NCBI GenBank assembly: GCA_020002185.1
Contig: CM034534.1
Location: forward strand, 9,687,492-9,751,491
Length of the DNA stretch: 64,000 bases
Direction: 5' to 3'
From: Paraescarpia echinospica
Lineage: Eukaryota > Annelida > Polychaeta > Sabellida > Siboglinidae
Shown here: positions 1-64,000 of the stretch, in pieces
Layout: each line of letters opens with the position of its first letter
Position numbering within the stretch: the stretch's first letter is position 1
The notes under the pieces: generated by a model
The model's input: the letters and a program-made list of their open reading frames with translations, nothing else
The model's database searches: none
What the model was told of the DNA's origin: nothing
Translations under genes and position numbers: made by a program

Positions 1-81
1 CTGTATGGTGGCACCTCATTTGAGTGATTTTCGTTTTAAACGACCGAATGCTAGATGTTTTGGTATATGTGCTGATTCTGT

Positions 82-246
82 ATTTACTACGTGTTGCCTA
101 TCTTAGAGTTGCACATGCGTGACGTGTCCAGTTTGTGCGTTCGTCCTCCGCTAGCAGCTTGTGCTATGTATGTCGTATGATAAATCAATAGACACGGACT
201 CAAGCCGTTGCATTCGGGCAGTGCGCGTCTATTGGGGATAATACGG
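82..246. mobile_element. partial copy of a small MITE family
   Basis: Closely related to 40780-40946. It shares the run starting CTACGTGTTGCCTATC and ends AATACGGTA. The left terminal inverted repeat is not visible here. The rest of 1-636 shows nothing I recognise. Confidence 0.6.
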
Positions 247-636
247 TAAGTCTTGAAAGCTTTGTCCTATTGTAAGCTTAACGTATGTACACACAACATG
301 CATGCCTACATGCATACCCCAGTGTACTCATATAGGACTGCATAATCATAATTACTGAAAAATGAAAAACATGCAAATTGTTTGAAACACAATAGAAAAA
401 TGAAACAAACAATGACACATTTGTTAACTAATAGTTGCAGATATAGAAACACTTCAAAAGGTTTTTTAATGTTTTAATTTATTTTAACCTTCTAAGGATA
501 CATCATCATTTAAAACAATAGCCACAAAACCATGCAGGTTCATGATAAACACTAAGAAAGCATCTTTTACACATTTTCTGATGAAATATTTGTCAAGAAT
601 AAGATAGTTTACGAAAAAGATGAGAAGCCATCTTAC

Positions 637-749
637 CCACAATGCTTTCCATAACGAAAACCGACGCTGCCGTCTGAGCATAATAAGCAAGATCAAGGAC
701 ACCTGGCAGAGTGATGATTGGCTGGATGCATGCAGCTGTGTTAGTCTCA
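637..749 (-). CDS. GPAT-like exon 15, last one visible
   Basis: 113 nt between GATACAG| and GTGG|GTAAGA. Encodes PGVLDLAYYAQTAASVFVME, matching SVFELNFYSNGVLHVFIMEA of GPAT1. The rest of the C-terminus must lie at negative coordinates. Confidence 0.8.
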
Positions 750-3700
750 CTGTATCCATGGTAACAGAATGTTTTTGTCAGTTATTATATAAGCACATTG
801 CTGTGATGGACAATAATGCACACAAAGCTGTAATCATGCTCACAAAAACTAACTACAATCGAACTAGCATATGTGTGAAATAATATAGGCTTGTTAACAA
901 TTTTCAGCACCGATCAATCCATTTAAACATAGCACACACTCACCGACTGTTTTTGTATGACATTTGTCTGACAAAACAGAAAAGTGTTTGTACCATTGTA
1001 CAAACACTGAAGCAACACACACAACGCAACATTTGTTGAATGAACACATGACTGACTCACCATGATCCTAGCATTTTATTCGTTTTGTAAAAATGCTGTG
1101 CCCTGATTGGCCAGTAGCCACAAAAAATGTCCACAGTCTTTAAGCAGCACACACTGTACAAAACGTCTCTAGCAGCAATTCGATTTTCGAATCGGATAAA
1201 CACACGATTCGCAACACAAGTCTGGTCCAATCACTTGCTGAGTGTGGTCAAGGACAATATATAAATGTTCTGAGACAATTTTGGCTGGCACTGAAATGGT
1301 TAAACAAACATTCCTGTTTGGATGATATCCTACCTGTGGTCAGTGTGTTGTGTAGCTGGACACTGTTTGACCAGCCCTGGCCCGAGCAGTCGACAGGCGT
1401 GCTCCACCACTGTCTCAGTGCTGCCCGTGAAACCAAGGTCGCGACTGTGTGCAACGACCTCCTTCTTCAGCCAATCAAAGCTGCTCATCAGGTTGGGCAG
1501 TCTCGCCCCCTGGTGACAGGTCAATGCAACACCAGGTAATACTTACTTAAAGTTGCATTCTCATCCATCTTTTAAATATAAAATTTCCAGTGAATCAACA
1601 TGTCCCATACGCTATATATAACTTTCCTCAACTCCACATACACTTTTTTTACATAATATGCAATTTTAAGATAACTTCTGTGGTAATTATGACTGAAATG
1701 CATTGTATTCGTTCTATTAATTGTACTGTATGCTTAACAAATATTTGACACATGAAGATATGTTACATTTGGGGTTCCACTAAGCGTACCGGGGTGTACA
1801 CCCATTTTTTTTGGCTCCCGGGGTTACTTGGTAATCTCAGCAGATGTGACTGGCAAGCGATTTATGCATCCACAGGTGTGAGCAATATGATACTAGAACA
1901 TTACAAAGTCTGCTCAGTTAGGTGGACCATTCAATAATATTTTCATCTCTGAGCTTTGAATCAAGTGTGACATTGGTAAAAATTCAATTACATTCAATAG
2001 TCAAAGTTGGCTTTGGAAATGACTGTGTCAGATGCTGCTAAAATGGGGGTGTTTGCTAATTACAGCAGGTACGCTTAATGGAATGAATACGGTACTCTTG
2101 TTTGACCTCCACCCAGCTCTAGATTGCACTGATGTCAAGTAATGAGTGCCTTGTCACCAACCTGCCTGTACTTGTTCAGCAGTAGGAAGGCAAGGAGATG
2201 GGTACTCATCACAGCCTGGGCATTCATGCAGTCTGAAACACAACCAATGAACTGGAATGTCTATACATTCAAGGAAAACCAATGCATCGCCATTTTTCAA
2301 AGCACTATTCTTGCAGTAGTCAAATGCTATAGATGACATTTGGTTAGTTTTTCAAAGTGCAGAAAGTACATTTTGTTTTATGATATCATGTCATCCCGTA
2401 ACTAACAGACATCGACGCTGGCATAACAAATCCACTCGTTGTATGATGAAACCATATAACTAGTTCGCAGCCTAAATAATAATTTTAGAACAATAATGGT
2501 ACTCTGTAAGAAGAAATTTGCCTTTTTACTGCATTACAAATGGAATTCTCTTTATAGATTGATATTGTTTCCAGCTGACTCCAAAAAAATTACCTTTATT
2601 TGAAACAGAATTGTTAAACAGAATTTACTTTTTTAAACAAAATAGGTATCCCTAAACACCACACATCCACCCCGTAGAACCAACAATACCAAACACAACA
2701 CATCCCCCCATAGAACCAACACGTACCATACACCATGCATCCAGCCCATATAACTAACACATACTATACACAACATATCCACCCAGTATAATCAACACGT
2801 ACCATACATAACACATCCAGCCCGTACAACTAACACATACTATACACAACACATCCACCCAGTTGAACCAACATGCAATATACACAACACATCCACCCCG
2901 TATAACTAACACATACTATACACAACACATCCACCCTGTATAACTAACACATACTATACACAACACATCCACCCCGTATAACTAACACATACTATACACA
3001 ACACATCCACCCCGTATAACTAACACATACTATACACAACACATCCACCCCGTATAACTAACACATACTATACACAACACATCCACTCCATATAACTAAC
3101 ACATACTATACACAACACATCCACCCCGTATAACTAACACATACTATACACAACACATCCACCCCGTATAACTAACACATACTATACACAACACATCCAC
3201 CCATATAACTAACACATACTATACACAACACATCCACCCCGTATAACTAACACATACTATACACAACACATCCACCCCGTATAACTAACACATACTATAC
3301 ACAACACATCCACCCCGTATAACTAACACATACTATACACAACACATCCACCCCGTATAACTAACACATACTATACACAACACATCCACCCCGTATAACT
3401 AACACATACTATACACAACACATCCACCCCGTATAACTAACACATACTATACACAACACATCCACCCCGTATAACTAACACATACTATACACAACACATC
3501 CACCCCGTATAACTAACACATACTATACACAACACATCCACCCCGTATAACTAACACATACTATACACAACACATCCACCCCGTATAACTAACACATACT
3601 ATACACAACACATCCACCCCGTATAACTAACACATACTATACACAACACATCCACTCCATATAACTAACACATACTATACACAACACATCCACCCCGTAT

Positions 3701-6700
3701 AACTAACACATACTATACACAACATATCCACCCAGTATAATCAACACGTACCATACATAACACATCCAGCCCGTACAACTAACACATACTATACACAACA
3801 CATCCACCCAGTTGAACCAACACGCACCATACATAACACATCCACCCCGTATAACTAACACATACTATACACAACACATCCACCCCGTATAACTAACACA
3901 TACTATACACAACACATCCACCCCGTATAACTAACACATACTATACACAACACATCCACCCCGTATAACTAACACATACTATACACAACACATCCACCCC
4001 GTATAAATCACACATACTATACACAACACATCCACTCCATATAACTAACACATACTATACACAACACATCCACTCCATATAACTAACACATACTATACAC
4101 AACACATCCACCCCGTATAAATCACACATACTATACACAACACATCCACTCCATATAACTAACACATACTATACACAACACATCCACCCCGTATAACTAA
4201 CACATACTATACACAACACATCCACCCCGTATAACTAACACATACTATACACAACACATCCACCCCGTATAACTAACACATACTATACACAACACATCCA
4301 CCCTGTATAACTAACACATACTATACACAACACATCCACCCAGTATAATCAACACGTACCATACATAACACATCCAGCCCGTACAACTAACACATACTAT
4401 ACACAACACATCCACCCAGTTGAACCAACACGCACCATACATAACACATCCACCCCGTATAACTAACACATACTATACACAACACATCCACCCCGTATAA
4501 CTAACACATACTATACACAACACATCCACCCCATATAACTAACACATACTATACACAACACATCCACCCCGTATAATACACAACATATCCACCCAGTATA
4601 ATCAACACGTACCATACATAACACATCCAGCCCGTACAACTAACACATACTATACACAACACATCCACCCAGTTGAACCAACACGCACCATACATAACAC
4701 ATCCACCCCATATAACTAACACATACTATACACAACACATCCACCCCGTATAACTAACACATACTATACACAACACATCCACCCCGTATAACTAACACAT
4801 ACTATACACAACACATCCACCCCGTATAACTAACACATACTATACACAACACATCCACCCCGTATAACTAACACATACTATACACAACACATCCACCCCG
4901 TATAACTAACACATACTATACACAACACATACCACATAACACATCCAGTATAACTAACACATACTATACACAACACATCCACCCCGTATAACCAACACAA
5001 TATACACAACACATCCACCCCGTATAACTAACACATACTATACACAACACATCCACCCCGTATAACTAACACATACTATACACAACACATCCACCCCGTA
5101 TAACTAACACATACTATACACAACACATCCACCCCGTATAACTAACACATACTATACACAACACATCCACATAACAACACATACTATACACAACACATCC
5201 ACCCCGTATAACTAACACATACTATACACAACACATCCACCCCGTATAACTAACACATACTATACACAACACATCCACCCCGTATAACTAACACATACTA
5301 TACACAACACATCCACCCCGTATAACTAACACATACTATACACAACACATCCACCCCAGTAGAACCAACACGCACCATACACAACACATCCACTCCGTAG
5401 AACCAACACGTACCATACACAACAGACCCACCCTGTAGAACCAACACGCACCATACACAACACATCTACCCCGTAGAACCTACATGTACCATACACAACA
5501 CAACCATCCCGTACAATCAACACGTACCCTACACAACACACCCACCTCATAGAACCAACACGTACCATACACAACACATCCACCCAGTAGAACCAATACG
5601 TACCATACACAATACACCCACCCTGTAGAACCAACACATACCATACACAACATGTTGAGCAAGGATGGCAGCTGTTTTGACATGTTCATCACTAAGCACA
5701 ACGTCCTCGCTGTCACCAACTTCACAGAGACACATGGCAGTGACGTCCTCATCCTCCAAATCTTCCATCTCTCTGTCCCTCGTCCCTTGAATGTCCCCCG
5801 AATCTATCCTCTCAAAACTGCTGGCCACATGGAGAAATTCCTGGAGCAAGAGAAGTAAATTCCAATATTTCTGTACAACCTCGATTTATGGTCAATTCGG
5901 TAATACAGCCACCCCACAATTAAGGTCACCCTAGAACAGTCCCAAAATATTTTCAAATACACTAAAGTATAAGAAATCAGTCTCGCTAATACGGTCACCT
6001 CGCTGGTCAGGACACTTTCGGCCAGTCCCGAGGATGAAGTTAACACTGAAGTTTTTCTGTACATTTATTACATGAAGCAATAAATAATTTGTTTACAATG
6101 GCGCCATCTGGTGAATTGGTCACCACTCAATTATTTGTTTTTGCACAGGAAAATAAAATGTTCTACTATGGAGCATGTATCGACTGTGGACTGACAGAGC
6201 TGAATGATCTCGTATGTTCGTTAAGTAAAAAACATTATGCGTTTAGAGTTGGTTAAACACCCCCCGTCCCTCGCCGATATATTACGTGGGACTGGCAATT
6301 TTTACGATCCAAACTTGCTGTCGGAGTCAATTTCCACTAACATGTTTCACTCACTACGTGGCGCCACTGTAGCAACGTATTTTCCCTGCAATGGTAACAA
6401 CCAAAACACCACCCTCGGTGTAATGCTTAATGTATTTTAGGACTTTGTGAACTTATACGATCACCTCTATTTCAATTAAATAATGAAGTAACATTTACAA
6501 GTACCCACTCGCAGTAGGAAAGGCTGACAGAAGTCTACCCGCACATTGCTGTGGTTCTGGCGTAGCAGTTTCCACACACACCAGAGAGCGCCAGTGAGGC
6601 TCGGTGCGGCCTCAACTCCTCCCTAAGGGAAAAGATGGCACTTTACATAATTCTCTTGTGGACTATTCTTACCTATTTTATAAAGGTATCAAGAAATAAA

Positions 6701-8849
6701 ATGATGTTTACTACAAGTAAACAATATGATGTTAAAAGGTTATTGTGTATAAACATTATTTATTGCGAGATACTGTGAATAAACATGTTTATGTTTTATG
6801 AGAATGATGTTGTGAATCAACAGTTTCTTGTTATACAGTTATTGTGAATAAACAATGTTATTATACAATTATTACAAATAACCATTATTTATTTTTACAC
6901 GGTAATTTTGAATAAACAATGTTATCATATCACAAATGACAAAATTGATATTAAATGACTCACATGTTTCAGGGGTACATTCCAACAGTTGTACATCAAA
7001 ACAATTCAGGTTCATGCTATTAAACACTGTTTAAAGACTAAATGCAAATCTAAACAGTAAAACTGGTGAAACTGTTTTGATCAGTATCTGTGCAGTAGTT
7101 ACTAACCATCTGTCTGTCAGAGAATGTTCCTTCTGGAAGTTTCTCATAGCTAACACTCACTGGCACAATGAAGACATCTGGCGTAGCTCCTGCAAAACAC
7201 AGCAATGGCAGACTTTTTTCGGCACCATTGTTGTCGTAGCAGATACTCTGACAGATGAGGAGGTCACTGGTAGCATGGGGGTAGCAAATATTAAGTGACA
7301 AAGTAGGCAGTCCTTCTATACAGCCCGGGGTAGTAACCAGAACAGTTTCTGCTGCCTTTTTACAATTCACTGGATCTCATATTAGAAACGTTGTAAATCA
7401 AATATAAATGTCATTTGACGCAAAACATGTCTACAAACTTGCAACAAAGATATTTGTGTCAAACAAAAATAAGACAAACAGGATTTTGAACCAGATTTTG
7501 ATATCAAACACAGGTCACATGATTGTAGAGTGGCAAATTGCTGATGATGATGTAAATGTGTAATATTTCAGTTTATCGGACGAAAATGTAAGCAACTATT
7601 CGTACTAATCATGATTGGAACGTTACTGAGGAGCCCCTTTAGTTCATGAATTTATTGCATTGTGTTCTGCCATATAGCAAGGCTTTTTGAACAAGATCTG
7701 ACAGAAATTGATGGCTTCCACATGCCGTAAAATGTTTGTTCTTTTTTTTAATATCATCAATATGTAACTAAAAACAAGTTTTCTAACAATCTGTTTGTAA
7801 TCCATTGATGAAATAGCATATACTGATTTAGAATATCAACTCCATGCGAACAGTTTCTTTATACTTTTGTGTGAAAATGACACATTTGATTTACGCCAGG
7901 CAGAAACTGTTCCGACAAGTATTCTCACCATCGTAATAGGCAGACACCACCCCAGATAAGACCCCTGCAGTGGGGTGCAGCACCCTACCACTGTTTGACC
8001 TCCGACCTTCGACAGACAATCCCATGTGCTGGTGTCTTCTCAGTAGTTCTTCTATGTACTAAAACACAACAGACAAATATAATTACCCTGGGTACCCGAG
8101 GGGTATGGGCTCTTGTCAGCCAAAATTTCACATATGTAGATGCATGCAGTTAAATTAATTAAGAATGACTAAGTATTATAATCACTATTATTAATGTGTT
8201 TGCATCTGCTTCATCTATAATTTTACCCACCAGTATCAATTTATTTCATGACTTCTGTGGCAAACCTGTGACGAACACATGCTTATTCTAGATTTTGTTT
8301 CTTTTTCACTAAATGATACGATTGAACAAACTGCACAAGAATACTTAGCATGTACCATAACTAAAGATGTAATGGCTTCTTAGATCAAACACACAACACG
8401 AGCCTTTTCATTAAAAAAATAAAATAAAAAGTTTTTAGTCTTTTCCCAGTTTTTCCAAAAATTTTCAAATTTGTTATACATGTTTCAAGTTTAGTTTTTG
8501 ATATTAAAAAAATATTTCTTTCTAGATTTTTTAGATTTATAAATTACTTACAGAGCAGAGAACTGCGTTGTAGACTGCACTGTTGGCCAAAACTGAATCT
8601 GGGCTCGACTCGACAAAGAAAGCCCCGAGCCACTTAAAGATCCGGCTACAAGGAAATAGTAAACTGTGTTAAAGTATGTCCTGTGTAGTGAACATACTGG
8701 GACTGTTGTGAACATTCTGTGGCTTGTGAACATTCTGTGGCTTGTGAACATCTTGTTTGTATGCTGTGAAAATTGTGAGAACAATGCGTGTGTGTTTGTG
8801 TGTGTGTAGATGTGTATATTTACATGGGTGGGTGTGCATATGAACATAC

Positions 8850-8882
<33 letters not shown>

Positions 8883-11800
8883 ATTGTATACTGTGCACAT
8901 ATAACAACATCATGTATGCTACAAATTCAACCAATTTATCTATCAATAAACACATTCTTATAAGAAACTAATCTATGCAAAACTGTGGACAAAACCACTA
9001 GATAAAATGTTACTTCAATTCAAATAAAAATTTTCATCCTCTACAAATTCTGGTTGTCGTCCTCAATGCAACATCAAATGCCATCAAATAACAATCTAGT
9101 TGTGCAGTTTCCCACCAGGTTCACCTGAACATGGAGATGCGAGACTCGCTCCCCAGTGCCACATGTGGCGCCCTCATACCATGACTGACAAGAACGAATG
9201 ACAGAAGGATGTGGTCGAAGTAACTGCGGCGGGTTGGAATAAATACCATCGGCACTTCTCTCTGGAAACACAAAACGTAACCACAGGCTCGATAACACAT
9301 TGAGAGAGGACTCAAATAAATCATGGCTGAGGGTTGTTTGTTTTCTTGAAGGAACAAAAAATTATTGATTTTATCATGAAATCATGCTACTTATTATCCA
9401 CTACACCTGTTCTACTGCCTCAAATAACTAAATGCGTTTTAATAAACTACAAGTTGTTCAATGTAATCTGATCATTATCTGTATGTATCTGTATGAATTT
9501 GTTTTACAGGGACCTTGTTTTTTAAACAGTTTGAGACAACAAACTACCAATGATGCAACAAATATTTACAACAGTGCACACTTTAGCATTTCAAGCTAAT
9601 GTCATAAATTCATTAACTATTATATCTGAAAACTAATTGTTCTATTGTGACAAGTGAATATGAAATAATGTCATATGTAATCAGTTTACACGATGGTAAC
9701 CAGGCAATCTTAGAATAAGCAGACTGTCTGGTTTTGTGGAACATTCCACGGAAAACTCAATACATATATTTCCATTGAACAAAATTCTAGCACGTAATTT
9801 AAGCTGGCCAATGAAGTAGTCTGGCTGAATAAATATAAAACCATTTGATAACAAATGTTATAAAGTTTCAATGTTTTATTTATAAACAAATAGTAAAATG
9901 ACGGTGAATGATGGGACTGTGCTGGTGGACACACCTCTGAAGCCTTCTGTAACATTGTCATCTGCCCACTGTGGACAAGAACAGCAGAGAAGACACAGGC
10001 CAGGAGACGGTGCAGGAGCCACGTGGAAAACCTGCAGACACATCACATTGTCACAGGTGATTGACAGATGACTGACTTGTGATTGACATGTAACTGACAG
10101 GTGATTGACAGGAGACTGACTTGTGATTAACAGGTCATTGACAGGTGACTGACTTATGATTGACAGGTGACTTACTTGTAATTGACCGGTGACCTAGTTG
10201 TGATTGACAAGTGACTGACTTTTGATTTACATGTGACTGACAGGTGACTGACTTGTGATTTACTTGTGATTGACAGTTGACTGACAGGTGACTGACTTGT
10301 GATTGACAGGTGACAGACTTGTGATTGACAGGTGATTCAGAGAAGACCGAAATAATGGCACAAATAGTGTCATCTTCTCACGTACTGTGACACAAATTTT
10401 GTCACCACTTACTTTTATTTGTAATGACAGGTATTTATTAACTATTTTATTTTTGGTTACAGTAATAACTGTGTGCAGTCAGACACCTAAAAATAATCAA
10501 TTTTTCAAGCTTTCCTGATACAATACAAAAAAACTTGTTGTAAATTTGTATGGTGTCCGAGAATATACAGTGTCTTAATAGAATATGTACAATCGTTAAG
10601 GTAATATAATACATCATTGTGAATTGTACATTTCATCTACTCTACTATACTGTGGAAGTATGAGCCTCAAGTGAATGAAAAAATGACATGATCATCATTA
10701 CAAAATAAAGCTTTTACTACCACTTCCTACAACTGATATGTAGGTGGGGCTGATGGATATTTGCACAACTTGTACAGTGCAAATCATAAATTACTAATAC
10801 ACTAAAAATTCAGATGTATTAACACATCAAAATACGACATCACAAACCTATTAAAACAATGAATATTTGGACATGATTTACTATTTGAACAGGAAGAAAT
10901 GCATGAGCAAGTAAAGTACCAGAACATTTCTAAGCAAGAATACATACCTGAACATGTGTATATACTTGAGCATGTACACACTTGAGCAGGTGTACATGCT
11001 GAGCAGGTGTACACACCTGAGCAAGATGACATACCTGAGCAGACGGTCTGATACACGTGCCTTCATCTGCCTGAGCGTGTTTGACACGTAGCGTCTGTGT
11101 TGCCTGAGCGCCGTCCTCACATGGGCAACACACACCGCATCACTCTCCTCCGCATCTGACACAGTGACGCACAGTGTCACCAATCTCTCATATACAGTGA
11201 TATGGACAGTCATAGTGTCAACAATCTTGTCAAATAGCGACATAGACAGTAATACAGATAGTGTCACCATTTTTGTCAAATGCAGTGACACAAATAGTGT
11301 AATTAATTTTCTCATCTGACAGTGAAACAAAGTGTCACCAATCGTATCATACACAGTAACACAAATAGTGTCACCAATATTCTCATATACAGTGACACAA
11401 ACAGTTTCACCAATCTTCTCTTATATCGTGATATAAATACTGTCACCATTTTTACAATATGCAGTAACACAAAGTGTTACCAATCGCTCATATACAGTGA
11501 CATAAATAGTGTCACTAATCACTCATATACAGTGACATGAATAATGTCAACAATCTCTCATATACAGTGACACAAATAGTGTCAACCTAATCTCTCATAT
11601 ACAATGACACAAACTGACAAACAGTGTCACCAGTCTCTCATAGACAATAATATGGACAGTGGTAGTGTCACCAATCTTGTCAAATAGTGACACAGACTTT
11701 GACACAGATAGTGTCACCAATTTTGTCAATAATTACAAAAATAGTGTGACTAATTTCCTCATCTGAAAATGAAACAAATAGTGTCACCAATCTCTCATAT

Positions 11801-14800
11801 ACAGTGACACAGTGTCATCAATGTTATCATATACAGTGATACAAACAGTGTCATCAATCTTATCATATACAGTGACACAAGCAGTGTCACCAATCTTACC
11901 ATACAGTGACACAAACAGTGTCATAAATCTTGTCAACTACAGTGTCACCTCAGATTAATTATATCACTTTTCTGTGGCATTTTAGTTGGAATGAAGATGA
12001 TAATATGTAAACAAATTTACTTTGTAAAAGGAACTGTAAACGTCCTTGGAAAAAGCACATTTGTACATTATCTTGTGAACTATATGGTGAAAGTATCCTA
12101 TAAGACTTACCCAGTTCGCTGTGAATGCTGGTTTCAATCGCTTGCCTTACTCTACAACATAAATATCCTTGGTTATGGAGACAAAATAATTACTATAGCT
12201 ATCTTGTGGTTAGTGGGAGTCTAACTGGTACCGGGTGAACTACATACAATGCAAAACTGGCTGTGCCAAAATCTGAAATATATTGGCAATATTATGATAT
12301 ATAATGGATTGAAAAAGATAATACTGAAGGGGGTCTTCACTGATAACAGCTGAAATGGCTACAGAAAGACATAGATTTTGCAAAATATTATGGGCAGTGG
12401 TTTCCTCAATAGGGAGACCAATTAGAAGAATCATGACATTTGGGAATCACTAGGAATTCCCCATTGACAGAAGTAAAAACTCATGATACTGTGGCAGGCT
12501 AGACTACTCATCATCTAGACATTTTTATTAATAATTGTTTGTTATCATGCACAGTACAGTTAAAAGCAGGATAATTTTGTATTATAAACCACACCCAAGA
12601 AAGATGTTTGGTAGTAAAAGTGACAACAATTTATAAAGTAACCAAATTAAAAAAGGACAAATCTTATCATGAGTCCTAGGGCGCCACAAGCCCCACCTTT
12701 CGCTGCGTCTTGTGGCTGCTGTCACATCAGGATATTTGTAGTTACAGTTATCTCGTAAAAATTGGTAGATGCCAAATGTCTTAGTGGCTCCGTTGCAGTG
12801 TCTGAAATAGAAAATTACAAACATTGAAATAATATCCATAACAATAACTTTAATAAGGTAAACTTGACCAAGGAGCCATTACATTCTTTTTTGTATATCG
12901 ATATCTCCCAATCTTTAAGAATCAAATGTGTATTCATTGGACATCTACCCAAACTCTAAATAACCCTAGCCGTAACCGTAACTAACCCGTAATTCTTGAC
13001 ATCAAGCAACTATGCAGGACAGTAAGGAAATCAAACAAGATTTAGCTGCAAAACATATGATCCGACCAACAAGTATGCCCTCTATAATCCGTCTAGTACA
13101 GATGTCTTTATTTAACACCGGACACATGCACGCATGCTTGTGCGTGCACACATGTGCAAACACACTATTTTCTTTGCAATTATTCAATTCAATCCACCAG
13201 CGCTTTTATATATCTCTATAGTAAAATAATCATGCTTTCAAAATTCAAAAAACAGGATTTTTAATGGTGAACACTTTGAGAGATATTTGACATTACTCGA
13301 TTTACACCCACAAATCAATCTTTTTGTATTATTCAAATTGTATTGATTTAATAAGAAGGTTCCGACTTACATCTGAGTAGAGGATCGCAGTAAGTTTTGC
13401 AGCTGCATTTCTTTAATGCCTTCGTTGTAAAACTCCTCCTGGAGATCACACCAAAAACAAACACAATGTACTTGTAAATATGTATTACAATAACAGAACT
13501 ATTTCTATATATGTTGATGTGAAATTCATGAGGTATTCATCTGTAATGCAATTGCATGTTTATGAATATGTACATATATATATATATTAACATTTCTGTC
13601 TGTTATGCAGTAGTGTATGTGTCACTGAATATAACAGTATATCAACCAAATGAATCAACCCCTTGTGGGTACTATGTCTGTGCCTCAATTTGTTAACATT
13701 CATTTATTGTAATATAACATATTTATAATACGTAAGTTGAAGGAATGCCGTTTATTAAACCTGGGGCAATTGTTGCAATTTTTTAGGGGGACGCAAAAAA
13801 GTCCGGTACATATAATTCTCCTCTACAAATAGTAATTTTGGTTTCTGGTGGTCAGTTAGCACTTAGCAGCTCTGTTCTACGCTGCTACTAAAACTGGGGG
13901 ACAAAGGGACAGAGACAGCAGCGAACTGGTAGACAAAGAACTGCACCACCAGTTTTGTCTGGTGACAAATCCTTTCGTGCATATAAATACTGGTAGTTGG
14001 TTGTTTTATTTTGGTCTTTGACCAAAAAGACATATATTCTGTAGTTTATACGTGTCAATTTATATAGAAAAACATTGTAAATAAATTTTCTGTTTCGATC
14101 AATTTATACAATTCATCTTACTTTTCGGGATTTAATTCCAATTAAATCTGTTTCTGTTTTATTCAATTCCAATTCAATTCCAATTCATCCATTTTTGTGA
14201 TCAATTCAATTCAATTAAGAATTGACCCCAGGTCAGACTGGAACCACTGCTAATCTTACCTTAACTACTACAGACAAGTTCTACCACAATCTACAGTCGC
14301 AATAACAATAATTTTATTATATATTTAAACAATGCCCCAACTGGTTTCCGACAGACAGGTGCTTCTGAGCTTGCATTAATGACAATTACTTTAGATACAA
14401 AATAAGATTATTATCATCATTACCTTTAACCTGCATGTTAAAGGTAATGATGATAATAAATTAATAATAATAATAAGATAACTTCTATTGCGCATAAATC
14501 CTTGGAAACCAAGCTCAGGCGCATCAAAACAAAAGGGTTGGTCAATCTCAAAATCAGTAACTTACCCGGCATGAAGGCATACAAGTACAGCAGCGGCCCA
14601 ACAGAGGGCGCACCTGGGCAATAGATGGCAGCACAGTAGGCATAGACTTGAAGAAGCCAAGACTAGACGATGTCACCAGAGCCTATGGAAAAATAAACAG
14701 GAAACGGTTACCGTAGTTACAAAACATGAAAACAACTGAACATCTGAAACTTGGTTAGAAGGTTGTGTTAAACCTGTTTGTGAATTTCACGGATGTGTTT

Positions 14801-15317
14801 CTTCAAGGAATATATATGTACAGTGCAGGATGAAATAAATATTTTATAAAGGGATGACATCAGTTGCTAGGATATGGTGAGTGAGCAGTAGTGCACTGGA
14901 TTATTGATCACGGGGACAAGGTTTAAATCAATTTTCATTAACTTTAAGGAGTCCTTTCAAAATGGAAAAGGGTGTCGCGATGTCACTGGGGACACTATTT
15001 CTGTAACACACCCTGGTGTTGACAGTTTTCAGTAAACAAGATCACTGTTAAGGAGCGAAATTGTTTTTAACAAGATAGAAGCCACTCACCATCGACAAGG
15101 AGGTATGCTTCCCTCTCGAGTACTTTTGTCGTCTCACTGGTGCTGGGCCAATATTTCCAAACTTGCGAGTCCAAGCTTGCTTGCCGGTTTCTGAGATGGA
15201 ACGGCAGCCATCAGGGTGTGTCTGAGAAGGGGCGGGGTGGCCAAAGTTACCCTGTCTGGGGTTGCGTGTCTCCCATTTAGCATAGATATGCTGAAGTTTG
15301 TGCAGTGTTTCCGCCAT
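637..15317 (-). CDS. GPAT1/GPAT2-like acyltransferase gene, 15 exons visible, 3' part outside window
   Basis: Spliced gene, exons in transcript order: 15090-15317, 14566-14682, 13371-13438, 12697-12801, 11035-11184, 9935-10031, 9125-9261, 8552-8645, 7929-8058, 7107-7189, 6509-6622, 5642-5840, 2162-2232, 1334-1509, 637-749. Together 1882 nt, 627 codons, phases consistent throughout. The family (GPAM/GPAT2) acylates glycerol-3-phosphate at the outer mitochondrial membrane. Seen: a GRCC segment near residue 106 as in GPAT1; an acyltransferase core with motif I TRRSYFD (265-271), motif II region GAFFVESS (308-315), motif III VEGRRS (348-353) and motif IV IVPVSVSYE; then C-terminal segments VMSTHLLAFLLL, DLGFTGSTETVVEHA and VFVMESIV that match GPAT1 in order. 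Motif I has Arg266 where the catalytic His (HX4D) should be, and motif II lacks its arginines, as in vertebrate GPAT2. Open frame and good splice sites argue against a pseudogene. Inference: a non-catalytic GPAT2-like protein, perhaps with a piRNA-type role. The 3' exons are missing because the window ends. Confidence 0.85.
1334..1509 (-). CDS. GPAT-like exon 14
   Basis: 176 nt between CACCAG| and CCACAG|GTAGGA. Encodes FDWLKKEVVAHSRDLGFTGS and TETVVEHACRLLG; aligns with KEEVLARDFDLGFSGNSEDV of GPAT1. Confidence 0.9.
1775..2083. mobile_element. short inverted-repeat element (possible MITE)
   Basis: TCCACTAAGCGTACC at the left end and its near inverse, GGTACGCTTAATGGA, at the right, about 300 bp apart in GPAT intron 13. 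One mismatch in 15. No coding content. Confidence 0.45.
2162..2232 (-). CDS. GPAT-like exon 13
   Basis: 71 nt between TTTCAG| and AGGCAG|GTTGGT. Encodes CMNAQAVMSTHLLAFLLLNK, matching CAIMSTHIVACLLLYRHRQ of GPAT1, a membrane-associated helix. Confidence 0.9.
2653..5641. repeat. 38-bp tandem array, about 79 units, in GPAT intron 12
   Basis: Core motifs CCACCCCGTATAACTAAC and CATACTATACACAACACAT. Units next to exon 12 carry the variants GTAGAACC and ACACGTACC. On the minus strand these near units read TTGTGTATGGTACGTG, so they contain the exon 12 end and donor. Blocks of rarer units (CAGTTGAACCAACACG) recur at about 2870, 3810, 4415 and 4670, showing block duplication. Bases 2233-2652 hold nothing recognisable. 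Confidence 0.95.
5642..5840 (-). CDS. GPAT-like exon 12, donor at the edge of a 38-bp array
   Basis: 199 nt between GCTCCAG| and GTGTATG|GTATGT. Encodes EFLHVASSFERIDSGD, an acidic stretch (REMEDLEDEDVTAM) and DEHVKTAAILAQHVVY. The last bases and donor have the same sequence as the first units of the long array that follows it. Confidence 0.85.
5868..6060. mobile_element. possible pogo/Tigger-type MITE remnant
   Basis: Contains CAACCTCGATTTATGGTCA and CTAATACGGTCACCTCG, reminiscent of the terminal sequences of Tigger-like elements. It sits in GPAT intron 11. The ends are not defined. The remaining gene-free parts of introns 9, 10 and 11 show nothing else. Confidence 0.35.
6509..6622 (-). CDS. 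GPAT-like exon 11
   Basis: 38 codons between CCTTAG| and CTGCGA|GTGGGT. Encodes GALWCVWKLLRQNHSNVRVD followed by FCQPF, aligning with LWSVARGVIRMLRKNYGCVR of GPAT1. Confidence 0.88.
7107..7189 (-). CDS. GPAT-like exon 10 (motif IV)
   Basis: 83 nt between TTGCAG| and ATG|GTTAGT. Encodes ATPDVFIVPVSVSYEKLPEG, clearly the IPVGISYD region of the family; the motif IV proline is kept. Confidence 0.9.
7929..8058 (-). CDS. GPAT-like exon 9 (motif III)
   Basis: 130 nt between TTTTAG| and GATG|GTGAGA. Encodes YIEELLRRHQHMGLSVEGRR and TAGVLSGVVSAYYD, matching the GPAT1 stretch around FLEGTRSRSG. Glu349 and Gly350 of the motif are kept. Confidence 0.9.
8552..8645 (-). CDS. GPAT-like exon 8 (motif II region)
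   Basis: 94 nt between TTGTAG| and TGCTCT|GTAAGT. Encodes SRIFKWLGAFFVESSPDSV. The GGFFIRRR motif of GPAT1 is degenerate here: the glycine and two Phe remain and the arginine run has gone. Confidence 0.85.
8780..8882. repeat. TG/TA microsatellite in GPAT intron 7
   Basis: Runs of TG followed by (TA)n from about 8850. Introns 6 and 8 of the same gene are AT-rich with no feature I can name. Confidence 0.8.
9125..9261 (-). CDS. GPAT-like exon 7 (motif I, His replaced)
   Basis: 137 nt between TTCCAG| and TTCAG|GTGAAC. Encodes VPMVFIPTRRSYFDHILLSF and GMRAPHVALGSE. In catalytic GPATs this reads HRSHID; here the His codon is CGC (Arg), one transition from CAC, while the Asp of HX4D is kept. Confidence 0.9.
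9935..10031 (-). CDS. GPAT-like exon 6
   Basis: 97 nt between CTGCAG| and GAG|GTGTGT. Encodes FSTWLLHRLLACVFS and HSGQMTMLQKASE; it aligns with the GPAT1 segment just before motif I (TGWVLLKLFN to MVKAATE). Confidence 0.8.
10046..10340. repeat. degenerate 22-bp tandem repeat upstream of GPAT exon 6
   Basis: Repeats of GTGATTGACAGGTGACTGAC with variable spacing, starting about 15 bp from the exon 6 acceptor on the intron side. From 10340 to 10925 nothing else is visible. Confidence 0.85.
10925..11044. repeat. short repeats of the GPAT exon 5 donor
   Basis: On the minus strand TGCTCAGGTATGT is followed by degenerate copies (GCTCAGGTGTGT, GCTCAAGTGTGT, GTTCAGGTATGT) every 16-20 bp. Several keep a GT donor. 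Confidence 0.75.
11035..11184 (-). CDS. GPAT-like exon 5, 5' boundary uncertain
   Basis: Ends CTGCTCAG|GTATGT and encodes HVRTALRQHRRYVSN and RVSDRLLR, which fit the linker before the GPAT core. For the frame to join exon 4 the acceptor should be at 11184 (GAGAG|A), which lies in array sequence. A more usual-looking acceptor at 11155 (GTCAG|AT) does not keep the frame. The start is therefore provisional. Confidence 0.55.
11160..11960. repeat. about 35-bp degenerate tandem array upstream of GPAT exon 5
   Basis: Units built on CAATCTCTCATATACAGTGA and ACACAAATAGTGTCACC. The array runs up to, and probably across, the exon 5 acceptor. From 11960 to 12696 I see nothing further. Confidence 0.9.
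12697..12801 (-). CDS. GPAT-like exon 4
   Basis: 105 nt between TTTCAG| and GAAAG|GTGGGG, phase 2 in and out. Encodes HCNGATKTFGIYQFLRDN and PDVTAATRRSE; the donor is weaker than its neighbours. Confidence 0.7.
13371..13438 (-). CDS. GPAT-like exon 3
   Basis: 68 nt between CTCCAG| and CAGAT|GTAAGT, phase 0 in and phase 2 out. Encodes EEFYNEGIKEMQLQNLLRSS, which fits the stretch following GRCC in GPAT1. Confidence 0.75.
14100..14250. mobile_element. AATTC-rich element end, hAT-like terminus
   Basis: Tracts of CAATTCCAATTC end in GACCCCAGGTCAGACTGG, similar to the terminus of the hAT-like MITE at 16683-17891 and to 24640-24806. No second end was found. Confidence 0.35.
14408..14459. repeat. 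perfect 23-bp hairpin with 6-base loop
   Basis: Arm 14408-14430 (ending TACCTTTAAC) is the exact inverse of 14437-14459; the loop is CTGCAT. It lies in GPAT intron 2 beside an ATA-rich tract. Confidence 0.9.
14566..14682 (-). CDS. GPAT-like exon 2 (GRCC segment)
   Basis: 39 codons between ..CCATAG| and CGG|GTAAGT. It encodes VRPLLGRCCTCMPSCR, which resembles the RPFVGRCCYSCTP segment of GPAT1. This is one of the anchors for the family call. Confidence 0.8.
14938..15078. repeat. dispersed repeat, copy 1
   Basis: Shares AACTTTAAGGAG, GGACACTATTTC and AAGATCACTGTTAAGG with 43347-43508. It covers the end of GPAT intron 1 next to the exon 1 donor. Confidence 0.7.
15090..15317 (-). CDS. GPAT-like exon 1 (start codon)
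   Basis: 76 codons, begins with an ATG at 15317 (MAETLHKLQHIYAKW) and ends ATG|GTGAGT in phase 0. The N-terminus is hydrophilic and basic and has no close match to GPAT1 that I recognise. It is the first ATG in this frame with a coding-looking continuation; an upstream non-coding exon is possible. Confidence 0.65.
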
Positions 15318-16682
15318 TCCGTGGCCGAGTCAAACGGGGGTGAACAAACAGTCTACAAAAACATAAAACAACATTAAAGCATGCTTGCAAAGTTGCAAAA
15401 TTCAATACATTTATGGTATGTACCTGTAATTAATATATGTACCAGTAGCTATTCATTAATGCAAGTAGCTTGCAAAGTATATTTCGCTTATTTTACATTT
15501 ATCAACATTATCATTAGGCCTCACGGGTAGAGTGTACTGTCTGGGATTGAATGAATGAAACTTTATTTCAACAGACATAATGAAGTAGCTAATTATTAAA
15601 TTATAGATATATACAATTGTCTAAAAAGGGCAAGAAGAAATGTAACACTTATAAATACTTGCCCTGTTGCACGTAAAAACCTCTACAATATTGTACAATA
15701 CAGTACAAATGTAAGCACGTGACATCACTAAGCACACATAATTGTCATGTCCAAACCATGACAGACTGTTCGTAAAAAGAAGTTAAAGTAATAATATAAC
15801 CCCAATACATAATTTTGTTAATTACTTACTCATTAAACACATCAATTTTTGTGACAACAAATTAGTGATATGACATAATTACCTCACAAGAAACTCTTAT
15901 TTTTGAATATTTTGACTACTTCTCGCAGTATTCATCGGCAGAAGAAAGAAGACAAAAGTTTCTTGTGGCCCGAGTTGTGAGGTGATTATGTCATATTATA
16001 ATAACCAAGAAACACCATCATCAATCCATTCAAGGAACAAATTCATGAGTTATCAAGAGAGACTTGAGAAACGGTACAAAATGCCTTTGATATATAATAT
16101 GGGAGAATGGAGCAAATAGCACAAGGCAATGTTTTCTATAACAGGTCTAAATTATGTATCATAAAGTGACTATAATAATAACGTGAAATTAAATGATACG
16201 GTATGCCATGCAAACAACTTGGGCTTCTCGAATTATTCTGATCTTTGGTGACTTTGGCTTTGTTATCCATTGGCATTGGTCAACTGGTGTGATGTTAAAA
16301 CTTACATCACCACCTGATGGTAACTTGTGCCCTGTTCCTTGCCTAACAAAAGGTCAAGAAAAGCATTCTAACATCTGGCGTTCTGCTGATGTTTTTTCCA
16401 TGGTTCCTATGAACACACACTAAAAAAGGCTTCAAAAACTGCACATGCATGCGCCTATAGCCCTATGTCATCAAAGTTTGTCAAAAACTGACATAATATT
16501 AATAATAATGTTGTCAATCATGTTGTGCAATATTACATGGTTCTATCAATCTAAAAAATAATACATAATGTAAAGTATCTTAACATTTATCAAAGTCGCA
16601 CATCGTATATATGAATTTCGATTTATGTTACCATTTACGTTACATATTCTTTACAGGTCCATTGAGCGGCAAGCATTCACAT
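15318..16682. other. intergenic, head-to-head spacer (left half)
   Basis: AT-rich, no open frame with coding character. It should contain the GPAT promoter, but no TATA box or CpG island is evident. Confidence 0.5.
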
Positions 16683-17891
16683 CAGACCTGGGGCGGAAGT
16701 ACTCGGTACTCGAGTACATTTTTGAAGTACTCGTACTCGTACTCATAAAACTTATGGGTCATGTACTCGTACTCATACTCATTGTACTCAGATTTTACGA
16801 GTACATTACGAGTACATCTGAGTACTTTCTCAATATATACTGGGAACAATTAATTTATTTGCAGTTATAAAATCAAACTTTCCTGAAATATTGAAATGCT
16901 CAACTATTTTTTTAAATACTTTGTTATTTCACATAGAATGCCACCTTGCCATCCCTACACATAGTACATCCTCATTCTCTGATAGCCATGAGTCCATGAC
17001 TATGATACCCTAACATGGCAACAGGCAGCATCTTTCCCCAGTCAGAAACACCCTGTTAAGCAAACAATAATTGTAGGCTATCAGTTCAGGCCATAAAACA
17101 GTTTAATCAAGCCACCAGGATGTCCATAAAGAGCCAACTACTAGTAGCAGTTAACCCACCTGTTAGACAGGGAATGCATTTAATGTAGTCTGGAGACCAT
17201 GCCACTTGGCCCTGGCTGACAGTGCTAACTGCTAAGAACAAGAACTGCCAGTCTTCCTCTGTAGAAGTAAGGTGGCTCAAGTCAGATGTCACCCTACACT
17301 AATATAATCCGGTGCCAACTTAGTGTGACACCAGTGAAGCCTTGTGGTATGATAGTCTAGGTCAGAGAGAACAAGCACTGAGGGAGCAGAGATAAGAGAA
17401 ATGCTAAACAAAGACATGTAGCCAGTGGGATGCCAGGTAACAAATCCTCCTGTTGGTTGCTTTGTTTTACATGCTTAACCTGGAGACAACCAGCAAAGTT
17501 CAAATGATTGGCTGGGGGTATCCACTGGTCAGTCTCTTTTACCCACTCATTTGTGATCATTAAAGACAGATATCAACTTGATTGGCTAAGTTTTTTTCTC
17601 AAATGTCAATCGTACTTTATGATTGGTTTACGTGTACCTAGTTGGTCGGTGACTCAATATTGCCCCTAGATATATCATGACAGTGATACCACATGCCTAC
17701 ATTGCAGAGAAATCCACTAAATTGTCGATTTTACGATACGTTATTATTTAATATTTATATTTACAAAAATGTACTTGTACTCGTACTCATACTCGTGAGA
17801 ATGTACTCGTACTCAGCTTTTAGCAATGTACTCGTCCATCGTCAAAGTACTCGTACTCGTACTCATAAAAATGTACTCGGCCCCAGGTCTG
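16683..17891. mobile_element. hAT-like MITE, 1209 bp
   Basis: Terminal inverted repeats start CAGACCTGGGGC. Both ends carry clusters of TACTCGTACTCGTACTC in inverted orientation. An 8-bp target duplication flanks it (ATTCACAT / GTTCACAT, 7 of 8). No transposase is present; the interior has only short spurious ORFs. Confidence 0.85.
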
Positions 17892-17899
17892 GTTCACAT

Positions 17900-19141
17900 T
17901 TTATTCAATTTAATATCGCCCATCGAAGAATAAGTACTCTCACACTAGAAAAGCATACATTTGTTATCGCTATATTTCCTCCGTTAACTCGAGTGAGTTA
18001 TGCTTCAAGTCTCCTATTAGTTTACAGTGGGTAAATATTTAATAATTTTTTACATATTTACCAAAAATACGCAAGTCAAAATAGTTGCATGCAATATAAG
18101 AATTATTTATTCTAAACAGAAGCAGGATGGATGATTCGGCCCATGACATAGAGCCCGCCGACACCGGTTACAGAAACGGTTGATTTGGCCCACGCGAATG
18201 CAAGCAGGTCACGGTTAACCGGTTGCACGAACGGATGGTTCGGCCCCATGGGCAGAACCCGTCGGGTGCCGAAACATCCGACTCCCCCTACAAGTACAAC
18301 AACCATGAAAACGGCCGGCAACAGCACTTTTTCAAGTGTCTCGTTTTATATCTGATGCCAATGATAGACTGTCGATTAAACAAGTAGACAAGTATAGTAA
18401 TTATTATACTGACATAATTATACTAGTCTAAGCTACTAGTACTAGTAGTCGCTAGGGGTTCCCGTTGCTTGATAGGTAGTAGCATTGCTATTAGTACTAT
18501 TAGCAAACAATAACCCAAATATATATTTGATGTAAAAACCTGGCTCTCAACATTGGGGACTGGGTATCCCTCGTGACTCGGAGATCACGTTAATGTCGGT
18601 CCCGTCTCAATTTGGGACGTAAAAGAACCACTGAGTCTGAGCCTGAGGACGACAAGCACCCTGGCAGTGACCACCCTCAGTACCAGCATAGAAAGGTCGG
18701 CTTGGCGATAATGTTCTGAAAAAGGCTGACTAGTTGAATGAGACCACATAAGATCATAACATTGTAACCACAAAATATACAGACTAGTCAGTTAATAGAA
18801 CGTTGCCGAGTGCTGGAAACAACTAGAACCCTGTTTATCGCCCACCGGCATATAAGTTATAACTATAAGACAGACAGTTATTTGACAAGCAGAACGCACG
18901 TTTAATTGATACTAAAACCCACTCATATAGCTTTCACTGACATTCCAAAGAATCATAACGCTTTTATGTTGGTATTCTTTAAAATTCGCAAAAATCACAC
19001 TTGCCAAACACGCTGTACATTACTGGCGCCGCCTGGCGAACACATTATCCAATTAAATGTAATCCAGGCTCCATGATGTGGCGCCCCTGTTCGCGCACAT
19101 ACTCGTCCTGGTTCGCGCCAATCCAGGGAATATTGACAAAT
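17900..19141. other. intergenic, upstream of GALC
   Basis: Contains an open minus-strand stretch 18112-18306 (65 codons from an ATG, hydrophobic start) without a match I recognise. Bases around 19000-19140 are GC-richer and probably include the GALC promoter or 5' UTR. Confidence 0.4.
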
Positions 19142-19285
19142 ATGCGATACAGTTACTTACTTTGGATGACCGTTGTCGTTGCTGGGTTGCTTGTCAGCAC
19201 TTCGGAGCAGTACCACTACGTTGTGGATAGTGATAACGGTGTGTTGAGACGATTTGATGGCATTGGAGCTATCAGTGGGGGTGGG
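19142..19285 (+). CDS. GALC: GALC exon 1 (start, signal peptide)
   Basis: 48 codons. The ATG at 19142 is chosen because a hydrophobic signal peptide follows ([20 protein letters not shown]), although the frame is open upstream to 19001. Ends SGGG|GTAAGT, phase 0. Confidence 0.9.
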
Positions 19286-22200
19286 GTAAGTGAATTCACA
19301 ATGACAATGGCAATGCCAACTGCTAGTGCTAGGCCTAGCCCTAGCCTAGGCCTAGCCCAGCCTAGGCTAGCCGCTAGGGCCATAGTAATAGGGGGTCCAG
19401 GAGGCAATTCGTACCCTGGTCATCTCGTACCACAGGTCGGTCGTACCCAATGTGTTTGTTGTTTATAGTTTTCTACCAGTACCGTATGTGGTGATTGTGT
19501 AGTGAATTGAAAGTAATCTGGGGCACTTCCGAAGTTCTGTAGAATCCGGACCCACCTCGATTTCGCCGTTATAACTTGAGTTATGCCTAACTTTGATACC
19601 TCAGGATTCTACACAAGTGCCGTAATCTGAAATGGCTTAAATTAAAGTATGTGCCTACGCATATAGCACACCTACAGCGGGCCGAGAGCGGGCCAAGAAC
19701 GGCAAAGTCATTGGTCCGCTGTCGGCATTCACCTGCAGGCCTAGCCCTAGGGATTTTTGTCCAGCGGCTCGCCTTCGGGCCGAAGGCAGCTCATAGTCAG
19801 ACAACAATACTGTGCCAATGGTTAGCCGCTCATATGCCGACTGTGCCTAATTTTGCTATATGTGTGTTTGTTCAAGTAATAAGATCAAATTATACACATA
19901 CACTAAACAAATTATGTGTATTGGTATTATAACTTGAACATTTCAATAGTAATCATCATGCATTGTCACCTAATGTTAAAATGAACATTACTTGATACAT
20001 GGTCATCAATTTATTGGGATTAACTGGAATTTGGAAGTTCAAAACAATAAAATAATATCGTAATATAATATTTTGGAACATAACAAATTTATGTAAACTG
20101 CTTCAAAATGAGAATAGGTTTCAAGATAAAATCATTTTACTTTTTTACTTTTATAAAATAATTCCCGGTTTCCCATCAGCACAAGAATTTTAAAATAGGT
20201 TCACAAAACTTTATTTTGAAATAAATGCGCAAAAAGAGAAAACTACATTTCACACCAAACCAAAGGAATGTGCCTACTTGTAAGAAATACATTCAGTAGA
20301 CATCTTAAGACTTTTTAAGTTGTTAATTGTTATCAATGAATTGCATTGATAATTGTTAGTACCATCATTAGGATTAACATAGACACATTTACCATAAATC
20401 ACACCCCTCATTTACATTTTAATAAAGTTCTGATGAGAAACCTGTAACTATTTTATATAGCCCTAAAGTAAAGTGACACAAATGGCAGAAAATGTGTGGG
20501 CCATAAACTGACAGAAGGTGCCTAGTGTAAGCACTTCATCTATCACACATTTACCCTGTCACACTAACAAACGGGGTCAGCACACTGTTGGTTTTCCCAT
20601 AGGCGACCATGTTAACGTTTTGTCTGATTATAAGAAAACGTGACCTATAAAATGTCTTAAACTTCTCACCTGCTGTTGTCATTATCTCATTGACGTGCTG
20701 ATAGATTTTAACAAAAATTGCATACTTCCAGCTCTCGTAAAATGCATGTATGTGTGACACCCGTCAATATTTACAAATGCCGGCAAGAATTACTCCGCAA
20801 ACAGGTCACACAGGCAAATTGCTGCCAAATATCCTTCCGCTTATTGAAATCATCTAGAAATCCACCATTTTACAGTCAACACCTTCTACAATCACACATG
20901 AAAATCTCCCTACTCAAATGCACTCATGTCACAGCATGTGAATTTTGTAAAAAATCATTTCTAAAAAATACACTGCATTTTTCTTCGTGTGCAACGGACA
21001 GGAAATCTAACTAGAACATGACCCCAAACAGGAACACGCAGCACAGGGACAGCATTTGTTGTTGATGAGACACATTCATCTTCATCATATCATCGTCATC
21101 CATAGCCTATAGGGAGGCCTCAATCATGACATCAGGTTATTCTGCCGCATATTCTATTTAATGTTTTACGCATAAGTAATAAGTTTCCACAGAATCAAAT
21201 GTGTGTTTATAAAGTCATGCCAAAATTAATGTATTAGAATAATCTAGAAATATACAACGATTTACAACAGAATGTCTAAAAGCGTACCTTTTTCCCGGAG
21301 CTCTGCTTTTACTGTTTCCTCTAACTGTTAGTCTGTTCAAAAATGGCAGTACAGCATAGTGTCAAATGTCACTACCCCAGTGCTCCAGCCGAGGGAGGCG
21401 CGATTGCTAATAAATGACTAACCGACACTGTCACTGGGTCAACAGTGGCTGGAGAGTGGCTGGGAAGTGGCTGTCGTATGCCTCTCAGAACCACCCTCGG
21501 ACCGAGGGTGGCGTGTTGGCTGGGGAGATCAACATCGCTTAATAGCGACTCGATGGCTCTCACTCTTACCATTTCTGGTATATAATAAACAATATTTAGT
21601 ACAGTTGTTGGTTTGTTGCATCTCATTCAGTATAAACTTTAACATGGCGCAGTCGGCAAAAGGCCACAAGCTCGAACTAAGACTATAAAAGGTTGGTTTG
21701 TCTGTTTGTCTATGAACGTTCGTGGCAAAATGGAGAGAAAATCTAGCCACAAGTAAACACGGTGCTACGGAACTTTCGAAAGATCCGCAAGAGCACGCAG
21801 CAAACATTGACATTAACCAAAGTCTGCGCTGTGGTGACACAACCGCACCAGAATGCATGCCACGTTCCTGTCTAAGCAAGAAGAACGCGACTATAAATGT
21901 GAACAGCGAGTTACAGGAACGGGAGCGAGCACGCGATGAAAGACGTGAATTGTCGGTGCGTCTCCTCTGCGAGACCCACGACAGATGCACCCATAATTCA
22001 CCAGCACGCACACACAGCAACGGTGCCAATGATTAGTCTAGTGGTCCAGATACTCAACATACAGACACCGAGATCAACGTCAGGCGAACTTCTACCGACT
22101 CACTAGCTAAAACTAGACCACTGGAGCAAATGGCAGCAGACATAACACTACGAGAACTAGCAGCATGGAAGCGATCATGGGAAGATTTCATAGATTTAGA

Positions 22201-25200
22201 ACAGCTCAACTGTCTCCCTAGTTGCGCACTAGCCTCTCTATTGAAATGCGTGCTACATGGCAATTAGCCATCGGTATAGACAATGGTGATGATATACCCG
22301 TCACAGCGATCTTAGACCGAATCCAAGAACACATTCGAGCCAAACGAAATGTTACACTGGACAGGGTAGCACTAGAAGAACGCAAACAGGAAGAAGGCGA
22401 ACCGTTTGACCACTTCTACATGGACTTACGGGAGATTGCCAACAACACAGACTTTTGCCAGCAGTGCATAGACGATCATCGTACTATCCAAATGATGTCG
22501 GGAATTCGTGACCAAGAAACAAGATGAAAGTTATTAACAATCACGCCTCCCCTTCTCTACTGACAACAGTGGGTATCTCCAGGAGTGAAGAATCAGCAAG
22601 GAATTATGAAGCTACATTGACAGAATAAGAGCAAACGTCGATTGACTGCAATGAATCAGATTCGCATACTGGACATTCTGGGAAAAAAGAAACACCGTCG
22701 CGCCCCGCGCATTAAGGTTCAACTTCATCATAATGCTGATGATAGCTTCATCACAACAGCACAGGCAACACCATATACAGGGGCTGAAGCCACTGTTGCA
22801 GGGCTTGATATCCTAAAACAAATAGAATTAGACATCGGAAATACATCTCCCCCACCTGAAGACACATCATTGTTGCAAATGGTACATCATATAAATACGT
22901 TGGCACAATAGACCTCCACATCCATGCAGCAGACAAATCTACGAAAGAGATGGTTCTTATCTGCAAAGAGCAAAAAGGACTTCTGCTGACTTGGTATGTT
23001 TGCCGAGACTTCGGAATCGATTACCCCAAACCAATTTGTGTCATAATACAGTCACAGCGACATCAACATCGCTTAACAGCGACTCGAAGGCTCGCACTAT
23101 TGTGTAATGATTTACCATTTCTGGTATATAATAAACAATGTTTAGTACAGTTGTTGCATCTCATTCAGTATAAACTTTAACAGAGGGCAGGCAGTGTACC
23201 GGAAGATGTTTGCTCTTTGTGGATTTAATTCAACATCCATCTGTTTGAAAACAGTTCTATTTCCATGTTATCGCATAACACTTTGTTTATTTTTAGGCTA
23301 CATCTAAGCTGTTGCAGAACTACCCAGAGAAACAGAGGAATGAGATTCTTGACTTTCTTTTCAAGGTACCTTTTGGAAGTATATCCATCCTCATTTAAGA
23401 CAAATAAGAGTCCTCAGTTAAATTTTTGGTTGTCTCATTTCACATCAAATTGAAACTCCTACAATATACTAACTCGTTTGTACAAACGTAGTATTTATTT
23501 TGATGATGTCTTATATACCATGGAATTATTTTGACCAGATCAGTTCAAGATGTTGTGATAAAATTGTAAAAGTAGTCTTGGTCTTTTATACATGTTGTAC
23601 CGGTAGTAGTATTTTATTAGTCTCAATCTGAGTAAACTTGCATTAAAATACAAAACATACAAATACATTATAGACAAAGTAAGCATTTAATAATGCTCTT
23701 TTGTAATTTACCCAATCTAATAATTAATGTCAATTCTTTTGATGATCTACCTGGTAAATTTTTAAATAAAAGTACATTTAGGCCCACTCTTTTTCAGTAG
23801 TTTAAAGCTTCATCACTTTGTAAACTCTTGCCAGCAACCCTGTTTTAGAGTTACGAATAATTCCTATTTTTATTTGTTTGCTAATGCCAACCCCCATTAG
23901 CAATGTCTAACATTTTGACCTTGGGTGCCTCTCTATCTTGCAGTTCAAAAAGCCAATTGGTCCATTGTTGGACCAATTCTGAAAGTCTGAGTTGCCCCAG
24001 TGCTGAAGGTTAATTGTAAATTTGTACAAAAGTAAAACATTCTATTGAATTAGTTTCTTTTAACGTATCCAGTTATTGTAATTACAATTCATATGTTGGC
24101 TTTCACCTCTTTTCAAGTGGAATCGTTCCCAGAGAAGTCGAGATGGTATTCGATTGAACACGTCTGCGAGGAAGTGAAGTGTAAAGCACTCTTCGCAGTC
24201 CTAAGAACTGGATAACATGCTCATTAAAATGCTTTTTAGTTTACTTTTAAGTTCATTTGTTAAGAATTCATTTTAAAAGGAATGAAAGCATGAAAGGTAA
24301 TTTCAATCATTGGATACGTTTAAATCAATGCATTCAATAAAAATAAACTTTCCAGAAGAATGTTCAGTAATCTGCAAAATGTTCTAATTCCTGTGAATAC
24401 TACTTACTATTATATGGAAATATCCATGATTCAGTTTGACCTTTTGTTATTGTATTATTATTGTTATACCATTTAATTTATGTTGTCATAGCGATATATT
24501 TTCTGACTTCAACAGCCTGGGTTTGGGGCAAGTCTCCAGCTACTGAAAGTGGAAATTGGAGGAGATTCACAAAGCACAGGTGAATTATGGGTAAATTATG
24601 TTTCTATTCACTGTCTCGTATGTGACCGTGACATGAATGTGACTGCCGATTTGACTTAGATTAGAATTGAATTGGAATTGAATAAAATGAATTGAATTGA
24701 AATTGATCCGTTTTTGTGAGTACGTTGAATCGAATTGAATTAGATTTGATCCTTGGTAAATACGCATGAATTGGAATTGATAAAAGTGAATTGAGCCCAG
24801 GTCTGGTTTTGGCTACTTGGTGAAAAATAGTGCATGTTCAGAAGGAGTTTCTGCAACTTTAAAGTTGTCCCTATTTGCTGACAATAATAGGCTATATTTT
24901 TCTCACAAAATACAAGTTCACAAACAGTAAAACTCGTAAATCCACTCTTGTTGATCTGTTTACAGATGGTGTCGAGTCGTCACACATGCACACAGAGGGC
25001 GACACTAACTATCACCGTGGTTACGAATGGTGGCTGATGACTGAAGCAAAGAAGGTTATTTTAAATTGCCAATATTTGACAAATGAAAGTACCCACTGCA
25101 CATGTAAGCAGAGATGGAAGAAAATAATTACACACAATTTTGAACAAATTTCAGAAAACATGGTACAATAAAAAACATTTTTTGTGCAAATTTTTTGTAT

Positions 25201-28200
25201 GGATAAAATTGAAGTTGAAAGCATTGGAAGAACAACTTTGACAACAAATGAAACCTATTTCTGATCTACTACAACATGCTCGCTCATTCTTGCAAATGAT
25301 GAAATCATTGGACAAATTGTTCAAATAATTTTTGTTCAGATAACTTGAAATTCAGCCGAAAATGTGGCTGTGTGTATCCATGTCTATATGTTAGAATGTA
25401 AGGCTATTCATAGTTTTGCATTTGTATGATGTAATATTAATTTTAATGATATAATGTGTATACATTTTTTTATTAAATTAGCACCAGATGTACTATTTAT
25501 TATAGATTTGAAGATCATCGAACTTGATTCCCAAATGGCTAAATGAATTGACATACATACCTCATTTCATGTCCTATTTCACTGACAGTAAAGAGTCAGT
25601 GCACTGTTTCATGATTATGACATAAATTCATATTTTTTCTTTTGTTATAGATCTATACAATGTAGAAACAGTTACATAAGGAATATTTGTAATTTACATG
25701 TGACAGACTCCTCCGATAGGGACCTTTTTTTTATCTTAATGTGAGTCTTCCGCCCCAGAGCAAACATTTTCTGATAAATGTATTATTTTACCGATTCTTA
25801 ATTTATTTTATTTGTTTATTTTATAGTTTAATATTTTTATTTATCGCGTATTTCAGAATTTCTGTATAATTTATATTGTTTGTAAATGTTAATAATTCAT
25901 GTTTTGCTGTTGGGATGAACATTTTAAACGTACTTCATCGTCAATTTCAGCGCAATCCCAGCATCCAGCTGTACGGCCTCCCCTGGGTGTTTCCCGGCTG
26001 GCTACATCAGGGTGGGTCCACGTGGACCCCTTATGCAAATCGCACAAAGTTAGTGGACTACATCATCAGTTGGTTGGATGGAGCCCGTAACACCCATGGG
26101 CTGGCGATAGACTACATTGGAGTACGTAAAATCAGTAATCCTTTTTTTTTCAAATTTTTCGCAGGTAATTTATCTTCTACTTTATGCTTCAAATGCTGCT
26201 GGATTGTCACAAAGAGAAATGTAAATATTTACTGGGAACTATGAAAAGAGGTAGTTTCTGGCTATGTTGGATGAGCTTGGTGTCTGCTTGTTGATAGACT
26301 GTATAAGTAACGTCACATATTTGTTATCTTAATCTTTTTCAAAATGTTCACAAATAATTTTGCCTTCTATTTTAATTATAATGTTTCGACAGGAAACTAG
26401 CGACATATACTGTGAAAATTAAGAGAGGATGTTACCGTGATGTTTTAGTAGTCTGGTTTTGGTTCAGTGCCGTACAGCTAGAGGCATGAATCTGTCAAGA
26501 TTCTCAATGTAAAGTCCACATCAACAGCAATCACTTGCCTGATATCTTTAAAAGGTAATTTTTGTGTCATTGTGGCTGTTCAATATTGAGCTAGAAGATT
26601 TTGTGTTTCATCATCCTCGTGCACCAGGGGGCGCTGGTGATTACATCAGTCTCTGTACCCTCTGATAGATCGCTTGCCGAAACTCGCAATATAACCTCGG
26701 CCAATAATCTCGCTTGCCGGAAAATTCGAGTGGTCTTCTGGGTGGTCTTTGTGGACTGTTTGGGCGGTAGACATAGTTATTTGAATACACAATACCACTC
26801 AGCGGCTCGTGAGAATGGTCGAATGGGTAATTATATTGGGATTCCTGGAATTGGGGTGCAGGTTGAACAGGTGTCTGCACTGTTCTCACAGGTGGTACGA
26901 CAAAGTCAATTATCAGTTTCATTCAGCTAACTTCCATACAATGTGTATGAGATCTGCCAGGGATAGTGTACATAGTCACACCCCTGGCTTGCGAGGATGT
27001 GTTTCATAATTACCGGCATGTATAATTTTGTTATTCTTTGAAAATAATCTGATTTTGCTGAAATGGCAAACTGAATGATTGTATGGTGAGCTGGAATGAC
27101 CCTTATCATTTCAGGTGTGGAATGAGAGACCATATGATGTCAAGTACATAACGGTTAGTGTGGAATGAGAGGCCATATGATGTCAAGTACATAACGGTTA
27201 GTGTGGAATGAGAGGCCATATGATGTCAAGTACATAATGGTTAGTGTGGAACGAGAGGCCATATGATGTCAAGTACGTAGCGTTTAGTGTGGAATGAGAG
27301 GCCATATGATGTCAAGTACATAACGGTTAGTGTGGAATGAGAGGCCATATGATGTCAAGTACATAGCGTTTAGTGTGGAATGAGAGGCCGTATGATGTCA
27401 AGTACATAACGGTTAGTGTGGAACGAGAGGCCATATGATGTCAAGTACGTAGCGTTTAGTGTGGAATGAGAGGCCATATGATGTCAAGTACATAACGGTT
27501 AGTGTGGAATGAGAGGCCATATGATGTCAAGTATGTAGCGTTTAGTGTGGAATGAGAGGCCATATGATGTCAAGTATATAACAGTTAGTGTGGAATGAGA
27601 GGCTATATGATGTCAAGTACGTAGCGTTTAGTGTGGAATGAGAGGCCATATGATATCAAGTATATAACGGTTAGTGTGGAATGAGAGGCCATATGATGTC
27701 AAGTACGTAACGTTTAGTGTGGAATGAGAGGCCATATGATGTTAAGTACATAGCGTTTAGTGTGGAATGAGAGCCCATATGATGTCAAGTATATAACGGT
27801 TAATTCTCCATACTCGCTGTGAATGCGGAAGTCAATGTTCGGCCACGTGTTACACATGCATTTGATACCTCAGTGGATTAATTCAAACATTCAACATAAT
27901 CTCAGACATAGTAACGCTACAAAAAATATTGCGTCTTAGTGCATTTTGACCCCCAAATTGTGCTCCCATTTGTGCGAGTTTGTGCCCCTGTGCCGCGTGT
28001 TCAAAACAGTGCATGTTGATATAGACCTGGCATGCTTTTATACCTCAAAAGAATGCTGACATGCAATATTTTTATAATCTGAATATGCCTCAGATGATGT
28101 AGAATGATGGATTAATGCACTGATGTATCATTTTAATGGGAAAATGTAGTTATAACAACGAAACCGAAGTGGGTCTGGAATCTCTGGATTCGACACAAAT

Positions 28201-31200
28201 GCAAAAACATTCAACTCTTGATTAAGAGTTGAATGTTCCAACAGCTACCCTATCGCAACTTGCACTTGTATATGAATATGTTCAGTAGTGGCCTGTTCCA
28301 ACAGCTACACTATCGCAACTTGCACTTGTATATGAATGTGTTCAGTAGTGGCCTGTTCCAACAGCTACACTATCGCAACTTGCACTTGTATATGAATATG
28401 TTCAGTAGTGGCCTGTTCCAACAGCTACACTATCGCAACTTGCACTTGTATATGAATGTGTTCAGTAGTGGCCTGTTCCAACAGCTACACTATCACAACT
28501 TGCACTTGTATATGAATATGTTCAGTAGTGGCCTGTTCCAACAGCTACACTATCACAACTTGCACTTGTATATGAATATGTTCAGTAGTGGCCTGTTCCA
28601 ACAGCTACACTATCGCAACTTGCACTTGTATATGAATATGTTCAGTAGTGGCCTGTTCCAACAGCTACCCTATTGCAACTTGTACTTGTATATGAATATG
28701 TTCAGTAGTGGCCTGTTCCAACAGCTACACTATCACAACTTGCACTTGTATATGAATATGTTCAGTAGTGGCCTGTTCCAACAGCTACACTATCGCAACT
28801 TGCACTTGTATATGAATATGTTCAGTAGTGGCCTGTTCCAACAGCTACCCTATCGCAACTTGCACTTGTATATGAATATGTTCAGTAGTGGCCTGTTCCA
28901 ACAGCTACACTATCGCAACTTGCACTTGTATATGAATGTGTTCAGTAGTGGCCTGTTCCAACTGTATTGCAGATGTTAAGAAAAGCATTAGACCAGCGTG
29001 ACCATGGCCATGTGAAGATAGTGGCGCCAGACTCTGCCAGTTGGACATTTCTGGACGACTTCCTAAAGGACCCTCAACTTGCCCGGGCTGTTGATGTCAT
29101 TGGGCAAGTACAGTTCTTTGGAATGTACAATATTGATTCATTGGGCAAGTACAGTTCTTTGGAAGGTACAATATTGATTCATTGGGCAAGTACAGTTCTT
29201 TGGAAGGTACAATATTGATTCATTGGGCAAGTATAGTTCTTTGGAAGGTACAATATTGATTCATTGGTTAAGATGCATAGCTCATTGGGGGGATTTATGT
29301 AAATATAATGCTGACATTCTTTGAGCTGGCATAGTATCACTTGGACAAAATATAACATATCATTGATGTTTGTCTGCAATATTTACATTTATTAACAAAT
29401 TTGAATAGGATATAATATATGATAGATTGCGTTTTTAATACTGTAGGACTAACCAGCAAAACAATGCTTTTACACAATGGTTTGTGCAACTTATTTGAAA
29501 TACTTTCATGATTTTAATAATTCAGTTTTATTGTTTGTTTAAATTTTTTATTATAATTTTTGTTCCTGCAGGATTCATTACCCAGGGGCACAGAGTCCTG
29601 CCCTCGCCCTTCATGCAGATCGCCCCCTGTGGGCTTCGGAGGACTTCAGTTGTCGCAACGACATAGCAGGGGGCGGGTGTTGGGCTAGGGTGAGTGAGAC
29701 AGGATGGGTGTTGGGCTAGGGTGGGTGAGACAGGGTGGGTGTTGGGCTAATGTTGGTGAGACAGGGTGGGTGTTGGGCTAGGGTGAATGAGACAGGGTGG
29801 GTGTTAGGCTAGGGTGAGTGAGACAGGGTGGGTGTTGGGCTAGGATGAGTGAGACAGGGTGGGTGTTGGGCTAGGATGAGTGAGACAGGGTGGGTGTTGG
29901 GCTAGGATGAGTGAGACAGGGTGGGTGTTGGGCTAATATGGGTGAGACAGGGTGGGTGTTGGGCTAGGGTGGTGAGACAGGATGGGTGTTGGGCTAGGGT
30001 GAATGAGACAGGATGGGTGTTGGGCTGGGGTGGGTGAGACAGGGTGGGTGTTGGACTAGGGTGGTGAGACAGAATGGTTGTTGGGCTAGGGTGAGTGAGG
30101 CAGGGTGGGTGAGACAGGGTGGGTGTTGGACTAGGGTTGTGAGACAGGATGGGTGTTGGACTAGGGTGAGTGAGACAGGGTGGGTGATGGGCTAGGGTGA
30201 GGGAGACAGAGTGGGTGTTGGGCTAGGGTGAGTGAGACAGGGTGGGTGTTGGGCTAGGGTGGTGAGACAGGATGGGTGTTGGGCTAGGGTGAATGAGACA
30301 GGATGGGTGTTGGGCTAGGGTGGGTGAGACAGGGTGGTTGTTGGACTAGGGTGGTGAGACAGGATGGGTGTTGGGCTAGGGTGAGTGAGACAGGGTGGGT
30401 GTTGGGCTAGGGTGAGTGAGACAGGGTGGGTGTTGGGCTAGGGTGAGTGAGACAGGGTGGATGTTGGACTAGGGTGGTGAGACAGGATGGGTGTTGGGCT
30501 AGGGTGGGTGAGACAAGGTGGGTGTTGGACTAGGGTTGTGAGACAAGATGGGTGTTGGACTAGGGTGAGTGAGACAGGGTGGGTGTTGGGCTAGGGTGAG
30601 TGAGACAGGGTGGGTGTTGGGCTAGGGTGAGTGAGACAGGGTGGGTGTTGGGCTAGGGTGAGTGAGACAGGGTGGGTGTTGGGCTAGGGTGGTGAGACAG
30701 GATGGGTGTTGGGCTAGGGTGAATGAGACAGGATGGGTGTTGGACTAGGGTGGGTGTTGGGCTAGGGTGGGTGAGACAGGGTGGGTGTTGGACTAGGGTG
30801 GTGAGACAGGATGGGTGTTGGGCTAGGGTGAGTGAGACAGGGTGGGTGTTGGGTGAGACAGGGTGGGTGTTGGACTAGGGTGGTGAGACAGGATGGGTGT
30901 TGGGCTAGGGTGAGTGAGACAGGGTGTGTGTTGGACTAGGGTGGGTGAGACAGGATGGGTATTGGACTAGGGCGGGTGAGACAGGGTGGGTGTTGGGCTA
31001 GGGTGGGTGAAACAGGGTGGGTGTTGGGCTACGGTGAGTGATACAGGGCGGTGTTTGGTACTGTAGCATGATTACTGTTAACCTTTAGTTAAGTTATTGC
31101 AAGTTGTAATCTTTGACTTTGTCTCTTATTTCTTACAGGTTTTAAACGAAGGCTTCGTTGGTGGTTTCTTCACTGGGTAAGTTTTTTGAACTGTAACATT

Positions 31201-34200
31201 CTAGAACATGTATTACAAGAGTAGAGAAATTACACCAAGATATTCAACTTTGTATTGTGACTCAAAAAATGTGATGGCTTCAAGAAACTGGTTAATCACG
31301 TGACTACACTTGATATCGGCTGTATAACTCAATGGGATCCCCACTGATCGTTAAGCTACAGTCATTTGCAAAAGTTTAAGACCAGACACAATTTTTTGAA
31401 GAAATTTGACAAAACTATGATTTTTTGGCCTTCACATAATAAAATATCAGTTTATTTCACCAAATAAACGTAGTACAAAATAATATGAAACTTTATGTCG
31501 TCCAAAAGTGTCAGTGTCTCTACTTTTCAGTATTTAGTGTGGCCACCTTTGCTGTCAGTGACCGCCTGGATGCAATATGGCATGCTACAAACCAGAGATT
31601 CACAGTACTCCTGGGTGATTTCGGAGACCCAAACGTCCTTGATAGCTTGTTTCAAGTTTTGAGTGCTTGATGGTTGTTTGTCTGCCACCTTATCCTTCAT
31701 TATAGTCCACAGGTTTTCAATGGGATTTAGATCTGTGCTGTTCCCAGGCCATTCCAGCACGGAGATTTTGTTCTTCTCGAGGAAATCAGTGGCTACCTTG
31801 GATCAGTGACAAGGAGCGCCATCTTGCATGGAAATCGTACATTTGTGGATGTCCATATGCAGTTTCAGCTTCTCCTTCAGCAACTCCACGTACCTAGGTC
31901 CACTCATAGTGGTATTAGGTGGAATAAAATACAGACCAGAAGGGCCAAACATGACATGGCACCCCAAATCATCTGACTTGGCAGGTGTTTCATTGTGGCT
32001 GCTGTATATTTCTCTAACCTACTGGCCGCCTAACGTGCCTCTTGCGAGGTATAAACTGTTGCATGGTTGATTCATCTGAGAACAACACTTTCTTCCACTG
32101 CGCAAGAGTCCAGTGGCGATGTCGTTTGGCAAAGTCCAGTCTCTTTTTTTTCATCATAGGTGTCAGGCGTGGCTTCCGGGCCGGCTTGCGGGACTTGAGC
32201 CCAAATTCCTTGCTGAGGCGTCTCGAAACAGTACTGAGACTTATTTCCATACCTTTTAAGCGTAAAGCAGCCCGAATTTTCTTGCATGAGCTCTTTAGCG
32301 AGCACACCACGATGCGTCTCATTGCGTGGTCATCCCTGAGCGTAGTTTTCCGTGGACGACCACTCCTTTTACTGTCACAAAATGTGCCGTCAGTATTGAA
32401 TTTGATGATGGCGTTTTGCACGGCTGTCTTGGAATAACGTAATTTAGTACTAATGTTTCTTTCCGTATATCCTTCTCCATGTATAGTCACTGTTTGTGCC
32501 CTTAGAATCTCTGTCAAAAACGATTTTTTTGCCCATTTCAGGGATGAAGACAAAACTGAAAAACACCTAATCGATACTGACAGCAGCAAACAAATGACCT
32601 GGAAGTACTGACTAGGCGTATTGCTTCTAGGCCCAAATAGGATGATGCAATCCAGACATTATCTGATGCAATCTGATGCCATACCATAAAGTGCTTAAAA
32701 ATCGTGCCTGGTCTTAAATTTTTGCAAATGACTATAAACAATCGATTTAATTCCATCTGCTTCTTATGGTTTGAACCTTAAAACCAATAAAAACCCTTAG
32801 CTAATGATTTAAAAAAATAAAGGTGTTACTTTCTCACAAAGGAATTATAGATTAATGCATGAAAGTTTGACAAACAAGATACAAACCGTGTCTGAGGAAA
32901 ATGTTAGCATACATACAGACATACACATATACAGTCACACATATGCTAGCTTGATAATGTTAGCATACATACAGACATACACATATGCTAGCTTGATAAT
33001 GTTAGCATACATACAGACATACACATGTACAGTCATACATGTGCTAGCTTGATAATGTTAGCATACATACAGACATACACATGTACAGTCATACATGTGC
33101 TAGCTCGATAATGTTAGCATACATACAGACATACACATGTACAGTCATACATGTGCTAGCTCGATTATGTTAGCATACATACAGACATACACATGTACAG
33201 TCATAAATGTGCTGGCCCGATAATGTTAGTATACATACAGACACACACATGTACAGTCACACATGTGCTAGCTTGATAATGTTAGCATACATACAGACAT
33301 ACACATGTACAGTCATACATGTGCTAGCTTGATAATGTTAGCATACATACAGACACACACATGTACAGTCATACATATTCTAGCTTCATAATGTTAGCAT
33401 ACATACAGACATGCACATGTACAGTCATACATGTGCTAGCTTGATAATGTTAGCATACATACAGACATACACATGTACAGTCACACATGTGCTAGCTTGA
33501 TAATGTTAGCATACATACAGACATACACATGTACAGTCATACATGTGCTAGCTCGATTATGTTAGCATACATACAGACATACAAATGTACAGCCATAAAT
33601 GTGCTGGCCCGATAATGTTAGTATACATACAGACACACATATACAGTCACACATGTGCTAGCTTGATAATGTTAGCATACATACAGACATACACATGTAC
33701 AGTCATACATATGCTAGCTCGATAATGTTAGTATACATACAGACATACACATGTACAGTCACACATGTGTTAGCTTCATAATGTTAGCATACATACAGAC
33801 ACACACATGTACAGTCATACATGTGCTAGCTTGATAATGTTAGTATACATACAGACATACACATGTACAGTCATACATATGCTAGCTTGATAATGTTAGC
33901 ATACATACAGACATACACATGTACAGTCATACATATGCTAGCTCGATAATGTTAGTATACATACAGACATACACATGTACAGTCATACATATGCTAGCTC
34001 GATAATGTTAGTATACATACAGACATACACATGTACAGTCACACATGTGTTAGCTTCATAATGTTAGCATACATACAGACACACACATGTACAGTCATAC
34101 ATATGCTAGCTCGATAATGTTAGTATACATACAGACATACACATGTACAGTCATACATATGCAGGCTGCGAAATAAGGCCGGTCCGATCGTCCCGGACGA

Positions 34201-37200
34201 GTAGTTTCAGTGATCGGACTAGTCCATGTTTAGTTGAGCAGTCCCATCGGACTAGCTGTTATTATGTAAATTAATTTACGCTATGTATACGCTAGTTGGG
34301 TGTTGTGATGGATTAAAACAAAATCAGACAGTAAGGTAGCATTTTATCACAGGCAGCTAAATATTCCGTACGACCGTCAGATCGGAAACTTGCTGAACGC
34401 AGTGAATGTAAATGGCGGCTGTTTACATCCGGTTAGCGTAGGATAGGTAGTGCCACCTAGCGACCATGAGTGGTGAGCGACATGGACAAACATACATGCG
34501 CGGGTTACTGACATCGTTACGTGCTATCCCGTCGTGATGGTAGTTGCGTTATTCCTGCATTAGGTGATTATTTTAGCAAGTTACCAAACGCCAGCAATGT
34601 TACTGATTGTTTAGTCAGCTTCGTGAAAGAAAACGCTAATGAAAAGTATAGGGCAAATGATGCAACTTAGTCCGACAATGTCGGTCCTTTGACTTTGTCG
34701 CCGTCAGGCTTCAAATTCTGCTGGAATCGCCTTGTCCACGACTCCTGTTTGCTTCCCCTGATTAAACTAGTCATTTCTTCTGATAACTTTGCAATTGGAT
34801 CTACGAAATCACATGTATTTGTTTCTATTAATGACACATTTAGTTGAAATGGGAAACGGCTTGTTTTCTTTATGAAATAAAGCCACTTTTACTATGTGCT
34901 ATAACTGTCACACATATTTGATACCACAGTATGATTGATTTTTAAGGACTAGTAAAACAATATGAGGACTAGTTGTTTCTGAGTCAGCTAGTCCGACGGA
35001 CTACCTGTCAATTAAATCCACCGTGCACCCTGCATATGCTAGCTCGATAATGTTAGTATACATACAGACATACACATGTACAGTCACACATGTGTTAGCT
35101 TCATAATGTTAGCATACATACAGACACACACATGTACAGTCATACATATGCTAGCTCGATAATGTTAGTATACATACAGACATACACATGTACAGTCATA
35201 CATATGCTAGCTCGATAATGTTAGTATACATACAGACATACACATGTACAGTCACACATGTGCTAGCTTGATAATGTTAGCAAACATACAGACATACACA
35301 TGTACAGTCATACATGTGCTAGCTTGATAATGTTAGCATACATACAGACATACACATGTACAGTCACACATGTGCTAGCTTGATAATGTTAGCATACATA
35401 CAGACACACACATGTACAGTCACACATGTGCTAGCTTGATAATGTTAGCATACATACAGACACACACATGTACAGTCATACATATGCTAGCTCGATAATG
35501 TTAGTATACATACAGACATACACATGTACAGTCACACATGTGTTAGCTTCATAATGTTAGCATACATACAGACATACACATGTACAGTCACACATGTGTT
35601 AGCTTCATAATGTTAGTATACATACAGACATACACATGTACAGTCATACATGTGCTAGCTTGATAATGTTAGCATACATACAGACACACACATGTACAGT
35701 CACACATGTGCTAGCTTGATAATGTTAGCATACATACAGACATACACATGTACAGTCACATGTGCTAGCTTGATGTTGCTTTGGCATACATACAGACACA
35801 CACATGTATAAGTCACATGTGCTAGCTTGATAATGTTAACATACACATACAGACATACACATGTACAGTCACACATGTGTTAGCTTCATAATGTTAGCAT
35901 ACATACAGACATACACATGTACAGTCACACATGTGTTAGCTTCATAATGTTAGCATACATACAGACACACACATGTACAGTCACACATGTGCTAGCTTGA
36001 TAATGTTAACATACATACAGACACACACATGTACAGTCATACATATTCTAGCTTGATAATGTTAACATACATACAGACACACACATGTACAGTCATACAT
36101 GTGTTAGCTTCATAATGTTAGTATACATACAGACATACACATGTACAGTCACACATGTGTTAGCTTCATAATGTTAGTATACATACAGACATACACATGT
36201 ACAGTCACACATGTGTTAGCTTCATAATGTTAGCATACATACAGACACACACATGTACAGTCACACATGTGCTAGCTTGATAATGTTAACATACATACAG
36301 ACACACACATGTACAGTCATACATATTCTAGCTTGATAATGTTAACATACATACAGACACACACATGTACAGTCATACATGTGCTAGCTCGATAATGTTA
36401 GTATACATACAGACATACACATGTACAGTCACACATGTGTTAGCTTCATAATGTTAGCATACATACAGACATACACATGTACAGTCACACATGTGTTAGC
36501 TTCATAATGTTAGCATACATACAGACACACACATGTACAGTCACACATGTGCTAGCTTGATAATGTTAACATACATACAGACACACACATGTACAGTCAT
36601 ACATATTCTAGCTTGATAATGTTAACATACATACAGACACACACATGTACAGTCATACATGTGCTAGCTTGATAATGTTAGCATACATACAGACACACAC
36701 ATGTACAGTCATACATATTCTAGCTTGATAATGTTAACATACATACAGACACACACATGTACAGTCATACATGTGCTAGCTTGATAATGTTAGCATACAT
36801 ACAGACACACACATGTACAGTCATACATATGCTAGCTTGATAATGTTAGCATACATACAGACATACACATGTACAGTCATACATGTGCTAGCTTGATAAT
36901 GTTAGTATACATACAGACACACACATGTACAGTCATACATATTCTAGCTTGATAATGTTAACATACATACAGACACACACATGTACAGTCATACATGTGC
37001 TAGCTTGATAATGTTAGCATACATACAGACACACACATGTACAGTCATACATATTCTAGCTTGATAATGTTAACATACATACAGACACACACATGTACAG
37101 TCATACATGTGCTAGCTTGATAATGTTAGTATACATACAGACACACACATGTACAGTCACACATGTGCTAGCTCGATAATGTTAGCATACATACAGACAT

Positions 37201-40200
37201 GCACATGTACAGTCATACATATGCTAGCTTGATAATGTTAGCATACATACAGACACACACATGTACAGTCATACATATTCTAGCTTCATAATGTTAGCAT
37301 ACATACAGACATACACATGTACAGTCATACGTATGCTAGCTTGATAATGTTAGCATACATACAGACACACACATGTACAGTCATACATATTCTAGCTTCA
37401 TAATGTTAGCATACATACAGACATACACATGTACAGTCATACGTATGCTAGCTCGATAATGTTAGCATACATACAGACATACACATGTACAGTCACACAT
37501 GTGCTAGCTTGATAATGTTAGCATACATACAGACATACACATGTACAGTCATACATGTGCTAGCTCGATAATGTTAGCATACATACAGACATGCACATGT
37601 ACAGTCACACATGTGCTAGCTCGATAATGTTAGCATACATACAGACATGCACATGTACAGTCATACATGTGCTAGCTCGATAATGTTAGCATACATACAG
37701 ACATGCACATGTACAGTCATACATGTGCTAGCTTGATAATGTTAGCATACATACAGACATACACATGTACAGTCATACATATGCTAGCTTGATAATGTTA
37801 GCATACATACAGACATACACATGTACAGTCATACATATGCTAGCTTGATAATGTTAGCATACATACAGACATACACATGTACAGTCACACATGTGCTAGC
37901 TTGATAATGTTAGCATACATACAGACACACACATGTACAGTCATACATATGCTAGCTTGATAATGTTAGCATACATACAGACATACACATGTACAGTCAC
38001 ACATGTGCTAGCTTGATAATGTTAGCATACATACAGACATACACATGTACAGTCACACATGTGCTAGCTTGATAATGTTAGCATACATACAGACATACAC
38101 ATGTACAGTCATACATATGCTAGCTTGATAATGTTAGCATACATACAGACACACACATGTACAGTCATACATATGCTAGCTCGATAATAATAACATTTCA
38201 GGTCAAAAATATAAATATCAACCATAAGAAATGTGCCATGTCTGTCTTTGTTACATATATAATTGAGCCCCTAATTCCAGGTACATTGCGTGGAACTTGG
38301 TGACCGCGTACTATGATCACCTGCCGTATTCCCGCAGTAGTCTGATGACCGCCAACCAGCCTTGGAGTGGACACTACGAGGTGACGTCACCAATATGGAT
38401 GACAGGTGAGACTCTGGCAGGACTGGGGTGAATTCAAAAATGGAAAATAGAATACACAGCTAATGTTATGAGAAATAACTTTAAAAAGTCTGGATTTGCT
38501 GAAAATGATGTCAGATATGCTGCCTAGGTTCACTTCACTGGCTGCTCAGTTTGAAGTCACATATAAGAAATGCAGCATTTTTGAGATGCAGCAAAGTAGG
38601 CACAAGACATGCACAGTTTTTATTGTAAAGTCATGTTATATAGTTATTTGAATTATAACAGTTATGTCTGTACAAACAAATGTGTTTTAAAGACCCATAA
38701 TGTTTAATTCTAATTTCACTATTACCTGTTTGAGAATATCAAACTATATATATATATATTCAGCGTTCGAAATAGCACTTGTCCGTTTGTCCGGGACAAG
38801 TGATTTTTGGTTCGGACAAGTAAAATGACTACATGGTTATCCGGTGGAACGTTTGCAACATGACAAACGTTTTTATTTTAGGAAATTCAAACGTAAATGA
38901 AGTTCGCTAGCAATCGCTTGCGATACAATTTTGTTAGCGTGTCGGCGTCTTGTCGTTCCGTCGCCAGTGTGTTGTACGTCAGTGTTCGACCGAGTTTAGT
39001 GCCTGCGTTAAGAGGATCATCCGCTGAGCGCACCGACCTAGCTCTCATACACGTAGGACAGACTCCGCATCAGCCATCGTTGATCGAGGCTGTATTTCAC
39101 AAAATCATAAATCGTTCAGTTTGGCCGACGTACAACTTGCTTCCACTCATGGATCATATTTGATGAACTTTGGAAATAGTAGACTTTGTATCGCTACCTG
39201 TTATTTGAATAATTATATAGTTTTAACCATTATTACGCCTAACCCATGCGGACTCGGCAGTCTTACAAGTCATCGAACGTTAGCCGATCCAGATCGGTGA
39301 CAATTTTCAAAACTTGTAACTGGCTCTACGGTAAATCTATGGTGGTGGTTAATAAACGGAATATTAATGACATTTCAGAAGTGTTGTTGTATCTATGTAA
39401 CATTTATTTTAACCATAAATTGCGAGTTTTCGAAGCCGAATTATGCAAGACACACGGCCGGGGACGGGGTGCCAACCGCCGTTGACATGTCGGCTTCCGC
39501 CAACTACGGTGGTCTGCGCGCGGCAACAACTTTCAACGTAACTACATCATCATCATCATCATCATCGTCGTCGTTTAGAGGCGGTGTTTCCAGGCTATGC
39601 TGGGTTCGCCTTTCTTCCAATTGCCCTCTTCCACTTGACTACATCTATAAATTATATACTGGCTGGTAAATGTAATTCGGGCACAGTTAAAACTGTTTTG
39701 ATCATCATTGAAATGGTAATATAATATTTAGGAAAAGTATGCATTTTTTGCTGATGATCAATTGAATATTATGTTCCTTTGTAAAATACAGAACTTTGTT
39801 CATATTGAAGTTCATAGAGGTTGAACAAAATAATGTCAGATTCTATAGTTTATTATGATTTCTGTGGCTTTGCATTGGTCGTGTTCCTGATGGTTGAGTG
39901 GCATCTTCAATGACAAACTGATGCCAACATTTTACAGCAGTGTTATATGTTATATATATACCATATTAAACATAAACAGTTTTTGCAATATTATAACAAA
40001 TAGCAAGGAAAACAATTGTCTCATTCCTGTCATCGTAATAATTATTTGTTATAAATAATAAAGTTCATATCAGCATCACTAAAATATTGTCATGTAACGT
40101 GTCTACTTTTAATATTCGTGATGAATAATAATGATAATGGACCAGAAAAGAGTTGCAAATATGATTTTGCAATTTCAAAATTTGCATCACAAGTCACTCA

Positions 40201-43200
40201 GATGTTCATGCAACGAAACAGCAGGAACATTGTGTTGTTGTCACAAAAATAAGACTTTTTAACGTTTTTTCTGAAGCTTCGATTCCCCTTGACAACCACT
40301 CGGACAAGTTAAAATTTTGGCGGACAAGTAGATTTCAAAACTTACTTGTCCAGCGGACAAGTAAATATTCTGGCTTATTTCTATCGCTGTATATGTATAT
40401 ATGTATATTAAAGTTGAAACATTCATATTAAACAGATAACGACTAAATTATATGAAACAACATTTGGTTCAGCAAAACATATTTGGACAATCAAGATGTC
40501 ACAATTGATATGATTTATGATATGATTTTACAATAAAAACGACCAAATGTTTCACCTGTCGTATTTCAGCTCATCATACACAGTTCATGGAAATAGGGTG
40601 GCGCTACCTACCACACAATAGTGGCACAGGCCGACTGAGCGGGAATGGCACCTACATCACAGTGACAAGTCCAGACTCGCAACACCTGACCATCATCATA
40701 GAGACAGTAGTGAGTACCGTATTATCCCCTGTAGACGTGCACTGCCTAATACATGCGCACCCCTTTTATAGAAGTGAAACCATGCTACGTGTTGCCTATC
40801 TTAGAGTTGTACTTGTGTGACATGTATGCAATCTATGTGTTTGTCCACTGCTGGCAGCTTGTGCTACGCATGTCTTATGATAAATCAATAGACACGCACC
40901 CAAGCGCTTGCACTCGGGCAGTGCGTGTCTATTTGGGATATTACGGTATGTCATGGCGGATTCGTTTATACTATGCCTCTGTGTAGCATTTAGAGCATCA
41001 TGTTCTCAGTCGAGAGGTTCTGGGTTCAAATCTTGTTGCAACGATTTTGAACCTTGGGCACGTTTGTTCGCTCTAGCTCGCTCCAGTTCACTCAGCTGTA
41101 TGAGTTAGTACCTGGCTATAGACAGAGTCAGTATGTAACGAATTACCTTTATGTCGTTACTTTACTTAAGTAGAAAAATGTACTTTTCTTGAGTAACAAA
41201 GTATATTTTTTGGAAGTACTTGTACTTGTAACGAAGTACAAATAATATGTACTTTTATTAATTATATTCATAATTTCTGTATTAAATTTTGAAACTGCTC
41301 AAATGTTTTCAATGAACGGTATGTGATGCAAGTATGCTGTGTTTGCTGTCAGTTATTTTTCATTACTTCAATCTTTGAAGAATTTGTTTGGTTTACAAAT
41401 GTAAATAATCATGTGAATGTTTTGTTTTATTTGCAATGGGTGGCTTTGTCAGCCAGTTTATGTAAGTTACTTGAGAAAAATACTTTTATGTTTTCTTCCA
41501 GTATATTTGTTTATACTTTTTACTTGTACTTCAAGTACTTTTACTTGAGTAGCCACCTTTTCTCCAAGTTACTTGTACTTTTACTCAAGTACATAATAAA
41601 TAAATGAACTTCTATCAGCTCTGGTTATAGATAGTGGTGGATATTTATGTATGAATAGACTTTGTGCAGTAATTGTGGCATGGCTGAATGCTTCTCAGCG
41701 AAGTAGAGATGGTGTTTGATTGAACAGGTCTGCCAATGAGTTAAGTGTAAAGTGCACTGAGCAGTCCTTAAGTTTAGATGCCGTGCTATATAAGAACTTT
41801 CCTTTTAGTCATTGCTGTGCAATAATTGCAGTGTGGCTGAATGCTTCACATAGAAAATGACTTGGTGTTAAAATGAACAGGTCTGCCAGCAATGAGTCTA
41901 CCTACGGCTGTTTCAGAACTTCAGCAGTTCTGGGTTTTTCAGTAGCGTAATGTATTGTTACATCACTGCTGCAATACATCAGTAGCGTAATGTATTGTTA
42001 CATCACTGCTGCAATACATCAGTAGTGTAATGTATTGTTACGCCACTGCTGCAATACATCAGTAGCGTAATGTATTGTTACATCACTGCTGAAATAAATC
42101 AGTAGCGTAATGTATTGTTACACTCCTTATATTTCAGGTTTCTTCTATTTACATATGTAAAGTAAAGGTAAGTTCTTATATAGCGCAGTATCCAGTCCTC
42201 AGGACTGCTCAAAGCGCTTTACAGTTTACTCCCTGGCAGACCTGTTTAATCGAACACCATCTCGACTTCTCTGGGAAACATTCAGCCACGCTGCGATTAA
42301 TACGCGAAGACTATTCATACACCACTGTCTATAGCCAGGTACTCATTCATACAGCTGAGTGAACTGGAGCAACATATAGTGAACGAACTTGCCCAAGGTT
42401 CGACACCGCCGCACAGGATTCAAACCCGGGTTCTCTCGGTTGAGAGTCCGAATCTCTAGCCACTGCACCACGGCGCTACACTTGTGTAATACTAATAGTA
42501 ATGACTTTTCTGTAATGTGCCATAAGTGGTTTTTCAAGACACACCTGTGGTTGTAGGATCCTAGGAATGCCCCGTGTTTCTACACCATGCCTAAGTACAC
42601 AGTGGCCAAGGAACAATCGGCAACATTCCAGCTCAAAGGTCCCTTTGTAAGTCACTTCACAACTAATCAACAGTGACTCATTTCATTTGTGTACAACAAC
42701 GCAATGAAGGGTTTCACAGCAAAACATGAAAAAACACCAATTCAAGAGACATTTAATTGGGTGAAATTTCAGAATTGAATGTTCAAGAAACACTCTGTAT
42801 GTTCTGTCAGTCGCTGCGATGTTGTATTTATAAGATTTTCTAATGGCGTGTACGTTTCAATTATGCTCTGAAGACAATGCATGCAAGTGAATTTTTGCTG
42901 AAAACAAAATATGGATATATTGCATTTTCCCCTATAACCCTTCATATGTTTTATACTTGTATTTGGTTTATATATACATTTATTGGAAACGGACTTGTTG
43001 CAAATGTTTACTGAATTCATATAGATATATTTCCATAAATGTAAATTGATTCTTGGATTAACCCCACTATATAATTGTGAAGGGAAACAACAAATTGTAC
43101 TAAATTCAATAACGAACCTGAGTTCTTCCACACTTTAGATAAATGACAACACATTTCTATCATGTATTTATTGTTGGTTAATTTTTTTTCAGAAAGGGAT

Positions 43201-46200
43201 TACAGAACTCAAAGTTTGGTACTCGCATCTCCAATTTGATGGCCAAGACAGTGTTCTGTTCAAGAATTTGCCGGCGATACAGGTAAATATTAGGGGACTG
43301 TTTCAGTAAGCTCAACAAAAATCCACCATGAGACAGAATCCATTGCTAACTTTAAGGAGCTTTTTTAAAAATGCAAAAAGCTGGTGCTGTATCACCTGGG
43401 ACACTATTTCCCTAACACACTGGCGAATGTGTCCCGGTGGCGCCTCCTGGTGTTGTCAGTATACAAGATCACTGTTAAGGGGCGAAATTGATTTTTAAGA
43501 GTAAAATCTGGCTTATGAGCTTATAAGAATGTGACTGAAACAATCCCCTCATGTACAGTGGTTTTGTTATTTTAAACTACTTTTGATCTCACTAGCAACT
43601 AAGGAGCTCTTCGAAAATATATCTCTTTTCAAAAATAGATTATACATATCTTTATAGCTAAATGTGAGAGGATCTTCGAAGTGTGGGGCATGTGTGATGG
43701 TTTTTTATTTTAAGTGGCCTTTGAACCCACATTTGAAAGAGAACGTATACACCATACACAAATTTGGATTCTACTGTTTCACAAGATATTGAAAAACTTA
43801 ATTTATTAATATTTATGTCTACGTTTCTCAAAAATATCCATATAAAAAGTGTTGCTGATTATTTACCACTCAATATGCTTACAATCGAGAGAATTTGGGA
43901 TGATATCAGTCGCTGCCATTTCAAACCTTGGGCAAGTTCTTTCACTTCACATTGTCCCAGTTCACTCAGCTGTATGATTGAGTACCTGGCTGTAAAGAGT
44001 GGTGGATATTTGTGTTGTGTTTTCGCTTATACTATTAGCATAACGGAAGCAAACATTTGAGTGACATTATGAACTGTCGAACTGACATGTTTATTGCAGT
44101 CGCAGGCCACGATGCGAAGGGATCATCCCGTAATACATTTTAGTACAATGAGCGGGGAACAGTCATTGTCATAATGCAACATCCTTCCATTTTTAGAGAA
44201 AAGCTAGATTAACATTGCATAAGCACTAGTGTCAATAAAAGTCCTTGCAACAGTAGCAATTACTCAAAAATAGCAACTAATAGTGTGAATGAGTGAACTG
44301 TCCTTGTTCGGAAGTATTCACGTAAGAATAAAATTATGCGAGTAGTCTAATCTGACTAACATATTAATGTTCATAATAGTGAGTCACTGGACGAATGAAC
44401 CATACTACTCACTAACAATAAGCTGTTACTAATTTAAACATCAGCTCATGGGGAGTCAAACAAAATTAGAAATAGGCGGAATATATACAGTCTGTAGTCT
44501 TCACTTGCAGTCGTAATCTTTGAGGTAGTCCGGCGATTTCACCTGACGACCCGATCTCGATGTTACGATCTGCAGACAGACGTCTCGACGGATCGGCGTA
44601 GATGCGGCTTCGGCGACCGTTGTCGGCATCTCGATTGGCGTAACGTCTTCTGCATCCACATCTCGTTGAGGGTTGATGATGTCGTCGACGAGCAGTGCGC
44701 GGACTTGCAGCGGAGATTCAGCCGACTTCCTCAGCTGCACGTGGTTGCGCTTGTATACCCTGTCGCCTGTCTCGACCTCGTACGACCTTTCGTCTAGACA
44801 TCTGTTGACGACAGCTTTCCTCCAGACACGACTACCCTGAACGAATGGTCTCATCCGCACAGTATCTCCCTCCTCCAGAACGGGAAGATCATGGACAAAT
44901 CTGTCGTAGTGTGTCTTCTGTTTGGCTTGGTTAAGCTGCAGACGTCTCTTATCGACTTCAGTGGCTGTCGCGGAGCGCGGTTTAAGCAGTTCGCTCGTCA
45001 TCAGAAGCAACGTCCTCGTTCATCGGTTCATGAGCCGCTGGACCGGGCTGCTTCCAACACCTTGTGTGGGCGTGTTGCGAACGTCTAACAGTGCCAGAAA
45101 TTGATCAGTGTTCGTGTCTTTGTTTTTTCTCATCAGTCGCTAGGCAGATTTCACAGCGGACTCTGTCTTGCCGTTAGCCTTCTGGTTCGCTGGACTGACC
45201 AGCATGTGCTCGAAATTCCACTCGACCGAGAAGTCGTGAAACGTCAATGCTGTGAACTGAGGACCTGGATCTGAGACAACATGACAAGGAAGGTATGCCG
45301 TATCTGGCGAAGTGACCCTTCAGCTTGCGAATGACCGTTGTCGTGGTCGTGCCCTCAAGACGATCAATTTCCCAAAAATTTGAGAAGTAGTCGACTGTGA
45401 CTAGGTAAGACTTGCCTTCGAACGAGAAAATATCTGTCCCGACTTTTTGCCAGGGTCGGTCAGGGACGTCGTGCTGCATGAGTGATTCTCTTGGCTGGTC
45501 GACTTCGTATTTGCGCCAAGTCTCACATGTGGAGATGTACTCTCTGATATCGGCTGACATGCCCGGCCAGAACACGCATTCTCTTGCCCTTCGCAAACAG
45601 CCATCTATTCCGACGTGTGAGGAGTGGATCGCCTTTTTGATTTCAGATCTCAGGCTACGTGGTATCAGAGTACGTTCTCCTTTGAAGATGATACCATCTT
45701 GCATGGACATTTCATCTCTCACGTGGAAATACGGATGCAGAACTGTATACAGCTGACTTCTGTCATCAGGCCATCCTTGGAGTATGACCTTGGAGAGTTG
45801 CTGCGATACTTCATCTTGTTCTGTGGCGTTCCGTATCTGTTGTAGTCGTTCGGGGCGGATTGGAAGGAAGGACACCATGTTCACTTGTTCCAATTCTGCT
45901 TGGCTACAGCCGTCGTTTGGCAGATACGCACGGGAGAGCATGTCAGCAATGTGCATTTCTTTTCCTTTGCAGTAGATGACCTCGATGTCATATTGTTGAA
46001 CTCTCAGTAGCATTCCCTGCAGACGTCTGGGTGCCTTGGCAAGAGGCTTATTCACAATGGCCTCCAGAGGCTTGTGATCGCTGTGGACAGTTGTGTGTCT
46101 GCCAAAGGTGTATTGGTGGAACTTCTGCAGTGAAAAAACGATTGCCAGCATCTCCTTCTCAATTTGCGCATAGCGAGTCTCGACGTCCGTAAGCACGCGA

Positions 46201-49200
46201 CTTGCGAATGCGACAGGTTTCTCGTGCTGTAGAAGAGCTGCGCCAAGTCCTTTTTCACTGGCGTCGCACTGTATCACCAGTTCTGACTCAGGATCGTAGA
46301 AGCCGAGTAGTGGCGCTTCTGTTACCAGCCTCTTGACTTCTGCGAACGCCTGGTCTTGAGTGCGAGACCAATTCCAGTGCACGTCTTTGCGTGCGAGTTG
46401 CCGAATTGGTTCCATAGCAGTGGAGAGCCGTGGCAGGAACTTGGCTAAGTAGTTCACTGTGCCATTCACACGATGAACTTCTTCCACTGAGGACGGAGTC
46501 TGGAGTTTTGTGATCGCTTCCACTTTCTTGGGGTCGGGTCGGAGACCAACGTCTGACATCAGATGTCCGAGGAACGAGATTTCGGTTTTCTTGACCTCTG
46601 CCTTCTTTCTGTTGAGCGTTATTCCCCTCTCGCTGCATCTCCTCAGCACTTCTTCCAGATTGCGGTCGTGATTTCTCGACGCGTCCTCTGAATTGTCACC
46701 TGCACCGTACACGATGATGTCATCGGTGATGCATATCACGCCTTCTAGTCTTTCCAGAACTTGTAGAAGACGCTTCTGGAAGATCTCGGAGCTCACGTTT
46801 AGACCGAATGGGAGTCGAAGCCATCTGAATCGCCCAAATCCAGTCTGGAATGTCGTTAGGATGCTCGAGTCATAGTCGAGGACTACGTGCCAGAATCCCG
46901 AGGATAGGTCAAGTTTGGTGAAGTATTTTGCCTTTGCCAGTTCCGGTAGCACTTCATCCATGATTGGCATTTGGTACCGCTCTCGCTTTAGCGCACAGTT
47001 CAGAGGTTTTGGATCGATGCAGATCCTCAGGTCGCCTGACTTCTTTGTCGCAACATGCGGCTGGTCCAGTCTGTTGGAACGTCAACTGGTGCGATCACTC
47101 CAAGTTTTTGGAGTTGATTCAGTTCAGCTTTTACCTGCGAACGCGATGCCACAGGTATGCTCCCAGTAGCAGAGGTGACAGGGGTGACTGTCTCATCAAC
47201 ATGTAGATGTACTTTCCCTGGTAATGTGCCGATTTCTCGATCAAAGACATCTGTGTACTCGGCGAGCAGTTTCTCGCAAGAGTCAGTGTCCTTTGATGAA
47301 ATAGATGCGACTTGTGCGAAGTTGCGATAGTTCACTGTGATCAGCTCCATTTGTTCTGCTACACGTTTTCCGAGTAGGGGCAGTAGGTCTTCCTGCACCA
47401 CTACGAACTCGATGCTGTACTTCTTCCCGTTAGTAGGATTGCAGATATTCATACGTCGCTTGCCTAGGGGAATTAGAACCGTACTGTTCCACATTTTCAG
47501 AGTCTTGTTATAGGCTTCAAGTTATAGGCCGGCTGCAAATTTCACTGGCAGTACATTTACTGTTGCTCCGCTTGTTTGTACTCTGAGTACATGATCTTCG
47601 GAACCGCTCATCACTTTGAAGTGGTTACTGGCTGCTTCAGCGCTGTGGCATATATCAATGCACTTTTTGAGTGTCAAGTTGGACTGCTGAAGTAGTCTTT
47701 TTCAAGTCTGGCTGTCCTTCGTGCCGCGAACAATTCTGTCTCATAACAGAGAATCTCCGAGACAATCGCAGAAGTTGCACGATTTCGCCAGAGAGTGCAG
47801 TGACGTACGAGTCAATGCTCTCTGTAGCGTCTTGGTTTCTTTCGTTGAAGATATAGCGCTCAAAAGTTTCGTTTGTGTCTCCAATGATGTGTTGGTCGAA
47901 CTTTTTGATTACTGTTGGTAGATCGGTCTTGTCTTCTTCCTCACTGAACACGAATCCATTGTATATTTTTAGCGCTTCGATGCCGACACATTGCAGGAAC
48001 AGCGCCGTCTGGTAATCGCGTGGCTGCTGGTCAAGATGCGATATGAGACTGTAATTCTTCCACATCTGCTTCCAGAGTTTCCACTGATTTGCAGTATCAT
48101 TGTTTAGTTCGAGTTTTTCGGGTGGCGAAATGTGCGAGTTGAACGCAGGAGCCGGTGGCCGTTCAATAACAGGCTGCGTGTCAGTCATTTTCGCGAATTA
48201 TTGTGCCAGAGCGATTGTGAAACACTGACGCAATACGGGCAATAAATAGAGAGCGAGTGTGATTAGGGCTCTAAATTAAGTCACTAAAGGTGTGTACTCA
48301 CAGTTTGTTATGTGAGTGGTTACACTTACACACCGCTGCCACCGCTTATACTGTTAGCATAACGCAAGCAAACATTTGAGTGACATTATGAACTGTCGAA
48401 CTGACATGTTTATTGTAGTCGCAGGCCACGATGCGAAGGGATCATCCCGTAATACATTTGAGTACAATGATCGGGGAACAGTCATTGTCATAATGCAACA
48501 ATTTGGATACAAATAGTCTTTGTGCAGTAATTGTAACGTAGCTGATTTCTTCCCAGAGAAGTCGTGATGGTGTTAGATTTCAGGTCTGCCAGGGGTGAGG
48601 CGTAAAGCGCTTTGAGCAGTTCTAAGGGATGAATGGCACGCCATATAACAACTTGTCTTCTGATGTCAGCCATATAGTGTACATAATAACAATTACTATA
48701 AATTTACATATTTTTTAATATTAGAAATATAAAAATAAATTCAGTTATTATTGAGAAAAAAAACATTAAATATGCCGGTTTTACTGTTCATTGCAGGTTG
48801 TCAATGGGAGTTTCTCACTTATCCTACGGAGAAACACTGTGTACACATTAACCACCCTTGCGATGGGAACCAAAGGGAGTTACCCTCCCTCCCCTGCTCC
48901 CCAGCCTTTCCCCCTTCCATACTGGGATGACTTTGAAGGTACATTTTCTGATAACTGTTGTTTTCCCAAGCAGATACAGAGGGTATCTTTAACTCTGCTA
49001 ATGAATAAATGTAAATTAATTTTGGCATAATGTATATGATAGTTTGTGTACCCCTTCCTACATGGATAACTTAACTCAATAATACAAGATACACCAAACT
49101 ACACATGCACACGCACAACACACCAGACATGCATACACACACACACCACACACTCACAAGACACACACACTCATGTACAACACACACACCACACACACAC

Positions 49201-52200
49201 ATGTACAACACTCACACACACACGTGTACAACACACATACACACATGTACAACACACACACACACACACATGTACAATGCACACACTAATGTACAACACA
49301 CATAAACATGTACAACACACATGTACAACACACACACACAAGAAGCAGATTGATGACATCATTCCAAACACGTCCTGTTATTTTTTCTAGAATGACCATG
49401 TTCACATGTTCACAAAGCAGATATTACACAACGCAATATCTTCCATACCATGTTTACCATGTTCTCTAATATCTCTTCCGCCCTGTCTTGTGTCTTTCAG
49501 GTTACGCCGAGTCGGCCGAACCATACAACTTTGCCCCACAGGCGGGGTCATTTGAGGTCACAGAGTTTGACCATGGGGAACACGGAAAGGTCATGACCCA
49601 GACAGTGCCAGAACCACCAATAGACACATGTCGACCTCTGCGGATGACCCGACCAATAGCTGTCCTAGGGAACAATACGTGGCACGTACGCTTCATAGGC
49701 CATTATTTTAAAATACCCCTGCAACTGATTTAGCCCATCGCTGATCATCTGTTTTGTAAAGCTAAGATTCCATATGTACAGTGGGGAAACACATGGGGAA
49801 TACCATGTGTAGCGACATCATCGAGAATTTCCTATCCGATTCCTGTGCGGATATGATTTGAATCGCTGCACGAAGCGATTCAATTTGCCGCATCTGCATG
49901 AAATATTTCATCCGCCTATATTCTTATGGAACCACTTCTATTAGTTTCCACTGGGCACTATATTTACACAAAACACCTTTCTTGTGCAATATATACTATT
50001 AACTCTTGTGTGTGAACTTGCAACAATTGCTGAAGACATGCACTGCATTGACAAAACTGTTCAAAATTTGTCATGTTTTCTAAACGTCATGTGCAAATAC
50101 TTCAGGAAACTTGTCTTCTGCGTCTGTTTGTACATAGAACTCTCCTGCAATTGGACACTGTTGTTAGTAATTGCATAAGCTTTCTATAATACCTGACATG
50201 CTGTAAATATTTCATTAGCGGCTGCACAACAGTTGAAGTAGAAGATGCAATTTTGTTCGCAGGTCTGATATATCGATCGGCGTTGACATCTACATTAACC
50301 AACCATCAGAGGGCAGCACAGGAGTGTTTATCGCCGCACGGGTTCCATCAGGTGGCTGTGATGTCATGTACGCAGATGGGGTGTATTTCTGGGTCTCTCC
50401 AGGTGAACAGGAGATCGCCCTAACAGGAAACTACAGTGAGTTGAAGTGTGAATAACTATACACTGTAGTGTTATAGTATAATCACGATGTTGGAGATAGT
50501 TTTATGTAAATTAATTCGCGTGTGTGTTTGTAGTTACTTATATAAATATTCACAACACCACTCATGTTTTCTATGGTTGTTCACACAATCTCTGTCACAT
50601 CCGTAAATGTTTCTTAAGGGGTGAAATGGACAGCAACATAAGTCTGGAGTGGTATGAACGCGTCGTAAAACCAGCTGTCAATTTTTTGTAGATCCATGAT
50701 AAATTTATTTTGCTTGTGTAATATATTGTAAACCTGTCAGTGCGTCTACTTCCATGGTCAGGTGCAAGTGACAATGAAAGTTGGGAATGTGTGCTATGTA
50801 AATATTATTCTCATTTGTTACGTAGGTAAGTCATCCATCTATCAAGTGAAGTCATATCATCTCGAGTACTGGAGGTGGTACCGCATGGGGCTATGGGTGC
50901 AGGTAAATTACTTGCTCTTCGTCCATGTAGACATACAGTGGAATCTGTTTCAGGTGATTACATCTTCTGCACAACTGAAGCGATCTTTTAAGACAGATTC
51001 TCTAAGCTGTTCATTTATATACCTGCATTTGTTACACTCAGATTGCAGTGATTCACCTAACTCATTGTGAATTGCCTCTGGTGATGTTCAAATATGTAGA
51101 CGGTTTAAAAAAAGTGCATACTTTGTTAAGATCAGCAAAAGGAACAACTGTGGTGGTTAGACCTGGTAACTTGCAGTTAAATAATAATCTGATAATTTGT
51201 CTGATAAATTCGTAAAAACAAATAAAACATTTGCATAGGTGAACTAGGATGCACCAATGGGCAGTAGATAGAGTTGATTTTTTATTAATTTATTTCAAAC
51301 AAACACTAACAAAAATGAAATTTTATGTTTACATTTTTCCAGTTATTCAGTTGTCTTATTTGCATTGGTAATATTTTAGAACTGTTTATTTATTTTAATT
51401 GATTGATGTTGCTAAAGTTTGTATTAATTTATGCATTATAATATATTAGTAGTGTTAGTATTACTGTGCTGTGTTTAGTTGACGGTTCTTAATACTACAT
51501 TGTAATTCATTCATGCATTTAAATTAATTTATTAAAACTTGTCTTAATATTCTGTTGCATACTATATATTTTAAATGATCGTCTTAGTAACCAGTAATAG
51601 TATTTTAGTTTTTGATCATTATAAAGTATAATGCACTGTAGAGCACCATGAACAATTCTGGATCTCGCGCTGTAGCCAATTAAATATATTATCGTTAATC
51701 ACACATGCAGCTTTGATAGTATCTTGTCTGTGTGTGGGCCTGTGTCACATGCAGCTTTGATATTATCTTGTCTGTGTGTGGGCCTGTGTCACATGCAGCT
51801 TTGATATTATCTTGTCTGTGTGTGGGCCTGTGTCACATGCAGCTTTGATAGTATCTTGTCTGTGTGTGGGCCTGTGTCACATGCAGCTTTGATAGTATCT
51901 TGTCTGTGTGTGGGCCTGTGTCACATGCAGCTTTGATAGTATCTTGTCTGTGTGCGGGCCTGTGTCACATGCAGCTTTGATAGTATCTTGTCTGTGTGTG
52001 GGCCTGTGTCACATGCAGCTTTGATAGTATCTTGTCTGTGTGTGGGCCTGTGTCACATGCAGCTTTGATAGTATCTTGTCAGTGTGTGGGCCTGTGTCAC
52101 ATGTAGCTTTGATAGTATCTTGTCAGTGTGTGGGCCTGTGTCACATGCAGCTTTGATAGTATCTTGTCAGTGTGTGGGCCTGTGTCATATGCAGCTTTGA

Positions 52201-54408
52201 TATTATCTTGTCAGTGTGTGGGCCTGTGTTACATGCAGCTTTGATAGTATCTTGTCTGTGTGTGGGCCTGTGTCACATGCAGCTTTGATAGTATCTTGTC
52301 TGTGTGTGGGCCTGTGTCACATGCAGCTTTGATAGTATCTTGTCTGTGTGTGGGCCTGTGTCACATGCAGCTTTGATAGTATCTTGTCAGTGTGTGGGCC
52401 TGTGTCACATGCAGCTTTGATAGTATCTTGTCTGTGTGTGGGCCTGTGTCACATGCAGCTTTGATAGTATCTTGTCTGTGTGTGGGCCTGTGTCACATGC
52501 AGCTTTGATAGTATCTTGTCAGTGTGTGGGCCTGTGTCACATGCAGCTTTGATAGTATCTTGTCTGTGTGTGGGCCTGTGTCACATGCAGCTTTGATAGT
52601 ATCTTGTCTGTGTGTGGGCCTGTGTCACATGCAGCTTTGATAGTATCGTGTCAGTGTGTGGGCCTGTGTCACATGCAGCTTTGATAGTATCTTGTCTGTG
52701 TGTTTGGGCCTGTGTCACATGCAGCTTTGATAGTATCTTGTCTGTGTCCTGTGTCACATGCAGCTGATAGTATCTTGTCTGTGTTGGCCTGTGTCACATG
52801 CAGCTTTGATAGTATATCTTGTCTGTGTGGGCCTGTGTCACATGCAGCTTTGATAGTATCTTGTCTGTGGGTGGGCCTGTGTCACATGCAGCTTTGATAG
52901 TATCTTGTCTGTGTGTGGGCCTGTGTCACATGCAGCTTTGATAGTATCTTGTCTGTGTGTGGGCCTGTGTCACATGCAGCTTTGATAGTATCTTGTCTGT
53001 GTGTGGGCCTGTGTCACATGCAGCTTTGATAGTATCTTGTCTGTGTGTGGGCCTGTGTCACATGCAGCTTTGATAGTATCTTGTCTGTGTGTGGGCCTGT
53101 GTCACATGCAGCTTTGATAGTATCTTGTCAGTGTGTGGGCCTGTGTCACATGTAGCTTTGATAGTATCTTGTCAGTGTGTGGGCCTGTGTCACATGCAGC
53201 TTTGATAGTATCTTGTCAGTGTGTGGGCCTGTGTCATATGCAGCTTTGATATTATCTTGTCAGTGTGTGGGCCTGTGTTACATGCAGCTTTGATAGTATC
53301 TTGTCTGTGTGTGGGCCTGTGTCACATGCAGCTTTGATAGTATCTTGTCTGTGTGTGGGCCTGTGTCACATGCAGCTTTGATAGTATCTTGTCTGTGTGT
53401 GGGCCTGTGTCATATGCAGCTTTGATAGTATCTTGTCAGTGTGTGGGCCTGTGTCACATGCAGCTTTGATAGTAACTTGTCAGTGTGTGGGCCTGTGTCA
53501 CATGCAGCTTTGATATTATCTTGTCAGTGTGTGGGCCTGTGTCACATGCAGCTTTGATAGTATCTTGTCAGTGTGTGGGCCTGTGTCACATGCAGCTTTG
53601 ATAGTATCTTGTCAGTGTGTGGGCCTGTGTCACATGCAGCTTTGATATTATCTTGTCAGTGTGTGGGCCTGTGTCACATGCAGCTTTGATAGTATCTTGT
53701 CTGTGTGTGGGCCTGTGTCACATGCAGCTTTGATAGCATCGTGTCAGTGTGTGGGCCTGTGTCACATGCAGCTTTGATGGTATCTTGTCTGTGTGTAGGC
53801 CTGTGTCACATGCAGCTTTGATAGTATCTTGTCAGTGTGTGGGCCTGTGTCACATGCAGCTTTGATAGTATCTTGTCTGTGTGTGGGCCTGTGTCACATG
53901 CAGCTTTGATAGTATCTTGCCAGTGTGTGGGCCTGTGTCACATGCAGCTTTGATAGTATCTTGTCTGTGTGTGGGCCTGTGTCACATGCAACTTTGATAG
54001 TATCTTGTCTGTGTGTGGGCCTGTGTCATATGCAGCTTTGATAGTATCTTGTCAGTGTGTGGGCCTGTGTCACATGCAGCTTTGATAGTATCTTGTCTGT
54101 GTGTGGGCCTGTGTCACATGCAGCTTTGATAGTATCTTGTCTGTGTGTGGGCCTGTGTCACATGTGAGCTTGCGAAATAACTACACAAAGGAAACATAAT
54201 TAGTGTTCCACTGTTGCAGGGTCCGCGTGTGCATGCAACACTAGATGGCAACACTGTCCTCAGCATACAGATTCCACACACACAAGTTGGTCATGGCTTT
54301 GTTGCTGTCGGAACAGAGACGTTTGCCCGAGCTCACTTTGATAATTTTATCGTCACAAATGTAAAATCGGCAGACTTGACATCTGCAGAGTTGATGCTCA
54401 GCAGCTGA
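19142..54408 (+). CDS. GALC: galactocerebrosidase (galactosylceramidase), complete, 18 coding exons
   Basis: Lysosomal glycosyl hydrolase (GH59) that removes galactose from galactosylceramide. Exons: 19142-19285, 23297-23365, 24516-24579, 24966-25054, 25951-26121, 27115-27153, 28973-29103, 29572-29689, 31139-31176, 38281-38405, 40570-40709, 42557-42646, 43193-43282, 48797-48938, 49501-49678, 50263-50435, 50826-50902, 54220-54408. Total 2067 nt, 688 residues plus stop, close to human GALC. Seen: signal peptide (1-22), [11 protein letters not shown] at the start of the barrel, [38 protein letters not shown] (acid/base Glu183), LWASEDFS (nucleophile Glu259), PWSGHY, LTIIIET in the beta-sandwich, and a C-terminal lectin-like domain ending HFDNFIV. 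Introns 1, 6, 8, 9, 11, 13 and 17 are swollen by repeats. Exon 7 uses a GC donor and the exon 15 donor is weak. No polyadenylation signal is obvious near the stop. No saposin gene is in view. Confidence 0.95.
19318..19376. repeat. CCTAGG/AGGCCT-rich palindromic patch
   Basis: Short overlapping palindromes (CTAGGCCTAG, CCTAGG, GCTAGC) about 35 bp after the GALC exon 1 donor. Purpose unknown. From 19380 to 21420 no other feature is supported. Confidence 0.6.
21645..21657 (+). other. primer-binding site of the LTR element
   Basis: TGGCGCAGTCGGC directly after the LTR end CA. TGG pairs with the CCA end of a tRNA. Confidence 0.75.
21722..22911 (+). pseudogene. broken gag-like region of the LTR element
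   Basis: Frames 21722-22036, 22222-22527 and 22642-22911 are separated by stops. The middle one has a retroelement gag look ([20 protein letters not shown], then a Cys-containing stretch and GIRDQETR). No intact protein is encoded. Confidence 0.65.
23297..23365 (+). CDS. GALC: GALC exon 2
   Basis: 23 codons between TTTTAG| and [32 protein letters not shown]. Matches the human stretch [20 protein letters not shown]. Confidence 0.95.
24120..24215 (+). mobile_element. SINE fragment (3' half)
   Basis: TTCCCAGAGAAGTCGAGATGG followed by GTGTAAAGCACTC, matching the 3' half of the SINE copy at 42165-42477. Confidence 0.65.
24516..24579 (+). CDS. GALC: GALC exon 3
   Basis: 64 nt between CAACAG| and CACAG|GTGAAT, phase 1 out. 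Encodes [20 protein letters not shown]. Confidence 0.95.
24640..24806. mobile_element. GAATTG-rich element end, hAT-like terminus
   Basis: Tracts of GAATTGAATTG end in GAGCCCAGGTCTGG, similar to other hAT-like termini in the window. Only one end is seen, in GALC intron 3. Confidence 0.35.
24966..25054 (+). CDS. GALC: GALC exon 4
   Basis: 89 nt between TTACAG| and AAGAAG|GTTATT. Encodes [19 protein letters not shown]. The donor GTTATT is weak, but the next exon joins in phase with human-like sequence. Confidence 0.92.
25055..25950. other. GALC intron 4
   Basis: AT-rich; no repeat, RNA or coding feature supported. Confidence 0.6.
25951..26121 (+). CDS. GALC: GALC exon 5
   Basis: 57 codons between TTTCAG| and ATTGGA|GTACGT. 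Encodes [18 protein letters not shown] through GLAIDYIG, part of the TIM barrel. Confidence 0.95.
26641..26922 (-). pseudogene. proline-rich ORF, possible retroelement gag fragment
   Basis: 93 codons from an ATG, in GALC intron 5. Proline-rich N-terminal half, then [20 protein letters not shown], which resembles gag segments of some retroelements. No neighbouring pol. It could also be chance. Confidence 0.3.
27115..27153 (+). CDS. GALC: GALC exon 6, 39-nt microexon with catalytic acid/base Glu183
   Basis: 13 codons ([13 protein letters not shown]) between TTTCAG| and ATAACG|GTTAGT. WNE carries the general acid/base. The exon and its donor are the first unit of a 16-copy tandem array. Confidence 0.92.
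27115..27802 (+). repeat. 43-bp tandem array, exactly 16 units, made from GALC exon 6 and its donor
   Basis: Unit = the 39-nt exon plus GTTA of the donor; 688 bp = 16 x 43 without indels. The first unit is the exon. Every unit keeps an open stretch for WNER, WNES or the like. Units fall into two alternating types: TAACGGTTAG (donor kept) and TAGCGTTTAG (donor lost). About nine units keep GTTA. No acceptor tract is repeated. Confidence 0.95.
28206..28237. repeat. hairpin at the left edge of the 60-bp array
   Basis: AACATTCAACTCTT and its exact inverse with a 4-base loop (GATT). The right arm runs into the first array unit. Confidence 0.85.
28236..28955. repeat. 60-bp tandem array, exactly 12 units, ending at the GALC exon 7 acceptor
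   Basis: Units begin TTCCAACAGCTACACTATC and contain TATGAATATGTTCAGTAGTG. A thirteenth partial unit (TTCCAACTG) forms part of the pyrimidine tract of the acceptor at 28972. Identity between units is very high. Confidence 0.95.
28973..29103 (+). CDS. GALC: GALC exon 7, GC donor
   Basis: 131 nt between TTGCAG| and CATTGG|GCAAGT. Encodes [20 protein letters not shown] and [14 protein letters not shown]. Only the GC donor gives the frame VIG-IHYPG across the junction (human VIGAHYPG). Using the nearby GT either shifts the frame or runs to a stop. Confidence 0.88.
29099..29270 (+). repeat. 41-bp tandem repeat of the GALC exon 7 donor
   Basis: ATTGGGCAAGTACAGTTCTT recurs at 29101, 29142, 29183 and 29224, period 41. 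A fifth, truncated copy at 29265 has changed to ATTGGTTAAG. The first copy is the real exon end with its GC donor. Confidence 0.93.
29572..29689 (+). CDS. GALC: GALC exon 8 (nucleophile Glu259)
   Basis: 118 nt between CTGCAG| and GCTAGG|GTGAGT. Encodes [20 protein letters not shown], then SEDFSCRND and GGGCWAR. The Glu of SEDFS is the nucleophile of the family. The donor end is the first unit of a 31-bp array. Confidence 0.93.
29668..31050 (+). repeat. 31-bp tandem array, about 44 units, made from the GALC exon 8 donor
   Basis: Units GGTGTTGGGCTAGGGTGAGT followed by GAGACAGGGTG. The first is the exon 8 end (TGTTGGGCTAGG|GTGAGT). Many units keep GTGAGT; others have lost a few bases (GGTGGTGAGAC). 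Confidence 0.95.
31139..31176 (+). CDS. GALC: GALC exon 9, 38 nt
   Basis: 38 nt between TTACAG| and ACTGG|GTAAGT. Encodes [12 protein letters not shown], aligning with ILNQNYINGYMTS. Confidence 0.9.
31359..32734 (-). mobile_element. Tc1-type transposon, 1376 bp, TA target site
   Basis: Inverted repeats CAGTCATTTGCAAAAG / TAGTCATTTGCAAAAA, flanked by TA at 31357-31358 and 32735-32736. Contains a decayed minus-strand transposase. It lies in GALC intron 9. Confidence 0.93.
31527..32589 (-). pseudogene. Tc1 transposase, inactivated
   Basis: Seen: a paired-domain-like N-terminal part with GRPRKTT, first Asp in FSDES, second Asp in QDGAPCH and the final Glu in DLNPIENLW. Broken by a stop at 32014-32016 with frame disturbance after it, and another stop at 31803-31805 right after QDGAPCH. 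Confidence 0.9.
32902..38188. repeat. 56-bp tandem array, about 79 units, in GALC intron 9
   Basis: Unit contains CATACATACAGACATACACA, TGTACAGTCATACATGTG and CTAGCTTGATAATGTTAG. Variants (TATTCTAGC, GTGTTAGCTTCATAATG) recur in the same order at about 36000, 36250 and 36550, so blocks of several units were copied. Interrupted once, at 34163-35032. Confidence 0.96.
34163..35032. mobile_element. hAT-like MITE inserted in the 56-bp array
   Basis: 870 bp of unrelated sequence between two copies of CATATGC from the array. Ends AGGCTGCGAAATAAGG and GTGCACCCT(G) are partly inverse. CGGTCCGATCG and TAGTCCGACGG clusters lie near both ends. No coding capacity. Confidence 0.8.
38281..38405 (+). CDS. 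GALC: GALC exon 10
   Basis: 125 nt between TTCCAG| and ACAG|GTGAGA. Encodes [20 protein letters not shown] and [14 protein letters not shown], highly conserved with human. Confidence 0.95.
38761..40389. mobile_element. hAT-like MITE in GALC intron 10
   Basis: Ends CAGCGTTCGAAATAGCAC and (inverse) CAGCGATAGAAATAAGCC, with ACTTGTCCG-type clusters near both. The flanks TATATATT / TATATGTA agree at 6 of 8. About 1.63 kb; it contains a (CAT)n(CGT)n tract at 39543. Short ORFs inside have no recognisable product. Confidence 0.75.
40570..40709 (+). CDS. GALC: GALC exon 11
   Basis: 140 nt between TTTCAG| and ACAGTA|GTGAGT. Encodes [14 protein letters not shown] and [19 protein letters not shown] starts just after the donor consensus. 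Confidence 0.95.
40717..40946. mobile_element. 230-bp MITE with TA target site at the exon 11 donor
   Basis: Inverted ends CCGTATTATCCCCTGTAGAC and CCGTAATATCCCAAATAGAC, flanked by TA. The left TA is part of the donor GTGAGTA of GALC exon 11. A partial copy lies at 82-246. Confidence 0.85.
40985..41820 (+). mobile_element. SINE, split by a MITE
   Basis: Head part 40985-41122 (GGTTCTGGGTTCAAATC B-box-like, then CAGTTCACTCAGCTGTATGA) and tail part 41624-41820 (GCTATATAAGAAC near its end). The two join across the inserted element at 41123-41623. Confidence 0.8.
41123..41623. mobile_element. 501-bp hAT-like MITE inside a SINE
   Basis: Termini CAGAG / CTCTG with inverted ACTTTTACTTGAGTA clusters inside. 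The 8-bp target duplication is GCTATAGA / GTTATAGA (7 of 8), and removing the element restores the SINE. Confidence 0.85.
41825..41905 (+). mobile_element. SINE fragment
   Basis: CAGTGTGGCTGAATGCTTC and AACAGGTCTGCCAGCAA match the 3' half of the SINE family. Confidence 0.6.
41940..42135. repeat. 40-bp tandem repeat, 5 copies
   Basis: CAGTAGCGTAATGTATTGTT followed by ACATCACTGCTGCAATACAT, in GALC intron 11. Confidence 0.92.
42165..42477 (-). mobile_element. tRNA-derived SINE, near full length
   Basis: On the minus strand it begins TAGCGCCGTGGTGCAGTGGC (A-box-like) and GGGTTTGAATCCTG (B-box), then a body ending GCGCTATATAAGAAC and a CTTTAC-type tail. It is the reference copy for the other SINE calls here. 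Confidence 0.85.
42557..42646 (+). CDS. GALC: GALC exon 12
   Basis: 30 codons between TTGTAG| and CCCTTT|GTAAGT. Encodes [19 protein letters not shown] second AG seven bases downstream would give an early stop. Confidence 0.92.
42647..43192. other. GALC intron 12
   Basis: AT-rich. The 120-codon minus frame inside has no motif and looks like chance. Confidence 0.6.
43193..43282 (+). CDS. GALC: GALC exon 13
   Basis: 30 codons between TTTCAG| and ATACAG|GTAAAT. Encodes [17 protein letters not shown] and [11 protein letters not shown]. Confidence 0.93.
43347..43508. repeat. dispersed repeat, copy 2
   Basis: Shares several blocks with 14938-15078 (AACTTTAAGGAG, GACACTATTTC, AAGATCACTGTTAAGG). 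It has an extra GC-rich insert in the middle. Confidence 0.7.
44013..44181 (-). repeat. 3' LTR of the gypsy element
   Basis: Core 44024-44181 matches 48343-48500. On the minus strand it begins TGTTGCATTATGAC. The last 11 bases before the target duplication (AAAACACAACA) are not found in the other copy. Confidence 0.85.
44501..45010 (-). pseudogene. gypsy integrase C-terminal region
   Basis: 169-codon frame with the typical post-core integrase look ([31 protein letters not shown]). It is separated from the upstream pol frame by a disruption between 45010 and 45290. Confidence 0.8.
45174..46970 (-). pseudogene. gypsy pol: reverse transcriptase, RNase H, integrase core (broken at both ends)
   Basis: 598-codon frame. 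Seen in order: [13 protein letters not shown], the RT catalytic [27 protein letters not shown], RNase [17 protein letters not shown] and [10 protein letters not shown], integrase zinc region beginning [16 protein letters not shown], and the core start VGTDIF. The second zinc-binding Cys of the HHCC finger appears as Trp (TCETWRKYE). The frame shifts in the core near 45260-45290, and the RT N-terminus is in another frame upstream. Confidence 0.9.
47027..47494 (-). pseudogene. gypsy protease C-terminus and RT N-terminus
   Basis: 155-codon frame with [13 protein letters not shown] and [19 protein letters not shown], the segment before the RT palm. It goes out of frame near 47065-47090 relative to the pol frame downstream. 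Confidence 0.75.
47655..48188 (-). pseudogene. gypsy gag, truncated
   Basis: 177-codon frame from an ATG ([14 protein letters not shown]). It carries [13 protein letters not shown] and [18 protein letters not shown], typical of gypsy gag. No zinc knuckle remains before the frame is lost. Confidence 0.8.
48343..48500 (-). repeat. 5' LTR of the gypsy element
   Basis: Followed on the minus strand by TGGCAGCGGTG, a plausible primer-binding site at 48331-48341. Confidence 0.85.
48797..48938 (+). CDS. GALC: GALC exon 14
   Basis: 142 nt between TTGCAG| and GAAG|GTACAT. Encodes [20 protein letters not shown] and [11 protein letters not shown], the end of the beta-sandwich and the linker to the lectin-like domain. 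Confidence 0.95.
49095..49345. repeat. CA-rich microsatellite
   Basis: CACACA runs mixed with ATGTACAACAC, in GALC intron 14. Confidence 0.9.
49501..49678 (+). CDS. GALC: GALC exon 15, weak donor
   Basis: 178 nt from TTTCAG|. Encodes [29 protein letters not shown] and RPIAVLGNN. The donor AATAC|GTGGCA is weak but the only one that keeps phase with exon 16. The GTACGC five bases on leads to an immediate stop. Confidence 0.75.
49858..49883. repeat. small hairpin in GALC intron 15
   Basis: TTGAATCGCT and AGCGATTCAA around a 6-base loop. The rest of introns 15 and 16 has no supported feature. Confidence 0.7.
50263..50435 (+). CDS. GALC: GALC exon 16
   Basis: 173 nt between TCGCAG| and CTACA|GTGAGT. 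Encodes [28 protein letters not shown] and [12 protein letters not shown], matching [20 protein letters not shown]. Confidence 0.92.
50826..50902 (+). CDS. GALC: GALC exon 17
   Basis: 77 nt between TACGTAG| and GTGCAG|GTAAAT. Encodes [20 protein letters not shown] and GLWVQ. The exon opens with GTAAGT, itself a perfect donor motif. Confidence 0.82.
51697..54165. repeat. 44-bp tandem array, about 56 units, in GALC intron 17
   Basis: Unit contains TGTGTGTGGGCCTGTGTCAC and ATGCAGCTTTGATAGTATCT. A set of rare variants (ATGTAGC, CATATGCAGC, GTTACATG) occurs at 52101-52231 and again exactly 1049 bp later. From 50903 to 51696 nothing is recognised. Confidence 0.96.
54220..54408 (+). CDS. GALC: GALC exon 18 with stop codon
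   Basis: 62 codons plus TGA after TTGCAG|. Encodes [35 protein letters not shown] and a 20-residue tail. HFDNF matches QFDNF of human GALC. Confidence 0.95.
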   Translation, partial: GPRVHATLDGNTVLSIQIPHTQVGHGFVAVGTETFARAHFDNFIVTNVKSADLTSAELMLSS

Positions 54409-54619
54409 ACCAGTAAAGGTTTATGTCGGACATTTTCCACTATTGTTCTTCTTTGTTCACTCACTTAAGTCTTCCATTTAAAATGGTGACAGAAAGAGGA
54501 CTTTCCAGTGTTTTCTGACATCACATCGACAAGACAAGTCCCACTGAGGCTGGTGTTCCTCTTAATGGTGTCTCAGTGTCATGTTAGGGATACATCTTCT
54601 CCCATTGGGGCGATTAGTT

Positions 54620-55165
54620 GTATGTCATTGCCCTTTTTTAGTCCTTTGGCCGAAGGTCCAAGGGACTATTGCCATCACTCTGCGTCTGCCGTCCGCCGTC
54701 AGCTGCCGTATCTCAGAAACCGTTCAGCAACTTTTTCTCTAATTTTGCATAGACATATCTTAGGGCACTGCCACTATATGCACGAGAAATCTGTATTTGA
54801 TTGAATCATTCTAAGGGCTCCCTAGGGCCTCCAAGGACCCCAAAACTGGTAAAAATGTAACATTTTGTCTTTTTTTTTTAAACTGTTCAGCAACTTTTTC
54901 TCTTATTTTGCATATACATTTCATGTGGTAGTGTCACTGTACACAAGAAATCTGTATTTCACTGAATCATTCTAAGGGCACCCAATGACCCCCCAAAAAG
55001 GACCCCAAAACTGGTAAATTTTCACATTTTGCCTATTTTTTTCAAAAACTTAAGTAACTTTTTCTCAAATTTTGCATAGACATTTCATATGGTAGTGCCA
55101 CTATACACAAGAAATCTGTATTTGATTCAATCATTCTAAGGGCTCCAAATGTCCCCTAAAATGCT
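54620..55165. repeat. three degenerate about 160-bp repeats downstream of GALC
   Basis: CAGCAACTTTTTCTC, TTTTGCATA and GAAATCTGTATTT recur three times, preceded by TAGTCCTTTGGCCGAAGGTC, a dispersed-repeat motif. Part may be the GALC 3' UTR. Confidence 0.7.
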
Positions 55166-55259
55166 AAATTTGTTAACTAAATGGTCTACTGTAGTAGTAG
55201 CTCTAGCAGGCTTCCAGTCCTTTTGTTCAACTAATCCCTTTTCCCACAACATCTGTCAC

Positions 55260-57480
55260 ACCTCACTGTGGCTGGCTGGTTAATGTGTGGCTAATCTGTA
55301 ATTGCTCACTGGCAGAGGCTTGGGTCACTGTGGCTGGTGGTAGGAAGTATGACATCTGTAATTGGTCACTGGCAGAGGATTGGGTTAACAAACACAACAC
55401 CTTGTACCAGAAATAGAACACTATTCCCCTTCCCAAAACATCTGTCATATGCGGAGTCTGTGTCTTGTATGGATATTTATTTTTTATGCAGTTGTTTTAT
55501 ATAAGCAGAAAGTTAATTGAAATTAGTTATTCTTAGGCCACAGAAAAGTAATTCCCAGTTTCTCATCGATGCATGTATTTAAAAATATGTGCAACAACAT
55601 TTTATTTTCTATTATAATTATTCCTCTAAATGCAAGACGTGGTGCAATAAGTGAACAGTAAACATGTCAACATTTTACTTCCATCATAACCCTTAATGAT
55701 CTGTAACTATGATTCACCAAAAAACATTTGATTAATAATTACCTACAGGGTTGTTTGATTTATGCCGGGCAGAAACTGTTTCTGCCCGGCAGAAACGGCA
55801 ACAATAGGAAATACATGCCATTGATAGGCAAACGTGTTCTTTTTATAGAAAATGTCAGTTTCTTTCTGTACCTGTCTACGTATGATAATAATTTGTCCGC
55901 CCCGCTCACAATAAACATCACATGAATAATAAAAGGAAGATCAGCCACTTAACTTGTGGATTATTATTATTATAAAACTGCTCTGCTACTGCTTGGTGGA
56001 CAGTAAGCTGCAACTGTCTTTGAGTTTGTTTACATTTTGACAAACTACTATTATATAGCACTAATTTTTGAATGAATCACATTTTGAGAATGCATGTCAT
56101 TGTTTGCGGTGTAACTTTTGTATGCTTCATTTTCTGCTGCTACAAGTTGCATTCATCTGAAAGATTATTCAATTACCTATCCAATGATAATACATATGTT
56201 GTGGTGTTGGAAATGTATAGCTTTGGTATATTGTACAAGAGGGTTGTGATAGGAAACTATTGAACATTGCGACAGTCCAGAAAGACTACGAGATGTGTCA
56301 CTCAATATATGAAGTGTGACTTTCAGATACTTCATTTTGTAGTGCTATGGATTATGATGGGCCTCTCCATTAGCTCCCTATATAATTATGTGAAATATAT
56401 CATTGTCATTAAAATATTTCAGAACAGGCTAACGCTAAACTGCAACTGTCTTTGAGTTTGTTTACTTTTTGACAAACTACTATTATATAGCACTAATTTT
56501 TGAACTGGCACGACTAACGCTAATATATTGCACAAAATGACTTCTACGGGAAACAACGTTGGTGTAAATTATCATCCCATTATTCTTACTGACAAAGACC
56601 TGTAAGTTAGGTGAGTAACACCTTCGAAGTTCTGACAGCAGGACACCGCCTTCGGTGAAGTCGAGACAAAAGTTTGACAAAGGCTTCAAGTTAAAACAGT
56701 CTATCACCGTCCAGCTGACCCATTTTTTATTTTCTTTAGACTACCTTTTGCTCTCAAATAATCTGTCCTCTTAATTTTATACATAAAGACATAATCTGGC
56801 ATAACTTTATATATTTTTGTAGCAGCACATTTGTATTTCAAGTGTATCATATATTTATCACTTGTTGTGTATTACACCCAGCTGTGGAGCTAAGATTCTC
56901 TGCCTGCTATTGTTTGATGGAAACTGTAACTAATCTGTAATTGGTCACTGGCAGTAGCTTGTGTCAACAGACAGCATTAAGCCACTAGACCCCTGTTAAA
57001 CTGGACAGTTGCCTGTAGGTTTTAAACTGTGTCAAACAGTGAGTCTACCTTTTGCTCTCAAATAATCTGTCCTCTTAGTTTTACACATAAAGACATAATC
57101 TGGCATAACTTGATAAGTCTTTATAGCAGCACATTTGTACTTACAGTGTATCATTGCAACATAACATACATATTACATACTGTGTGCCACATTTGAATGT
57201 CATGCATGTAATATTTCCATGCAGTCCATTTGCATATATAATGTAAAACTTCAACAGCCGTTTTCTTCATTTTCACTTTTTGACCCCTACCATGTTCAAT
57301 GCTCCATAACTTCGCCAATTTTTGTAGCAGTCATAATGTTTGAAACCGTGTAAAGCACCCTACCCAACCTTTATAAGAATGTAAGAAAACAATGTTACAA
57401 TTTTTCAGACTTATCACTCATTTGGTCAGGGGTCATATATAGACGTATTAGTCCTAAGGACTTCAGGGCCACTTGGCCCA
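55260..57480. repeat. patchwork of duplicated segments
   Basis: Direct repeats include 56004-56072 with 56436-56505 (CTGTCTTTGAGTTTGTTTAC), 56755-56850 with 57058-57155 (AATAATCTGTCCTCTTA) and a CTGTAATTGGTCACTGGCAG block at 55290, 55350 and 56935. No gene is supported. Confidence 0.75.
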
Positions 57481-57830
57481 TTTTTTTCTTTTTCGTTCAC
57501 ACATTTCAAAAAGGAAAAGACGGTATATACACGGACCCAACAAACTTAATGTTATTTTCAACGACAGTAACTGCTTCACAAATAAATTTTGACCAAAAGT
57601 TTACCAAATTCGTTACTTTAGTTTGTTGGTTTCTTTGTTATAAGAAACGAAACAAATATAGATATCATTGACAGAAGATATTTCCAAAATTTGCATAAAT
57701 CCGCTCAGTGACGCCACACTGCCATTCTGTTCTTTCGCGCAGGGGTGTTACTCTACATAATTGTACATAATGAAATAATTACCCAAGATACGTGAACAAG
57801 AAAATTCAACAGTATTATTAATAACACAAA

Positions 57831-57835
<5 letters not shown>

Positions 57836-57862
<27 letters not shown>
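57836..57862. repeat. TA microsatellite
   Basis: Continuous (TA)n of about 27 bases. Confidence 0.9.
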
Positions 57863-57866
<4 letters not shown>

Positions 57867-57959
57867 CTTCACGAAACGGTTTATGCATAATATATTATAG
57901 TCTCCACTAAACATGTCAGCATTTTATTTCCATCATAACCCTTAATGATCTGTAACATT

Positions 57960-58980
57960 TTTTTTGTAACCGCCACCCAAGAACATAATCGGCAAAATAT
58001 GTACTACTTACAAAGTTACATAGCTAAATACAAAGTTACATAGCTAATTTTGGTATAAATATGTTTCGAATGGTGATATACGTATTTGTAGCTAATGCGC
58101 ACATCAATATTGTAGATGAAGTTGAAAGAAAAACAACATGCTGATATACCGGTATATTAACAATTCAGTTTGGTTTCGTTAAGGGTGGACATTAGTTCAA
58201 ATCATTACTTACACATCTGGTGCATGACAATTGTGTTTTATCTCCCAACAATCCCAGTTCATTTCTAAATAAAAAACGTTAGATTTTCTGACAAACAATG
58301 TAATGTTCTGCATACAAAACCAAAATGCTAACCCTACCCGATTACTTTTCATATCCACCGTCTTCAAACACAATCAACTATATATCCGCTATTTGCAGAG
58401 CTATGTGGCTAATTTTTATTTCAAAATGTTTGGAAAGGTAAGATACAAATTTGTAGTTCATATTAATGCCAATATTGCAAACCTACTTGAAAGGAAAACA
58501 CAATATATGCTCTGATTGTGTTAACATTTTCATTTGGTTTAGTGACCCAAGGTGTACAATAGTTCAACTCATTACTTACACACGTGGCGCATGACAACTA
58601 GTTTTATCTCGCAACTATCCCAGTTCATTTCCAAATAAAATACCATTAGTTTGTCAGACAACGAATGTAATATATTGCATACAACGCCAAAACACTACAC
58701 TAACCATACCCCATAGTTTTCATAACCACCGTACTCAAACATTGTAGACTATTATATATACTAATTACAGAGCTACATAGCTAATGTTGGCATCAAAATG
58801 TTTGGAAATGTAATATACATATTTGTAGTTAATGTAGAAGTCAATATTGCAGACCCACTTGAACGAAAAGCACAAAATACGCTCACATATGTTAACATTT
58901 TAGTTCGGTTTAGTGACTGAAGACGACGAAGTTGTACAATAGTTCATGCATTACCTACACACGTGATGAATGACTTATTT
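57960..58980. repeat. about 370-bp tandem repeat, 3 degenerate copies
   Basis: Markers such as GCATGACAA, CCCAGTTCATTT and CAAAATGTTTGGAAA recur at about 58220, 58585 and 58955 (the last partial). Confidence 0.7.
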
Positions 58981-59264
58981 TTTTATCTCGGTTCATTTCC
59001 AAATAAAACAACTTTTCATAACCGCCTTCTAAAATAATTTTGGATTGGCCACTAATGGGCGGGCATGTTTACTTTCAAAATTTATCCTTCGTCTAATGTT
59101 CAATTATAGCATACTAATTATTTTGAATAGGTTACTTTTAATATATTATGTAACTTATAAATAACTGCAGAACCAAGAATTCAATCATATGCTAAGTATA
59201 TTTAAACTATAAGCATATTTCAACAAGTTTTGACCTCGTAGTTTTCAAAATGTCCTTTGTACTA

Positions 59265-60140
59265 GTTAGGGGAAGGTGGAATAAAACGGCCCCCCGTCAA
59301 AGGTGGCCACCCCCTTATATCTCCGCTATAAGGCCGTTGCGTTTTGCCGATCAGACAACGTTTCCTACCTTAACCTAGGTCACAGGGCATATGGCGTTCC
59401 ACACGCGACGGTGTTGAGTTGCCGGAGAATTAAAAAAAATACTCTGCGTTGATGTAAGGTGAGTGTCGTGACTTCCTAAGCATTTATGAAGAATATCAAG
59501 CAGATATTGCTTATACCTTGGTATACGATTGATAACTAATCCATGATGGACAGTGTTAACTTACACAATTTTAATATGCATATGCACACTTGTCTATGCC
59601 GGGTCATTCAGTACGCTGTCAGTGTGGGGAAAAACGGCCCCCTCAACGGTGGGGTAAAAATATATGGCACGTACCATATATATTATTCTACTTAATTACT
59701 ATTTTTTTTACAATATGCCACGGAAATACATCCGAAAGTTGACCCAAAATGCCTGGGATATAAACGCGATGGCTTTGGCCACTGCGGCCAAGGAATGGGG
59801 AGAAATGGGATTCAAAAAAGCAGCTAAAGAGTTTGGCATACCTAGAACGACTCTGAAGAGAAGATATAAAGATGTCAATAAGTATGCTAAAGGAACTGCC
59901 AAAACACTCGGTCGTCTTATGGTAAGCAATGTTGGTATTTTCGCGTCAATCTCACAGCGACCTACTGCACAGCAACACAATGACATAAACGTCGTGTTTT
60001 TTTCAGACGACATTCTCTCCAGCGTAGAGCGTGACCTGGTGAAGTACAAGGTGGAGATGGGAGAGATGATGTTCGGGGCCGGAATTACAGAAGTTCGAAA
60101 ACTAGCGTTTCAACTAGTTGTGGCAATGGGTTGATGCACC
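59265..60140 (+). mobile_element. pogo/Tigger-like element, 5' part
   Basis: Begins near GGGGAAGGTGGAATAAAACG and contains a transposase-like ORF, then passes into a 34-bp satellite. The opposite end is not in the window. Confidence 0.65.
59715..60134 (+). pseudogene. pogo-like transposase N-terminal fragment (Psq-type HTH)
   Basis: MPRKYIRKLTQNAWDINAMA and AAKEFGIPRTTLKRRYKD form a Psq/pipsqueak-like helix-turn-helix, followed by KGTAKTLGRL and TEVRKLAFQLVVAMG, the order seen in Tigger-like proteins. The ATG at 59715 is preferred over 59664 because MPRKY is the family start. An intron-like GTAAGC...TTTCAG at 59923-60007 would break the frame if spliced. The ORF stops where the satellite starts; the DDE domain is not in view. 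Confidence 0.8.
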
Positions 60141-63100
60141 GTTTCAACTAGCTGTGGCAATGGGTTGATGCACCGTTTCAACTAGTTGTGGCAATGGGTT
60201 GATGCACCGTTTCAACTAGTTGTGGCAATGGGTTGATGCACCGTTTCAACTCGTTGTGGCAATGGGTCGATGCACCGTTTCAACTAGTTGTGGCAATGGG
60301 TTGATGCACCGTTTCAACTAGCTGTGGCAATGGGTTGATGCTCCGTTTCAACTAGTTGTGGCAATGGGTTGATGCACCGTTTCAACAAGTTGTGGCAATG
60401 GGTCGATGCGCCATTTCAACTAGTTGTGGCAATGGGTTGATGCACCGTTTCAACTAGTTGTGGTAATGGGTTGATGCACCGTTTCAACTGGCTGTGGCAA
60501 TGGGTTGATGCACCGTTTCAACTAGTTGTGGCAATGGGTTGATGCACCGTTTCAACTGGCTGTGGGAATGGGTTGATGCACCGTTTCAACTAGCTGTGGC
60601 AATGGGTTGATGCACCGTTTCAACTAGCTGTGGCAATGGGTTGATGCACCGTTTCAACTAGTTGTGGCAATGGGTTGATGCACCGTTTCAACTAGCTGTG
60701 GCAATGGGTTGATGCACCGTTTCAACTAGTTGTGGCAATGGGTTGATGCACCGTTTCAACTAGCTGTGGCAATGGGTTGATGCACCGTTTCAACTAGCTG
60801 TGGCAATGGGTTGATGCACCGTTTCAACTAGCTGTGGCAATGGGTTGATGCACCGTTTCAACTAGCTGTGGCAATGGGTTGATGCACCGTTTCAACTAGC
60901 TGTGGCAATGGGTTGATGCACCGTTTCAACTAGCTGTGGCAATGGGTTGATGCACCGTTTCAACTAGCTGTGGCAATGGGTTGATGCACCGTTTCAACTG
61001 GCTGTGGCAATGGGTTGATGCACCGTTTCAACTAGCTGTGGCAATGGGTTGATGCACCGTTTCAACTAGCTGTGGCAATGGGTTGATGCACCGTTTCAAC
61101 TAGTTGTGGCAATGGGTTGATGCACCGTTTCAACTAGCTGTGGCAATGGGTTGATGCACCGTTTCAACTAGCTGTGGCAATGGGTTGATGCACCGTTTCA
61201 ACTAGTTGTGGCAATGGGTTGATGCACCGTTTCAACTAGCTGTGGCAATGGGTTGATGCACCGTTTCAACTAGTTGTGGCAATGGGTTGATGCACCGTTT
61301 CAACTAGCTGTGGCAATTGGTTGATGCACCGTTTCAACTAGTTGTGGCAATGGGTTGATGCACCGTTTCAACTAGTTGTGGCAATGGGTTGATGCACCGT
61401 TTCAACTAGCTGTGGCAATGGGTTGATGCACCGTTTCAACTAGCTGTGGCAATGGGTTGATGCACCGTTTCAACTAGCTGTGGCAATGGGTTGATGCACC
61501 GTTTCAACTGGTTGTGGCAATGGGTTGATGCACCGTTTCAACTAGCTGTGGCAATGGGTTGATGCACCGTTTCAACTAGCTATGGGAATGGGTTGATGCA
61601 CCGTTTCAACTAGCTGTGGAATGGATTGATGCACCGTTTCAACTGGCTGTGGCAATGGGTTGATGCACCGTTTCAACTGGCTGTGGCAATTGGTTGATGC
61701 ACCGTTTCAACTAGCTGTGGCAATTTGTTGATGCACCGTTTCAACTTGTTGTGGCAATGGGTTGATGCACCGTTTCAACTAGTTGTGGCAATGGGTTGAT
61801 GCATCGTTTAAACAAGTTGTGGCAATGGGTCGATGCACCATTTCAACTAGTTGTGGCAATGGGTTGATGCACCGTTTCAACTAGTTGTGGTAATGGGTTG
61901 ATGCACCGTTTCAACTGGCTGTGGCAATGGGTTGATGCACCGTTTCAACTAGCTGTGGCAATGGGTTGATGCACCGTTTCAACTGGCTGTGGGAATGGGT
62001 TGATGCACCGTTTCAACTGGCTGTGGGAATGGGTTGATGCACCGTTTCAACTAGCTGTGGCAATGGGTTGATGCACCGTTTCAACTAGCTGTGGCAATGG
62101 GTTGATGCACCGTTTCAACTAGTTGTGGCAATGGGTTGATGCACCGTTTCAACTAGCTGTGGCAATGGGTTGATGCACTGTTTCAACTAGTTGTGGCAAT
62201 GGGTTGATGCACCGTTTCAACAAGCTGTGGCAATGGGTTGATGCACCGTTTCAACTAGCTGTGGGAATGGATTGATGCACCGTTTCAACTGGCTGTGGCA
62301 ATGGGTTGATGCACCGTTTCAACTAGCTGTGGCAATGGGTTGATGCACCGTTTCAACTAGCTGTGGCAATGGATTGATGCACCGTTTCAACTAGTTGTGG
62401 CAATGGGTTGATGCACCGTTTCAACTAGTTGTGGCAATGGGTTGATGCACCGTTTCAACTAGCTGTGGCAATGGGTTGATGCACCGTTTCAACTAGTTGT
62501 GGCAATGGGTTGATGCACCGTTTCAACTGGCTGTGGGAATGGGTTGATGCACCGTTTCAACTGGCTGTGGGAATGGGTTGATGCACCGTTTCAACTAGCT
62601 GTGGCAATGGGTTGATGCACCGTTTCAACTAGCTGTGGCAATGGGTTGATGCACCGTTTCAACTAGCTGTGGCAATGGGTTGATGCACCGTTTCAACTTG
62701 CTGTGGCAATGGGTTGATGCACCGTTTCAACTAGTTGTGGCAATGGGTTGATGCACCGTTTCAACTAGCTGTGGCAATGGGTTGATGCACCGTTTCAACT
62801 TGTTGTGGCAATGGGTTGATGCACCGTTTCAACTAGCTGTGGCAATGGGTTGATGCACGGTTTCAACTAGCTGTGGGAATGGGTTGATGCACCGTTTCAA
62901 CTAGCTGTGGCAATGGGTTGATGCACCGTTTCAACTAGTTGTGGCAATGGGTTGATGCACCGTTTCAACTAGCTGTGGCAATGGGTTGATGCACCGTTTC
63001 AACTAGCTGTGGCAATGGGTTGATGCGCCGTTTCAACTAGTTATGGCAATGGGTTGATGCACCGTTTCAATTAGCTGTGGCAATGGGTTGATGCACCGTT

Positions 63101-63502
63101 TCAACTAGCTGTGGCAATGGGTTGATGCACCGTTTCAACTAGCTGTGGCAATGGGTTGATGCACCGTTTCAACTAGCTGTGGCAATGGGTTGATGCACCG
63201 TTTCAACTAGCTGTGGCAATGGGTTGATGCACCGTTTCAACTAGCTGTGGCAATGGGTTGATGCACCGTTTCAACTAGTTGTGGCAATGGGTTGATGCAC
63301 GGTTTCAACTAGCTGTGGCAATGGATTGATGCACCGTTTCAACTGGCTGTGGCAATGGGTTGATGCACCGTTTCAACTAGCTGTGGCAATGGGTTGATGC
63401 ACCGTTTCAACTAGCTGTGGCAATTTGTTGATGCACCGTTTCAACTTGTTGTGGCAATGGGTTGATGCACCGTTTCAACAAGTTGTGGCAATGGGTCGAT
63501 GC
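60107..63502. repeat. 34-bp satellite, about 100 units, seeded in the pogo ORF
   Basis: Unit GTTTCAACTAGCTGTGGCAA followed by TGGGTTGATGCACC. The first copy codes for the end of the transposase fragment (FQLVVAMG). Very homogeneous; it runs into the N gap and probably continues. Confidence 0.96.
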
Positions 63503-64000
63503 NNNNNNNNNNNNNNNNNNNNNNNNNNNNNNNNNNNNNNNNNNNNNNNNNNNNNNNNNNNNNNNNNNNNNNNNNNNNNNNNNNNNNNNNNNNNNNNNNN
63601 NNNNNNNNNNNNNNNNNNNNNNNNNNNNNNNNNNNNNNNNNNNNNNNNNNNNNNNNNNNNNNNNNNNNNNNNNNNNNNNNNNNNNNNNNNNNNNNNNNNN
63701 NNNNNNNNNNNNNNNNNNNNNNNNNNNNNNNNNNNNNNNNNNNNNNNNNNNNNNNNNNNNNNNNNNNNNNNNNNNNNNNNNNNNNNNNNNNNNNNNNNNN
63801 NNNNNNNNNNNNNNNNNNNNNNNNNNNNNNNNNNNNNNNNNNNNNNNNNNNNNNNNNNNNNNNNNNNNNNNNNNNNNNNNNNNNNNNNNNNNNNNNNNNN
63901 NNNNNNNNNNNNNNNNNNNNNNNNNNNNNNNNNNNNNNNNNNNNNNNNNNNNNNNNNNNNNNNNNNNNNNNNNNNNNNNNNNNNNNNNNNNNNNNNNNNN
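63503..64000. other. assembly gap (N)
   Basis: 498 N at the window end, following a satellite array, so probably a collapsed or unsequenced part of it. Confidence 0.98.

Follow-up and report, generated by a model that had tools for sequence, protein, structure and literature searches.

Exon 6 of a galactocerebrosidase (GALC) gene is the first of 16 tandem copies of a 43-bp unit, which consists of the whole exon (39 nt) plus the four bases GTTA. We regard it as quite probable that this array is a minisatellite of the mirage type, i.e. of the kind known from exon-intron boundaries in amphioxus, that it arose by tandem duplication, that its first copy is the one spliced, and that arrays over a boundary are tolerated as long as the copy at the other splice site is intact. 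The window, meaning the whole stretch of 64,000 nt that was analysed, is C4:9687492-9751491 in a genome of 1,083,790,144 bases and 3111 contigs; Rfam and tRNA searches across it returned no matches.

The GALC coding gene is complete on the forward strand of the window (19142..54408). Its 18 exons, placed with the help of the Lamellibrachia satsuma protein, add up to 2070 nt and 689 aa, with consistent splice sites and phases and a single stop, which is terminal. Identification of the gene as GALC, with the WNE glutamate in exon 6, was part of the original prediction and is borne out by homology: the joined exons match galactocerebrosidase 4ccc_A (E 4.5e-40), which we take to be the mouse enzyme. 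Homology over the protein, together with the WNE and SED glutamates at E183 and E259 of the model (presumably the catalytic ones), places the product in the GALC family (GH59). In a protein database search (7994 candidates scored, 2839 matches), the closest of the best 120 matches listed was L. satsuma galactocerebrosidase, with 72% identity across the full 507-aa query; the next named matches among these 120 were at about 50-54%. The source animal is thus most likely an annelid related to the siboglinid tubeworms; amphioxus, which the mirages had first brought to mind, is not where the protein comparison leads. Fifteen of the 17 donors are GT and two are GC, those of exon 7 (TGG/GCAAGT at 29103, the slash marking the junction) and exon 15 (GTG/GCACGT at 49681), both dictated by the reading frame. 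About 19 residues of exon 10 (38281-38405) are missing from the L. satsuma GALC model (P0001), perhaps through an annotation miss. On the reverse strand, the GALC introns harbour open frames of reverse transcriptase, RNase H and integrase zinc-binding type (45177-47081) and an open frame with a Tc3-type transposase domain (32017-32658).

The exon 6 array occupies positions 27115..27802 of the forward strand (TRF: period 43, 16.0 copies, 91% matches), which agrees with the unit length and copy number first proposed. Its first base, directly after TTATCATTTCAG, is the first base of exon 6, and its last base is the final A of a GTTA. Copy 1, which is exon 6 itself (27115..27153, donor ACG/GTTAGT), is the only one to bear an acceptor. 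Compared unit by unit with the consensus, the copies show 0 to 4 differences each; copy 1 is off at one site and copy 16 at two, and inner copies differ no less. The donor GT is present in nine of the 16 copies and gone from seven, in the order KKKLKLKLKLKLKLLK: the alternation of kept and lost donors described earlier does exist in units 3 to 14 (13 runs, permutation p 0.026), but it does not extend throughout the array. Copies 1-15 run into the next unit, and the 8 of them with GT read GTTAGT; after copy 16 the sequence is ACG/GTTAAT. The distance between units is smallest for those lying four or two places apart; units 4 and 8 are identical, as are units 5 and 9. The array occurs once in the whole assembly: among 32 matches listed, the other 31 cover only the sequence just downstream, where a dispersed repeat (27821-27901) has at least 31 other genomic matches.

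It had been stated that nearly all copies keep the peptide. This is true in that none contains a stop, but the first 12 residues are unaltered in only 9/16, the remaining 7/16 having substitutions. Half of the 12 distinct exon changes among the copies are synonymous; for transitions alone the figure is 6/11, against 11/39 possible ones (p 0.03), and the absence of stops is expected by chance about half the time. These values argue weakly for strong coding selection on the copies, and conservation of the coding capacity mainly reflects their youth.

When each donor position was considered in turn, only that of copy 1 restored the 689-aa frame; positions 2-16 (15/15) led to a stop at codon 197, which substantiates the frameshift anticipated for an extended exon 6. 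The same holds for the view that copies 2-16 lack an acceptor tract and are unlikely exons: each junction is a TTAG without pyrimidine tract, and a spliced copy would be of 38 nt and out of frame. The working splice of exon 6 is probably that of the copy 1 donor, judging from the sequence, and the intact frame suggests that splicing proceeds normally despite the array. By parsimony, the ancestral donor would be the GTTAAT now located after copy 16, and duplication, by placing the exon's own GT at +5/+6, would have improved the first donor to GTTAGT.

The next two exons of GALC are affected as well. Exon 7 (28973..29103) shares its final 13 nt and its donor with a 41-bp x 4.3 array (29091..29267), and exon 8 (29572..29689, donor AGG/GTGAGT) shares its final 19 nt and its donor with a 31-bp array (29671..31055; TRF rows 29671-30111 and 30102-31055), all on the forward strand. 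In both cases, the unit is made of the exon end, the donor and a short piece of intron. Every later donor position would truncate the protein, i.e. 4/4 for exon 7, the last one being without donor, and 59/59 for exon 8, 56 of them with GT (GT stands at 57 of the 60 exon 8 positions of a scan restricted to donor-like motifs). A 60-bp x 12 array (28234-28962) stops 10 bp before the exon 7 acceptor, and the branch-point region of that exon probably falls within its last unit. The nine arrays of the GALC span were submitted to 20,000 random placements, in a test framed after the pattern had been seen: at least three donor-spanning arrays with no acceptor-spanning one were obtained in a fraction of 0.0001, at least three left edges in coding sequence in 0.0085, and no acceptor-spanning array in 0.0014. 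The expected number of donor-spanning arrays, 3.0, equals the observed one. What is unusual in the GALC span is that no acceptor is included and that arrays start inside exons, not the count of donors.

Similar arrays are found beyond GALC. The neighbouring gene, on the other strand, is GPAT1-like (match 8e4y, E 9.3e-34). A 38-bp x 78 array (2652..5652, reverse strand) begins with the last 11 nt and the donor (ATG/GTATGT) of its exon ..ILAQHVVY(G); the 8e4y alignment crosses the junction ..LAQHVVYG/MNAQAVMSTH.., and the donor after ..HVVY(G) lies inside this 3-kb array. A later exon of the same gene, ..EWGIPDTLYK/GTCTGT, reaches with its final 29 bases and its donor into a 54-bp x 15 array situated outside the window (L011, 7309-8122); lying outside the printed PDB alignment, this exon was placed by its acceptor, frame, donor and position. 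A third gene has an HTH_psq domain (E 2e-08). A 34-bp x 100 array (60106..63502, forward strand) starts in the open frame of its second HTH_psq exon, with 24 nt of frame followed by GTTGATGCAC. That the exon ends inside the array is less sure; the homologue P0121 covers 44% of the query, namely the psq-domain part. The array itself ends at a 1000-N scaffold gap (63503-64000; L009, 95-1094), beyond which is an unrelated 57-bp x 53 array.

Exons of the same 1.08-Gb genome were also picked by Pfam family, without regard to repeats. For kinesins (PF00225, 128 matches), 50 loci were taken, i.e. the 30 best plus 20 out of the 24 that follow them in the list, the other four being duplicates or frame-broken; removal of three near-duplicates left 47 exons, some of which share a gene. 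For the myosin head (PF00063, 76 matches), 12 of the best 18 were retained and six near-identical ones omitted. As the three sets had flanks of different length (1500, 700 and 400 nt), long-range arrays were unequally detectable. Boundary-spanning arrays were found at 4 of the 59 exons (95% interval 1.9 to 16.5%), over the donor in three (L026, L029 and L063) and over the acceptor in one (L067). All four are kinesins; none of the 12 myosin exons had one. The L029 array (1700-2763) contains 16 copies, all with GTTAGT, of a unit comprising 54 nt of exon and 12 nt of intron. At 66 nt the unit is divisible by three, and reading on past the exon end meets no stop for about six units; over these, the later donors, if used, would generate in-frame 22-residue repeats. 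At L063 the array is a short one, with 3.9 imperfect copies of 28 bp (82%). L067 (reverse strand, 1-734) is a mirror image, with 46-bp units TTGTGTTGCAG/ACATGAATGAGC.. upstream of the working exon; these acceptor-spanning units carry TTGCAG/ACATGAATGAGC. On inspection, the arrays of L030, L042 and L045 proved to be intronic. The 13-bp array of L053 overlaps the end of the Pfam match and was not counted, because the match passes a stop and the array is intronic by eye. L071-L073, hand-picked for their long open frames and showing short-period repeats only, were likewise left uncounted. The oddity noted at the start, a coding exon turned into an array, is real but was too narrowly drawn, as it is not special to the catalytic exon: exons 7 and 8, two exons of the GPAT1-like gene, probably the HTH_psq exon and 4/59 kinesin and myosin exons have boundary-spanning arrays of this kind.

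In the scenario we favour, a 43-bp stretch comprising all of exon 6 and the first four intron bases would have been duplicated in tandem. Slippage or unequal exchange would then have raised the number of copies to 16, in part through blocks of two and four units, as suggested by the distance minima and the identical units. Copy 1, with the original acceptor and its own donor, would provide the normal 39-nt exon, and copies 2-16 would be intronic. In a minisatellite-rich genome, exon-end arrays would be tolerated if the copy beside the exon's other splice site is intact, since that copy still splices. The exactness of units and boundaries, the intact 18-exon model, its 72% identity to L. satsuma GALC and the truncation caused by later donor positions at exons 6, 7 and 8 speak in favour of this reading, as do the recurrence of the design in GALC exons 7 and 8, the GPAT1-like gene and kinesins, and the undisturbed splicing reported for amphioxus mirages in the available parts of the literature. 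The exon 6 array is one of many in the genome and most likely neutral or nearly so. On the other side are the lack of boundary-spanning arrays at the 12 myosin exons and the existence of intronic arrays that lie near exons but off the boundary (L030, L042 and L045). Two further features, the start of the array on the very first base of the exon and the excess of donors, are not predicted outright by a simple tolerance of random duplications. In total, and with the psq and IPDTLYK cases counted in, nine arrays span a donor and one an acceptor (p 0.02); leaving out exon 6, which was given, the numbers are 8 and 1 (p 0.04).

These two features would fit an origin directed to splice sites, in which exon ends, for instance through transcription-coupled R-loops or nicks at 5' splice sites, seed duplications at donors. 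The outcome of random placement in the GALC span for donor- and acceptor-spanning arrays points the same way, as does array coverage around the 47 kinesin exons, which per 100-nt bin amounts to 11-22% downstream of the matched stretch against 5-11% upstream of it (L021-L070). We nevertheless hold such an origin to be unlikely, as the numbers are small and partly post hoc, the unbiased kinesin and myosin sample taken alone gives 3 donor- versus 1 acceptor-spanning arrays, and selection against decoy acceptors would lead to an identical bias.

A second alternative, which seems to us still less probable, is that the repeated donors are at work, either as tandem U1-binding sites boosting a weak exon end or as decoys feeding transcript decay, and that selection keeps the arrays. 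In a post hoc comparison, 5/9 array donors have a pyrimidine at +3, as against 3/22 of the remaining donors in the two neighbouring genes (one-sided p 0.027). Moreover, exon 6 is just 39 nt long, the exon 7 donor is a GC, more than half of the exon 6 copies retain the GT and use of any later position would truncate the protein. Against this, the GT is gone from seven copies of exon 6, exon 8 has a strong donor, and the copies are young enough for donors to have been kept by descent alone. The donor excess, the coverage asymmetry and the +3 pyrimidine are hints that survivorship would explain as readily as a real preference of the arrays for (weak) donors. Finally, expansion of a single exon by mis-assembly is hardly credible: the array at 60106-63502 does run into a gap of 1000 N, behind which a different array follows, but the exon 6 array displays distinct ordered variants across its units, is complete with both flanks, is found once in an assembly of chromosome-sized contigs, and has counterparts of the same design, with different units, at other exons.

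Repeat growth is normally kept away from exon ends. If exon-end minisatellites occur in many genes of a second animal lineage, amphioxus would be no one-phylum curiosity, and a single genome would allow one to test how the spliceosome chooses among numerous identical donors, for what reason donors seem to be affected more often than acceptors, and whether introns, exons or protein repeats originate from such arrays. For annotators, it is a reminder that decoy copies can be mistaken for exons. It is conceivable, though doubtful, that splice-boundary minisatellites are spread genome-wide in this annelid lineage, where several percent of the exons and thus thousands of sites would have one, that they arose independently of amphioxus through a 5'-favouring process, and that the donor arrays influence splicing and are a source of raw material for new introns, for alternative exons and for in-frame protein repeats such as those of L029. 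Should a genome-wide donor bias or an effect of the copies on splicing be true, the interest of the system would rise.

Mirages, as presented in the accessible portions of the amphioxus papers, are minisatellite-like tandem repeats over exon-intron boundaries. They concern the globin genes BflGb6 and BflGb9 (PMC3087553), PGBD5 (PMC3902484, which also cites Adh and troponin C) and Adh3 (Canestro et al. 2002, cited in PMC3087553), and normal splicing is reported there to be undisturbed (PMC3087553, PMC3902484). The worm arrays are like them in being tandem minisatellites that span an exon-intron boundary (GALC exons 6, 7 and 8), in having the splice signal in many copies but not all (as for the GT of exon 6), and in concerning both 5' and 3' boundaries, the acceptor case of the worm being kinesin L067 only. 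Unit lengths overlap, with 10-72 bp for amphioxus Adh3, as cited, and 25-66 bp for the worm. Mirages have homogenised inner copies and distinct boundary copies; in the exon 6 array, variants are common to inner blocks two or four units apart, and copies 1 and 16 stand no further from the consensus than inner copies do. Mirages also show haplotype length differences and somatic instability; the worm array was seen in one assembly, where it occurs once. The worm differs in belonging to another phylum, common descent of the arrays being without support, in that the unit of GALC exon 6 is a complete exon from its first base, in that three consecutive exons of one gene are hit, and in that the frequency was sampled, at several percent of kinesin and myosin exons in one genome. 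The amphioxus family is one of cephalochordates with shared array descent, and the best GALC match here is the annelid L. satsuma; on sequence grounds, the worm array appears mirage-like and is not assigned to that family.

Other systems are more distant. The Rogers model, as cited in PMC3087553, lets introns arise when a tandem duplication takes in an AG/GT proto-splice site; it shares with the worm the duplication of exon sequence with splice signals, but at GALC there is no new intron, an existing one being lengthened by the array. The earthworm metallothionein introns, according to the accessible part of PMC12783039, offer an annelid case of minisatellites in introns, together with a few copies of exons that the transcript does not contain, but neither splice-site-spanning units nor a long exon array are described there. 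The Ridgeia genome paper (PMC9921365) does not mention minisatellites in the part available, and the matches listed in the openly licensed literature contain no description of boundary-spanning arrays outside amphioxus. To conclude, the kind of array is known from amphioxus, and here it occurs in several genes of an animal of another phylum.
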